Part shown: positions 1-64,000 of the stretch, piece after piece
How positions within the stretch are numbered: position 1 is the stretch's first letter
How the letters are laid out: every line of letters starts with the position of its first letter
Assembly (NCBI GenBank): GCA_036925085.1
Contig: JAUPFP010000063.1
Span: forward strand, 383,075 to 447,074
Origin: Brachycybe producta
Taxonomy: Eukaryota; Arthropoda; Diplopoda; Playtdesmida; Andrognathidae
Length of the DNA: 64,000 nucleotides
Direction: 5' to 3'
Notes under the pieces: generated by a model
The model's database searches: none
Told to the model about the DNA's origin: nothing
The model's input: only the letters and a program-made list of their open reading frames with translations
Position numbers and translations under genes: made by a program

Positions 1-559
1 AAGAAATGAACCCGACTTGTTAAGATTCCAACTTATTTCTGAAGTTTTTTTTTTTTTTTGGAAGAGATCAAAATACTTTTGGAATCGAAAGTTGTGTTTC
101 GGTTTGGCCTTCATTGGACCGGAGAGAGAGAGAGGGGAAAAGGGGGGAAAATAATATCCATCAGCCCTTTTTTTTATCTTTGAGGCTTCTCAGCATTTTC
201 TATTTTGACTTCACCGATAAGTTTTGGTCGGGTTGACGTCGCAAACAACCCCCCCAACAAACGGTTAAAGTTGTTTAAACCTCTGGCATATCTTCGATAC
301 TTAAGAATATGCCAAATAGCTCAAATTATAAATGGAGGGCAAATTTATAAACGAACTGAGCCGGATATGGAAATGAAGATTGCGGATTGTTGTTTACATT
401 ATGGCTGAGGGGGGAAAAGAGAAACCTCTCGAGAAAGAGAGAAAAAAAATAACTACTTATATCGAACGATAAGTCCGCTAAGGGTTTGAAGAATTTTCTA
501 AATTGGTTTCAACTTTAATAAAAAAAATGAAGGAGATATCGTTCAAAATAAACTTTTTA
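1..559. other. Left-edge sequence, paramyosin intron 10
   Basis: AT-rich with poly-T, poly-A and short GA runs. I see no exon on either strand that continues paramyosin and no clear repeat until about 560. Confidence 0.5.
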
Positions 560-1475
560 GAAGCACCTTTAAGAAGAAATTTAAAGTTTGTTAGAAATTC
601 GAATGGTAAATGAATGTGCTGAATGTAGTTTCATGATATTTCTTTCAAAATAAACTTTTTAAAAGCAAATTTTAAAGTTTGTTAGAAACTAGAATGGTAA
701 ATGAATGTGCTGAAAGTAGTTTCATGATATGATATCTTTCAAAATAAACTTTTTAGAAGCAAATTTCAGAAGAACTTTAAAGTTTGTTTAGATACTAGAA
801 TGGTAAAAGTAGTTATTTTATGATATCTTTCAAAATAAACTTTTTAAAAGCAAATTTTAAAGTTTGTTAGAAACTAGAATGGTAAATGAATGTGCTGAAA
901 GTAGTTTCATATTGATATCTTTCAAAATAAACTTTTTAGAAGCAAATTTCAGAAGAACTTTAAAGTTTGTTTAGATACTAGAATGGTAAAAGTAGTTATT
1001 TCATGACATCTTTCAAAATAAACATTTTAGAAGCACCTTTAAGGTGAAATTTAAAGTTTGTTAGAAACTAGAATGGTAAATGAATGTGCTGAATGTAGTT
1101 TCATGATATCTTTCAAAATAAACTTTTTAAAAGCAAATTTCAGAAGTACTTTAAAGTTTGTTAGATATATACTAGAATGGTAAAAAGTATTTTCATGATA
1201 TCTTTCAAAATAAACATTTTAGAAGCACCTTTAAGAGGAAATTTAAAGTTTGTTAGAAACTAGAATGGTAAATGAATGTGCTGAAAGTAGTTTCATGATA
1301 TATGATGATATATCTTTCAAAATAAACGTTTTAGGGAAGTTTAAAGGAAACACTTAAATTGAATATTTTCGCTAAACTTTGAAGTGAAAAACAAAATTCC
1401 ACATTTTGTTTGGCTTCGTTAAAATTGTTGCGTAATTTCACTCCTTTGTCATTCTAGTTTCTAACGATTTTAAAT
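560..1475. repeat. Tandem array of the ACTAGAATGG hairpin-family unit
   Basis: About eight diverged units of 75-105 bp, each with AAAGTTTGTTAGAAACTAGA, then ATGGTAAATGAATGTGCTGA, then CTTTCAAAATAAACTTTTTA. The array closes with an inverted end (CATTCTAGTTTCTAACG) at about 1453-1469. It lies in paramyosin intron 10. Confidence 0.85.
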
Positions 1476-1497
1476 TTCTTTTAGTATATGTTGTTTC

Positions 1498-2096
1498 TAA
1501 TACCTTGTACACACATGAGAGTTAAATGAATTCAAATTAAATGTGTTTAGGTGAATTATACGGAATCCAGTTAAGGACATGAACCAAATTAAAAATTGAC
1601 TTTATTATTAATATTTTAAAATTGAAATAACTAAATTAATATTTTGTTTCTATATTATTATTTAAGTCAATTAACTTAATATTTTCAGATTAATTTTGAA
1701 TTCGATATACTGTTTGTTTGTCCTTCACAGGGCTCTGTAGAACACGTTTATTATTTAAATGCATTTAAATTATCACGTGTGTGTTACTAGGTTTAATACC
1801 CTCGACACACATACACAGTTAAATGCATTTAAATATTAAACACGTTCTACAGAGCCCTGTGAAGGACAAACAAACAATATATCGAATTCAATTTATTCAG
1901 TTAATGAATATGAAAATATTGAGTTAATACTTAAATATAAACTATTAACAAAATATTGATTTAGTATTTCAATTTAAAATATTAATAATTAAAGTCAATT
2001 TTTAATTTGGTTCATGTCCTTAACTGGATTCCGTATAATTCACCTAAACACATTTAATTTGAATTCATTTAACTCATGTGTGTGTACAAGGTATAA
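1498..2096. mobile_element. Inverted dimer of the ATACCTTGTACACAC element
   Basis: Two ~300-bp copies meet tail to tail near 1795, forming one large palindrome. The outer ends read ATACCTTGTACACAC and its complement. Shared internal blocks include GGAATCCAGTTAAGGACATG, ACAGGGCTCTGTAGAACACG and TTTAAATGCATTTAAAT. Single copies occur at 15700-16341, 19697-20213, 43198-43526 and 52392-52707. No coding capacity, so it looks like a non-autonomous DNA transposon. Confidence 0.8.
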
Positions 2097-2190
2097 GTCT
2101 CGAAATAACTGACGTTCTGTTTTGTTTTATGATATTTATCCTGTTTTGCAAAACTTAGTGATTTTGTCCGATTGTTTTTTTGGTTTAAGT

Positions 2191-2370
2191 GAGTGACGCA
2201 ACCAGGAGTCTGGTCTGACATTGGCTAATTAATTAAATATTAAATAAGTATTTGATATCGGGGGGGGGGGGGGGAGGGAGGGGAAGGGTTTCATAAGAGG
2301 TCCTGTGGAGGGGGAGGGCTTCAGCCCCCTTAGCCCCCCCCCCCGGCCCCTTCGTGGTTGTGCCACTGGG
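2191..2370. mobile_element. Short G/C-run element with CAGTGGCACAACCA-like ends
   Basis: Left end GAGTGACGCAACCAGG and right end (minus) CCAGTGGCACAACCACG are similar. Between them are long G and C runs and GGCTTCAGCCCCC. It resembles the widespread MITE type starting CAGTGGCGYARCC; assignment is tentative. Confidence 0.4.
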
Positions 2371-2632
2371 TTGTTATTTAATCTGGATTTTGTTAGAAAC
2401 AAATAACGGAACAAATTGACATAAGTTTGTTCTGAATATCTTTGTAGTAAATACAGATGGCCACCATCTGTGTTTCTATAATTAGATCCAATGGTGGAGT
2501 CGATCATGTTGCCATGACAACTATACAAGTTGGATAATTGAGCGATTTCTCGCAAAAACTGCTATTATAGACTGATGCGCCACCAAACGACATCATTGGT
2601 AAATCAATATTAGTAAAATGCATACCTATATA

Positions 2633-2826
2633 TGGAGCCCTGCAGAGGACTTTTGCAAATTTTTGTTTAATCTCGACATGTCGACATTTAATCTCTTTTA
2701 TTCGGGAATGTTAATTATGCCATATTGCGCGCACCATACTTTAATAATTAAATTATTGCAAGCGCCCTCTTTTAGCAGCAATAATTTAATTATTAGAGTA
2801 TGATGCGCACAACACGACATAATTAC
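2633..2826. mobile_element. Truncated ACGGAGCCCTG-family element
   Basis: Carries TGGAGCCCTGCAGAGGAC, ATCTCGACATGTCGACATTT and a palindromic core with GCGCACCATACT and AGTATGATGCGCACAAC, matching 39542-39890. The right terminus is missing. Confidence 0.7.
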
Positions 2827-2926
2827 ATTTTTTCGACGCTACGCTCAATATCCGGTAACCGAAACAACAGTTCCGGTACCGGTTTTCCCCAAAAAAATAA
2901 ATAAGATATGGGTTTTTGTTTCTTAC

Positions 2927-3167
2927 CGGATCGTCTCGATCTCTTCTTCCTTTTCGGCTAAACGTTTCTCGTAGTCGTGTCGCAACTGTGCAATCTCAGC
3001 AACAAGCCGTTGTGCCTTAGCCTCTTCGATCTTGCGGGCGGCTTCGGCTTCTCTGTAGGCAGCGCTGAGTTCCTCTCTTTCGTTCTCGAGACGACGAACT
3101 TCGATCTCGAGTTCGTGGCAGCGACGAGTAATCTCCGAGATGTGGGTCTTGGCTTCGTGCAGATCAT
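2927..3167 (-). CDS. Paramyosin exon 10 (residues 436-514 plus a split Arg)
   Basis: Acceptor ACAG at 3168-3171; codes [20 protein letters not shown] through [12 protein letters not shown] plus CG of an arginine. Donor GTAAGA at 2921-2926. The following intron runs off the left edge (at least 2926 bp). Confidence 0.95.
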
Positions 3168-6100
3168 CTGTTTGTTCGGCCAGAAGAAAAGAAAAAAAAA
3201 AAGCGGAAAAACAAGTTGAGACATGTCGAATTCTTGTTGCGACTCGCAAGAATCGGATCTTAGCATGTCAGTCAGATACTGACCGGCAAGTTTCTTGTTC
3301 TCTCTGAGTAGAGCATCACGATGTTCTCGGAGTTTCTCGTATTCGTGAGTGAGTTTCTGCAAGTCGGCGATCTTGAGTCGGAGTTCCCGTTGAACGTTCT
3401 CGTAATGGACAGTCAGTTCATCGTATTTGATCTTGAAGTCGGCGTTGATCTTCTCCAGTTGTTCCACTCTCTTGGTCAGAATGGTGATGTTGTTGTTAGC
3501 CTGTTGTTTGCAGGGGGAAAAAAAGAAACAAAAGGAAAATGTCATCGATGGCTCCTGTTATTTTTAGGCGCGTTCCGTTATGTCAACATTTGTTCCAAAT
3601 TAAACATTTAATCATTGGATGAACCAAAAAGGTCTTCATGGGATATGATCTCGGATCATTACTGAATGTTTTGAAACAAGTTTGAAATCTGTACGATTGT
3701 TCAAAAGTTTTAAAACCAGTCCGGAAGTTTACCTTCTCTAAGTCGATGATGAGAACTTCGACTTCGCTTTGAAGACGACTCTTCTGTTTCTCGAGTCCGG
3801 CACATTTGTTGAGGAGAGATTCAATGGTTTCTTCGTATTCGGCAATCTTGGCAGCTAGTTTACGTCTGCAAGCGTGAAAATGGGAATGTTTTAATCATTA
3901 TGTTTCCGGAATGTCTGATTTTTTTTTAGGACGAAATTCATCTTACCTGAGTTCTTCGACTTCGTCGGCATGTGCTTGACATTCGGCTTCGTATTTGCTT
4001 CTCCATAGGAGCGCATCACCGTTGGCTTTAACCAGTTGACGTTCCAGATCGATACGGGCTTCGGATTCTTCTTCCAGTTGTACGCGGACGGACTCCAGGT
4101 CCACTTCCAAAGTGTGGACTTGAGTCTCCAATAACTGGCGCCTCTGTTTTTTTATATAGCAGAAAAAATGGGTATTTAGTACGACTGCAAAAAAAAAACA
4201 ATTTCGGAACGGGGGATGGGAACTCGGTTAAACCGTACTCTCTCTTCATCTTCCAATCGACGTCTCGTGTCCTCCAACTGAGTAGCCAATTGGCTCTTGA
4301 TGTGGTTCGAATTGTCCAGAGAAACCTTCAAGTCTTGAACTTCCTTGATGAGCTCGATGTTTTCGGTCGAAAGACGTTGTTTGATGGTCGTGATGTCGAT
4401 GATGGTACGGCTCAGTTCTTCAATCTTAACGTTCACTTCGTGAAGTTGGTATTCTAAACGCTCGGCGTGCTTGATGGACACCAACTGGATCCAACCAGAA
4501 ACAATAGAAAATTTGGAGGAAATTTCAGATTTTGTTTTGGTTTTTGGTCAATAGTTAGATTTCGTTTTGAATATTCTATGTTATCGGTACTGGAAATTTG
4601 AGGATTTTACGCCCATAGTCTTTAGGGTTTTTGTGAAATTTGGGATTCGTTTTTTTAGGTTTGGGGGTTTTTGGTCCATAGTTTTTTTTGTGGGGTCCTT
4701 GGGTTGTTGTTAACTTAGAGGTTTTCGGTTAATGGTTTTGGGTCTTCGTGATATTTGGGTTCTATTTTAGTTTGGGGTTTTTTGGTCCATTGTTTTAGGT
4801 CTTCTTCATACTTGGGTTCTATTTTAGTTTGGGGGGTTTTGGTCCATTGTTTTAAGTCTTCTTGATACTTGGGTTCTATTTTAGTTTTGGGGGTTTTGGT
4901 CCATTGGTTTGGGTCTTCTTGATACTTGGGTTCTTTTTTAGTTTTGGGGGTTTTGGTCCATTGTTTTGGGTCTTCGTGAAACTCGAGTTCTATTTTAGTT
5001 TTGGGGTTTTTGGTCCATTGTTTTGGGTCTTCTTGATACTTGGGTTCTATTTTAGTTTTGGGGGTTTTGGTCCATTGGTTTGGGTCTTCTTGATACTTGG
5101 GTTCTCTTTTAGTTTTGGGGGGTTTTGGTCCATTGTTTTGGGTCTTCTTGATACTTGGTTCTATTTTAGTTTTGGGGGTTTTGGTCCATTGTTTTGGATC
5201 TTCTTGATACTTGGTTCTATTTTAGTTTGGGGGGTTTTGGTCCATTGGTTTGGGTCTTTTTGATACTTGGGTTCTCTTTTAGTTTTTGGGGTTTTGGTCC
5301 ATTGTTTTGGGTCTTCGTGAAACTCGGGTTCTATTTTAGTTTTGGGGTTTATGGTCCATTGGTTTGGGTCTTCTTGATACTTGGGTTCTATTTTAGTTTG
5401 GGGGGTTTGGTCCATTGTTTTAGGTCTTCTTGATAGTTGGGTTCTCTTTTAGTTTTGGAGGTTTTGGTTCATTGTTTTGGGTCTTCTTGATACTTGGGTT
5501 CTCTTTTAGTTTTGGAGGTTTTTTGGTCCATTGTTTTGGGTTCTCGTTATTTTGTTGGTGTTTTTTTTTTTGACAGACCACTTTTGGTGGCCGATTTTGA
5601 CTGCAAAATGGAGCCCAGAGTTATCGCTAAAAATCGATCACCTCAAATCTTTCCATAAAAAATACATTGCAACCACAGCACAACCACCTGCAACTTCATT
5701 TTGAAGTCAAAATCGACCACCAAAAGTGGTCTCTGTGTGCTCTCAAGGGCCTTTGGGTCATTTTTTTTCTCTTCACACCTTTTCCTTGTTGGCGTTCTCC
5801 ACTTGAGCCAAGAGTTCGTAAACTTCCGATTGAAATCGTTGCTTTTCCTTTTCCACCCTTGAAAAATATTACACAAAGAAAATCAGAACGGCTTTAAATG
5901 CACTGAAAATGCCTCAGATGAGGGTTCAGCTGGCCTCGAGAGTGTTTTATAAACTAGAAGGGTAACTGCAATGACTTATGGGTTATTTTCATAATGACAT
6001 TTTTTAAATTAAACGTTTTATGTTATTTTCGAAAATGACCCAACTTTAAAACGTTTAAAGGTTTACCCTTAAGGTTGGCTGAATAGATATTTAATTTGTT

Positions 6101-9100
6101 TTTATCCTCCTCCCAGATGGCGCCACTGCAGTGGCTATTGTGTTCTATATGAGGTCTCTTCTCCCTCAACCTGCGGTTTTGAGAAAATTTCTATTTTTCA
6201 AGCAAACGTTTTTCAGAAGAAACATTGCGAAAAAATTCAAAGCTGTTTTAGAGACTAGAATAGTTGGTGATAATGCGAAAAGTTTTTTTCAATAATGATA
6301 TCTTTCAAAATAAACTTTTTATAACAGTTTGGAAAAAAAAGGACGAAAATTGTTTTTCATGAAATTTCAATGGAAAACCCCACAAAAAAACGGGTCATTT
6401 TTTCAAACTGAATAATAAAATTGTTTATTTTGTAAGATAATGCCATTGAAAAAAAATTTTAACATCATCTTTTACCATTCTAGTTTTGAAAACAATTTGA
6501 ATTTTTTTCATGATGTTGCTTCTCAAAAACGTTTGCTTGACGTTTTTGCGTCCAAATTTTACAAAAAAAAAAAGTCTATGGAGTAGCCAGTAGTCACTGC
6601 AGTGGCGCCATCCGGTGGGACAAAAGCAAAATAAATATCTATAAGCCACCTTAAGTGATTGAGCTACCCTTCTAGTTTTTAACACACTGTCAATCACTCT
6701 GAAACCGTTTCAGAGTGATTGACAGTGTGTTAGAAACTAGAAGGGTAAACAAAAATTGAGTAATATCCAAATTGATGATTAAGTAAGACTCACTTGGCTT
6801 TGGCCTTTTGAGCCGAATCCAATTGGTCTTGGAAATCCACGATGACCTCCTGATGTTTTTTACGGAGAATGTGAGCCGTTTCTTCGCTCTCCAAATGGAC
6901 ATCTTCCAATAGTTTTCTCAGTTTCGACAATTCAACATCACGTTTCTTGTTCATTTCGAACTATTAAAACGAACAACAGCTCGAAGAATTTAATTGACAA
7001 AATAAAGGCAAAATTTCCTTGACAGGACTTTTGAAACGATCCTTACGTGACTTTCAGAACTTCCCTCGGCCTCTTCCAACCTGTCGGTCAGTTGGATGAC
7101 CTGAATACTCAGATCAGCCTTCTCTCGATCAATCTGAAACAAGAAAATGTCATTAAAATATCTAATTTGCATAATATATGCAAATTAATTAAAACCATTG
7201 GAAATTTGAAGGTCTACAATTTCAGAAAGTGTTAGAAAGTGTTTTAGAAACTAGAAGGGTAACTCAATCACTTAAGGTTATTTTTTTATGTTTTGTAATC
7301 TTTCAAAATAAACTTTTTATAGACAAATATTGTTAAAATCATTAAAAGTCACATAAAAAGTTTATTTTGAAAGATATCAAAACATGAAAAATATCCTTAA
7401 GTGATTGATCTACCCATTCTAGTTTCTAAAACACTTTCTAGTCTCTCATAATTTTGCTCTTCTGAAAGACAAAATAATAAAAGTTCGAAGATCAGCTTTT
7501 CGGGGAACAAAAATGAAAAACAAACTAGAAATTATTTTAGAAACTAGAAAGGTAGCTGAATCAGTTAAGGCTATTTTCATGTTGATATCTTTCAAAATAA
7601 ACTTTTTAGGTCAGTTTGAAAATGATATTCTTTAAATTTTTTGTTCTATAAAAAGTTTATTTTGAAAGATATCAAACATGAAAATAGTCTTAACTGAATC
7701 AGCTACCTTTCTAGTTTCTAAAATAATTTCTAGTTTTTTTTTTCATTTTTGTTCCCCTGAAAGCTGATTTTCTAATTTTTATTATTCTGTTTTTCAGGAG
7801 TAAAAAAATTACAAAAAACTAGAAAGTGCTTTAGAAACTAGAATGGGTAAATCAATCACTTCAGGGTATTTTTTAAAAGTTTGATATCTTTCAAAATAAA
7901 CTTTTTTTATAGACAAAAATTATTAAAACTAACATAAAAAAGTTTATTTTGAAAGATATCAAAACATGAAAATAGTCTTAACTGAATCAGCTACCTTTCT
8001 AGTTTCTAAAATAATTTCTAGTTTATTTGTTTTTCATTTTTGTTCCCCGAAAAGCTGATTTTTCGAACTTTTATTATTCTGTCTTCCAAAAGAGCAAAGA
8101 ATTATGAGAAACTAGAAAGTGTTTTAGAAACTAGAAGGGTAGATGAATCACTTAAGGGTGCTTTCATGTTTGACATCTTTCAAAATAAACTTTTTATAGA
8201 ACAAAAAAATTAAAGAATATCATTTTCAAACTGACCTAAAAAGTTTATTTTGAAAGATATCAAACATGAAAAATAGCCTTAACTGATTCATCTGCCCTTC
8301 TAGTTTCTAAAATAATTTCTAGTTTATTTGTTTTTCATTTTTGTTCCCCGAAAAGCTGATCTTCGAACTTTTATTATTCTGTCTTTCAGAAGAGCAAAAT
8401 TATGAGAGACTAGAAAGTGTTTTAGAAACTAGAAGGGTAGCTCAATTGAACTACCCTTCTAGTTTCTAACACACTCAAGTTTTTCTTTATTTTTGCTCTT
8501 TTGTAGAATTCGAGACTAAAACTAAAAAAAGGTTGACGACGTTTTTTCTAGTTTTTTTTGGCAGTTGGCCTTGTAAGGCTAAATACCAATCGGTTTTTCG
8601 AGATGGTTTTTTGAGGGGGGGAGGGAAGAGGCTAGAAAAATGCCTTAAATGTCTATGACTCATTTTAGAGCTAAAATAAAAATGGGAACAAAATAGAAGG
8701 AGAGAAAAGAACGACCGATTCAAGAATGTTCGGTTTTTCTCTTTTTGCTTTTATTTCTTGACACCCCCCTTCTCCCCTTATGATGACTCATTTTTGTTGA
8801 TGAATTTTTAGTCAAATTTGTTGTTGTTTTTCTTTCAAAAGTGTTGTTTCAGACTAGAAGAGCAATGAGAGTTGCTGATAAAACTGTGAGATTAAAGTTG
8901 TTGGATTACTTATTTGCTCTTCTAGTTTTAAGAGCAAAGGAAGTTTAACTTATAAAACTAGAAGAATAAAGGAAGTTACTGATCAAACTAGAAGAGTAAA
9001 GTTACTGATCAAACTAGAAGAGTAAAGTTACTGATCAAACTAGAAGAGTAATGAAAGTTGCTGATTAAACTAGAAGAGTAAAGGAAGTTACTGATCAAAC

Positions 9101-12100
9101 TAGAAGACTAAAGGAAGTTACTTATAATACTAGAAGAGTAAAGGAAGTTACTGATCAAACTAGAAGAGTAAAGTTACGGATCAAACTAGAAGAGTAATGA
9201 AAGTTGCTGATTAAACTAGAAGAGTAAAGGAAGTTACTTATAATACTAGAAGAGTAAAGTTACTGATCAAACTAGAAGAGTAAAGTTACTCATCAAACTA
9301 GAAGGGTAAAGTTACTCATCAAACTAGAAGGGTAAAGTTATTCATCAAACTAGAAGGGTAAAGTTACTCATCAAACTAGAAGAGCAAATTAAGTTGCTAA
9401 TTGTTTTTGATGTGTTGTTATAATTTTGTGATATATTAAATTTTAAACAATAAATTATACCACATCAAATATACTTCGGTAATAGATAGAGGGCGCTGCT
9501 ACTGATTCAAACTTTTATTATAAACATGTTTGCATAAGGGAAAAGTTTTAATGGCGCCATCTTGTCAAAATGGCTGAATTTTATTAATGCAAAAATTGTT
9601 CCCCCCCCCCCCCCAAGAAAATAACGAATTTCAGGGATTCGTTTCGTTACCCTTTGTCTGATTTCTCTCTCAGATTCCAAATCTTCCTGAAGGAGCCTGA
9701 TTTTATCCTGGAAAAAAAAAATAAACAAAAGATTAAAATAAATCGATGAAAATATATTTGTCTACTAGAGGGCGCTGTTATTCTATTTGTATAGTATATT
9801 TCCTAAGGTGGTCATGTGTAATATGATCTAAAATACACATTCAGTAGCGAGCATGCGCAGTAGTAAGTTTATCTTATAAAAGTTGAGAAATTATTTTATT
9901 TTATTTTACTTAAAGAAATTCAAGATGGCCGCCATTAGTTTAGGTTCAGAATTTGTAAAATATGCAAATGAGTTGGGAAAAAAATGGACTATGGAACTCT
10001 GGGTAATTTATAAGCATAAAAAATCACAAGAAATTGAATATATTTTAGAAACTAGAAGAGCAAATGAAATACTGATGAATTTTCATTTTCGAATTTTTTA
10101 AAATAAACTTTTTATTGGTTAATTTTTAATTTTATTTTTCATTTTTCACTTCAAGTTGGACCAGAAATCTGATAATGGTTCAAATTTCTTCATTTTAAAA
10201 CTACCATAAAAGTTTATTTGCAAGTGTTTTAGAAACTAGAAGAGTAAATGAACCAATTTTTATTTTTTATTTTTTTAAATCTTTAAAAATAAACTTTTTA
10301 TTTATTAATTTCAAATGTTATTTTTGATTTTTCACTTCAAGTTGGACCAATTATCTGATTAGTGTTCAAATTTCTTCATTTCAAAAATTTATTTGAATGT
10401 ATTTTAGAAACTAGAAGAGTAACTGAACCAATTTCTGTTTTTTATTTTTTTAAATCTTTAAAAATAAACTTTTTATTGATTAATTTCAAATGTTATTTTT
10501 CATTTTTCACTTCAAGTTTGATCAAAAATCTGATAATATTGTTCAAATTTCTTCATTTTCTCAAACTTCAATAAAAAGTTTATTTTAAAAGATATTAAGA
10601 GAAATATGTCTTTGAGTGATTCAAATTACTCTTCTAGTTTCTAAAACACTTTCTATAAGGAAGTCATCTTAAATATCACACATAAAAAAAGGTTCTGGAT
10701 AATAATTGGAACAGAATTTCTTCTTTTAGAACATTTTGTTGTACGTTAGGCCAAAAATGTTATGTGCGCATGCGCCATAACAAAAAAAAACCTCCTCTCC
10801 ACCATTTTGGATTGGAATTTGAGTCAAAGTAGGACACGGATTAGGTTCTTAAATTCTTCTTTTTTCGGAAGAAAGAAAGAAAGAAGGTGTCTAAATTTGG
10901 GATTTAAGAGAGAGAAAAAAACCCAGGGTCTTCAATTTGTGGCTCCTCACTTGCCCTTTTCAGAAGCCCCTCCCCCTCCTCCTTTTAGAATCCATACTGA
11001 CTCCCATTTTAGAACACAATCTGAGAATCTGGATTTCGTTTTTTTTCTTTTCAAAGTTAACTTTTTTATCTTTAAATTAGATTAAAAGTTTTAAATAATA
11101 CAAAATTAAATATTACAGGGTGTTTAAGAAATAAGAATCAAGTTTTGTTTTAGTGGCCACTTTTTTGTGGCACACGGGCCATGAGTTGCCCATCTAGGGT
11201 GGTCGACCCTATTTATGAATCACATACCTCAAGATAAATATCTATTTGAGGTTGGAGGAGGAGGAGGGGGGGGGGGGGGGGGGCTCTATAGAGATAACAG
11301 TGAATTTCATTTGCAGAGAAACGGTTTATCAGGGGGAGCTTTCTAAAGATTTGCAGTGAAACAAAGTTATAAGGGGGAACTTTTATTCGAAATGCTTTTT
11401 TAATTGGAAAATAAATTACGTTTTGAATACTTTTAAAAGTTTTAAGTAAAATCTTAAATATTCAACAACAGCATCAATAAAACAATTAATTAAATATAAA
11501 ATTTAAATTAAAAAAATGGTAACCGGTAAACCGGAAACTGGTATGAAATGGTTTAAAAGTTTTATAATACATTGTTAAAAGTTTAAAATGGATTTTAAAT
11601 TGTTGCAGACGATTTTGTTATAGTTAAAAAAACAGTTTCGAATCAGTTTGACAGTCCAAACGGTTGCAAAATCACTTGGAAAGAGTTCGAATTAAATTAA
11701 ACTAATTTCTGAACGGTTTAAATTGGATTAAAACAGTTGTACGACACTTTGGAATGGGTTAAAAGTTAAAACCGTTGTAAAACGGTTTTAAATGAATTAA
11801 AGAGTTGTAAAGAAGGTTTGGAGAGGAATAAACCGGTTTAAAACAATTGCAAAACAGTTTAATTTTGATTAAGAAATTTTAAAGCAGGTTAAAATAAATT
11901 GTAAATTAAAACAGTTTCAAGACGATTTAAACTTGATTTAAAATATTTTGAAGTGGATTAAATAAACTGTCAGAAATTGATCAAAATATTTCAAAGAATT
12001 TTACAACAATTTGAATTTTAAAGTAGTTTAAAAGCGGTAGTAGCTTAAACCCGTTTTAAAAAATGTAAAACCGTTTTACAATTGCTACAATTGTAAAACG

Positions 12101-13218
12101 GTTTTAAATTTTTTAAAACGGGTTTAAGACTGTTTGAAGTGGATTTAAACGAGTTTAAATTTATTAAAAGCGGTTTAAGACAGTTTGAACTGGATTAAAC
12201 AATTTTGAGTGGATTAAAACGGTTTTAAATTTATTAAAACGGTTGTAAGATAGTTTGAAGTGAATTAAAACGGTTTTAAATTTATTAAAACGGTTGTAAG
12301 ATAGTTTGAACTGGATTAAAACAATTTTGAGTAGATTAAAACGGTTTTAAATTTATTAAAACGATTGTAAGATAGTTTGAAGTGGATTAAAACGGTTTTA
12401 AATTTATTCAAACGGCTGTATGACAGTTTGAACTACTAGATTAAAACAAGTATGTGTGGATTAAAACGGTTTTAACTTTTAAGACAGTTTAAAACAGGAT
12501 TAAAACAATAATGAGTGGATTAAAACAGATTCAAATGGAGTAAAACGGTTATAAAATGGTTTAGAACAAGTCACAAAACACTTAAAACATTGTGGAAAAC
12601 GGGTTCGAAACTTGTAAAAAAAAATAGTACAGAAAACAAATTTAAAAGAAAATTTAAAAAATGATGGAATTTTCGGAGGTTTTTTGTAAAAAAAATGATA
12701 GAATTTTCGGGGTTTTTTTTTTGTAAAAAAAATGATAGAATTTTCGGGGGTTTTTTTTGTAAAAAAAATGATAAAATTTTCGGTTTTTTTTTTTGTAAAA
12801 AAAATGATAGAATTTTCGGGGTTTTTTTGTAAAAAAAAAATGATAGAATTTTCGGGGGGGGGGGGGGGGGGGGGGGGTTGTAAAAAAAATGATAAAATTT
12901 TTGGGGTTTTTTTCTAAAAAAAAATGATAGAATTTTCCGTGGTTTTTTTTTGTATAAAAAAAATGATAAAATTTTTGGGGTTTTTTTTTTGTAAAAAAAA
13001 TGATAGAATTTTTGGGGTTTTTTTTTTGTAAAAAAAAAAATGATAGAATTTTCGGGTTTTTTTTGTAAAACAAAATTTGCCAAATTGTTTGAACTTACCT
13101 CCAATCGAGTCAAAGCTCCGATATCGGTACCATATTCAACACTGATATCACCGTGTCCACTACTAGTTCCACTCGAACGGTACACATATTTGCTAGATTT
13201 ACTTATTGATGAAGCCAT
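2927..13218 (-). CDS. Paramyosin gene, 5' part (ten coding exons, residues 1-515)
   Basis: Paramyosin is the coiled-coil rod protein forming the core of invertebrate muscle thick filaments. Exons (minus strand) are 13099-13218, 9651-9707, 7047-7133, 6794-6960, 5779-5857, 4239-4484, 3947-4143, 3733-3865, 3284-3500 and 2927-3167. All joins are GT-AG and phases match throughout. The product starts with a short non-helical head ([16 protein letters not shown], then [10 protein letters not shown]). The rod follows, with family hallmarks: [20 protein letters not shown] at residues 36-55, [88 protein letters not shown] and [20 protein letters not shown]. There is no motor domain, so it is not a myosin heavy chain. 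Paramyosins are usually about 850-880 residues, so roughly 350 residues lie left of position 1. Introns range from 81 to 3391 bp and carry minisatellites and transposon-like repeats. Confidence 0.96.
3284..3500 (-). CDS. Paramyosin exon 9 (residues 363-434 plus a split Asp)
   Basis: Acceptor AACAACAG, then [20 protein letters not shown] through [12 protein letters not shown] plus a G. Donor GTCAGT at 3278-3283. The G joins AT of exon 10 to give the DDLHEAK motif. Confidence 0.94.
3733..3865 (-). CDS. Paramyosin exon 8 (residues 319-362)
   Basis: Acceptor TTGCAG; the first base completes arginine. Codes [20 protein letters not shown] and then [19 protein letters not shown] up to DLEK. Donor GTAAAC at 3727-3732, phase 0. 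Confidence 0.95.
3947..4143 (-). CDS. Paramyosin exon 7 (residues 253-317 plus a split Arg)
   Basis: Starts [20 protein letters not shown] after acceptor ACAG and ends DEVEEL plus AG of a split arginine, donor GTAAGA at 3941-3946. The join to exon 6 keeps the coiled-coil length expected from the family. Confidence 0.95.
4239..4484 (-). CDS. Paramyosin exon 6 (residues 171-252)
   Basis: Eighty-two codons starting [18 protein letters not shown] and ending [10 protein letters not shown]. The acceptor GATCCAG has a weak pyrimidine tract. The donor is GTACGG at 4233-4238. Phase 0 at both ends. Confidence 0.95.
4640..5550. repeat. ~57-bp minisatellite in paramyosin intron 5
   Basis: About 14 copies of a unit containing TGGGTCTTCTTGATACTTGG, TTCTATTTTAGTTTTGGGGG and TTTTGGTCCATTG. 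As 57 is a multiple of three, it leaves long spurious open frames. The plus strand is G/T-rich. Confidence 0.9.
5779..5857 (-). CDS. Paramyosin exon 5 (residues 145-170)
   Basis: The first G completes the split lysine; [20 protein letters not shown] follows, then NANKEK and donor GTGTGA at 5773-5778. [13 protein letters not shown] is strongly conserved in paramyosins. Confidence 0.94.
6073..6650. mobile_element. GGTGGCTT element flanked by TTAA
   Basis: Ends are inverted repeats (GGTTGGCTGAATAGATATTT and, on the minus strand, GGTGGCTTATAGATATTTA), each followed by the block ATGGCGCCACTGCAGTG. TTAA lies on both sides (6069-6072, 6651-6654), the target duplication of piggyBac or Kolobok transposons. 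The interior is an ACTAGAA-type hairpin. No transposase is encoded. It sits in paramyosin intron 4. Confidence 0.75.
6794..6960 (-). CDS. Paramyosin exon 4 (residues 89-143 plus a split Lys)
   Basis: Begins [16 protein letters not shown] after acceptor AATAG and ends at KAKA plus AA of a split lysine codon, donor GTGAGT at 6788-6793. Only 86 bp separate it from exon 3. Confidence 0.94.
7047..7133 (-). CDS. Paramyosin exon 3 (residues 60-88)
   Basis: Twenty-nine codons from [11 protein letters not shown] to EGSSESH, acceptor TTTCAG and donor GTAAGG at 7041-7046, phase 0 at both ends. Confidence 0.95.
7229..8476. repeat. Array of five ACTAGAA hairpin repeats in paramyosin intron 2
   Basis: Palindromes at about 7229-7441, 7523-7733, 7812-8028, 8107-8325 and 8405-8475 (the last lacks its centre). 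Each arm runs TTTTAGAAACTAGAAGGGTA, ATCACTTAAGG and CTTTCAAAATAAACTTTTTA, then reverses. Spacers include TTTTCATTTTTGTTCCCC and TTCGAACTTTTATTATTCTG. Confidence 0.9.
8870..9385. repeat. ~26-bp minisatellite AACTAGAAGAGTAAAGTTAC
   Basis: About 17 tandem units of ACTAGAAGAGTAAAGTTACT followed by GATCAA, some with an extra GGA. The unit matches the outer tip of the ACTAGAA hairpin family, so it probably expanded from one hairpin end. Confidence 0.9.
9651..9707 (-). CDS. Paramyosin exon 2 (residues 41-59)
   Basis: Nineteen codons ([19 protein letters not shown]) after a T-rich tract and CAG, with donor GTAACG at 9645-9650. Phase 0 at both ends. This is the most conserved start of the paramyosin rod. 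Confidence 0.95.
10040..10655. repeat. ~175-bp tandem units with ACTAGAAGAG ends
   Basis: Three direct units begin near 10043, 10221 and 10393 with TTTTAGAAACTAGAAGAGTA and share CACTTCAAGTTGGACCA and CAAATTTCTTCATTT. An inverted ACTAGAA end closes the set at about 10630-10650. In paramyosin intron 1. Confidence 0.8.
10656..11099. other. Non-repeat part of paramyosin intron 1
   Basis: No exon or clear repeat found. Some insects use an internal promoter here to make a shorter paramyosin, but I see no TATA box or exon supporting that. Confidence 0.4.
11100..12560. repeat. Degenerate tandem repeat rich in AAAACGGTTTTAAA
   Basis: Starts with a G run (11266-11283), then irregular ~50-60-bp units from about 11560, containing GATTAAAACGGTTTTAAATT, TATTAAAACGGTTGTAAGA and TAGTTTGAAGTGGA. 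Self-complementary blocks near 12055-12125 form a short hairpin. In paramyosin intron 1. Confidence 0.75.
12645..13078. repeat. ~38-bp minisatellite next to paramyosin exon 1
   Basis: About eleven units of AAAAAAATGATAGAATTTTC followed by G and T runs. One unit has 24 consecutive G at 12854-12877. The array ends only ~15 bp from the exon 1 donor. Long open frames here are repeat artefacts. Confidence 0.9.
13099..13218 (-). CDS. Paramyosin coding exon 1 (residues 1-40)
   Basis: The start ATG is at 13216-13218 and the exon ends in LTRLE with donor GTAAGT at 13093-13098, phase 0. The segment is the non-helical N-terminal head plus the first rod residues. The ATG is preferred because the family head (SKYVYRSS) follows directly. 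Confidence 0.95.
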
Positions 13219-13760
13219 TTTTCTTTAAAGAATTATTCTAGAAATATTAGCAATAATTATTAATTTTTTTTTAAAAAATAAATTGAAAAATTATTAATGA
13301 TTTTTCTTCTTTTTTTTTTTTCTCACCTTTTTTTCAAACAAAAATTTGTTTAAAATAATTGGATAAAATTGAATAAATCTAAGCCACGCGAAAACTTAGA
13401 CTTTTTTTTCGAGAAATATAAAAACTTCGATGAACACACAGTTCAGTCTCAAAACAGGGAACCGTCGAAACAGGGAACCGTTCCCGGGAAACTACTCTGA
13501 AGATTTGAACTGAAAGACAGACAGAGAAAGAGAGAAAAGGTGGAAAATGTTAAAAGATGTTTTTTTCTGTGTCTTGAAACGGAAAAAAAAAAATTTAAGA
13601 GAAAAACTTTTTTTTCTTCTAAAGGCACATTTTTTCCTCTTTCTACCCTCTTACTTTTTTTGGTACCTTCTACTTTTTAAGAGCTCAAGTTACTACTTTA
13701 AAGACACACACAGAATTGGGAGAACTGTTTCTTCAGGACTTTCCTTATATAGCCATTACT
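13219..13760 (-). promoter_or_regulatory. Probable paramyosin promoter and 5' UTR
   Basis: On the minus strand a good TATA box (CTATATAAGG) sits at 13743-13752, so transcription could start near 13715-13726. Its complement, CCTTATATAG, is also close to a CArG box, the SRF site common in muscle genes. A possible donor (AAAG then GTGAGA at 13321-13326) and acceptor (TTTCTAG, exon resuming at 13237) suggest a non-coding first exon and an ~89-bp intron before the ATG. The TATA box is seen directly; start site and UTR intron are inferred. Confidence 0.5.
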
Positions 13761-14005
13761 ATCTGGTATTAAGAACAAACTTTTTTTGTTGTTTTAAAAA
13801 AAGCGGGGAGGTTAAACCACTAAAAAGAACAGCCTTGAAGTAAAAAAAGGTTTTTCTAGTTTAGAGAAAAAAAAAAGTTTTGAGAGATGACTGTCGAGAG
13901 AGACATGAGAGTTTCTCGGGAGATTCTCTCTCTAAGCATCATCATCATCATCATCATCATTTGATGCATCAACACTTATCTGTCATACGCTTTAATTGAG
14001 CAGTG

Positions 14006-14013
14006 TGACGTCA
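14006..14013. promoter_or_regulatory. TGACGTCA (CRE palindrome) upstream of paramyosin
   Basis: A perfect CREB/ATF consensus about 255 bp upstream of the candidate TATA box, in non-repeat sequence. A (CAT)n run lies just nearer the gene at 13937-13960. Function is inferred from the motif only. Confidence 0.35.
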
Positions 14014-14194
14014 TTTGACAGTTATGCAAACAGCAACAACAAAAAAATAACTTCGAGGGAAATCGGAAACTAAAGACTTGATTCTTTATTCTGTAAAAAC
14101 ATATCTAGAAAGGTGATTGTTCTGCATTCTAATCTTCTAGATAATTCTGTAAAAGAAAAAAGAATTTCCGGATATGCTTGATTTTTTTGTTCCT

Positions 14195-14770
14195 ATTTTC
14201 TACTCAAATATGAGGTCTTAGAAAGTCTTATATGCAGGAAGCTATTTTGCAAACATGTCACACAATAAAGGTTACCATATTATTCAATTTAATTTTTTTG
14301 AGACAGCCATTTTCTACTCAAATATTAGAAAGGTTCATATGAAAGGAATCCATTTTGCAAACAAGTCGTCTACATATACACAATAAAGGTTACCATTTTA
14401 TTCAATTTAATCTTCTTGAGACAGCCATTTTCTACTCAAATATGAGGCTTTAAAAAGTCTTATATGCAGGAAGCCATTTTGCAAACATGTCACACATTGA
14501 AGGTTACCCTATTATTAAATTTAATACATATACACAATAAAAGTTACCATTTTTATTCAATTTAATACTACTTGAAACAGCCATTTTCTTCTCAATTATG
14601 AGGTCTTAGAAAGATTCATATGAAAGGAGGCCATTTTGCAAACATGTCGTCTACATATACACAATGAAGGTTACCATATTATTCAATTTAATCTTCTTGA
14701 GACAGCCATTTTCTGCTCGAATATGAGGCTTTAGAAAGTCTTATATGAGAGGATGCCATTTTGCAAACAT
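14195..14770. repeat. ~118-bp tandem repeat (GACAGCCATTTTCTACTCAA)
   Basis: About four and a half units share GACAGCCATTTTCTACTCAA, ATATGAGGTCTTAGAAAGTC, GGAAGCCATTTTGCAAACAT and ATAAAGGTTACCATATTATT. It lies upstream of the paramyosin promoter. Confidence 0.85.
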
Positions 14771-14854
14771 GTTGTCTACAAGGCCCTTTTTACACTTTAA
14801 AACCGCCGATGATTTATGAACAGCTGCATTACTTTTCGACCTCTGAAGAGCAAA

Positions 14855-15205
14855 ATGAAGAAAAACTAGAAAGTGTTTTAGAAACTAGAAGGATAGCTCA
14901 ATCATTTAAGGTTATTTTCATGTTGATACGAGAGCCGTATCTTTCAAAATAAACTTTTTACAGAACAAAAATGAACAAAATATTGTTTTGTCTGTTTAAT
15001 GTTGGATCATTTTCGAACTTGATCTATAAAAAGTTTATTTTGAAAGATATATGTCAACATGAAAATATTCTTAAATTATTTATCTACCCTTCTAGTTTCC
15101 TGTTCATTATGTGCACCTGAGAAACATTTAAACCACTTCAAGAGAGAAATTTGAAAGTGTTTTAGAAACTAGAAGGGTAGCCAATTCACATTAAGGGTTA
15201 TTTGA
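14855..15205. repeat. ACTAGAA hairpin repeat plus an extra half copy
   Basis: A palindrome from AGTGTTTTAGAAACTAGAAG to its complement near 15100, then a left-arm fragment at about 15155-15205. Confidence 0.8.
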
Positions 15206-15699
15206 TGTTGAAATCTTTTAAAATAAGCTTTTTTAATGTTTGAAAATGATTACACTTTTGAGTTTAGGTATTTTTTCACTTGAAAATTACCTTAAAATTC
15301 AAATAAATATTTTCAAAAAGTTTCTGTTTTTAAAATTTTGCTACTTTTGATATTTTTTTCTGTTATATTTTCTAAAAAAAAAAACCAGTAAAACAGAAAA
15401 AAAAGGTTCCTTCAAGTCTTTTATTTCATTTTAGTCGTAAATCAAATGTTTGGCTTTCGGTTTGAAACATTTTGGTCTGTTTTTCTGTGTCTGAAAATGC
15501 GATCAAAAATAGAAATAAGGACAAACTTGTATTTTAAGTTATTCAGAACAAACCGCCGCCATTTTTCTTTTTCTTCTGTTTTTTTTTTTCCTTTTTTTGG
15601 GGATTTTTTTTTAAATATTATTTGAGGTAGAAGACCCTCCTCCTCCAAGTTTGTTCAGAAAGAAGAATTTGAAAGTGTTTTAGAAACTAGAAGAGTAAT
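15206..15699. other. Intergenic AT-rich sequence
   Basis: No gene or clear repeat; poly-A and poly-T stretches, with a short ACTAGAAGAG piece at the right end. Confidence 0.4.
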
Positions 15700-16341
15700 A
15701 ATACCTTGTACACACATATGACTCGCATGAGTTAAATGAATTCAAATTAAATGTGTTTAGGTGAATTATACGGAATCCAGTTAAGGACATGAACACCAAA
15801 TTAAAAATTGACTTTATTATTAAAATATTTTAAATTGAAAATACTCAATCAATATTTTAATGTCAATAGTTTATAAATTATTATTTAAGTATTAACTCAA
15901 TATTTTCAGATTAATTAACTGAATAAATTAAATTCGACATATTGTTTGTTTGTCCTTCACAGGACTCTGTAGAACACGGTTATTATTTAAATGCTTTTAA
16001 ATTATCAGCGGTGTGTCGAAGGTATAATACCTTGTACACACACATGAGTTAAATGAATTCAAATTAAATATGTTTAGGTGAATTATACGGAATCCAGTTA
16101 AGGACATGAACCAAATTAAAAATTGACTTTATTATTAATATTTTAAAATTGAAATACGAAATCAATATTTTAATGTCAATAATTTATATAAATTATATTT
16201 AAGTATTTAACTCAATATTTTCAGATTAATTAACTGAATAAATTTGAATTCGACATATTGTTTGTTTGTCCTTCACAGGGCTCTGTAGAACACGTTTATT
16301 ATTTAAATGCATTTAAATTATCAGCTGTGTGTGTAGTAGTT
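15700..16341. mobile_element. Two tandem ATACCTTGTACACAC elements
   Basis: Copies at about 15700-16024 and 16025-16341 in the same orientation. Each starts ATACCTTGTACACAC and ends in an ATGCATTTAAATTATCAGC-type block. The pair is inserted within an ACTAGAA hairpin end (GAAGAGTAATA). Confidence 0.8.
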
Positions 16342-16439
16342 ATAAATCAATTAAATGATATGACAATTAAAATGATGTTTTGACAATGCGTCTTGCAGCA
16401 CTTTGGATCTTAAAGTCCCTCTGCCATATGCCAACCGGC

Positions 16440-16930
16440 TACTTGCAGACTAATTGTAATTTTATCATATTTTTCAATATCTTTAAAAATAAACGTTTTT
16501 TTTTTTGGACAGAAAATTTGGAGAGAAAACAATCTTTCATAAACCGGTTTGGGTAGAACCGAACCGGTTCTACTCTGATTGGAACCAATTTAATCGGTTC
16601 GCAGTTTGCGATTTTTTTTTGGGGGGGGGGGAACTGGTTCTGATCAGTGATCTTGATCGGTTCTTGACGAACCGGTTCCAAATATGCATTAGCAGATTTG
16701 CGCAGCACATTATGCGCAAATTTGTTAATGTGTTTGAACCGGTTCGTAAATATTGACGAACTGATCAGAACCGGTTCCGAACATTTCTAGTTTCTAAAAC
16801 AGACTTTCAATTTCTCTTTAGTGTTGCTGTTCTGAAAAGTAGAATAACCAGATTTTCAAAATGAACTAACTGTTCATAAAACATCTTCAGTGATTGATTT
16901 ACTCTTCTAGTTTTTAAAACATTCCTATGT
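16440..16930. repeat. ACTAGAA hairpin fragments around a GAACCGGTTC-rich insert
   Basis: Between hairpin-family ends lies about 250 bp with repeated GAACCGGTTC palindromes and a G run at about 16621-16630. No gene found. Confidence 0.55.
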
Positions 16931-16955
16931 GCTTTTTATACGCAGAAAATAATCA

Positions 16956-17545
16956 AGGGCCTCATTACAGAAATTCTAATAAGACTGTCATATGACGGTA
17001 AATTAGTCATATCTTAGCTCATTACATTGTAACAGTCACAAAAGCAAATTTCAAAATATTATGACAAATATTGTCATATGACTGCCAACAATATTATGAC
17101 AAATATTGTCATATGACTGCCATTTACTAATGTACAACATACTATGACAGTCATAAAACATTATCGCAAACAGTGACATCATGAGATATGATTGTCACGA
17201 TTTTATGACTTTTTTCTTTAATGAGGCTCCTGGAGTCAGTGATGTCGTTACAGAAAGAAAATAATTGAAAATATGACAAATATTGTCATATGACTCATAA
17301 ATATTATGACAAATGTTGTCATATGACTGTCATAAATATTATGACAAATATTGTCATATGACTGCCAACAATATTATGACAAATATTGTCATATGACTGC
17401 CAACAATATTATGACAAATATTGTCATATGACCGCCATTTACTGATGTACACCATATTATGACAGTCATAAATCAATAACACACAAGCAGTGACATCATA
17501 AGATATGATTGTCATAACTTTATGACATTTTTTTTTCCGTATGGT
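16956..17545. repeat. Repeats of ATGACAAATATTGTCATATG within GCCTCATTA ends
   Basis: A first block is bounded by GGGCCTCATTACAGAAA and TTTCTTTAATGAGGCTCC (to about 17229), and a second related block follows to about 17545. The inner unit ATGACAAATATTGTCATATG is itself a palindrome, repeated about seven times. Confidence 0.8.
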
Positions 17546-17936
17546 TTCACTTAAAACTTTCTTTTCCTGTCTTTTCTATAGATGGCGCTGTTTGTTATTT
17601 ATGCAATAACACATTACAAAAGTATAGAAAAGTAACACCAGGTGACGCACAAGTCGTATGGTGAGTGGGAGATCCAATGAAATCACTGTTTTTGTTTCTA
17701 AGTTTTGAAATGTTGTGTTTTTTAACTGTTGGCAACAAACAAACTTAAAAGTGAAAAATGAAATCCTTTTATGGTTTGAAAATTTCTTAATTTTCTAAAT
17801 TTAACCCTTTTGCCAAAATTTAAATTTGTTGTCCACCTTCTTTATTTCGGAAGGGTTACGACTTTTACGTGAATAAACGATGCGTAAATACGAAGGAATT
17901 AGAAAAAAGAATAATATTTTTCGAAAGAAACTTTAA

Positions 17937-18004
17937 GGTGGCTTTATAGATGGTTATTTTGCTTTTGTCCCACCGGATGGCGCCACTGCAGTGGGACTAA
18001 TGCT
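17937..18004. mobile_element. Left arm of a GGTGGCTT/TTAA element, interrupted
   Basis: TTAA at 17933-17936, then GGTGGCTTTATAGATGGTTA and ATGGCGCCACTGCAGTGGGA. The copy breaks off where the ACAGGCAATT element begins, so the latter inserted into or next to it. Confidence 0.65.
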
Positions 18005-18208
18005 CAGGCAATTAGAAATCGGGGCAAACAGAAATTGGTTCCGCCCTTTTTATGACGATCGGCAACTTCTAATTGTTTGTTGTGTGGTTCGACGTTGAAA
18101 AGGGGCGGAGCATGCGACGTCAGACTACATAACCAACCAATTAGAAGTTGCGTTCGTCATAAAAAGGGCGGAGCCAACTTCTGTTCGTCCCGTTTTCTAA
18201 TTGCCTGT
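18005..18208. mobile_element. ACAGGCAATTAG palindromic MITE, copy 1
   Basis: About 204 bp, nearly a full inverted repeat: CAGGCAATTAGAAATCGGGG at the left and CGTTTTCTAATTGCCTGT at the right. Its CRE-like core has changed to CGACGTCA. Confidence 0.85.
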
Positions 18209-18307
18209 TAAAATGGTTTATTTTGAAATAAGTGAATGATTTTGTCAGATTCATTTGTGTTTTCAATTATAAACATTTTGTTGCGTTGTTAATGGTATTT
18301 GAAGAAC

Positions 18308-18312
18308 AAAAA
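18308..18312 (-). terminator. RNA polymerase III terminator (TTTTT) of tRNA-Ser
   Basis: Five T residues on the transcribed sense about 9 nt after the tRNA 3' end, the usual Pol III stop. Confidence 0.75.
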
Positions 18313-18320
18313 TAGACTTT

Positions 18321-18402
18321 CGACGAGGATGGGATTCGAACCCACGCGGGGAGACCCCATTGGATTAGCAGTCCAACGCCTTAACCACTCGGCCACCTCG
18401 TC
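18321..18402 (-). tRNA. tRNA-Ser (anticodon GCT)
   Basis: Complete 82-nt tRNA on the minus strand, reading AGC/AGT serine codons. The acceptor stem GACGAGG pairs with CCTCGTC, followed by discriminator G. Box A is TGGCCGAGTGG and box B is GGTTCGAATCC. The anticodon loop CTGCTAA carries GCT. The long variable arm (GGGG with CCCC) is typical of serine tRNAs. No intron and no encoded CCA. Intact stems argue against a SINE or pseudogene. Confidence 0.96.
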
Positions 18403-18469
18403 TTATGTGTCGCTTTGTTTGAATCTAAACACTTTTGATAGAATTTCACATATGGCTGGCTACACTGGT

Positions 18470-19320
18470 TGTTCATTGATTTATTAAACATTATGACGTC
18501 ACGTTTAAAGATTTGGATGTGACGTCAAACACACTGATGAAATAGATCAACGATCTATCGTTGAAATAGATGAATAAGGGAATCTGCTGTACAAGGGGAC
18601 GACATGGAGAGTGAATCACGTACACAGGCAATTAGAAATCGGGACAAACAGAAGTTGGCTCTGCCCTTTTTGTGACGATCAGCAACTTCTAATTGGTTGG
18701 TGATGTAATCTGACGTCACATGCTCAGCCCCTTTTCAACGTCGAACCACACAACAAACCAATTAGAAGTTGCCGTTTGTCATAAAAGGGCGGAGCCAACT
18801 TCCGTTTGTCCCGATTTCTAATTGCCTGTATCTCGTACACTCTGTTGTGAATTTATGAATCTCGTATTAACGAGACTCTTGAATGATTTTTCTCTTATGT
18901 CGTTTACCTTACTTCAGCGATTTATCAAACATTATGGCGTCACAGTAAAATAATTATATGGATGTGACGTCAAACACACGGATTAAATCGATGAATAACG
19001 GAATTTGCTGTAAAAGAGGACGATATTGGGAGTGAATCTCGTACGCCCTGTTGTGAATCTATGAATCTAATAGTAACAACTAACGAGACTCTTACATGAT
19101 TTTTCTCTATGTCGTTCATCGATGAATCAAACATTATGGCGTCACAGTCAAAAAACTATATGGACAAACATGGTCAAACATAAATTAAATCGATGAATAA
19201 CAGAATCTGCTGTACAAAAGGACGATATTGAGAGTGATTCTCGTACGCTCTGTTGTGAATCTATGAATCTCGTAGTCAAGAGACTCATACATGAGTTTTA
19301 TCTATGTCGGTCCCCTTGCT
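18470..19320. repeat. Three ~200-bp direct repeats (AAACATTATGGCGTCACAGT)
   Basis: Units begin near 18480, 18925 and 19125. They share AACATTATGRCGTCAC, ATCTGCTGTACAA, GAGTGAATCTCGTACG, TGTTGTGAATCTATGAATCT and ACGAGACTCTTACATGA. The first unit is split by the MITE at 18624-18829. Several TGACGTCA sites lie inside (18494, 18520, 18965), with another just past the last unit (19339). Confidence 0.85.
18624..18829. mobile_element. ACAGGCAATTAG MITE, copy 2, with 9-bp target duplication
   Basis: ACAGGCAATTAGAAATCGGG to CCGATTTCTAATTGCCTGT. The flanks ATCACGTAC (18615-18623) and ATCTCGTAC (18830-18838) match 8 of 9. A TGACGTCA lies at 18711-18718. Confidence 0.9.
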
Positions 19321-19696
19321 GCAGTATATCTATGAACGTGACGTCACACTGCTTGATTGCCGATTTTAGATTCAATGTTCAATAGATGGCGTCACTAATC
19401 TCGAAGGTAAAAAAATTATACAACATGTCTACAAATAAACATTACATTGTACAGTATGTTTATAAAAGATTTAACAAAAAAGGAAAGCAAAATATTTGTA
19501 AAAAAAAAAAGTTTATTAAATTTAACATTTTAAATCAGGATCTGATTTAAAATAAACTGAAATATACTGAAATCGTTTTAAAGTGTAAACGAGGCTTTGT
19601 AAACTCGTGATTATTCTGTCTTTCAGGTACAAAATTAAGAGAAACTTGAATGTTAAAGAAAAACTTATAAATACTTTAGAAACTAGAAGAGAGTAA
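19321..19696. other. Intergenic sequence without a recognised gene
   Basis: One TGACGTCA at 19339-19346, otherwise AT-rich, ending in a short ACTAGAAGAG fragment. Confidence 0.4.
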
Positions 19697-20213
19697 TACC
19701 TAGTACACACACACCTGATAATTTAAATGCATTTAAATAAAATTTAAAAATAAAATAAAAATAAAATTAAATAAATTTAGTATTTCAATTTTAAAATATT
19801 AATAATAAAGTCAATTTTTATTTGGTGCTCATGTCCTTAACTGGATTCCGTATAATTCACCTAAACACATTTAATTTGAATTCATTTAACTAATGTGTGT
19901 ACAAGGTATAATACATAATACACACGTGATAATTTAAATGCATTTAAATAATAAACGTGTTCTACGGAGCCCTGTGAAGGACAAACAAACAATATGTCGA
20001 ATTCAATTTATTCAGTTAATTAATCTGAAAATATTGAATTAATATTTAAATATAAAATATAAACTATTGAAAAAATATTGATTTGGTATTTCAATTTTAA
20101 AATATTAATAATAAAGTCAATTTTTATTTGGTTTCGTGTCCTTAACTGGATTCCGTATAATTCACCTAAACACATTTAATTTGAATTCATTTAACTCATG
20201 TGTGCAGACGGTA
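19697..20213. mobile_element. Two ATACCTTGTACACAC elements, first one truncated
   Basis: The first copy (to about 19911) lacks much of its middle. The second (about 19912-20213) is near full length, in the same orientation. They share ATTTAAATGCATTTAAAT and TCCTTAACTGGATTCCGTAT. Confidence 0.8.
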
Positions 20214-20277
20214 TAACTGAATTACGTAAGGTGTAAACGCGCCCTTGAACTCTCATTATTTTTTTCAGGTGCAAAAT

Positions 20278-20645
20278 GAAGAGAAACTTTAATATGTTTT
20301 AAAAACTAGAAAGGGTAGCTTAATCATTTGAAGGTATTTTCATGTTTGATATCTTTCAAAATAAGCTTTTTTATGGCGGTTTGAAAATGAAAATGACCGG
20401 TTTTTCCAAACTATTTTCACCCTTTTTCAAACTGTCATAAAAAGTTTATTTTGAAAGATATCATCATTGAAAAAACTTTTAGCATTATCACCAACTATTC
20501 TAGTTTCTAAAACAGCTTTGAATTTTTTTTTCGTAACGTTCGCTTCAAAAATAGGGGTTCTAAGAGACCTCCTATAGAACACACTAGCTACTGCAGTGGC
20601 GCCACCTGATAGGACAAAAATAAAATAAATATCTATGCAGCCACC
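20278..20645. mobile_element. ACTAGAA hairpin joined to the right arm of a GGTGGCTT/TTAA element
   Basis: A hairpin from AAAACTAGAAAGGGTAGC to TCTAGTTTCTAAAACAGC, then the TTAA-family right arm (CTACTGCAGTGGCGCCACCT to GCAGCCACC) with TTAA at 20646-20649. The same association occurs at 6073-6650 and 51889-52771. Confidence 0.65.
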
Positions 20646-20739
20646 TTAAGGCTACAAAATTTGTAAAAAAAAATGCACATTTGAAATGCGATTCTAATAT
20701 ATTATATATTGCAATATTTGAAAATATACAAATAATAAA

Positions 20740-20745
20740 TTTATT
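20740..20745 (-). terminator. Poly(A) signal AATAAA of the MEAK7-like gene
   Basis: Perfect AATAAA on the minus strand 30 nt after the stop codon. Confidence 0.6.
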
Positions 20746-20774
20746 AATAATAATTATAACTAAATTTTTCTTAT

Positions 20775-20903
20775 TTATTCAGAGATTTCTTCGATTTTCG
20801 CATCGGCTTTACGAATATCTTCACTAATCGGAGTTTTTCCAACCATTTCCAAGATGGCTTTAAGTTCCGGATCCATCGTATCGAGTGCGCTTCGTCTCGT
20901 ATT
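20775..20903 (-). CDS. MEAK7-like exon 6 (residues 422-463 and stop)
   Basis: Acceptor TTTATAG, then NTRRSALDTMDPELKAILEM to DAKIEEISE and TAA at 20775-20777. Confidence 0.93.
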   Translation of the reverse strand, partial: NTRRSALDTMDPELKAILEMVGKTPISEDIRKADAKIEEISE

Positions 20904-23900
20904 CTATAAAAGTAAGAACATTTTTACTAATAATTTCATATTTTGAATGGTTTTTTTTTTCTTCAATCATTTTTAAACCGGTTCTGGTTCGGGTTCCGAT
21001 CCAACACCCCAAACTTCGATCGTATCGATATCGAATTCGGTGCTCGACGAGAGTTGAGGGCTCTGATAAGTCGTACACGATTTCGAACAGGTTCCTTTGC
21101 CGTAATTGTCGCTTATGTAAAGTCCGAAATATTCCAATTGTCCTCCCATTCCCTTGCAATTTAAACATAAAATACCGTAAGTTTAGCTCCTGACTTAAAT
21201 GCGCGTGCTTTATGAATGCAACGTTACACAAGTTACAGTTACTTCTGTAGCTTAGGCCAGTTTTCAATACAAAAGCGTCAACTGTGATGCCAGTAGCTTT
21301 TGGGGCTTCAGTTACTTTTGTAAATAAGTTACTTTTTGGACTTCAGTTACTTTTTGGACTTCAGTTACTTTTTGGACTTCAGTTACCTTATGGAACTTCA
21401 GTTACCTTATGGAACTTCAGTTACTTTTGGGACTTCAGTTACCTTATGGAACTTCAGTTACTTTTGGGACTTCAGTTACTTTTGGGACTTCAGTTACCTT
21501 ATGGAACTTCAGTTACTTTTGGGACTTCAGTTACTTTTGGGACTTCAGTTACCTTATGGAACTTCAGTTACCGTATGGAACTTCAGTTACCGTATGGAAC
21601 TTCAGTTACTTTTGGGACTTCAGTTACTTTTGGAACTTCAGTTACTTTTGGAACTTCAGATACTTTTGGAACTTCATATCTTTTGGGACTTCAGTTACTT
21701 TTGGGACTTCAGTTACTTTTGTAACTTCAGTTACTTTTGTAACTTGTTACTTTTGTAACTTAAGTTACTTTTGGGAGTTCAGTTATTTTTGGAACTTCAG
21801 TTACCTTATGGAACTTCAGTTACTTTTGGGACTTCAGTTACCTTATGGAACTTCAGTTACTTTTTGCACTTCATTTACTTTTGGAACTTCAGATACTTTT
21901 GGAACTCCAGATACTTTTGGGACTTCAGTTACTTTTGGGAGTTCAGTTATTTTTGGAACTTCAGTTACCTTATGGAACTTCAGTTACTTTTTGAACTTCA
22001 GTTATTTTTGTAACTTAAGTTACTTTTTGAACTTCAGTTACTTTTGGAACTTCAGTTAGTTTTGAAAAAAAAAATTAAAACGTGAGTTTTACAAACGGCA
22101 AAACGTACAATTCCATTCGGCATCGTTTGTTGATTAACATTGAGATACATGAAATGGCTGTTGTATCCAGTCGATGGATAAATTCCGATCTGTGGTTTCA
22201 AATTAAAAAGAAACGATTCATCGGAACCGTAAAACTTGGATTGAATTTGCCACGAATGAGATGCAAATCCTCCGAAAACGTTTCCCTCTTTATCACGAAC
22301 GACGATCAAAGTCGGACCACGGTTGATAATCTTTCCCAAAAGTTGCGAGAAACTTTCACCGTACTGAAGACTGGAAAAAAGATACCGCCATTTTTTATTT
22401 GACGAAGTTGGTAAATGTTGATTAAGAACGAGAATATCGGAATAAGTCATTATCGTTTTGACTTTAGTCCAGTTTACGCCGTTACAAATCGGTAACAAAG
22501 AATCATCCTGAAGAAGAAAAGAAAGAAAAACAGTAACGAGTTATTACGAAAAGTAACTTTTAAGTTACTTTTAGTTACTTCTTGAGATTTATCCATACGA
22601 AAAGAAGCTCGAAAGACCTTTTCGATGATACGAGCAGCTAACGACGTACGACTGAACCATTCTTCGACATCTTCCAGATTGAAATCCTTATCGGGAATCT
22701 CTTTATCGAGATTTTCTTTCGAAGATCCGCTTCTGAAGAATAGTTCGTACAGCAGAAACTTTGAAAGTTTCTCTGTTTCGGTCGATTCGATTCCATTTTT
22801 CCAACTTACGAACTCTTTCGTTCGATTCGTTGCGACGAAATAAGCTTCCGAGAAATCTGAAACGAACTAAAAAAAAATAGTTTCTTTTAAAGAGATTATA
22901 AAGAAATTAAAAGTTCTGACGAAAATATACTTCGATCATTTCTTTTGTCGTAACCGTTTCGTATCCTTTAGTCCGATGATTCGTTGCTATTTTCATCAAA
23001 ATACGACATTGTTCCATGTAGGAACATTTAAGAAATTTTCCAATAATGGCTAAAAGTCCATTCCATACGAGTTCTTCCGAAGGTTTATTGTGGTTCTTTG
23101 ATTGCGACGATAATTCGGCTATAATCTCACATAAACGATCGGATATTTTATCCGATAGAATTGAATTCAGCATTTCCTATCATGAAAAAAATATATAAAA
23201 ATTGAACAATTTTATTGGTCGTCCAAAAACGAAAATGGCGCTAAAAGGTTTAAAATGGGGTTTTAAAAAAAATTGGCGCCAATTTTGTTTGTTTAACCCC
23301 ATTTTAAACCTTTTAGCGCCATTTTCGTTTTTAGACGACATTTTAAACATCTTGAAGCCATTTTCACGCCATTTTAAACATATTGGCGTCAATTTTGTTT
23401 TTTTTTTTTGGGCCGTATTTTAAAAATTTTGGCGCTATTTTCGTTTTTTTTGGACGCCATTTTAAACATCTTGGCGCCAATTTTATTTTTTGGGACCACA
23501 TTTTAAACATTCTGGTACCAATTTTGGTTTTAGACACCATTTTAAACGTTTTGGCGCCATTTTTGTTTTTTTGGACGCCATTTTAAACATCTTGGCGCCA
23601 ATTTTATTTTTTGGGACCACATTTTAAACATTTTGGTGCCAATTTTGGTTTTAGACACCATTTTAAACGTTTTGGCGCCATTTTCTGTCTTTTGGACGCC
23701 ATTTTAAACATCTTGGCGCCATTTTCTGTCTTTTGGACGCCATTTTAAACGTTTTGGCGCAATAGCAGCAGTTCTAATTTTTTTGTTAAAACCACCTTAA
23801 GTTTGGTTCTATCCAAAGTCTCCTTTTTATTATCAGTTATTATTAATAACGGTTTGAAAACGGTTTCCAGACGGTCATTTTCTTCCTCACTAAATTGAAA

Positions 23901-23951
23901 TTCCTTTCCTTCACCCGGTTGAGTTTTTGATTTACTCGTTGAATTTCCCAT
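20775..23951 (-). CDS. MEAK7/TLDC1-like TLDc-domain protein (complete, 463 aa)
   Basis: The homologue of human MEAK7 (TLDC1), a lysosome-associated activator of an alternative mTOR pathway. Exons (minus): 23796-23951, 22931-23176, 22579-22866, 22109-22507, 20979-21152, 20775-20903; all introns are phase 0. Length 463 residues (human about 456). The start MGNSTSKS is an N-myristoylation signal, as in the human protein. Residues 53-230 are the helical middle region (SEELVWNGLLAIIGKFLKCS; LEDVEEWFSRT). The TLDc domain (about 231-415) shows WRYLFSSLQYGESFSQLLGK, INRGPTLIVVRDKEGNVFGG, TGYNSHFMYLN, QQTMPNGIGMGGQLEYFGLY and DIDTIEVWGVG. The C terminus (MDPELKAILEMVGK) also fits. Least certain are the exon 1 donor (GTGGTT), exon 3 donor (GTAACT) and exon 5 donor (GTTTAA). 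Confidence 0.95.
20979..21152 (-). CDS. MEAK7-like exon 5 (residues 364-421)
   Basis: Acceptor TTGCAAG, then GMGGQLEYFGLYISDNYGKG, SKSCTTYQSPQLS and DIDTIEVWGVG. Ends SEPEPEP with a weak donor GTTTAA at 20973-20978. Overlapping open frames on both strands here are shadows. Confidence 0.92.
21284..22065. repeat. 18-bp minisatellite in MEAK7-like intron 4
   Basis: About 42 units of CTTCAGTTACTTTTGGGA and variants (ACCTTATGGA, TTTTTGAA). The period is a multiple of three, so several plus-strand frames stay open for over 140 codons; none is a gene. The array fills most of the 956-bp intron. Confidence 0.93.
22109..22507 (-). CDS. MEAK7-like exon 4 (residues 231-363, TLDc core)
   Basis: Acceptor TTCTTCAG, then DDSLLPICNGVNWTKVKTIM through QQTMPNGI; donor GTACGT at 22103-22108. 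Carries most of the TLDc domain. Confidence 0.95.
22579..22866 (-). CDS. MEAK7-like exon 3 (residues 135-230)
   Basis: Acceptor TTTTTTTAG, then FVSDFSEAYFVATNRTKEFV through RASFRMDKSQE. Donor GTAACT at 22573-22578 is chosen over GTCTTT (after IIEK) because it keeps the expected spacing to the TLDc domain. Confidence 0.88.
22931..23176 (-). CDS. MEAK7-like exon 2 (residues 53-134)
   Basis: Acceptor CATGATAG, then EMLNSILSDKISDRLCEIIA through TVTTKEMIE; donor GTATAT at 22925-22930. Confidence 0.92.
23215..23765. repeat. ~60-bp repeat of GGCGCCATTTT in MEAK7-like intron 1
   Basis: About nine units containing TTTTGGCGCCATTTTCGTTT and TTGGACGCCATTTTAAAC. The first ~110 bp include an inverted pair centred near 23275. 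Confidence 0.85.
23796..23951 (-). CDS. MEAK7-like exon 1 (residues 1-52)
   Basis: ATG at 23949-23951; codes MGNSTSKSKTQPGEGKEFQF and on to DRTKLK. Donor GTGGTT at 23790-23795, weak but in phase with exon 2. Gly2 and Ser5/Ser7 fit an N-myristoylated N terminus. Confidence 0.9.
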
Positions 23952-24260
23952 TGAAGTTTACCGATACGGTTGCAAAACTAACGCAAACAACTGTATAACA
24001 TACGATATACTCTATGCCTGTGACGTCACTGCGGCGTTTACAGACTTTACGTATGTGGTTAAACAGTAACACGTGAGCGACTGAGAAAAAAAATCGGAAA
24101 TTCCAAGCCGATATTTGATCGGTGCGCAGCCGCCGTTTGTGAAACGTTTAGTCGCTAACTTTAGATTGTAATGTTGCGACATCATGCGGTAGTGGCCTGT
24201 ACTAATACAGATATAGCGCCATTAGTGCGTCGTCTGCTTATAAAAACAAAATGGCCGTCA
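23952..24260 (-). promoter_or_regulatory. Probable MEAK7-like promoter with CRE and E-box
   Basis: Non-repeat, CpG-richer than its surroundings. TGACGTCA lies at 24021-24028 (about 70 bp before the ATG) and CACGTG at 24070-24075 (about 119 bp before). No TATA box is evident. CACGTG is the core of TFE3/TFEB lysosomal-gene sites, which would suit a lysosomal protein; this is inference. Confidence 0.45.
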
Positions 24261-24409
24261 TTTTTTTTTTTAAAATAAAAAACTTGAAAACATTATTTTT
24301 TTACAATAAAAAAGACTGTTTAGAGGCTAAAATCTAGAGTAACTTGGTTCAGGTGGGTTTAGAATGTAAAACGCCTCACAAACTCAGATTAATTCTGTCT
24401 TTTCAGGTG

Positions 24410-25745
24410 TGAAATAAAGAGAAATTTGAATATGTTTTAGAAACTAGAAGAATAACTTAATCACTTAACAGTATTTTTCATATTGATATCTTTCAAAATA
24501 AACTTTTTTAGATCAGTTCGGAAAGGATCCAACTTTAAGCAGGCTTTTATTAATTTTTGTTCTGTAAAAAAAAGCTTATTTTGAAAGATATCAATACAAC
24601 ATGAAAATAACTATTAAGTGATTGAACTACCCTTCTAGTTTCTAATACACTTTCAAGTTTCTCTTCGTTTTGCACCTGAAAGACAGAATGATCAGGAGTT
24701 CGAAAGGCGTTTTCCAATTTAAAAACCTTAAGGTGCAAAATAAAGAAGAATTTAAATGTGTTTTAGAAACTAGAAGGGTAGCTCAATCACTTAACAGTAT
24801 TTTTCATATTGATATCGTTCAAAATAAACTTTTTTAGATCAGTTCGGAAATGATCCAACTTTAAACAGACAATATTTTGTTAATTTTTGTTCTGTAAAAA
24901 AAAAGTATATTTTGAAAGATATCAGCATGAAAATAACTATTAAGTGATTGAACTACCCTTCTAGTTTCTAAAACACATTCAAATTCCTCTTTATTTTGCA
25001 TCTTAATTGTAAAACGCCTTTCGAACTCCTGATCATTCTGTCTTTCAGGTGCAAAACGAAGAGGAACTTGAAAGTGTTTTAGAAACTAGAAGGGTAACTC
25101 AGTCACTTAAGGATGCTTTCATGTTGCTATCAAAATTCAGAGAAATTTGAATGTGTTTTAGAAACTAGAAGGGTCGATATCTTTCAAAATAAACTTTTTA
25201 TGTCAGTTTTTAAATGACCCAACTTTTTAAGTTGATGTTATTTTTTTTTTAAATTTTTGTCTATAAAAAGTTTATTTTGAAAGATATCATCGTGTTTTAT
25301 ATCTTTCAAACTAAGCTTTTTATGTGACTTTTTTAATATTTTTAATAATTTTTTTTATATAAAAAGTTTATTTTGAAAGATATCAAACATGAAAATATCC
25401 TTAAGTGATTTACCTACCCTTCTAGTTTCTGAAACACTTTCAAGTTTTGTCTTCAATTTGCACCTGAAAGACAGAATCAATCAAAAACCTGCTTAAGGTG
25501 CAAAATAAAGAGGAATTTGAATGTGTTTTAGAAACTAGAAGGGTAGTTCAATCACTTAATAGTTATTTTCATGCTGATATCTTTCAAAATAAACTTTTTT
25601 TTACAGAACAAAAATTAACAAAATAATGCCTGCTTAAAGTTGGATTATTTTCGAACTGATCTAAAAAAGTTTATTTTGAAAGATATCAATATGAAAAATA
25701 CTGTGATTGAGCTGCCCTTCTAGTTCCTTAAACACTTTCTAGTCT
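24410..25745. repeat. Series of ACTAGAA hairpins upstream of the MEAK7-like gene
   Basis: Palindromes at about 24430-24655 and 24755-24975, a compound set at about 25065-25440 with several partial arms, and one at about 25515-25735. Spacers repeat CCTGAAAGACAGAATGATCA or its complement. These longer flanks look like part of the family unit. Confidence 0.85.
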
Positions 25746-26250
25746 ATTAATTTTGTTCCTATGAAATAGAGAATAAATCAAGAGTTCGAAAATCAGCTCT
25801 TCATAAATCATCTTATATGATTTACAAAGAATTCTAGCCTCTAAACAGGCTTTTTAATTACAAAAAGCATAATTTTTTCACCCTTCATAATAAAGAGAGA
25901 GAGAGAGATAGAAAGTTTTTCTTTTGTTTTAATTGAAGCATTGTAAAATGAAAAAGGAAAACAACAATTAAAAATATTGTTAATAATGAAAAAAAAAATG
26001 TATTTTGCGGTCATTGACATCATCATCTTTAAAAGATGATTTCATTCTTTACCCTATATTTAATTAATTATAATTGAAGCATTGATTTATTAGGAGAAAA
26101 AGTTGAGAGCAAAAAAAAAAATAAATTACAAAATGAACGATAATTTTTTGTTTATATTTAATCTTATCAGGTAATAAAAAAAACAATGCAATTGAAGTTA
26201 AGTTAGGTTCTGATTTTTCTCTCTTTCTCAATTGAAAAGATAATTTTATT
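25746..26250. other. Intergenic AT-rich sequence
   Basis: GA-rich run at about 25894-25910 and short A/T runs; no gene or family repeat seen. Confidence 0.4.
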
Positions 26251-26254
26251 GCTA

Positions 26255-26357
26255 AAAACTAGAAGAGTAACTGATTCATTGAATGTGATTTTCGTGTTTA
26301 AGAAACCTCTTAAACATGAAAATCACATTCAATGAAACAGTTACTCTTCTAGTTTTC
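26255..26357. repeat. Compact ACTAGAA hairpin
   Basis: Arms read AACTAGAAGAGTAACTG, TTCATTGAATGTGATTTTC and TGTTTAAGA, then reverse almost at once. One arm has one extra base. It abuts a larger palindrome. Confidence 0.85.
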
Positions 26358-26361
26358 ATCA

Positions 26362-27147
26362 CAAAATTAGTTCGAAAAATCTCCGCAAAGAGCGCTAGCA
26401 TCGTTTTTCTATTGAGCCCATAGACCCATTAATAAAGAAAAACGTTAATTTTTAAAATTTACACAGCAGTCGCGGCGACAATGTTTATTTTTCATATTTA
26501 AAGTTGTCCAATTTTGATGGTTCAAAGTGTAATGTGCACCTTAAATATATGCTGATCGAGTGATAGAATGACAAAAAATTGGTAAGTGCGGTTCTATTTT
26601 TAAAAAATATTTCAAAGTCGCGAATTTCTAACTCTTATGTTAAACTCCATTGAGTACGCGCTGTTAAGAAAAACATCCATTAAAATGCTCGTAAAAATAC
26701 GTAAAAAATAATTTTAAAAAACCACAATTAATCCACAGTGAAACCAACACATTGGCGCATGTGCTGAATTTTTTCTGTTTTTTTTTTAAATTATTTTTAT
26801 GTATTTTTACGAGCATTTTAATGGATGTTTTTTGCTTACGAGTGCGTACTCAATGAAGTTTATCGTAAAGAGTTAGAAATTCGCGATTTTGAAATAGTTT
26901 TTTTAAAAATAGAACCGCACTTTCTAATTTTTTGTTATTCAATCACTCGATCAGCATATATTTAAGGTGCACATTGCACTTTGAAGCATTAAAATTGGAC
27001 AACTTTAAATATGAAAAATAAACATATTTCCTGGCGACTGTGTAAATTTTAAAAATTAACGTTTTTTTTCTTTAACATCGGGTCTATGGGCTCAATAGAA
27101 AAACTAAGCCAGCGCTCTTTGTGGAGATTTTTCGAAATAATTTTGCA
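26362..27147. mobile_element. ~786-bp near-perfect palindrome
   Basis: Arms of about 385 bp begin TTCGAAAAATCTCCGCAAAG and share AGCGCT, TTTCTATTGAGCCCATAGAC, CACCTTAAATATATGCTGAT and ACATCCATTAAAATGCTCGT; the apex is near 26755. No ORF of note. An ACTAGAA end follows at about 27170-27190, so it may have inserted into a hairpin repeat. Confidence 0.8.
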
Positions 27148-27250
27148 ATGTAGCCTTTTAAGTGGTTGGGCTACCCTTCTAGTTTCTAAAACATTTTTAA
27201 GTTTCTAAACGTTCATTTTTATATTCAGAAAACTTTGTATATAATTAATA

Positions 27251-27928
27251 GGGCTCTGATTTTTATGCAAATGTTTCTTAATATGTGGCCCTTGGGGCCC
27301 GTGTGGCACTTGTGCCAACATGTGCCAATCATCATCATCATCATCATCATTAGAAGAACAACCAACAATTATGTATATTGTCTAATTAAAAAGGCTGGTT
27401 ACTGGCTACATGTCTAGTTATTATCAGTTGTCAACTAGAATTCTAGCCTCTAACAAGTTATTTTTGAATAGAAAAAAAAACCATAATTGTTGGTTGATCT
27501 AAATGGGGGATTGTTACTTCACAATTGGCTCTTGGGCCACAGATTGAGAAACATTTTGTTTATGATATTTGGCATAAAAATCCGAGCCCATAATCAGAGT
27601 CATAAGTAGGGTTCGGATTTTTATGCAAAATTTCAAAAGCAAAATGTTTCTCAATCTGTGGCCCAAGAGCCAATTGTGAAATTATCATCATCATTAGATC
27701 AATGGAACAATTATGCTTTTTTCTAATAAAAAAAAGTTGGTTAGAGGCTACATGTCTGGTTACTATCAGTTGTCAACTAGAATTCTAGCCTCTAACAAGT
27801 TATTTTTGATTACATACATACATAATTGTTGGTTGATCTAAATGAGGGATTGTTACTTCACAATTGGCTCTTGGGCCACAGATTGAGAAACATTTTGCTT
27901 ATGATATTTGGCATAAAAATCCGAGCCC
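27251..27928. mobile_element. Two tandem GGGCTCGGATTTTTATGC elements
   Basis: Copies at about 27251-27589 and 27609-27928. Ends are GGGYTCKGATTTTTATGC and GGCATAAAAATCCGAGCCC, with inner inverted blocks TTTCTCAATCTGTGGCCCAA, GAGCCAATTGTGAA and AGAATTCTAGCCTCTAACAA. A (CAT)n run lies in copy 1. Related copies: 48571-48870 and 61471-62114. Confidence 0.8.
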
Positions 27929-28440
27929 AAATGACTCAGATTATTACTGATGATGAGACCGGTTAGTAAAAGAACGTTTTTTTGTTAGCTCTTTTCTCTC
28001 TAAAGCTATCTAATTAAGGCTAATTGGCACTTATGGATTTTATAAGGAGGAGAGGGGGTGGGATTTCAGGTAAAGATTTGATTAGGGGTTGAGGGGGGGG
28101 GGGGGAATAGATGGAAAGTAATAATTGTTATATAGACTTCAGGAATTTCATGACATTAGAGAGAGAAAGAGAGTCTGGACTTCTTTCTTGGTTTTTCTCA
28201 ACATTATTTGTCAAAATAATAAAACAAGAAATCCTCAAAACAGGTTTCATTTTGCTGGAAGGCATTTTTTTCTTGTATAATTTTATATTAGTTGAATTTT
28301 TCTTAAGTGGGGTATTTGCCCTCCTCTGTATTATATATGTGGTAGAGAATACAGCTATCAAGTATTATATGCTATTTGACTTATTGCTAGCCTCCGTGTA
28401 CAGGTCTTTCACCTTACTACACAATAAAAAAACAACTTCT
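27929..28440. other. Intergenic sequence with G run and GA run
   Basis: A G run at about 28087-28105 and GAGAGAGAAAGAGAG near 28160. A 115-codon open frame at 28111-28458 has no recognisable domain and skewed composition; I do not call it a gene. Confidence 0.4.
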
Positions 28441-29430
28441 GAAGTAACAGTGCACTAAAGTTATCATTTTATCTTTCAAAAGTAACTTTAGTTAAAGTTA
28501 CTTCTGCAGTTGTTCTTATGAAGTTTTAAAAGTAACAATAAATACAGTTACTTCTGCAGTTACTCTTCTAAAGTTTCAAAAGTAACGTCAGTTTCAGTTA
28601 CTCTTCTAAAGTTTCAAAAGTAACGTTAGTTTCAGTTACTCTTCTAAAGTTTCAAAAGTAACGTCAGTTTCAGTTACGCTTCTAAAGTTTCAAAAGTAAC
28701 GTCAGTTTCAGTTACTCTTCTAAAGTTTCAAAAGTAACGTCAGTTTCAGTTACTTCTGCAGTTACTCTTATAAAGTTTCAAAAGTAACGTCAGTTTCAGT
28801 TACTCTTCTAAAGTTTCAAAAGTAACGTCAGTTTCAGTTACTCTTCTAAAGTTTCAAAAGTAACGTCAGTTTCAGTTACTTTTCTAAAGTTTCAAAAGTA
28901 ACGTCAGTTTCAGTTACTCTTCTAAAGTTTCAAAAGTAACGTCAGTTTCAGTTACTCTTCTAAAGTTTCAAAAGTAACGTTAGTTGCAGTTACTCTTATA
29001 AAGTTTCAAAAATAACTTTGGTTGCAGTTACTTCTGCAGTTACTCTTCTAAAGTTTCAAAAGTAACGTCAGTTTCAGTTACTTAGGCAGTTAATCTTATA
29101 AAGTTTCAAAAGTAACTTTAGTTGCAGTTACTTCTGCAGTTACTCTTCTAAAGTTTCAAAAGTAACGTCAGTTTCAGTTACTTAGGCAGTTAATCTTATA
29201 AAGTTTCAAAAGTAACTTTAGTTGCAGTTACTCTTCTAAAGTTCAAAAGTAACGTCAGTTTCAGTTACTTCTGCAGTTGTTCTTATAAAGTTTCAAAAGT
29301 AACTTTAGTTGCAGTTACTTCTGCAGTTACTCTTATAAAGTTTCAAAAGTAACGTCAGTTTCAGTTACTTCTGCAGTTACTCTTCTAAAGTTTCAAAAGT
29401 AACTTTAATTAAAGTTCCTTTGGCAGTTAC
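28441..29430. repeat. 38-bp minisatellite (TTTCAAAAGTAACGTCAGTT)
   Basis: About 24 units containing TCTAAAGTTTCAAAAGTAAC and GTCAGTTTCAGTTACT, some with an extra TCTGCAGTTACTC. The reverse strand GTTACTTTTGAAACTT resembles the 18-bp repeat of the MEAK7-like intron. Confidence 0.92.
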
Positions 29431-29734
29431 TCTTATAAAGTTTCTTTCAATTTCTTTTGTGTAGATCAACCTTAAAATGACCTAATTAAGATTTTAAAAC
29501 GAAGGGCTTCAGGAGCCACATGTTGAGAAACAATTTAAAAGACAATGTTGCCAAGAGTCAGAATTATTTTATTTCGAGGTTTTGATTTTATTTTACGATT
29601 GTTAAAAACCGCTTTTTTTATTTGCATTTTTCATATAAAAATGTTTAAATTATATAATTTATAACTTCGGTATCAGTTTTTTTAAAAGTAAAAATGATAT
29701 TTATTTATGTAATCAACATCAAAGCGGAAAATAG

Positions 29735-29950
29735 AGAAACTAGAATGTGTTTTACAAACTAGAAGGGTAGCTCAATTATTTAATATTATTTTCATGTTTG
29801 ATATCTTTCAAAATAAACTTTTTATTATCTGCTTAAAGTTGGGTCATTTTCAAACTTGACTTAAAAAGTTTTATTTTGAAATATATCAAACATGAAAATA
29901 GTCTTAGATGATCGAGTTACCCTTCTAGTATCTAAAACACATTTCAAGTT
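29735..29950. repeat. ACTAGAA hairpin repeat
   Basis: Palindrome from AATGTGTTTTACAAACTAGA to CTTCTAGTATCTAAAACAC; both arms carry changes near the tips. Confidence 0.8.
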
Positions 29951-30305
29951 TCTCATCATTTTGATTCTGATAGACAAAATGACTAAAATTCGTGGGTCCT
30001 AAACCGGTCGTTTATACGTTCAAAGCCACTTTATGATTGTATTGTTTCTTTATAATCACCCTGTATTTTTAAAAAAAAAAGACGTCATCAAAGGTATCAA
30101 CCAATAAGAAACGATTACAGTGATTGCGCTGTTATATGACACATTCATGCCGCCATTTTGTGTCCATAAACACCGTTGCCTTTTATTTCAGTTAATATTT
30201 TTGATTATTTTGAATCAAAAGTGCCCCTTATTATATGAAAGGGCCTTAAGATGGGTTTGTGAACAACTGATTTTCGAACTCTTGATTATTCTGTGTTTCA
30301 AGAGT
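29951..30305. other. Intergenic, no gene recognised
   Basis: Some unique sequence with GACGTCATC near 30082 and hairpin-family spacer (TTCGAACTCTTGATTATTCT) at the right. Confidence 0.4.
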
Positions 30306-31475
30306 AAAATAAAAGAGAAACTTGAAAGTTTTTTTTTAGAAACTAGAAGGGTAGCTCAATCACTTAAAGTTATCTTCATATTGATATCTTTCAAAATAAA
30401 CGTTTTATTGAAAAGCTTATTTTGAAAGATATCAACATGAAAATATCTTTGAGTGATTGAGTTACCCTTCTAGTGTCTAAGACACTTTCTAGTTTCTCTT
30501 AAGATGGTTTACGAAAAGCTGATTTTTTAAGTAATTATTCTGTCTTTGAAAAGCAAAATTCAGAGAAACTGGAAAGTATTTAAGAAACTAGAAGAGTATT
30601 TCTATCACTTAAAGGTATTTTCATGTTGATATCTTTCAAAATAAACGTTTTATTTAACAAACTTACATAAAAAAAGCTCATTTTGAAAGATAACAAAATG
30701 AAAATACCTTTAAGTGATAGAAATACTCTTCTAGTTTCTTAAATACTTTCCAGTATCTCTGAATTTTGCTTTTGAAAGACAAAATAATTACTTAGAAAAT
30801 CAGCTGTTCGTAAACCATCTTAAAATAAACTAGAAAATAAATAATAAACTAGTTACCCTTCTAGTTTCTAAGACACTTTCTGGTTTATTTTAAGATGGTC
30901 TACGAATAGCTGATTTTAAAAGTAATTATTTTGTCTTTCAAAAGCAAAATTAAGAGAAACTAGAAAGTATTTAAGAAACTAGAAGAGTACCTGAAGGATA
31001 TTTTTATGTTTGATATCTTTCAAAATAAACTTTTTATAAACAAGAATTAGAAAGTATCTTCTGCTTAAAGTTGGGTCGTTTTTCAAACTGATATAAAAAG
31101 TTTATTTTGAAAGATTTATTAACATGAAAATATCCATCAGCTACTCTTCTAGTTTCTAAAATTCTTTCTATATTTTCTCTTAATTTTGCTTTTTAAATTA
31201 AAGGCAAAATAATTACTTATAAAATCAGCTGTTCATAACTAGAAACTTGAAAGTATTTTAGAAACTAGAAGAGTACCTGAAGGATATTTTTATGTTTGAT
31301 ATTTTTCAAAATAAACTTTTTATAGAATAAAAAATTTTAAAAAAATATCGTCTGCTTTAAAGTTAGATCATTTTTCAAACTGACATAAAAAGTTTATTTT
31401 GAAAAATATCAAACATAAAAATACTTTTATGTGATTGTGCTACCCTTCTAGTTTCTAAAACACATTCAAGTTTCT
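30306..31475. repeat. Series of ACTAGAA hairpins
   Basis: Hairpins at about 30330-30490, 30576-30738, 30960-31165 and 31250-31465, plus a right-arm remnant at 30850-30880. Each pair of arms shares copy-specific changes. Confidence 0.85.
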
Positions 31476-31769
31476 CTTCATTTTGCACCTGAAAGACAGA
31501 AATAATCAGGACTTTGAAAGGTGTTTTACATTTAAAAAACACCTCTTTAAATAATAGGAGAGCCAGGACCTCATTTTGTGTCCAGGTTAATACGACTTGA
31601 GAGCGGACACACCTGAGAAAACGAATGGTGGTATCAAGATACATATACAAAGGTAAATCAACTAAGAGCTCTCTTCCTCCTATGTAGCATTTAGTGTTAA
31701 AACTGAAGGCGGCCAATAGAGGGCGCAAACTGTACTTAGTGCTTCAGTTACTATACGATTTAATGGGGC
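31476..31769. other. Intergenic sequence
   Basis: No gene or repeat recognised apart from AATAGAGGGCGC near 31717, a short motif also seen near 9487 and 9767 (AGAGGGCGCTG). Confidence 0.35.
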
Positions 31770-32335
31770 CGACATCGAAGAAATTCATATACAAGATTCA
31801 CTAAGATTTACATAGATTAACCGACATTTTCAGCAGATCGTGTGTATGAAAATCCATTTTACTATTTTATCCGCGTTTTACTGGATTCTTAGAATATAAG
31901 TTATAATCAGAAAATCCAGTAAAACGTCGAGAAAAAACTAAAATGACTCGTCATACTGTACGAGATTTACTCGTAATGTCTGCCCCATTGATACGATTAC
32001 AGTACGTACGAGATTTATCAATAATGTCGTCCTCTATGAAAATACACGTACTGTAGGTTGTCAAAAGCGGCCGACATTGAAGAAAATCATGTAGGGGATT
32101 CACTAAGATTTACAAAGATTCACCGAGATTCACAGCAAAGCGTATGTATGAAAATTCATTTTACTGTATTATCCGCTTTTTACTGGATTCTCAGAATAGA
32201 ATTAAAATCTGAAAATGCAGTAAAACGCGGATAAAAAATAAAATGGCGCGCCATATTGTACGAGATACACTTCTAATGTCAGCCCCCTTGAGCGTGTCAT
32301 ATCGTACGAGATTCACACCCTGTGTCGTTCCTCTT
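31770..32335. repeat. Two ~290-bp diverged direct repeats upstream of ESRP
   Basis: Units start near 31771 and 32070 with GCCGACATYGAAGAAA. They share GATTCACTAAGATTTACA, TGTATGAAAATYCATTTTAC, TTTTACTGGATTCT and CAGTAAAACG, and end with short ACGAGATTYAC motifs. Confidence 0.8.
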
Positions 32336-32429
32336 GACAATACTGTCTTTCATTTAGCTTCTAAAAGCAGACGATTCTTCGCTCACTTTGAGCACTTTTT
32401 TTTTCTAACATGAGAGTTGATGTAACTTT

Positions 32430-32927
32430 TGGGCGGGATATATATATATAATTAAGCTCCTCCCACTTTTCAACCTGTTGTTATTCAACACCACCTTTTA
32501 AGATTTTTACTTTTTACCTATAAAATTAGTTGTGAAGTGAAGATCGTGGTGGTGTAACGGTTGTATGTGTGTGTTGGTTCGGTGTGGTGGTTTTTTTTTT
32601 TCGGTTTTGGGGGCCCTAAAGGCTTATTCTTACCTGGGGAAGGGGAAAAGGCTTTTTTTTTTCTTCTGATTTACACCTGAATTTTTTTTTTGTGTTTTTA
32701 CTAATTATTAATTATTTCTTGTTGGGTGGGTTGGGTTTATAATTAGTTTTAAAAGTTGTGTTAAAAGTTTTATCAACGTAAAAAAAAGGTGTGATAAACT
32801 ACTTCAATTGAGAACTTAATGTTGATTTTGGCGGATTTTAACATAATAACTTTTTTAAGCCTAAAAAAAAGTTTTATAAGTTTTTAAATTATAAAGTTTT
32901 CAATTTTTTTTTTTTTATTGACAACAC
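32430..32927 (+). promoter_or_regulatory. Probable ESRP promoter and 5' UTR
   Basis: GGGCGGG (32431-32437) lies directly before a TATATATATATA run (to about 32452), so a start near 32475 is plausible. The leader to the ATG at 32928 is T-rich and contains upstream ATGs. A leader intron is possible but I cannot place one. Confidence 0.45.
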
Positions 32928-33053
32928 ATGGCTTCATCGTATTTAGTTGTGTTAAATTGTGTTACTGCCGGTCAAAATGGTAACGTTTTAGGCAGTGATG
33001 AAGAGGAAATCGTTGTCTTATCTTGGCTCGTTTATGATAATGCTAAGAATAAG
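32928..33053 (+). CDS. ESRP exon 1 (residues 1-42)
   Basis: [20 protein letters not shown] through YDNAKNK; donor GTAAGA at 33054-33059, phase 0. Confidence 0.93.
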
Positions 33054-36000
33054 GTAAGAAAAAAAAAACAGAAAAAAACTTTTCTAAAAAGTTTTGTTTT
33101 ATATATTATATATAACAAATTTGTGGACGTGGTAATAAAATATATTTTCTATATTCACTATATTAACTTATAGTATTGTAGAAAATAAAAAACACCTGTG
33201 TGTGAGGCTTACGAATATAATATTTATTCAAGTTTTTACTTTTTTTTTTTAGGCCTAACTTTTATGTTCGCCCTGCTGAAAAGTTCTCTTATTTTTCTTC
33301 CCTTTTCCTCCTCCATTGACAACCCATACAATGGGGCTTCAGCCGCTTCATTTCGAAAAAAAAAAACCGACAAGAATAGCCTCTAACAAACCCCCTCTCA
33401 GGGCCTGAACCTTCACCATGCATTCATTGACGTCATGTTATAAGGATTTTTTTATACGGCTAACGGCTATATATTCAAAATAGGCCTATATTTTTTAATT
33501 GAATAATTAACTTTATAAGCTTAGCTTTATGCTTAAGCAATATTTTAAGAATAAGAGACTGTAACATATGTGTCTATGGGTGCCATGTTTAGAGGCCTAG
33601 ATATTAGATGTGTTTGAGGCTATTTTTCTACTTTTTATTCGAATGAAAGACAATTAAAAGTGTGTAGAGAGGGGAAGGTGGGGAGGGGGGAGATAGGAAC
33701 CTGTTGTTTTGCTGATGTTTATAGAGGGGAGAGGGAGGAGAAGTTACCTGTTAAGATACCTGTTGCTCTGAAGCCGCTGCGTTTGCGCTATGAAGATCTA
33801 TCTAAACGGAATTTGATAGAAATAACGGCATGCACCATCTTGTTCATAGTTAATATTTGAAGCACGTTGCAGGGACCGTCATTGACTATTTATTCGAACG
33901 AGAGAGGTTTACCTATTATGGCGTCTTATAATTGTATATTTATGTGAAATGCGCGCCATATTACTACACTATATTAACCTTCATAAATGTTACTGTATGC
34001 CACAGCCGGAAAAAAATAATCGTGAATTAAAAAAACGTCGTATCGTATATTTATGTCAATATTAAATAAACTTTATGTCGTTTCTAGTTAACAGCGGTTG
34101 TTAAATTTAGTTAATGATTACGTTGAATTATGGGGAGTCATAGATTAATTATTCAGCAGTTGAATTAATCGTTTACTTTAAAAACGTCCAGACATGTTGT
34201 GTAACATTGTAAACATAGGTCACATTCTTAAATTCTACTGCGATGTTAGCAACGATCAATTGTCGCTTTTTTATAGCTAATAATTGGCTAATAGGCTTTT
34301 TTTCTGACCACATTCCTAAATTCTATAATCAAAATTTAGAAATGAGGCCATAGACTCAAAAGAGATGGGCGACTCAATGTGGCGCCTCGACGTCGTGCGG
34401 TTTAAATGCAAAGCCGCCATATTTGTTCACACTTTTCGTAGAAACAAAATGTAGCTTAAAGCATTCAGAGAATTGATACGTATATGTGTGCATTTTGCCA
34501 TTTTCAATGAAGAACAGGGAAAACCCCAGATTTATATAGATGGTTTTTTTTTAAACGGAGTTTTGACGTCATATTTCTGACGAATCATTGACGCTCCATG
34601 TTTGCATTGAGGCTACACACAAACGCACATGTGGCACGAGCTGAATTGAGGCCAATGTTAATATTGCTAACATTTGCGATTCGCTAAAAAAAAGCGAGAT
34701 ACAACTCCCCCCCCTCCCCTCACACGTACAAAACCGTCTTTATGACGTCATAAAAGTTGTCTCTATAAAGGCGGCCCCATTGTGTCTCGTGTGACGTCAA
34801 CGGTTGCTAGGTTATGCGCACGTGCGCGACAAGTAAAACATAAAAAATATTTGTGACGTCAGCTGGACGACACTTTTTTTTTTATACTTTTGTTGCCCTT
34901 TGGGCACAAAATGGCGGCGTGAACTTATATTTGTTTATAAAACTTCCGATTTGGAACGATTATTTTTCTACTTTTTGGCATTGAATTTTACTGTAATTTC
35001 TTATTCAGGGGGGAAATTGTTATTAAAAAAAATCTTTCTTCCTGTTTTGTCAGTGTCGTTATTAAGTTAATTATCTAATTATAATATTTTGATATGACAC
35101 TGAACTTTTTTTTACAGAAGCAAAAAGTTTTAAAAGTTTGTTAGAAACTAGAAATACTAGATGAATGATGATGATTTAAGATGGTTTTCTGAATATATCT
35201 GCTTTTAAAACTGATAATTCCTTCTTTCAGAAGAGCAAAATTAAAAACTAGAAAGTCTTTTAAAAACTAAAGGGTAGCTCAATCGCTTAAGAGGGTATTT
35301 TCATGTTGATATCTTTCAAAATAAGCTTTTTATGGAACTTTTACATAAAAAGCTTATTTTGAAAGATAGCAACATGAAAATATTAAGGGATTCAGCTACC
35401 CTTCTAGTTTCCAAAACATACTTTTAGCAACATCGTCATTCATTTACTATTCTAGTTTCTAACAACTTTGGAAGAACTTTTAGAAATACCTGACATTTGG
35501 TATTCAATTTTCAGGAAAAAAAGTTTGATTTTCGAACTAAAAAAAATGAACCTGTTGAATTTGAGGGAAGATTTGTTGAAAGGGGAAGTCAAAAAAGAAG
35601 GGGGGGGGGAACTTCGGTTTCAACTGAAAACGCCTGAAACACCTGTGAGGCCTTCATAAAAAAAATCCCAATAGAAAGGAATTCAGACAATGCTTTTTTT
35701 CCTTGCTTTTTCAAGTCTGCAACCTTCCCCCTCCTTCCCCCTTAGTCCTGCAGACAATTAATAACTAGAGGGGTAAGGTGAATAAGGTTGATGACGTCAT
35801 TTAGATGGACGTACAGCTCGCGAGCCAACATCCGGGTTTTTGTTTAATGGGGAACACGATATTAAGGAACAGGGATTAAAGTTTAGGATTTGAGGCTAAA
35901 TTGAAACTTTAGTTTTAAATAATGAACTTTAAGAAGTCGAAAGTTTGTTAGAAACTAGAATAGTCACACGTTCAAGGGTTTGAGGCGGGTCAGGATAAAA

Positions 36001-39000
36001 AGATGAACGGGATGAACATTGGGGTAACTCTAAAACCCGACACAGAATGCATATAGAATTAGATGAACACTATATTTTAATTAATGAACACACATTTTAA
36101 AGGGATGAACAGAGAGAAATAAAAGGATGAACATACTTTAAAGGGATGAACATGGGTTTAAGGGGTTAGGTTAGGTTCGGTTACCTAACCTAACCTAAAC
36201 TAAAACCATGTTCATCCCTTTAAAGAGTGTTCATCCGTTTATTTCTCTGTTCATCCCTTTAAAATGTGTGTTCATCCATGATATAGTGTTCATCTTATTC
36301 TATATGCATTCTGTGTCGGGTTTTAGAGTTATCCCAATGTTCATCCTGTTCATTCGTTCATCTTTTTATCCTGACCCGTTTGAGGCTAAATTGAAACTAG
36401 TTTTAAAAATGAACGCGAAGTAGTCGAAAGTTTGTTAGAAACTAGAATAGTCACGTTCAAGGGTTTGAGGCGAAATTGAAACTAGTTTTAAAAATGAACG
36501 TTAAGAAGTCGAAAGTTTGTTAGAAACTAGAATAGTCAAGTTCAGGGGGCGCGTCATAAAACACAGCCCGTTTATTTACTATTCTAGTTTCTAATAAACT
36601 TTTGAGTTTCTTCTTATAGTTGAGCCTAAAACGTTTATTTTGAAAGATATCATCATGAAACTACTTTTAGTTTCATTTACTATTCTAGTTTCTAATCAAC
36701 TTTGTTACTACTTTTTCAAAGTTGACTATAACATATTTTAAAATGAAATATTTCTTGTTTCGTAAGGTTGTTGCGGTTCAATCTTGTACAGTAAAACCAA
36801 GAACTGCGGACATAAACGAGAACGTTCTTTCGGAACAGTGCCGAACCGAGACCGGATTGGTTGAGGAAGTGGTCAAAAGTGGAGAACCATTGGAAAATGT
36901 CCTCGAACAGGTAAACAAATAATAAATATTTTTGTTTATTGATCTTATTTATGCAAATATTGGAACAATTTGAAAAGACAGCAAAAAAAACTTGTTCAAA
37001 TATAAATATGGCTCATTTTTTTTGTATTGTTCAAAATAAAAGATTCATACGACTCGTAAAACAAAAAACACACACACACACATACCATAATTTACACACA
37101 CATAACATATAACACCTTAAACATGTACGGCACAGGTGGCGCTACTATCGAATTTTTTATTTTTCTATTCAAGAGTTTATTTAGTTACTTGGGTAAGGTG
37201 GGCCGCGGGACCACATGAAGTTCACAAAAGTGCAACATGAATTTGAGACAAAAACAACAAAAGAGCCATTTTCTGGCATTTTGTTGTGTTTTTGTCACGA
37301 ACAAATGTTTTTGAAAACAAAACAAATCTGAAACAAAAGTGCAACATTTGTAAGAGACAAAAACACAACAAAAATGCCAGAAAAAAAGCAGATTTTGAAA
37401 ACAAAACAAACCTGAAACAAAAGTGCAACATAAATTCGAGACAAAAAAAAACAAAAAAGCCATTTTCTGTCATTTTTGTTGTGTTTTTGTCACGAACAAA
37501 TGTTTTTGAAAACAAATTTTGAAAATAGATGTTGAAAACAAAACAAAACTGAAACAAAAGTGCAACATTTGTTCGAGACAAAAACGCAACATTTGTTCGA
37601 GACAAAAACACAACAAAAATGCCAGAATAAAAGCAGATTTTGAAAACAAAACAAAACTGAAACAACTGTCAGCAATACTCGAGACAAAACCGTAACAAAT
37701 TTGTTACAAAACACAAATTATTTGTGAAATTCAAGTTTCTAAGCAATTTGAAATAATAAAAATTCCCTTAAAAAAGTTTATTTTGAAAGATATGGCAGTA
37801 ACAATGAAAATACACTTGTATTGAATTTCTCTTTTACTCTTCTAGTTTTTTTAAAAAAAAAATTCGTTTTTAAAAGTAGTTTTCTGATCTTTAAAGCTAA
37901 GGACCTTAAGTTATAAAGAAAGAATTTTGCAGCGTCATCTGGTGTCAATGTTAAGAAACACTTTTGATCCGTGTTAAATTGAAATTTTCTCAGCAAAAGT
38001 TCGAATCACTTTCTAGTTTCTAATAATAATCTTTTGTGTTAAAACTTTATTTTTTCTTTTGACAAGTTCAGAATAATAAAAAAAATTAGTATTGTATTTT
38101 TTTATATTATTGGTTATTGACCTCAACGCCTGAAGCGCCACCTATTGGACTGCGAAAGAAAGACATTCAAGTTATTGCCATTCATTTAAAGATAATAATG
38201 GAGAATCATCGAACTTAAACGATGAGAGTGAAACTGGTTATTTATTAAATATTAACCAACCCAAGCATAGATTTCAAACAGGCAATTAGAAATCGGGAAG
38301 AACTTCAGTTGGCTCCGCCCTTTTTATGACAAACGCAACTTCTAATTGGTTTGGTTATGTAGTTCTGACGTCACATGCTCCGCCCTTTTCAACGTCGAAC
38401 CACACAACAAACCAATTAGAAGTTGCCATTAGTCATAAAAAAGGCAGAGCCAACTTCTGTTTGTCCCGATTTCTAATTGCCTGTAGATTTCAATGAGAGA
38501 AAGATAGATAGATGGAGAAAGAGAGAAGGTCATTGATCGAAATATTGTTTTTCACAATCAGAATTACGACTTTTTAGAAAATAAAACTTTTCACAACTCT
38601 TTTTTTTTTAGTCAAGAAAAAGTTTTCAGAAAATTTTCGTTAATTTTTTACATTTAAAACCTAATTAAAAATCAATAATTCTAATAATTTAACTTAATTA
38701 TATAAAGACATCAGAAGAAAAATTCATAAGTTTGTTATAAACTAGAATAGCAACAACAACAAAAAGAGCTAAAATATTTTTTCTAAATTTTAGAAGAAAT
38801 TAAAAAGTTTTTGTTAGAAACTAGAACAGTAAACGAAAAAGCTAGAAGTATTTTCACAATATCTTTCAAAATGAACTAAAATGTCTATTTTGAAAGATAT
38901 TGTGAAAATAATTTTAGCTCTTTCTTTTGCTATCCAATTTTAAGAAGAAACTAATAAGTTTGTTAGAAACTAGAATAATAAAAGAAAAGAGCTAAAAAAG

Positions 39001-42000
39001 CATTTTCAAAATATTTTTCAAATTAAACATTTTAGAAGCAATTTTAAGAAATTCAAAGTTTGGTACAGACTAGAATAGTAAAAGAAAAAGCTAGAAGTAT
39101 TTAAACATTTTAGAAGAAATTTTTAAGAAGAAATTCAAAGTTTGTTACCGACTAGAATTTTAAAAGAAAAAGCTTAAAAGAATGTTCAAAATATCTTTCA
39201 AAATAAACATTTTAGAAGAAATTTTAAGAAGAAATTAAAAGTTTTTGTTAGAAACTAGAACAGTAAAAGAAAAAGCTAGAAGTAGTTTCACAATATCTTT
39301 TCAAAATAAACGTTTTAAGAACAATTTTAAGAAATTCAGTTTGTTAGAAACTGGAATAGTAAAAGCTACAAGTATTTTCATGATTATAAATTATCTTTCA
39401 AAATAAACTTTTATATAACATGTGAAACACGTGATATTTATCATTTTTCACATCGTTATTTTATTAGAATAAATAAATGTACAAGTTGGTCATTTCCAAA
39501 CTTGTCATAAAAAGTTTATTTTGAAACATTATCATGAAAATACGGAGCCCTGTAAAGGACATGCGAGATTTTTTTTTTAAATCTCGACATTTCGACTTTA
39601 TTCTCGAAATTTCGACTTTAATCTCGAAATTTCGACTTTAATCTCGACATTTCGACTTTATTCTCGACATGTCGACTTTAACTGTGTTTTATTCGGTCAT
39701 GTTAATTATGTCATGTTGTGCGCACCATACTCTAATAATGAAATTATTGCAAGCGCCCTCTTGTAGCAACTATAATTTAGAGTATGGTGCGCACAACATG
39801 GCATAATTAACATGGCCGAATAAAACACAGTAAAAGTCAAAATGTCGAGATTTAAAAAAAAAATCTCGCCTGTCCTTTACAGGGCTCCGTATGAAAATAC
39901 TTTTAACTTTCTAGTTTCTAAATAAACTTTGAATTTTTCTAAAAAAAATGTTTTTAAAAAAAGTACAGTAATTAACGTTGTGTTAATTTATTTGTACTTT
40001 GAGGTGACAATTTGTCAGAAAAAATGTCGTCCTTTTTTTTTTTAAAATACAAAGGGTGTGTTGCGGTATTTATTGTTTGAAAAGTAGGAATTTTCAGGTC
40101 TCAGGATGACCAACAAATAGGGTTCCGCTTTGGTAACAAAGCAGAAAGTCAACTTTTTCAGGTTCACTGAAACGGAACTTTTATTATTTTCATTTTATAT
40201 TAAACAGAAAAAAAAAATAACAAAAAAGGGCTGTGAAAATAAACATTTAAAAATATATATATAAAAATTGAAATAGGCCTAAATTAGAATATTCTTTTAT
40301 TGGACCATTTTTGTCCTTTTGTCATTGTCCCTTTGTTGCTTCATTTTATTCAGTTCCTGTTTAATCTCATCAATTGCCTTAGAAATTTAAATTTTGATTA
40401 GTTTTTTTTTTCTATAAAATATATCTGGACATTGACATCAGAGAGAGAGAGAGGGAGAATATCACTTCCGGTTTAATTGTTCCGATTTTCATACATTTCA
40501 AAATTCATTCAATTATAGGGCCTTAAGAGGAGGGGCTCCATATAGAAAAATATTTGTGTAAATTGCAAGGTAGATGGCGCTTGCAACCTCCATAGAGGTG
40601 GCCAACTACACTCGTCGTCAATTAGTTGAAATCGAATGCACCCCTTTTTAGCTCTAAAAAGCATCCAAAACAACCTTAATTATCAGCACGTGGTAATATA
40701 AGTGAAGAAGAGAGAGAGCACGTGTAGAGAAATAGCGATGACGCAATTAAGTTTGCCACGTGCAAAAAAAAAGGAAGTCAGTTCATTTCTATGGGAGGAG
40801 GGCTAGTGGCGCCATCTAACGCTACACTACTTGCATTTTTTTTAAATTTTGACGATGGAAACTTGAACTCTCGAAACAGGGTTTTAGTATGGAAAACTCT
40901 GTTTAATGTTGAATTACCTTTGAGGATTCAAGGTGCAAATTCAAAGGAAATAAATTTAGTACTTGAACTCTCAGAAGAGAATTTCTGAAAAGACAGAATT
41001 AATCAAGAGTTAGAAAAATTAGCTGTTAATGAACCCATCTTAATTACATTCAACTCAATTATTAATCTCGTTTTCGATTAACTAAAATATTAGAAGCCCG
41101 CATTTCCCCCTCTTATTAATTAATGTGCCCGCAGCTGAGGAACTATTTTAACCCTAATAATAATTCCTAGTCGGAATCCAGGTAAATTCAACGGAGCCCT
41201 GTAAAGGACATCAGTTTTTTTTTATTTTATCTGAATTTTCAACCGAAATATCTGAAATCTCAAACCAAATTATATGAAATTTCAAACAAAATATCTGAAA
41301 TTTCAAACAAAATATCTGAAATTTTAAATAAAATATCTAAAATTTCAAACAAAATATCTAAAATTTCAAACAAATTATCTAAAATTTCAAACAAAATATC
41401 TAAAATTTTAAATAAAATATCTGAAATTTCAAACAAAATATCTGAAATTTCAAACAAAATATCTGAAATTTCAAACAAAATATCTGAAATTTCAAACAAA
41501 ATATCTGAAATTTTAAATAAAATATCTAAAATTTCAAACAAAATATCTAAAATTTCAAACAAATTATCTAAAATTTCAAACAAAATATCTAAAATTTTAA
41601 ATAAAATATCTGAAATTTCAAACAAAATATCTGAAATTTCAAACAAAATATCTGAAATTTCAAACAAAATATCTAAAATTTTAAATAAAATATCTAAAAT
41701 TTCAAACAAAATATCTAAAATTTTAAATAAAATATCTAAAATTTCAAACAAATCATGTGAAATTTCAAACAAAATATCTAACTAAAGTATGAACCATTAT
41801 GATTGGAATTTCAGATATTTTGTTTGGAATTTCAGATATTTTGTTTGAAATTTCAGATAATAAATTTTAGATATTTTGTTTAAAATTTCAGATATTTTGT
41901 TTGAAATTTCAGATATTTTGTTTGAAATTTCAGATGTTTTGTTTGAAATTTCAGATAACAAAAAAAAACTCATGTCCTTTACAGGTGGACAGAGTGGACA

Positions 42001-45000
42001 GTTAGTATTAAAACAAGAACAGAACAGTTGGCGTACTTTACGTAGGGACAGCTATAGAAAAACAAAAACAAAACCCCAAATTTGTTTGTGTTTTGTCTTG
42101 AGTAACTGCTGACAATTGTTTCAGTTTTTTTCAAAATTTGCTTTTTTTTTCTGACATATTTGTAACAGGGCTCCGTATTCATTGTCTTATATTATTTTAT
42201 TTCCATGTTTAGTTTGACCAATTTGCTAAAACAAAACTTGGCTCTGATGTTGGCCGATCTTTCTGTTTCATCACCGACGGTCAACTTCACCTACGTCAGT
42301 GCCTCCTACCGGAAACTTGCAGCAAAAACATTGAACTTCCAGAATACTTTTATATGTTTTTTGACCTCCGTAAGGAGTTTCGTAAGTTTTACAATGGAGA
42401 AGAAATGCAAAGCATCAAGGACATGTTAAACTGTATCCTTTTTTTATTTTATTTAGAATTTTAAACATCAATCAATTTTTTTTTCTAATAAGTTTTCGAA
42501 CTTTTGGATGAACTTATGCGGCCCCCTCCCCCTCCCACCTCTCCCCCTAAAAATAGAAAAGGTTTCAATATTTTCCGCTTTTAATTTGACGCCAATTGTG
42601 ACGAAAGAGTAAAGTTGTTTCGTACTGAAACAATGTAAACTTGGGTTACGGTTACGGTTCGATACAAACGGAACAACAATACAATTATGAAAGAAAAGGT
42701 GTTTGCCATGGCTGACGGCCGCCATTTTAATTGGTTAACTTTTCTTGTGGAAAGAAGACATTTTCTTTTTAAGAAATTTAATTGAGTTTGATGACATTGA
42801 ATTGTTTTTAATGGTTGATGTCATTTTTAAGATATTTTTATGAGTTGATTTTTCATGATTTTTCATAAAAAGCTTAATTTAAAACAGGCAATTAGAAAAC
42901 TGGATGAACAGAAGTTGGCTCCGCCCGTTTTTATGACGAACGGTAACTTCTAATTGGTTGGTGATGTAGTCTGACGTCACCATACTCCGCCCTTTTCAAC
43001 GTCGAACCACACAACAAACCAATTAGAAGTTGCCGGTCGTCATAAAAAGGGGCGGAGCCCACTTCTGTTCATCCCGTTTTCTAATTGTCTATTATTTTTA
43101 TCAACGTCAGGACCGCGGCCCTAGAGTATGCTAGGCAGTAAGGCAGCAAACAATGGCCAGAAGCACTCCGCACTGTGACATAAACACATAAAGACACATA
43201 AAGAGATAAACACATTTAATTTGAATTCAATTAAATTAAATGAATTCAAATTAAATGTGTTTAAGGTGAATTATACGGAATCCAGTTAAGGACATTAACA
43301 CCAAATTAAAAATTGACTTTATTATTAATATTTTAAATTGAAATAACTAAATCAATATTTTGTCAATAGTTTATATATTATATTTAAGAATTAACTCAAT
43401 ATTTTCAGATTAATTAACTGAATTAATTGAATTCGACATATTGTTTGTTTGTCCTTCACGGAGCTCTGTAGAACACGTTTATTATTTAAATGCATTTAAA
43501 TTATCAGCTGTGTGTGTACTAGGTATAAGCCTAGAAGTCATGTTTTATTACAAAACTACAGACACAAATGACAAGAAATAAGGTTGTATTTGACCTGAAA
43601 AACGAAAAAGTCTGGACTGACCAGATCCGTTTCTTAATATTTTTAAATGCTGGTCAGATCTTATTTGCTGATCTGAACTACTTTTAACCTAATATATTTT
43701 GAAAGATTTTTTAAAAAAAAAAGCTGTGATTCATGATCAGCTTTTTATTTAAATTGAAAATTGAAAACCAGTTAAAAAGTTGCTCTCAAAAAAAAAAAAA
43801 AAGTTAAAAAACCCCATTTTGTGCGAATTTAGTTTTTTCTGCTCTCATTTTCGACTTCATTTTAATTAAACATGAATTTAAATTGACATTGACACGAATA
43901 TTAGTATTTTTACTTTTACGTATTCATGGGTCCAGTTTTTTTAGGGGGGGGGGTTTAGCTGACAACTTAATATAAATACTAGAAGTGACACATGTGTCAA
44001 GACAACTTCCGTTCCATTTAGAACGGGGCCACTAAGCTTCTTGTTGGAACTCACAAGTGAAATGTGTGTTTAGGGGGTATTTATTTTAGGTGAAATGTAT
44101 TTTAGGTGAAATGTTTTTTTAAGTCAAAATGTATTTTAGGTGAAATGTTTTTTTAAGTCAAAATGTCTTTTAGGTGAAACGTATTTTAGGTGAAATTTTT
44201 TTTAAGGGGGAAATGTCTTTTAGGTGAAACGTATTTTAGGTGAAATTTTTTTTAAGGGGAAATGTATTTTAGGTGAAATGTTTTTTTAAGTCAAAATGTT
44301 TTAGGTGAAATGTGTTTTAGGTGAAATGTATTTTAGGTGAAATGTATTTTAGGTGAAACGTATTTTAGGTGAAACGTATTTTAGGTGAAACGTATTTTAG
44401 GTGAAACGTATTTTAGGTGAAACGTATTTTAGGTGAAACGTATTTTAGGCGAAATGTATTTTAAGTGAAATGTATTTTAGGCGAAATGGTTTTTTAAGTC
44501 AAAGTGTGTTTTAGGTGAATTTGTTTAGAAGAAAAATCTTTAGATGAAAATTACTTTAAGCAGAATATATTTTAGGTGAAATGTTTTAGGGAAAACTATT
44601 TAGGTGTGAAATGGTTTAGAGAAAAATGTTTGGGGGAATAGTTTATGAAATTGGAGGCAAAACAAAAATAAAACGCAAATATCGCAGAAATGTTCTAGAA
44701 TTGTCACCAATTTGTCTTAAAACACTTAAGGCGCAGTCACACTAGGCTGGATTACAAGCCGCTGGTTGCTGCTGGCTATTAGCAGCAACAGCAAGCAGCA
44801 GTTGCTTTGGGTTCACACTTGTCTGGTCCCTGCTGGAATTAGCAATGCAAGACAACCAATCACCGTCTTGCAAAAACACAAACTCTAACAACAACCAACC
44901 CAAGCAGTGGAGTTTCAACTATCCACTAGTGCCACTACTAGCAAAAAAAGTTCACACTAGATGGCAGCAACAGGAAGGGAGACACATGACCAGCTGGTAG

Positions 45001-48000
45001 CTGCTAAAGTTGGACATGTCCAACTTCACCAGCCGCTGTTAAAATCACTAGTCCGCTGGAGAAAGCAGCTGCTAGTAGCAGTTCAGACTATGCTGCTAGA
45101 GCGCTACAACCAGCCAGCAGCAATCAGTGGCTGGGAAACCAGCCTAGTGTGACTGCGCCATTCTGTTTTGTCAGCTTGCTGTGGATCCGGCTTCCGAAAG
45201 ACTGTTTTTGAAACTCCTATGAAGTGTGTGAGAAAAGTGTGTGACAATTTGTCTGGAAACACTTGAGTTTCCTGCTTTGTTTTTTGTTTTGTCTGCTTGA
45301 TGTGGACCCGGCCTTCTTTATATTGAGTTCTAATCCTTGTTTCGTTTCGTGCAAGTTGCACGACAGGTTTACTAGTATTATTAATTTAATATTTTTGGTT
45401 CCTCCGCCCTTTTCAAAACAATAGATTTCGTTTTATGATATCATAATAATATTTAATGATATATGAATATATTTGATTAAAAATAATACTGTTGATGATG
45501 ATATGGAACACGACGGTCTTCAGAATGAAAAAAACAAACAAAATTGTTGAAAATGTGTTACTGAAACAGTTTAAAATCAAGTATAATTTATACAACAGAT
45601 TTTTATGATAAATTTTTGTTTAAAGTTAGTTTAACATTTTTTTTATAAATAACTAGAAGAAAATATTGAATTTTAATTAGAAACTTGAATGGGCTAAAAG
45701 TATTTTTTTAGGAAAATATCTTACAAAATAAACTATTTTGAGAGCAACTTTAAGCAGAAATTGAATGTTAATTAGAAACTCGAATGGGCTAAAAGGATTT
45801 TTAGGAGAATATCTTTCAAAATAAACTATTTTGAAGCAACTAGAAGAAGAAATTGAATTTTAATTAGAATCTTGAATGGGATAAAAGGATTTTTGTGAAA
45901 ATATCTTACAAAATAAACTATTTGGAAACAGCTTGAAGAAGAAATTGAATTTTAATTAGAAACTCGAATGGGCTAAAAGGATTTTTAGGAGAATATCTTT
46001 CAAAATAAACTATTTTGAAGCAGCTTTAAGCAGAAATTAAATTTTAATTAGAAACTCGAATGGGCTAAAACTATTTTTCTAGGAAAATATCTTACAAAAT
46101 AAACTATTCTGAAAGCAACTTTTAAGAAGAAGTTCAACGTTTACTATAAACTAGAATAGTAAATAAAAGTCCGTAAAAGTATTTTCAAAATGACATCTTT
46201 CAAAATAAACTTTCTCGAAACATGCAACTGTGAAGAAGAAATTCAAAGTTTTTTAAAAAACTAGAATAGTAAACGGACTAAAAAAAATTTTTTAATAATA
46301 ACATCCTTCACGATAAACTTTTTTAGAAATAACTTTCAAAAGTTTGTTAGAAACTTGACTAGTAAATAAATGAGAGGAGACTTAACAGGCAATTAGAAAT
46401 CGGGACGAACAGAAGTTGGCTCCGCCCTTTTTAAGACGAACGGCAACTTCGAATTGGTTGGTTATGTAGTCTGACGTCACATGCTCTCCGTCCTTTTCAA
46501 CGTCGAACCACACAACAAACCAATTAGAAGTTGCCGGTCGTCATAAAAAGGGGCGGAGCCAACTGAAGTTCTTCCCGATTTCTAAGTGCCTGTAGAAGAC
46601 TTATTAAAAAAGCGTTTTTCGTTCCGCTTTGCAAAGCAGAACATTTTACCGTCGAACAATCATGTGAACCATGATTTTTTCTTTTTCTCTCAATATATAT
46701 TGCAATGTTATCTAATTTAATATATAAGGAGGGGGGCTGAGGGGCGGGCCCTTAAGTTGCAATTATTTTTGCAATATCATCATGGAGAATCTAAAGCAAA
46801 GCAACAACAACAACAACAAAAGGAATTGTCTTAAAAACAACAACAAAAAAACGACCTGAGAACAAAATAATTGCAATTTTGCTCTTGGGCAATTTGTGTT
46901 TTTTTGTTGTTGTTTCTCTCTCATACAACAAAAAAATAGTCGTAAATTAACTTTCGATCATAGGGTTTTATGTTATACTCGAAGTAAAAACTAGAAAGTA
47001 ACAAAAAAAAAGTTTTATGTCGTGACTTTGATGCGAAACTGAAAAAAAAAAGCTTTTTTTTCTTCTGTACTATAATTAGAATGACCGCCATGTTTGTTTT
47101 GTTTTTTCTACTCTTTAATGTTAGTTAGGTTAGGAATGGAAAAATTTTTAATGAAATTTCCAGTGACACAGAAAAATTAACCTTTTTTTTCTGTTCAGAC
47201 TCACAGAAACACAATATTTAATTTCAAGTTTAGAGAAGTATTTTAGAAAAGAAAAAAAAATACTTGTTTAAATGCACGGTAGATGGCGCCTGCAACCTCT
47301 ATAGGTGGCCAAACTCCACTCGTTGACAATTAGTTGAAATCGAATGCACCCTTTTAGCCTCTAAAAAGCGTCCAAAACAACCTTAATTATCAGCACGTGA
47401 CAAACTTATACCCAGAAACATAAGTGAAGACAGAGCACGTGTAGAAATAACGATGACGCAATTAAAAGTTTGCCACGTGCAAAAAAAAGTTGAGTCAGAG
47501 TTCATTGAAGAGTGTCAGTGGGAGGAGAGCTAGTGGCGCCATCTAACGATACATTCACAAAATAAATTATTTGGCTTTTTTTTCTGCATATTTAAGATTT
47601 TGACTTTTATTTGACAGAAAGTAGGCAGAATAAAAACAATAAATAGAATACAATTATTTAAATTATATAAATTCTGTTTTCAGTTGGTATTTTCTGTGTG
47701 TGTTGTGGGGTCTACGAGAGTAAAATTATTTAAACTCGAGAAATACTATTTTCAGTCGGCGTTTTCTGCGTGTTTGAACCTTGGGGCCTAGAAAATTAAC
47801 TGAAAATTGAATTTTTTTTAAATTAAAAAAATTCTGTTCTATTTATTTGACATAAAACGCAGGCAGAAAAAAAAGAACAGATTAGAAAAGAATTATTTAA
47901 ACGGCGTAAATTCTATTTTTCAGTCGCATTTTCAAAATGCACTCAAAATAGAGCAGATTTTTTTTTTAAAAAAAATGTCTTTTCTGCTCCACGCTTTTAC

Positions 48001-48378
48001 TGAATAAGTAAATGCTAGGTTTGCAAATTTTTCAAAGTAAATACTAGAATGTAAGCGTAAAAAGTAAATAATGCCGCGTTTATAGTTTGCATTTCACGAT
48101 TAAAGTTTCGTTTTCTTGATTTATGGTAAAAAGAAAAAAATCTGCTCGGACATTTGTCGTTAAATATCGACAATAATAGAAACACAGCATGAAAAATCGT
48201 TTATTTTGTAACGCTTTTTCCGCTTTTTTTTTTCATATTTGGAAACATATATTGTTATTGTTCTTTGACCTTGTTAACCATTAATCAGATTTAGCCATTG
48301 AACCAGATGGTTCAGCTGACTATGGAATCAGACAGATTCAGGACATGGCTAAAATAATTACGAGGCTAGCAGCTGATG
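32928..48378 (+). CDS. ESRP/Fusilli splicing regulator, N-terminal exons 1-4
   Basis: ESRPs (Fusilli in flies) are nuclear RNA-binding proteins controlling epithelial alternative splicing. They have an N-terminal exonuclease-like (DnaQ-fold) domain and three RRMs. Exons: 32928-33053, 36767-36910, 42213-42432, 48289-48378; phases fit at every join, giving about 194 residues. Matches to vertebrate ESRP1 include [20 protein letters not shown] (residues 5-24), [52 protein letters not shown] and [13 protein letters not shown]. The ATG context ACACATGG is good. RRM exons are absent and should lie beyond 64000, unless the 61081 exon is used. Introns of 3.7, 5.3 and 5.9 kb are packed with repeats. 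Confidence 0.93.
33054..35110. other. ESRP intron 1, mostly non-repeat part
   Basis: Relatively unique sequence. It holds a cluster of TGACGTCA at 33428, 34564, 34743, 34792 and 34854. No further exon recognised; the 66-codon frame at 33660-33860 shows no family features. Confidence 0.5.
35115..35470. repeat. ACTAGAA hairpins, one nested in another
   Basis: An outer pair (GTTTGTTAGAAACTAGAAAT near 35140; TATTCTAGTTTCTAACAAC near 35450) encloses an inner hairpin at about 35245-35415 with AAGCTTTTTATG at its centre. Confidence 0.75.
35985..36380. repeat. ~395-bp palindrome of GGATGAAC repeats
   Basis: Left arm starts GGGTCAGGATAAAAAGATGA; the right arm is its complement. Arms contain repeated AAAGGGATGAACA. 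The apex reads GGTTAGGTTAGG then CCTAACCTAACC. Flanked by short ACTAGAATAGTCA repeats to about 36540. Confidence 0.85.
36410..36705. repeat. ACTAGAATAG hairpin-family fragments
   Basis: Two direct left arms (GTTTGTTAGAAACTAGAATA) and two right arms (TATTCTAGTTTCTAAT), ending ~60 bp before ESRP exon 2. Confidence 0.75.
36767..36910 (+). CDS. ESRP exon 2 (residues 43-90)
   Basis: Acceptor TTTCGTAAG, then [20 protein letters not shown] to [10 protein letters not shown]; donor GTAAAC, phase 0. Confidence 0.92.
37194..37695. mobile_element. Element with an internal GAGACAAAAACACAAC minisatellite
   Basis: Begins GGTGGGCCGCGGGACCACAT, then repeats of ACAAAAGTGCAACAT, GAGACAAAAACACAACAAAA and TTGAAAACAAAACAAA, in both orientations in part. 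The same unit forms the array at 54480-55110. Confidence 0.75.
37696..38268. other. ESRP intron 2, little recognised
   Basis: Contains a right-arm hairpin fragment (AAAGTTTATTTTGAAAGATA near 37775, CTCTTCTAGTTTTT near 37836); otherwise no gene seen. Confidence 0.4.
38278..38484. mobile_element. ACAGGCAATTAG MITE, copy 3, perfect 9-bp duplication
   Basis: The flanks AGATTTCAA at 38269-38277 and 38485-38493 are identical. Contains TGACGTCA at 38366-38373. This copy fixes the element ends as ACAGG...CCTGT. Confidence 0.95.
38725..39940. repeat. ACTAGAA family tandem and hairpin cluster
   Basis: About six diverged units (TTTGTTAGAAACTAGAATAG; TTTCAAAATAAAC) to 39400, then a hairpin whose right part is split by the element at 39542-39890. 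Confidence 0.8.
39542..39890. mobile_element. Complete ACGGAGCCCTGTAAAGGACA element with 8-bp duplication
   Basis: 349 bp with ends ACGGAGCCCTGTAAAGGACA and TGTCCTTTACAGGGCTCCGT. The flanks ATGAAAAT at 39534-39541 and 39891-39898 are identical, as expected for hAT-type insertion. The left interior has four copies of a 19-bp repeat (CTCGAAATTTCGACTTTAA), then a palindromic core. Confidence 0.9.
40297..40377 (-). CDS. Possible last exon of an unrecognised gene (low confidence)
   Basis: On the minus strand, after a possible acceptor (TTTCTAAG), the frame reads [26 protein letters not shown] and TAA, overlapping AATAAA at 40296-40301. Composition is charged and helix-forming and looks coding, but no upstream exon or homologue is recognised. 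It would lie antisense in ESRP intron 2. It could be a pseudogene fragment or chance. Confidence 0.2.
   Translation of the reverse strand, partial: AIDEIKQELNKMKQQRDNDKRTKMVQ
40569..40825. mobile_element. TAGATGGCGC element, copy A
   Basis: About 257 bp starting GGTAGATGGCGCTTGCAACC and ending GCTAGTGGCGCCATCTAACG, with short inverted ends. It shares TTAGTTGAAATCGAATGCAC and AATTATCAGCACGTG with copy B at 47277-47556. Confidence 0.75.
41191..42176. mobile_element. ACGGAGCCCTG element carrying an inverted 21-bp minisatellite
   Basis: The left end ACGGAGCCCTGTAAAGGACA is followed by about 26 units of AAATTTCAAACAAAATATCTG. After a turn near 41800 come six units in the opposite orientation, then CATGTCCTTTACAG. 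About 180 bp unrelated to the family separates this from the final AGGGCTCCGT. The 170-codon minus-strand frame here is repeat translation. Confidence 0.8.
42213..42432 (+). CDS. ESRP exon 3 (residues 91-163 plus one base)
   Basis: Acceptor CATGTTTAG, then [20 protein letters not shown] to QSIKDMLN and a T; donor GTATCC. The most ESRP-specific part of the domain. Confidence 0.95.
42433..42883. other. Start of ESRP intron 3, no feature recognised
   Basis: C-rich stretch at about 42522-42546; otherwise AT-rich and unannotated. Confidence 0.35.
42884..43090. mobile_element. ACAGGCAATTAG MITE, copy 4
   Basis: Left end ACAGGCAATTAGAAAACTGG; right end decayed to CTAATTGTCTAT. TGACGTCA at 42972-42979. 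No clear target duplication. Confidence 0.85.
43198..43526. mobile_element. ATACCTTGTACACAC-family element
   Basis: Shares AAATGTGTTTAAGGTGAATT, GGAATCCAGTTAAGGACAT and AGCTCTGTAGAACACG with its relatives. The left terminus is replaced by a short inverted AATTTGAATTCAATTAAATT block. Confidence 0.75.
43530..44070. other. ESRP intron 3, no feature recognised
   Basis: AT-rich, with a short inverted GATCAGATC-type block near 43610-43680 and a G run near 43945; no gene seen. Confidence 0.35.
44075..44625. repeat. ~16-bp minisatellite ATTTTAGGTGAAATGT
   Basis: About 30 units of TATTTTAGGTGAAACG and variants (TTTTTTAAGTCAAAATG), decaying towards the right. Confidence 0.9.
44640..45315. mobile_element. 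Composite: GGCGCAGTCACACTAG element inside a GGCCGGGTCCACA element
   Basis: The inner element (44730-45159) has ends GGCGCAGTCACACTAGGCTG and CAGCCTAGTGTGACTGCGCC around GCTG/CAGC-rich sequence. The outer one ends TTGATGTGGACCCGGCCTTC and shares CGCAGAAATGTTCTAGAATT and CCAATTTGTCT with sequence near 55368-55400. Confidence 0.7.
45645..46375. repeat. Tandem diverged ACTAGAA/ACTCGAATGGG units
   Basis: About seven units of ~105 bp: AATTTTAATTAGAAACTCGA, ATGGGCTAAAAGGATTTTTA and ATCTTTCAAAATAAACTATT. All in one orientation. Confidence 0.8.
46385..46593. mobile_element. ACAGGCAATTAG MITE, copy 5
   Basis: The flanks GGAGACTTA and GAAGACTTA (8 of 9, one extra base at the right) suggest a decayed target duplication. 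TGACGTCA at 46472-46479. Confidence 0.88.
46594..47276. other. ESRP intron 3, AT-rich with AAC runs
   Basis: A (CAA)n-like stretch at about 46800-46850 and several A/T runs; no gene recognised. Confidence 0.35.
47277..47556. mobile_element. TAGATGGCGC element, copy B
   Basis: Aligns end to end with 40569-40825 (GGTAGATGGCGCCTGCAACC to GGCGCCATCTAACG), with small insertions such as ACTTATACCCAGAAAC. Confidence 0.75.
47557..48288. other. End of ESRP intron 3
   Basis: Three loose repeats around TTTTCAGTYGGYATTTTCTG, otherwise AT-rich. No exon apart from ESRP exon 4 at the end. Confidence 0.4.
48289..48378 (+). CDS. ESRP exon 4 (residues 164-193 plus one base)
   Basis: Acceptor TTAATCAG; AT completes a tyrosine, then [20 protein letters not shown] to TRLAAD and a G; donor GTAAGT. 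Confidence 0.93.
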
Positions 48379-48570
48379 GTAAGTCGCCATTTTTGTTTAA
48401 TTACTATTGGATTTATTTGAAGTTTTTTTTTAAAAAAATGCTAATTAAGTTAATTGATTTTAATTAAGTATTATTTTGTAATGGCTCACAACAAGTGTGG
48501 TAAAGACTTAAAGAAAAAAATATGAAAAATTTGTTAGAAACTAGAATAGTAACTTTTATTATAATGAACA

Positions 48571-48870
48571 GGGATCGGATTTTTATGCAAAATCAACTTA
48601 ATGTTTCTCAATCTGTAGCTCAATTAAGGGGCCAATTGTGAAGTAACAATCTCCCGTTTTATATCAACGAACAATTGTTTTTTTTTTAAATCAAAAAGAC
48701 TGGTTAGAGGCTAGAACCGGACATTTAGCCTCTAACCAGTCTTTTTTTTTTAATTAGAAAAAAAAAACATAATTGTAGTTGTTTTAATGGATGATTAATT
48801 TACTTCACAATTGGCACTCGAGCCACAAATTGAGAAACATTAAGTTGATTTTGCATAAAAATCCGAACTC
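48571..48870. mobile_element. GGGCTCGGATTTTTATGC-family element
   Basis: Ends GGGATCGGATTTTTATGCAA and TTGCATAAAAATCCGAACTC. The interior has a hairpin of GACTGGTTAGAGGCTAGAAC and GCCTCTAACCAGTC. Confidence 0.8.
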
Positions 48871-48984
48871 TAATAATTAGTATCAGTTTGAGTAAAAACA
48901 ACAACAAAGATGGCTGCCATAAAAATATAAATTTATAATTTTTTTAACTGATTTTTATTTTGCATTTCAGAAAAAAAAAACACT

Positions 48985-49620
48985 AGTAAGAAACTAGAAG
49001 GGTAGCTGAATCACTTAATAGTATTTTCATGTTTTTGATATCTTTCAAAATAAACTTTTTATGAGGAAAAAAATCTGCTTAAAATTGAGTTATTTTCAAA
49101 CTGACATAAAAAAGTTTATTTTAAACGATATATCAAACATGAAACTACTTTTAAAGTGATTGAGTTACCCTTCTAGTTTCTAACACATTCAAAAAGGCAG
49201 AATAAATTTGTCTTAAGATGGTTTACATGTATGAACATTAGCTGTTCATAATTTATCTTAAGATTATCTTATGATGATTGTCTTTCAGGTGCAATATTAA
49301 GAGATACTAGAAAGTGTTTTTATAAAAACTAGAAGGGTCGCTCAATCACTTAATATTATATTTTCATGTTTGATAAAACATGAAAATATAATATTAAGTG
49401 ATTGAGCGACCCTTCTAGTTTTCATAAAACTAAACTTTCATTTCTTTCAAAATAAACTTTTTATGAGGAAAAAAAAATTTAAAATGTCGTCTGCTTAAAA
49501 TTGAGTTATTTTAAAACTGACATAAAAAAGTTTATTTTAAACGATATTAAACATGAAACTATTCATAAAGTAATTGAGCTACCCTTCTAGTTTTTAAAAA
49601 AAAACACTTTCAAGTTTACT
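48985..49620. repeat. ACTAGAA hairpins, including a compact one at 49330-49420
   Basis: Hairpin at about 48990-49185. A compact hairpin at 49330-49420 has arms of ~40 bp matching almost completely, including the rare GGGTCGCTCAATCAC. Further arms run to 49600. Confidence 0.85.
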
Positions 49621-50137
49621 CTTCATTTTTTTCACCTAAAATAAAGCAAAAAAATATGCTTTTTACAATCTTAAATTGGTTGCTTAGAGACTAGAGTTGA
49701 CTTACAACTCTTGATTCAGCTGTATTTTAATTTCATAAGAACTCTAGCCTCTAACCAGCCCTTTTTTTATTATAAAAAAACATTAATAAGATTTTGAAAG
49801 ACCCCATTTTACACCTTTAAAAACCACTTTAACTTTATTATTATGGCGGCCATTTTTTGTTTGTTAATAATAAATAATAAGATGGGAACTTGAATTTCCA
49901 GTTGTGAAAAATATTTCAAATAAGAAGGAACAATAAACCCCCCCCCCCAAAAAAATGGTTGGGTCATTGTCTTGTCTCCATGTATATCATTATATATATA
50001 TTTTAAAAAATAACAAATCTTACAAAAGGAAAGAGAATGAGGGAGAGAAGAAGAAGAAGGAGGACCAATGGTCAGTTAAGAGTTAATTTGTAGACCTGTC
50101 CATTTTGAAGAAAAAAATGCCACTCTGCTTTTTTTTT
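49621..50137. other. ESRP region, no gene recognised
   Basis: Contains TTAGAGACTAGAG and CTCTAGCCTCTAACCAG, a diverged GAGGCTAG-type pair, and GAAGAAGAAG near 50050. Confidence 0.35.
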
Positions 50138-50561
50138 ACAGGAAATTAGAAATCGGGGAGAACTTCAGTTGGCTCCGCCCTTTTTATGACGACCGGCAAC
50201 TTCTAATTGGTTTGTTGTGTGGTTCGACGTTGAAAAAGGCGGAGCATGCTCCGTCGAACCACACAACAAACCAATTAGAAGTTGCCGTTCGTCATAAGAA
50301 AAGGGCGGAGCCAACTTCTGTTCATCCCGTTTTCTAATTGCCTTTTTTGGACACAGGCAATGAGAAATCAAGACAGACAGAAGTTGGCTCCGCCCCTTTT
50401 TAGGACGACTGACAAATTTTAATTGGTCTGTTGTGTGGTTAGACGTTGAAAAGGGCAGAGCATGTGACGTCAGACTACATAACCAAACAATTAGAAGTTG
50501 CCGTTCGTCATAAAAAAGGGGCGGAGCGAACTTCTGTTCATCCCGTTTTCTAATTGCGTGT
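50138..50561. mobile_element. ACAGGCAATTAG MITEs, copies 6 and 7 in tandem
   Basis: Copy 6 is 50138-50345 (ends decayed). Copy 7 is 50353-50561 (ACAGGCAATGAGAAATCAAG to CTAATTGCGTG). TGACGTCA in copy 7 at 50465-50472. Confidence 0.85.
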
Positions 50562-50917
50562 TTTTTTTTTGTTGAGTAAAAATGGACATGTTTAGAATAC
50601 GAAATTAAGATTGTTGTTGTTGGTTTCTTTTAAAAGTGGCCAATAATTTTGTCAAATGAATTTTCTTCTTTTTTTTTCAAGAAGTTATATTAAAATAAAG
50701 GGAATTAACTTTTATATAGCATTGAGGTTGTGTTTTTTTTCCCTTCTGTTTTGTGTGTGATTTTAATTTTGCTTGAAGCAGAAAAGAAAGAAAAAAATAA
50801 TGGACGCCATGTTGGGTCTTCAATTTATTCTTCTAATACATTTTTATAATTGAGTTTAAGGCATGATGGGCTCTTGTTGAAGTCGAGATTTTGTAGTATA
50901 ATTCTCTTAAAGACATT

Positions 50918-51425
50918 GAGTAAGTGCTCAAAACATTCAGTAAATGCTCAAAACATTCAGTAAATGCTCAAAACATTCAGTAAATACTCAAAACATTCAG
51001 TAAATACTCAAAACATTCAGTAAATACTCAAAACATTCAGTAAATACTCAAAACATTCAGTAAATACTCAAAACATTCAGTAAATACTCAAAACATTCAG
51101 TAAATACTCAAAACATTCAGTAAAAGCTTCAATATACTAAGGAAAGTCTCAATATTTTTGCGAAATTTCAAGATATTCAGTAAAGTAGCAAGACTTTCAG
51201 TAAAGCCTCAAGATACCATGGAAAGCCTTAATATTTTAGTAAATTTGAAGTTGTCTCAAGATACTTAGCAAAGTATCGAGATGGTCAGCAAAGTCTCGAG
51301 ATGGTTAGCAAAGTCTCGAGATGGTTAGCAAAGTCTCGAGATGGTTAGCAAAGTCTCGAGATGGTTAGCAAAGTCTCGAGATGGTTATCAGAGTCTCGAG
51401 ACAGTTATCAGAGTCTCAAGATACT
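50918..51425. repeat. 19-20-bp minisatellite that changes sequence along its length
   Basis: Left part: about 11 units of AAACATTCAGTAAATACTC. Middle: irregular units such as TCAAGATACTTAGCAAAG. Right part: about seven units of TCTCGAGATGGTTAGCAAAG. The middle units bridge the two ends. Confidence 0.88.
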
Positions 51426-51888
51426 CAGCGGAGTCTCGAGGTACTGAACAGGGTCTAAAGATGCTTAACTGCCTCAGCAGAGTCTGAGAAGACTCAGCAA
51501 AATACAGTCTTTGCTTGAAGTAAACTCCAAAAGAGAAAGGGGTTCAGTAAACTTGAAGCTTTATCCAGTGAAGAAGTGGTCCAGTGAACTCAAAAACCCA
51601 TTACTCAGTACCCATTTGAGACTAATCTGGATTGTTATAAGCATGACGTTCAACAAACAACAAAAAAAATACCATAGTAAGTTTTTAAAAGAAAAACACA
51701 ATTTGAATACATGAACGCCCCCCTGTGTTAATGTGTGGGCCACATATGGAGCTGTCTATTGGGGGGGGGGGGTCAGGTAAAAAGATGAGATTCTTTAAAA
51801 CAGAGAGAGGGAGGGGGTTCAGGAGGCGACTGAATAAGCGCCGAATTGAACAATTGACGTTTGGACATTTGTTCAATTTGGCGCTTAA

Positions 51889-52771
51889 GGTGGCTTTATA
51901 GATATTCAATTTGCTTTTGTTCTACTCAGATGGCGCCACTGCAGTGACTAATGCTAAGCTCCATAGACTTTTTTATTGTAAAATTTGGGCGCGAAAACGT
52001 CAAGCGAACGTTTTTTTTTTTATAGAGACAACATGCTGAAAAAAATTCAAATTGTTTTCAAAACTAGAATGGTAAAAGATGATGCTAAAAGTGTTTTCAT
52101 AGCAATATCTTAAAAAATAAACAATTTTTATGAGCAGTTTGAAAAATGACCCGTTTTTCATTGAAATTTTATGAAAAACTATTTTCGGCCTATATTTCAA
52201 ACTGTCAGTAAAAGCTTATTTTGAAAGATAACATCATTGAAAACACTTTTAGCATTATCACTTACCATTCTAGTTTTTAAAACAGCTTTGAATTTTTTTT
52301 TTCGTAATGTTTCTTCTGAAAAACGTTCGCTTGAAAAATAGAAATTTTCTGAAAAATCGCGGTTTGAGGAGGGAAAAGACCTTCTTGTAAAACCTAATAC
52401 GAAGTACACACCTGATAATTTAAATGCATTTAAATAATAACCGTGTTCTACAGAGCCCCGTGAAGGACAAACAAACAATATGTCGAACTCAATTTATTCA
52501 GTTAATTAATCTGAAAATATTGAGTTAATACTTAAATATAATTATTTAAACTATTTGACAAAATATTGATTTAGTATTTCAATTTTAAAATATTAATAAT
52601 AAAGTCAATTTTTAATTTGGTGTTCATGTCCTTAACTGGATTCCGTATAATTCACCTAAACACATTTAATTTGAATTCATTTAACTCATGTGTGTATACA
52701 AGGTATAAAAGCCACTGCAGTGGCGCCATCTGTGTGAACAAAAGCAAATTGAATATCTGTCAAGAGCCACC
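51889..52771. mobile_element. GGTGGCTT/TTAA element with a second element inserted
   Basis: Ends GGTGGCTTTATAGATATTCA and (minus) GGTGGCTCTTGACAGATATT, with TTAA at 51885-51888 and 52772-52775. The interior has an ACTAGAA hairpin (52040-52310) and an ATACCTTGTACACAC-family copy (52392-52707). Confidence 0.85.
52392..52707. mobile_element. ATACCTTGTACACAC-family element nested in the TTAA element
   Basis: Runs from AATACGAAGTACACACCTGA to GTGTGTATACAAGGTAT and interrupts the right arm just before CCACTGCAGTGGCGCCATCT. Confidence 0.75.
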
Positions 52772-52775
52772 TTAA

Positions 52776-53290
52776 TCAATTTGGCGCTTTTTCAGCGCTA
52801 TTTGATAAGGTTCATGAACTTCCTTCCTTTGACACTTGTGACTAACATAAACTAAGGACAATGGTAATGATTTTTTTTAATTGGACTTAATTTAAAGTTA
52901 AAAAACTTTTGAAGTTTGATTCCTTTTTTCTAAATTGATAATTTTCAGTTCTCATTGTTATTTTTTTCGGTTAAATGGATTCAACAAAAGTTAATTTCTA
53001 ACAAAAAAAAACAAAAGTACTTTTTTTTTTTGCCATTGACCTCTTTGAACCCCCTTAATGTGGTTTTTTAAAAAAACGCCCATTTTTCACTTTTCTCTTC
53101 TTCAAAAAGAATCCCATTTAATTTGCATAAATGCTACATTTAAATCGATTATTTATTTTCCCACGGTCTCTCTCTTTTGTTTTTTCTATCTGTCTATCTT
53201 ATTCTTATATGCAAATTAAGTATAACAACCCTCTCCCCCCCCCCCCCCCCCGCACAAACTAAAGTTAAATTCGTGAATCAAGATAAATTT
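52776..53290. other. No gene recognised
   Basis: Repeats CAATTTGGCGC from the other side of the TTAA element, then AT-rich sequence and a C run at about 53233-53251. Confidence 0.35.
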
Positions 53291-53299
53291 AACATAATT

Positions 53300-54065
53300 G
53301 AATGGTAAACTTTACTACAATAGTTTTTTTTCTTTCAAATCTTAAATAATGAAATTTGATTAGACGATCAAGACATGAAGAATTATGCTATTTACAAATC
53401 AAAGAGGCTTGTTCGAGGCTAGAATAGAGTAACAAACCTTAGTTTAACCTTCTAGTCTCTAAAGAATGGTAAAATTTACTACAATGGAGTTTCTTTTAAA
53501 GTAAAACATTCAAATCTTAAATAATGAAGTTTGATTAGATGATCAAGACATGAAGAATTATGCTATTTACAAATCAAAGAGGCTTGTTAGAGGCTAGTTT
53601 AGAATAACAAACCTTAGTTTAACCTTCTAGCCTCTAAAGAATGGTAAAATTTACTACAATGGAGTTTCTTTTAAAGTAAAACATTCAGATCTTAAATAAT
53701 GAAGTTTCATTTGATGATCAAGACATGAAGAATTGTTATTTACAAATCAAAGAGACTTGTTAGAGGCTAGAATTAACATAAAAGACCTAGATTAGTTGCA
53801 GGATAATTCAAAAGGACCTGTAGCCTCTAACTAGTTTTTGATTTGCAAATCAAAGAGACTTGTTAGAGGCTAGAATTAACATAAAAGACCTAGATCAGTT
53901 GCAGAATAATTCAATGAGACCTCTCTAGCCTCTAACTAGCTTTATTTATTCGCAAGTAGCATAATATTCAAATCAAAAGAGACTAATTAGAGGCTAGAAG
54001 TAACCTAAAAGACTTCTAAGATCAGTTGCGGAATAATTCGAGGAGACCTCCAGCCCTAAACCAGC
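53300..54065. repeat. ~170-bp tandem repeat with TTAGAGGCTAGAAT
   Basis: Units start near 53301, 53464 and 53639 with GAATGGTAAAMTTTACTACA and share ATGATCAAGACATGAAGAAT and CAAATCAAAGAGGCTTGTTA. Three shorter units follow to 54065. Each contains an inverted pair of GAGGCTAGAA and TTCTAGCCTC. Confidence 0.85.
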
Positions 54066-54450
54066 CTTATTTATTTTGCAAAAAAAAGCATAAATTGATA
54101 TTTTTGTCTTTATTGTTGTTGATCAACTTTTTATTGTTATGAAGTTTTAAATTTGTGACGTCACCTTGAAGGTTAGAAGGGAGTTTTGTATCATAAGAAT
54201 ATGATGATGTAATAACAGGTATGAATTTAAATAGAAACATGTTAATAATCCTTTTTTTTATGGGTGTAGTTTCGACTCCACTTGTGAAAGGTGGGTGGGG
54301 GTGGTTCGAGAGTATCAAACTAGGGATTTTTTTTCTTGATGGTAATGATGATGACTGATGAGATTTGACAGTTGGGGCCAACGTTCTAGTGTCCTTCATG
54401 GAATTAAACAAGCGTAGAAATATGCAACCTCTTAAAAGATTTCTGGGCTA

Positions 54451-55110
54451 AAGGCCGGGTCCACACATCAAGCTGACAAAAGTGAAACATGAGTTCGAGA
54501 CAAAAACACAACAAAAAATACTAGAAAAACAGATTTTGAAAACAAAACAAAAGTGCAACATGATTTTGATACAAAAACACAACAAAAAATACCAGAAAAA
54601 GCAATTTTGTAAACAAAACAAACCTGAAACAAAAGTGCAACATGAGTTCGAGACAAAAACACAACAAAAAATACCAGAAAAAGCAGATTTTGAAAACAAA
54701 ACAAAAGTGCAGCATGAATTCGAGACAAAAACATAACAAAAAATACCAGAAAAAACAGATTTTGAAAACAAAACAAACCTGAAACAAAAGTGCAACATGA
54801 GTTCGAGACAAAAACACAACAAAAAATACCAGAAAAAGCAGATTTTAAAAACAAAACAAACCTGAAACAAAAGTGCAACATGAGTTCGAGACAAAAACGC
54901 AACAAAAAATACCAGAAAAAGCAGATTTTAAAAACAAAACAAACCTGAAACAAAAGTGCAACATGAGTTCGAGACAAAAACGCAACAAAAAATACCAGAA
55001 AAAACAATTTTGTAAACAAAACAAACTTGAAACAAAAGTTCAACATGAATTCGAGACAAAAACATAACAAAACGCCATAAAAACAGATTTTAAAAACAAA
55101 ACAAAAAGTG
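54451..55110. mobile_element. GGCCGGGTCCACA end followed by an ~80-bp minisatellite
   Basis: Starts AAGGCCGGGTCCACACATCA, then about eight units of GTGCAACATGAGTTCGAGAC, AAAAACACAACAAAAAATAC and CAGAAAAAGCAGATTTTGAA. The unit matches 37215-37690. Minus-strand frames up to 200 codons are artefacts. Confidence 0.85.
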
Positions 55111-55648
55111 AAACTACTGTCAGCAGTTACTCACGACAAAACCACAACAAATTTGTGACAAAACACAAACAAATTGGGTTTTGTTTTCTGGTTTCTATGG
55201 TTTCTATGCCACTGTCCTGTTGTTGTTTTTAATACTGTCCACAACTGCACAGACAAGAGTTCACAAAATGTTGCGTAATTCCGAGACAAAACACAAACAT
55301 TTTGATGTTTACCCGACTTGAGCCGGGAAATTGCAGACAAAACTTAAAAACAAATCACAAAAATCGCAGAAATGTATTAGAATTGTCGCCAATTTGTCTG
55401 ATTTCGGGTGTCGGATGCCGAACGTCCAACATTCGACATTGGAAGGCATTTCGGGCATGTGTAAGTTTCCTTGTCCCGCGTCAAAGGGGGGGGGGGCCCT
55501 TCAAACATTGTGGAATGTGTTCTTCCCACCATTCTGTGACGTTGGACACATAGTGTGGCCCAGTTTCAATAAGTTTACACGTGACAAACAAACATGGGGC
55601 GCTTTACTTAACCCTATGTTCTTTATGTGTACAGTATATATCTATCAC
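55111..55648. other. Right part of the satellite element and unique DNA
   Basis: GTTTACCCGACTTGAGCCGG near 55310 and CGCAGAAATGTATTAGAATT near 55368 resemble other GGCCGGGTCCACA copies. A G run at about 55485-55496. The 83-codon frame at 55302-55553 has no recognisable domain. Confidence 0.4.
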
Positions 55649-55830
55649 ACAGGCAATTAGAAAACGGGATGAACAGAAGTTGGCTCCGCCCTTTTTATGA
55701 CGAACGGCAACTGCTAATTGGTTTGTTGTGTGGTGTGACGTCAGACTACATAACCAACCAATTAGAAGTTGCCGGTCGTCATAAAAAGGACGGCGCCAAC
55801 TTCTGTTCATCCCGTTTTCTAATTGCCTGT
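55649..55830. mobile_element. ACAGGCAATTAG MITE, copy 8
   Basis: The flanks ATCTATCAC (55640-55648) and TTCTACCAC (55831-55839) match 7 of 9. A central deletion shortens it to ~182 bp; TGACGTCA at 55736-55743 remains. Confidence 0.88.
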
Positions 55831-55839
55831 TTCTACCAC

Positions 55840-56777
55840 AGGTTCCTTTAGGTCAAAACAAGAAAATATATAAAAACTCTTCCAAATGGCAAATGTTTTT
55901 TTTTGTCTGAAAAATGGTCACAAACAGCATTTTTGGAAGACCATTTGTCACAATTAACCTATTAATCCCATGAAACATTTACTTCAAGGGGCCAAGGACA
56001 CTTAATAGAACAAAACATCCCTTTGGAACATGGAAATAAATTTCTATTGTCAAAGATTTCCCTAGACACAAAACAAAAACACACAAAAAAAAACATGAAA
56101 TCTTTAGTGCAAAAAATTCAGAGTTTTCAGACAATTTAGGCGCCATTTTCTTTTTTTAATCTTTCTACATAATAATAATAATCTTGAAACAAGTCAATAG
56201 AATAAAAGGAACTACGGTTAAAAGACTAGAAAAGGAGGGGGGGGGGGAATTGGAGGTGTAGAAAGGGAAATGCACTGTTCCAATGAGCGAATTTCTAAGA
56301 GGGGGGGAGAGGGGAGGATTGAAAAGGAGGTCCTCCCAAAAAAGAGAGAGAGAATGGGAACCATTTTTTTTATGTTAAATTTTGAAGTAGAAAGTTGTGT
56401 CACGGTTTACAGAACAAGAATTTAAAGACACAACGATTGACACGCCCTCTTTTGTCTGTCAGTGGTGGTTTTTTTTTAAAAGAAAAACTTCTCTTTGGTC
56501 AATTGTAATTTGAATTCCAAATTATCAATTGTAGAAATCACTTATACAGGAAAATAGATCCAAATTATGCAAATTTTAGAATCACATTTTGGGAACAATC
56601 AGAATTGAGAGAAAGTTGTCTTTTTTTTTTCTTCTAATGAGATTTGGATTTAAGTGACACTCAAAAGTGGTCTTGTTGTGTGCAGTGGTGCGCATATCAT
56701 TGAGTGAGTGAGTGTACACAAACCAAGCCCCTTAAGCAAGAAGAGTCTATGACCTCTCTCTACAGGTTTCCATTTTA
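55840..56777. other. No gene recognised
   Basis: AT-rich with G runs (about 56236-56247) and GAGAGAGAG near 56345. Neither strand shows splice-framed coding sequence. Confidence 0.35.
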
Positions 56778-57090
56778 GAGGCCTGCTTCACACGAACCAC
56801 TTTGTGGCGCCATATAAAGTGGTCTTTTTTAGCAGGTCTTTGGTATCACAGAGAATAAACGTTTGTTTTGGCAATGCGTTTCTATGCTGCTTTTGAACTA
56901 AATGGTACCTCTGCCACAGGCTGGGTTTCTTCTTTGGAGGCCTGCTTCACACGAACCACTTTGTGGCGCCATATAAAGTGGTCGTTTTTTTAGCAGGTCT
57001 TTGGTATCACAGAGAATAAACGTTTATTTTGATGATACTTTTGGATTAAATGGTACCTCTGCCACAGGCTCTCTGCTGGTTTCTTTTTTT
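56778..57090. repeat. Two ~158-bp direct repeats (CCTGCTTCACACGAACCACT)
   Basis: Units start near 56780 and 56938. Both contain CCTGCTTCACACGAACCACT, TTGTGGCGCCATATAAAGTG, AGCAGGTCTTTGGTATCACA and AATGGTACCTCTGCCACAGG. A third copy starts at 57091 but diverges after CACACG. Confidence 0.85.
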
Positions 57091-57383
57091 AGGCCTGCTT
57101 CACACGTACACATTGCAAGTTTTATTGCATCAAACGTTGCTAGTGCTATAGGGGTTTAACAAGAGGTTGATAAACCGGAACTTCATTCAAAGTTTTGATG
57201 TCATTTCTGGCTTTACAACCTGATTGGTTGTTTTGTCAGAAAGTTTCATAAAAAAGTCTCTTCAGAAGTTGAACAATGTTGCAACTCAATGAGAGCCTTG
57301 AGTCACACACTTTAGTTGAAAAGAAAGTTTTATCAAAAGTTGCAATGTCACATTGCAAGTTTTATTGCATCAAGGTGTGATAG

Positions 57384-57592
57384 ACAGGCAATTAGAAATC
57401 GGGACGAACAGAAGTTGTCTCCGCCCATTGTTATGACGACTGGCAACTTCTAATTGGTTGGTTATGTAGTCTGACGTCACATGCTCCGCCCTTTTCAACG
57501 TCGAACCACGCAACAAACCAATTAGAAGTTGCCGGTTGTCATAAAATGGGCGAAGCCAACTTCTGTTTATCCAGATTTCTAATTGTGTGTGT
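57384..57592. mobile_element. ACAGGCAATTAG MITE, copy 9, perfect 9-bp duplication
   Basis: GTGTGATAG at 57375-57383 and 57593-57601. TGACGTCA at 57472-57479. The right end has slipped into a TG run. Confidence 0.92.
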
Positions 57593-57601
57593 GTGTGATA
57601 G

Positions 57602-58090
57602 AGGCTTAAGAGAGGTCTCAAGATTGAGGCCCTTTCTTTAATTATAATAATGAGAGGGTTGCCTTGCGAGGGGGGGGGGCTCTCTTGAAAATTTGGTCAA
57701 GGGATGGTGTTTTAGAGATGGATTCTCACTGGGGTTATTAATCTCAACCTTGACCTGTTGTTCTATTGGCCAACATGTTATTTTATCAAAGGTATTTAAA
57801 TTATCTAAAAAGACTTCAAGAAAAGAAATGTAATTTGCATAACCACCACCCCATATGATTATCTTATGGTTAGGTTTATAAAAAATGGTAGGGGGGAGGG
57901 GGAAGGCAATGGGTCTTGACCTGACTTTTCTTCTGAAGGGGGGCGGAATTGTACGATTTGAACGATTTTGTGGACAAGGTGAGGGGTTTTTTCTCTCCCT
58001 ATTTTCACTTTTTTTTTAGTGTTCACTTATCTCTCTCTCTCTCTCTCCATTGTTAATAGAATTTAGGGGGAGGTCCTTCTTTTACACTTA
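57602..58090. other. No gene recognised
   Basis: G runs near 57670 and 57893 and a (CT)n run at about 58030-58047. Confidence 0.35.
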
Positions 58091-58297
58091 TGTATATATT
58101 TTACAGTCAATCTGCAGATTGACTAGGCAATCTGCAAAACACACCCTAGCCTGCTATAGTGAATTTGCAAAAATTCAACACCTAAAATGTATTGAATTTT
58201 GTAGATTCACTATAGCAGTAAGCAGTTTTTGTGGTTTTGCAGATTGTCTAGGCAATTTACAGATTGACTGATTCCACAGATTGACAGTATAAACAAG
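58091..58297. mobile_element. ~205-bp palindromic element (CAGTCAATCTGCAGATTGAC)
   Basis: The left end ACAGTCAATCTGCAGATTGA, GGCAATCTGCAAAACACA and CTATAGTGAATTTGCAAAA recurs inverted on the right (GATTCACTATAGCAG, GGTTTTGCAGATTGTCTAGG). No ORF. Confidence 0.75.
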
Positions 58298-58699
58298 TTT
58301 AACGAGCCATTATTCAGATATAGACAAAAAAAAGTAACTTAAAAGGTGGGAGTTACTTTTTTCTTCTTCTTCTTCTGGTTGGTTGCTTCTTCCAATCCGA
58401 TCTTCCAATCAGATTTTTGGGTTTATTTAAAAACCAATTAATTGGTTGTTTTCAAGTCTTATTAAAGCAGTTTTTAAAAAAAAACTGGATTTGCTAAGGA
58501 AATAGCTGTTCTAGTTTTTAATTATTTTTAGCAGTAATTTAAATAAAAATTATTGATGGAGTTCATGAGAATTCATGACTAACACTAGAAGAAAGGGATG
58601 CTAAGTGACGTCATTTAAGTGTGTGTGGTGTTTATGAACAGCTGATTTTTCGGAAGTCCGGTTTTTTTTTTTAATTATTGTTTTTCAGAAGAACAAAAT

Positions 58700-59035
58700 T
58701 AATTTGAAACTTTGAGGTTTTTTAGAAACTAGAAGGGTAGTTCAATCACCTAAAGGTGTATTTTCATTTTGATAATCTTTCAAAATAAACTTTTTATGCC
58801 AGTTTGAAAACGATCCAACTTTAAACAGACATAAAAAGCTTATTTTGAAAGATTATCAAAATGAAAATACACCTTTAGGTGATTGAACTACCCTTCTAGT
58901 TTCTAAAACACATCCAAGTTTCTCTTCATTTTGCTACTGAAAATGGGAAAATTGAATGTTTTTTTTTAGAAACTAGAAGGGTAGGTCAATCACCTAAGAG
59001 GTGTATTTTCATTTTGATAATCTTTCAAAATAAGC
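58700..59035. repeat. ACTAGAA hairpin plus an extra left arm
   Basis: Hairpin at 58716-58912: both arms carry the same unusual ATCACCTAAAGGTGTATTTTC and TTTGATAATC. A second left arm with the same variants starts near 58965. Confidence 0.88.
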
Positions 59036-59092
59036 TTTTTTTAATAGATAACGAAAAAATTTCAAAAAGTAGTTTCATTTATGAAACACTTA

Positions 59093-59214
59093 AAAGAGTA
59101 TGGTGCGCCCAACATGGCATAATTAACATTGCCGAATAAAAAACAGATTAAAAGTCGACATGTCGAGATTTAAAAAAAAAAAAGAAATCTTGCATGTCCT
59201 TTATAGGGCTCCGT
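59093..59214. mobile_element. Right half of an ACGGAGCCCTG element
   Basis: GAGTATGGTGCGCCCAACAT to CATGTCCTTTATAGGGCTCC and GT; the left half is missing. It lies within an ACTAGAA hairpin, as at 39542. Confidence 0.75.
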
Positions 59215-59388
59215 ATTTTTTTTTAAATTAATGCAAATCTAAAAAGTTTATTTTGAAAGATTGTGATTATTATGAAAATACATTTAAGAACCCATTCTAG
59301 TTTTTTAAATAAAAATAATTTTAATTTCTTCTTATGCTCCTCCACTGCCCTATTTTAATTAAGAAAAATGTAGAATTCTGTGGAATCC

Positions 59389-59571
59389 ACAGGCAATTAG
59401 AAATCGGGATGAACAGAAGCTGGCTCCGCCCTTTTTATGACGAAAGCAACTTCTAATTGGTTGGTTATGTAGTCTGACGTTACATGCTCCGCCCCTTTTC
59501 AACGTCTAACCACACAATAAACCAATTAGAAGTTGCCGGTCGTCATAAAAAGGGCGGAGCCAATTGCCTGT
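59389..59571. mobile_element. ACAGGCAATTAG MITE, copy 10
   Basis: The flanks GTGGAATCC (59380-59388) and GTGGAATTC (59572-59580) match 8 of 9. The core CRE is mutated to TGACGTTA. Confidence 0.9.
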
Positions 59572-60090
59572 GTGGAATTCTGGGTAATAATATAAAATCT
59601 AAAAGGTTTTAAACCAATTTTTTAGAAAATAAAAGGTGTCTTTTTCTGATAATGTTGAGTGGGTTTTCTTTAAACCGGTTTTGCCCAAAACTGCCAAATC
59701 ATGATTATTTTTTTATTACTTTGAGAAAAAGAAGTTCGTAATGATGAAGTGGGGTTGTGGACCTCGGGTTAAAGCACCGAGGAGAGAGAGACTAGAAGAG
59801 GTTTTTTAGGTTAACATTTTTTTCAAAAAAAAAGAAAAGCCCCCTGAACCCCCTAAGGGCCACACTAAGTGTGTCTCTCTGTTTCAGGGATCACCTTGAC
59901 TTCTTTTTTTTTATCAAAAAAAATGTTTGAAAAAAGAAATCTAGTCACGAACGGTTTTCACGATGGATTTAGAAAACTTGACGGACCAGACACCAAGAGT
60001 TCACTAGACTCTTTTTTCCCTTCTTTATTTTTTTTTGTTTCTATGCAACTTTTATGAAACTGAACTTAAAGCAAATACAATTGGGATAAA
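59572..60090. other. ESRP intron, one possible cryptic exon
   Basis: Mostly AT-rich. A good acceptor (GTGTCTCTCTGTTTCAG) at 59887 opens a phase-compatible frame, discussed as a finding. Confidence 0.35.
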
Positions 60091-60099
60091 AATTTACAG

Positions 60100-60860
60100 C
60101 TAAACAAAAGTTTAGATTTTTTAAAAAAAGAGCTAAACAGCAGCTTAAATTTATAAAAAAAAGGAGCTAAAATAGTAGCTTAAGTTTTAAAGAGCTGAAA
60201 CAGCAGCTTAAGTTTTAAAAAGAGCTGAAACAGCAGCTTAAGTTTTAAAAAGAGCTGAAACAGCAGCTTAAGTTTTAAAGAGCTGAAACAGCAGCTTAAG
60301 TTTTAAAGAGCTGAAACAGCAGCTTAAGTTTTAAAGAGCTGAAACAGCAGCTTAAGTTTTAAAGAGCTAAAACAGCAGCTTAAGTTTTAAAGAGCTGAAA
60401 CAGCAGCTTAAGTTTTAAAGAGCTAAAACAGCAGCTTAAGTTTTAAAGAGCTGAAACAGCAGCTTAAGTTTTAAAGAGCTGAAATAGCAGCTTAAGTTTT
60501 AAAAAGAGCTGAAACAGCAGCTTAAGTTTTAAAAAGAACTGAAACAGCAGCTTAAGTTTTTTAAAAAAAGCTGAAACAGCAGCTTAAATTTAAAAAAAGG
60601 AGCTAAAATAGCAACTTAAATGTAAAACAAGAGGTAAAACAGCAGCTTAAATTAAAAAAGAGCTAACCAGCAGCTTAAATTAAAAAAGAGCTAACCAGCA
60701 GCTTAAATGTAAAACATGAGGTAAAACAGCAGCTTAAATTAAACAAGAGCTGAAACAGCAGCTTAAAATTGAATTGTGCTAAAACAGCAGCTTACATTAA
60801 AAAAAGAGCTAAACAAGAAGCTTAAATTTATAAAAAAAAAGCTAAAGATTAGCTGAAGTT
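60100..60860. repeat. 28-bp minisatellite (GAGCTGAAACAGCAGCTTAA)
   Basis: About 24 units of GAGCTGAAACAGCAGCTTAA followed by GTTTTAAA. Each unit contains the near-palindrome AGCTGAAACAGCAGCT. It ends ~220 bp before the candidate ESRP last exon. Confidence 0.93.
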
Positions 60861-61080
60861 TAGAGGTAAATTCTGCAAATGGGTAAACTGAACAAAAGCT
60901 AAGCTATTTATAAACTTTACTGATTAAAGCTTTGAATGCTGTGTTCAAAACGCAGAGCTTTGCATTTTTTTTTTGTTGACAACCTGTTTAAATTAACTTG
61001 TGTTTTTGTTTTTAAATCTGATTGAATTTAATTTGTCATTTTTTGTTTTCTTGTTTTTGTTTTCTATTTCTTTTTAACAG

Positions 61081-61151
61081 ATTTTCTAAATAAAATCAGT
61101 GAACTTCGTCCTCGTAAACCGATCGCCGTCCGCCATTTTAAGACCAAATAA
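61081..61151 (+). CDS. Candidate alternative last exon of ESRP (short isoform)
   Basis: A very strong acceptor (long T/C tract ending CTTTTTAACAG) precedes AT, which joins the phase-1 G of exon 4. The frame then reads DFLNKISELRPRKPIAVRHF, KTK and stop TAA. AATAAA occurs twice at the stop (61147-61152, 61151-61156) and a GT-rich stretch follows near 61315-61330. Composition (CpG-rich codons) differs from the AT-rich surroundings. The product would be ~216 residues with no RRM. Splicing is inferred. Confidence 0.45.
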
Positions 61152-61156
61152 ATAAA
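61147..61156 (+). terminator. Overlapping AATAAA poly(A) signals
   Basis: Two overlapping AATAAA hexamers at the stop codon of the candidate last exon, with G/T-rich sequence downstream. Confidence 0.4.
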
Positions 61157-61470
61157 AAGCTTCGAGTCCAAAAATAGCCAAATAAAAAAGAGGTAAAAAA
61201 AATAAACAAAAGAAAAAATAGCCACAAAAAAAAAGGAGAAATTAATTTTATTTTGGGTCAATTTTTGGTGAAATAGTTAATTTAATTTAGATTTAAATAT
61301 GGTGTCGTCTTGTTTTGTGATTTGTGTGTTTTTTTGGCAGCGGATTTGGTGTTTTTTTTTGTGGTGGCGGTGGTCGGTTAATTGGACAAAGGTTTTTATT
61401 TACACATAATTTATATATAATTTAGTTATTTTAATAAAAAAATAATGTACATTAAAATCAACCAACATTA

Positions 61471-62114
61471 GGGGGATCGGATTTCTATGCAAAATATCAT
61501 GCAAATGATTCTCAATTTGTGGCCCAAGTGCAATCATCATTAGAACAACAACCAACAATTATGCTTTGTCTAATTAAAAAGGCTAGTTAGAGGCTACATG
61601 TCTAGTTATTATCAGTTGTCAACGAAAATTCTAGCCTCTAACAAGTTATTTTTGATTAGAAAAAAAATCATAATTGTTGGATTGGTCTCTAAATGGGATT
61701 GTTACTTCACAATTGGCTCTTGGGCCGCAGGTTGAGAAACATTTGTTTGATATTTTGCATAAAAATCCGAAGCCCTAATGATTGCATAATTATAGTCATA
61801 AGTAGAGCTTCGGATTTTTATGCAAAATATCAAAAGCAAATATTTCTCAATGTGTGGCCCCAAGAGCCAATTGTGAAGTAATCATCATCATTAGAGCAAT
61901 CAACGATTATCTTTTTTCTAATTAAAAAAGGCTGGTTAGAGGCTAAATATGTCTAAATTGTCAACTAGAAAGTTCTAGCCTCTAACCAGTGTTTTTGATT
62001 GAAGAAAACCATAATTGTTGGTTAATCTAAATGAGGGATTCTTACTTCACAATTTGGCTCTTGGGCCACAGATTGAGAAACATTTGTTTGATATTTTGCA
62101 TAAAAATCCGAACC
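61471..62114. mobile_element. Two tandem GGGCTCGGATTTTTATGC elements
   Basis: Copies at about 61471-61775 and 61804-62114 with internal TTCTAGCCTCTAACAAG hairpins. The same tandem arrangement as at 27251-27928. Confidence 0.8.
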
Positions 62115-62440
62115 TTACCAATCATCATCATCATCACTTCTTTATTTTCCATTTTGTTCTTTGTGTTCGGTGTTTTTTTGTTGGTGATGGCCAATGGTCA
62201 CTTAAGGGTTTTTCTTTTTTTCCCTTTTGTTTGTGATTCAATAATTTTTATCAGGTTTTGATTCCTTGATCTGAATTGAATTTAAAGAGTTTTGTTTTGA
62301 AACTCATCAGATTTTAAAATAGCTGATTTCAATAATCAAAAATTAAGTCAAAGGTTATTAAGTTGAAAGTGATTAAAGTGAAATCTGAATCTGATTTGGA
62401 TTTACTTCTAGGCTTGAATTTCATCCAGATTGAAATTGAG
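62115..62440. other. No gene recognised
   Basis: AT-rich, grading into irregular GAATCTGA motifs before the minisatellite. Confidence 0.35.
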
Positions 62441-63115
62441 GCTGAGTCTGAACAGATGAATGTTTAGACTGAATCTTAACAGATAACGGTTCAGACTGAA
62501 TTTGAATAAAGGTTGAGACTGGATCGGAATATTAAAGGTTGAGGCTGAATCTGATCAGATCAAGGTTGAGGCTGAATCTGATCAGATCAAGGTTAAGACT
62601 GGATCTGAACAGATAAATGTTGAGAAGGTGAATCTGAGCAGATCAAGGTTGAGACTGAATCTGAGCAGATCAAGGTTGAGACTGAATCTGAACAGATCAA
62701 GGTTGAGACTGAATCTGAACAGATCAAGGTTGAGACTGGATCTGAACAGATCAAGGTTGAGACTGGATCTGAACAGATCAAGGTTGAGACTGGATCTGAA
62801 CAGATAAATGTTGAGAAGGTGAATCTGAGCAGATCAAGGTTGAGACTGAATCTGAACAGATCAAGGTTAAGACTGGATCTGAACAGATCAATGTTGAGAA
62901 GGTGAATCTGAGCAGATCAAGGTTAAGACTGGATCTGAACAGATAAATGTTGAGATGGTGAATCTGAGCAGATCAAGGTTGAGACTGAATCTGAACAGAT
63001 CAAGGTTGAGACTGGATCTGAACAGATCAAGGTTGAGACTGGATCTGAACAGATAAATGTTGAGAAGGTGAATCTGAGCAGATCAAGGTTGAGACTGAAT
63101 CTGAACAGATCAAGA
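62441..63115. repeat. 27-bp minisatellite (GATCAAGGTTGAGACTGAAT)
   Basis: About 23 units of GATCAAGGTTGAGACTGAAT followed by CTGAACA, with a higher-order variant (ATAAATGTTGAGAAGGTGAA) recurring about every 4-8 units. Open minus-strand frames are artefacts. Confidence 0.93.
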
Positions 63116-63596
63116 ATCACTCATGAATCACATTCAACATTAACTTTTAACATTTTTATCCTTTGACGTCATGTTTTGAGTAAACACAGGAAGTTGTAGG
63201 CGTTTTTTTGTTGTGTATGACGCCCTCTAGTGATCATCAGAACAAACAAAATAACAGGTTTATAACTTTTCTTCGAAATCAAATATAAGAATCTGAAAGT
63301 TGTTCAAAAGAAACTTCAAAGTTTGAATGACGAAGCAACTTTTTTTTCTTCTTAAAATTTCATGGAATAATTGAAAGTTTGAAATTTTATTTTGTCTGTT
63401 TTGTTGTCAATTGTTCATTATAAACAATTAACATCCAGGTGACAAGTTCATATAAATTTCAATCAGCTGAAGCGCCTTTTTTTGTTGTTGCTGCTGATTG
63501 GCTCCTTTTTTATTTATTGTCATCATTCACATCAAACTCTTTATTGCTTTTAATAATAAAAGTACAACAAAAAAATCTGCGGGGTCAATGAAACCC
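63116..63596. other. No gene recognised
   Basis: Contains TGACGTCA at 63164-63171 and GACGCCCTCTAGTGATCATC near 63220; otherwise AT-rich. Confidence 0.35.
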
Positions 63597-63802
63597 ACAG
63601 GCAATTAGAAATCGGGATGAACAGAAGTTGGCTCCGCCCCTTTTTATGACGAAGGGCAACTTATTGGTTTGTTGTGTGGTTTGATGTTGAAAAGGGGCGG
63701 AGCATGTGACGTCAGACTACATAACCTACCAATTAGAAGTTGCCAGTCGTCATAAAAAGGGGCGGAGACAACTTCTGTTCTTCCCGATTTCTAATTGCTT
63801 GT
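63597..63802. mobile_element. ACAGGCAATTAG MITE, copy 11
   Basis: The flanks ATGAAACCC (63588-63596) and ATGAAACAC (63803-63811) match 8 of 9. TGACGTCA at 63706-63713. Confidence 0.9.
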
Positions 63803-64000
63803 ATGAAACACACCCCCCCCCCCCCCCCTTATGAATAGCTTTTTTTTTGAACACTTGTCATTGACATGTGTGTGAAAGAATAATCACTGCTTCAGAGGTA
63901 AACTGTTTTAAGTCACAAAACCTTTTTATAATTTGCAATGCAGGTTATTTTTTGTAGTTATTAATCTTATTATATATTGATAAATGCATCTTGTAGCTCT

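Follow-up and report, generated by a model that had tools for sequence, protein, structure and literature searches.

The inverted-repeat hairpins in the 64-kb stretch of DNA analysed here (the window, 32% G+C) are separated by spacers that lie in both orientations in three tandem arrays and enclose loops that lie in both orientations in two of them, and at 49.3 kb an arm has been copied backward. In our view, held with moderate confidence, these arrangements are best read as the outcome of recombination between nearby inverted repeats, or of template switching during replication, within foldback elements arranged in tandem. In the main, the pattern is accounted for by what inverted repeats are known to do in recombination and replication, here in a foldback element that has been multiplied in tandem; both footprints, homogenised arms and inverted spacers, have been described before, and the most interesting part is that the asymmetric spacers and loops make flips countable. 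The first-pass annotation, which had read the likeness of the two arms of a hairpin as gene conversion or fold-back duplication, is partly supported, but the inverted spacers and loops had been overlooked.

A profile built from four arms and iterated located 94 copies of an 84-base arm in the window, which looks like animal DNA from its gene content. Many of these arms face each other, the left on the plus and the right on the minus strand, and form a hairpin. At first 28 adjacent head-to-head pairs were collected, and 24 hairpins were usable. The permutation of identities was done with 25 hairpins (at least 35 columns in common, gap below 120); from the rare-variant count on the set was 24, the pair 25145/25266, a truncated piece inside a nested copy, being left out. 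The tree pairs and the nearest-relative count comprised 23 hairpins, 8409-8476 being too short, and hairpin 25065-25446, which is interrupted by a nested copy, entered the flank comparisons only. Pattern scans for the arm family gave no matches in viral contigs (two patterns) or in bacterial and archaeal genome contigs (one pattern), and no paper could be tied to the family by text searches of the literature, which were not made by sequence.

The sharing of variants between partner arms is real but selective, some copies being affected and others not. Mean partner identity was 0.866, versus 0.786 for permuted partners (25 hairpins), and none of 20,000 shuffles was as extreme; when partners were permuted within clusters only, 2 of 20,000 were (18 hairpins). 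Among 24 hairpins, rare variants were in common in 42 of 190 cases between partners, in 24 of 319 between near non-partners and in 150 of 3872 between far non-partners. Every shared state was counted once per arm and insertions were left out, so that part of the evidence at 49.3 and 58.7 kb is missing from this total. The 42 shared states belong to 11 hairpins: 10 to 30567, 6 to 58709, 4 each to 7523, 26250, 6236 and 52044, and 2 each to 30958, 31244, 35246, 38806 and 49306. Hence, the statement that both arms of each hairpin carry the same copy-specific changes holds beyond chance (partners versus near non-partners), but not for each hairpin, since 13 of the 24 share none; one of these, 30319-30494, has a 5-nt loop, yet no rare variant in common. 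With a weighted score, the partner reached a p_far of 0.05 or less for 28 of 48 arms, versus 72 of 338 near non-partner comparisons. Partner identities span 0.74 to 0.98, and the description of the process as active was not borne out.

Similar results were obtained with a tree of 87 arms (23 hairpins). The distance between partners was 0.168, versus 0.310 after shuffling (0 of 5000), so that arms do pair by copy above chance, as had been proposed. The opposite outcome, with all left arms apart from all right arms, was looked for in this tree and was absent: left and right arms are mixed (26 changes versus 27.6 shuffled) and do not form separate clades. Partners were sisters in 6 of the 23 hairpins, and 56 of 83 forks were weakly supported. 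The strict nearest relative was the partner for 9 of 46 arms (with 2 ties), another arm of the same cluster for 15, and an arm elsewhere for 20. Because consensus-like arms attract all others, this last criterion was not used alone and was combined with the rare-variant and weighted scores. Three hairpins to which these counts apply are as follows:

26250 to 26362: a short hairpin, the partner arms of which are mutual best matches
35246 to 35423: a hairpin with weak arm pairing; the arms are sisters in the tree (support 81), and their nearest relatives by identity are elsewhere
58709 to 58920: a hairpin with a 69-nt identical tract between its arms, the variants of which are also found in the next arm (58950-59038)

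Particular strings had been quoted as specific to single copies. This is correct for AGTATTTCTATCACTTAAAG, which occurs once per strand (30595, plus; 30727, minus) and only in the hairpin at 30.6 kb, and for GGGTCGCTCAATCAC, also present once per strand (49335, plus; 49412, minus) and confined to its own hairpin, but several others recur in neighbours. ATCACCTAAAGGTGTATTTT is shared by the two arms at 58.7 kb and absent from the rest of the window; pieces of it (ATCACCTAA and GGTGTATTTTCATTTTGATAATC) recur in the next arm, at 58989 and 59000, and the 58.7 kb variants are therefore specific to the locus, not to the hairpin. AGTATTTAAGAAACTAGAAG recurs at 30966, and AAGCTTTTTATG at 25313 (plus), 42875 (minus) and 58841 (minus). 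In the 7.5 kb hairpin, AAAGGTAGCTGAATCAG belongs to the left arm only; the right arm has AAAGGTAGCTGATTCAG, which is also found in the right arm of the next hairpin (7998, minus).

The copy in which the sharing had first been noted (30576-30738) lies within the array at 30.3-31.5 kb, where the following features were identified:

30319 to 31472: four hairpins in tandem, together with a remnant (30848-30884), with spacers forward, inverted, forward and inverted by profile and by alignment
30486 to 30836: a mirror palindrome of 351 nt, 92% identical over 171 aligned columns
30747 to 30840, minus strand: an inverted spacer relative to 30487-30574 and 30878-30965, with a flank-profile match on the minus strand

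The palindrome consists of a spacer and an arm (30567-30649), an 11-nt loop, and an arm (30673-30754) followed by the inverted spacer. The noted hairpin is its middle part, arm and spacer both being repeated in inverse. The identity of spacer 30747-30840 to 30487-30574 and to 30878-30965 was 0.92 and 0.91 when inverted, versus 0.68 and 0.77 in the same orientation. A degenerate hairpin follows the palindrome and has, by eye, the opposite flank type on both sides.

Two further arrays, at 7 and 24 kb, were analysed in the same terms:

7233 to 8476: five tandem hairpins, of which the fifth is short, with a period of ~300 bp; one of the four spacers is inverted
7436 to 7530, minus strand: this inverted spacer, the first of the four, with an identity of 0.99 to the reverse complement of the fourth (8317-8416)
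7600 to 7658, minus strand: an inverted loop, with an alignment score against loop 8188-8247 of 56 when inverted and 13 in the same orientation
24424 to 25743: four hairpins in tandem, in which spacers 24652-24757 and 25439-25522 are inverted relative to 24977-25072

In the arrays the arms are separated alternately by loops and spacers, both of which are asymmetric, and orientation was assigned with a spacer-end profile and by direct alignment. In every within-array comparison of spacers one orientation scored clearly higher, and the flank-profile matches agreed, falling on the opposite strand. Mixed spacer orientations were found in all three arrays, and inverted loops in those at 7 and 24 kb; in the latter, orientation alternates over the three spacers, and the last loop (25591-25672) has the opposite orientation to the other three. 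Inverted tandem repeats pose difficulties for assembly, and their collapse or mis-joining could make arms alike or spacers appear inverted. However, the units differ by scattered substitutions in both arms and spacers, and the changes of orientation occur in three separate arrays; we give such an assembly artefact almost no weight.

At the inverted spacer at 7.4 kb, the left-hand hairpin has, by eye, the 'left' haplotype in both arms and the right-hand hairpin the 'right' haplotype in both; two hairpins further along the array keep, also by eye, one 'left' and one 'right' arm each. Such reciprocal arm types are what one inversion predicts, whereas correction within each hairpin needs two independent events in addition to the inverted spacer. 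Since the homogenised-looking arms at 7.2-7.7 and at 30.6 kb both adjoin an inverted spacer, an arm-swapping inversion explains both without conversion. Of the two origins that had been suggested, fold-back is visible once, at 49.3 kb. The loop orientations in the 7 kb array imply more than one event there. Furthermore, the right arms 7652-7735 and 7939-8023 are identical but have unlike loops, so that direct conversion or duplication is needed as well.

The preferred reading can be spelled out as follows. A transposon-derived foldback (long palindromic) element would have been multiplied in tandem at several loci, and its arms would engage with nearby inverted (and direct) copies in recombination or template switching. 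In each event, the segment between two inverted arms would be flipped, or the sequence of one arm would be copied to another. When a flip involves two neighbouring hairpins, both arms of the first would be 'left' and both of the second 'right', and the arms of one copy would thereby come to share variants; copying back would give arm sharing directly. Three single elements outside the arrays, in which each arm has its best match at another locus, would have undergone flips and copying to a lesser degree, and no hairpin-RNA function would be required. The same products can result from crossing-over between inverted arms and from replication template switching, which are inseparable in a 64-kb window.

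If flips exchange arms, the type of flank might be related to the similarity of the arms. In hairpins with like (mirror) flanks arm identity was 0.916 (n = 7, hairpin 7233 being counted as mirror), versus 0.867 with unlike flanks (n = 5; one-sided p 0.024). Among 100 scorable arm pairs within the three arrays the values were 0.870 and 0.840, respectively, and 46 of 5000 label shuffles were as extreme; here arm 7233-7316, with a flank of neither clear type, was left out and hairpin 8409-8476 was taken instead. In the 24 kb array alone, flank type had no effect on arm similarity (0.877 same, 0.878 different). Since the flank labels were assigned after the sequences had been seen, the comparison is supportive rather than decisive.

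At 49.3 kb an event of a different type was observed, together with a related unit that lacks it:

49299 to 49446: a nested fold-back, in which the adjacent arm is copied inversely, 47 nt of it perfectly, before the original inner arm resumes
48987 to 49187: a sister hairpin unit without the fold-back insertion, compared with 49306-49616 as a paralogous pair

Relative to the sister unit, which has the same plan, the fold-back is an insertion of ~65 nt. A fold-back event is clear here, although the outer part matches in 19 of 28 columns (by eye) and is not a clean single copy.

Arm-to-arm correction within each hairpin, by quasi-palindrome template switching or gene conversion, could act in tracts and without any flip, and as an account of the whole pattern it deserves some credence, though not much. 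In partner pairs, runs of 69, 57 and 47 nt are identical, with divergence in the homologous sequence on either side, and almost no far control pair has a run of such length (the maximum was 48 nt). Mismatches were clustered (p at most 0.05) in 6 of 24 partner pairs, versus 28 of 329 far pairs (Fisher p 0.019); 400 far pairs had been drawn and 329 kept (alignment of at least 70 columns), the partner pairs being unfiltered. This excess is modest, because among identity-matched far pairs (at least 0.87) 2 of 24 were clustered, one with a 48-nt run, which is too few to tell, and hairpin 7817, one of the six partner pairs with clustering, has an arm identity of only 0.82. Arm excess was greater where the profile gap was short (rho -0.52, p 0.008, 25 hairpins), as would suit such correction, but the correlation was weak with aligned loops (rho -0.37, p 0.07, 24 hairpins), and we do not lean on loop-length dependence. 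The mechanism itself is reported for yeast and for RNA genes (PMC8604942, PMC8794818). However, at 7.2 and 30.6 kb the likeness continues into the spacer, which is itself inverted, and such correction does not produce this; the hairpins that share no rare variant, one of them with a very short loop, also count against it. Some tract-wise correction besides flips is possible.

The copies outside the arrays give an indication of the element from which the hairpins may derive:

6069 to 6654: a single element with TTAAGGT-type inverted ends that holds hairpin 6236-6503, each arm of which has its best match in another element
20285 to 20522: a single hairpin with two different arm types, 0.74 identical
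51885 to 52775: a single element with ~65-bp terminal inverted repeats, 91% identical, that holds hairpin 52044-52292

The ends of 51885-52775 start with TTAAGGTGGCT, and a perfect 12-bp direct repeat (TCAATTTGGCGC) lies on either side of the element; as a target duplication, if it is one, it would be unusually long. This anatomy makes it a complete-looking, putative DNA transposon. Similar ends but no matching direct repeat were found at 6069-6654, these two being the elements examined for both ends. Hairpins 6236-6503 and 52044-52292 represent one element in opposite orientations (82% over 399 columns, 6150-6590 against 51980-52360 reversed), two homologous copies dispersed to unrelated sites. 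Across the window, the end motif TTAAG[AG]T(T)GG occurs 14 times, versus ~2 expected from base composition, with some of the matches inside array spacers. Motifs of the form TTAAG[AG]TGG without an identified partner end were also seen at 17933, 20649, 23800 and 41043. The hairpins resemble the interior of a foldback-type element, and the shared arms suggest that the array copies are its relatives.

The right arm of 6236-6503 best matches the left arm of 52044-52292 (0.91), whereas the partner identities of these hairpins are 0.75 and 0.82. For the single elements 6236, 20285 and 52044 together, best matches at other loci range from 0.89 to 0.95 and partners from 0.74 to 0.82; that the arms of 6236 and 52044 are closer to other loci is as expected from separate arm histories. 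Nevertheless, the partners in 6236 and in 52044 share 2 rare states each, and their weighted scores exceed those of most far arms (p_far 0.01-0.05), which would follow from membership of both arms in one subfamily. Subfamilies might account for the whole pattern if there were several near-perfect source palindromes and inserted copies inherited the variants of their source in both arms. This would suit the shared states of 6236 and 52044 and the recurrence of the 58.7 kb variants in the neighbouring arm, and variants judged 'private' within 64 kb may occur in copies elsewhere in the genome. The identity tracts with diverged flanks and the fold-back beside its sister unit point instead to local events, and the very subfamily at 6.2 and 52 kb has unlike arms with best matches at other loci. 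We regard subfamily structure as rather unlikely to be the main cause.

The hairpins could also be kept complementary by selection on a transcribed RNA, through compensatory changes in the two arms. Their predicted RNA folds are very stable at the three stretches folded, among them the 351-nt palindrome (-208.8 kcal/mol, z -31.9) and the 49.3 kb fold-back (-84.7 kcal/mol, z -20.7). There is, however, no bias towards G-U pairs, with 58 G-U versus 57 A-C mismatches on the plus strand, a count to be read with the proviso that the transcribed strand is not established for most copies. This near equality gives no sign of selection for pairing, the wide range of partner identities argues in the same direction, and we hold this explanation to be highly improbable. 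In the Rfam search the hairpins matched no family at the gathering score, and only a tRNA-Ser reached the threshold in the window.

With regard to gene context, a frame on the minus strand (3943-4227) matches the myosin heavy chain tail in solved structures (best E 5.2e-12), and a neighbouring frame matches Pfam Myosin_tail_1 below the curated cut-off; we take these myosin-like frames at 3.9-4.5 kb to be paramyosin-like. A TLDc-domain gene is also present in the window (E 1.1e-29). The copies at 5.9-8.5 kb have the myosin-like frames on one side and, on the other, a frame at 9.5-9.8 kb, which by eye we take for a putative further exon and which has no match in Pfam or PDB. At most, these copies may be intronic, as had been proposed. 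Many arms (e.g., 24977-25133) are preceded by TTCTGTCTTTCAG or a similar sequence resembling a 3′ splice site, and are then open for ~20 codons; many arms behind a TTTCAG read as one 21-residue peptide or a similar one. Coding arms were considered and rejected: entropy by codon position was 0.98, 0.72 and 0.73 (45 columns, 94 arms), and since the third position is not the most variable, coding constraint is not indicated. Two frames that contain arms had no match in Pfam.

The element resembles foldback elements and palindromic MITEs (non-autonomous DNA transposons): its inverted arms are long and its loop is small, copies are dispersed in either orientation, and it has terminal inverted repeats and, in one copy, a flanking direct repeat. 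It is unlike them in that, of the two elements for which both ends were examined, one has the 12-bp direct repeat, and in that many copies stand in tandem arrays; the kinship is one of anatomy. As in gene conversion between palindrome arms, for example in sex-chromosome palindromes, the arms of one palindrome are on average closer to each other than to those of other palindromes. Here, in contrast, the likeness is patchy, more than half of the hairpins having no shared rare variant, and the arms are far shorter than those of sex-chromosome palindromes.

A further close parallel is template switching between inverted repeat arms, which, as reported by Abraham and Hazkani-Covo (PMC8604942), homogenises arms and inverts spacers, and does so more often when spacers are short. 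Template switching can also create and maintain RNA hairpins, according to Monttinen and Loytynoja (PMC8794818). Arm homogenisation, inversion of spacers and loops, and fold-back copies are common to those systems and to the window, and a preference for short spacers is reported for those systems. The window differs in that the arms are ~80-180 bp long and belong to tandem arrays of a repeat family, that flips run between neighbouring hairpins too, and that events are deduced from one sequence rather than from a comparison of parent and daughter. The long inverted repeats embedded in nematomorph mitochondria are another animal case of long perfect hairpins (PMC6649704).

If the preferred reading were true genome-wide, the asymmetric spacers and loops would serve as polarity markers with which flips, fold-backs and arm corrections could be counted separately in a natural animal genome, and one could ask whether mutation alone maintains the potential for long dsRNA. 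A more far-reaching proposal, which we find doubtful, is that foldback arrays in this animal's genome undergo replication template switching and inverted-repeat crossover so often that their hairpins would be continually re-perfected while spacers flip to and fro, the arrays being a self-maintaining source of long near-perfect dsRNA kept by mutation bias and not by selection. Caution is also advisable, since changes common to two hairpin arms, usually read as compensatory evolution, can stem from inversion of a neighbouring segment.

Other repeats were observed in the window. In contrast to the hairpin arrays, direct tandem arrays of arms with a period of ~91-103 bp lie on the plus strand at 578-1330, 45651-46322 and 38806-39411, the last containing one inverted arm (38880-38937). 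At 8930-9395, a 26-30-bp tandem repeat with ACTAGAAG (~15 copies) is apparently a short piece of an arm multiplied by itself. The region 41228-41957 consists of a 21-bp tandem repeat (26 copies) followed by the inverse of the 21-bp unit, and is thus a large inverted repeat. Finally, 50080-50630, 55604-55852 and 57370-57696 read alike at several places and on both strands (GRHKKGGAN and an 18-residue string in the frame translations), and are probably another inverted-repeat family.
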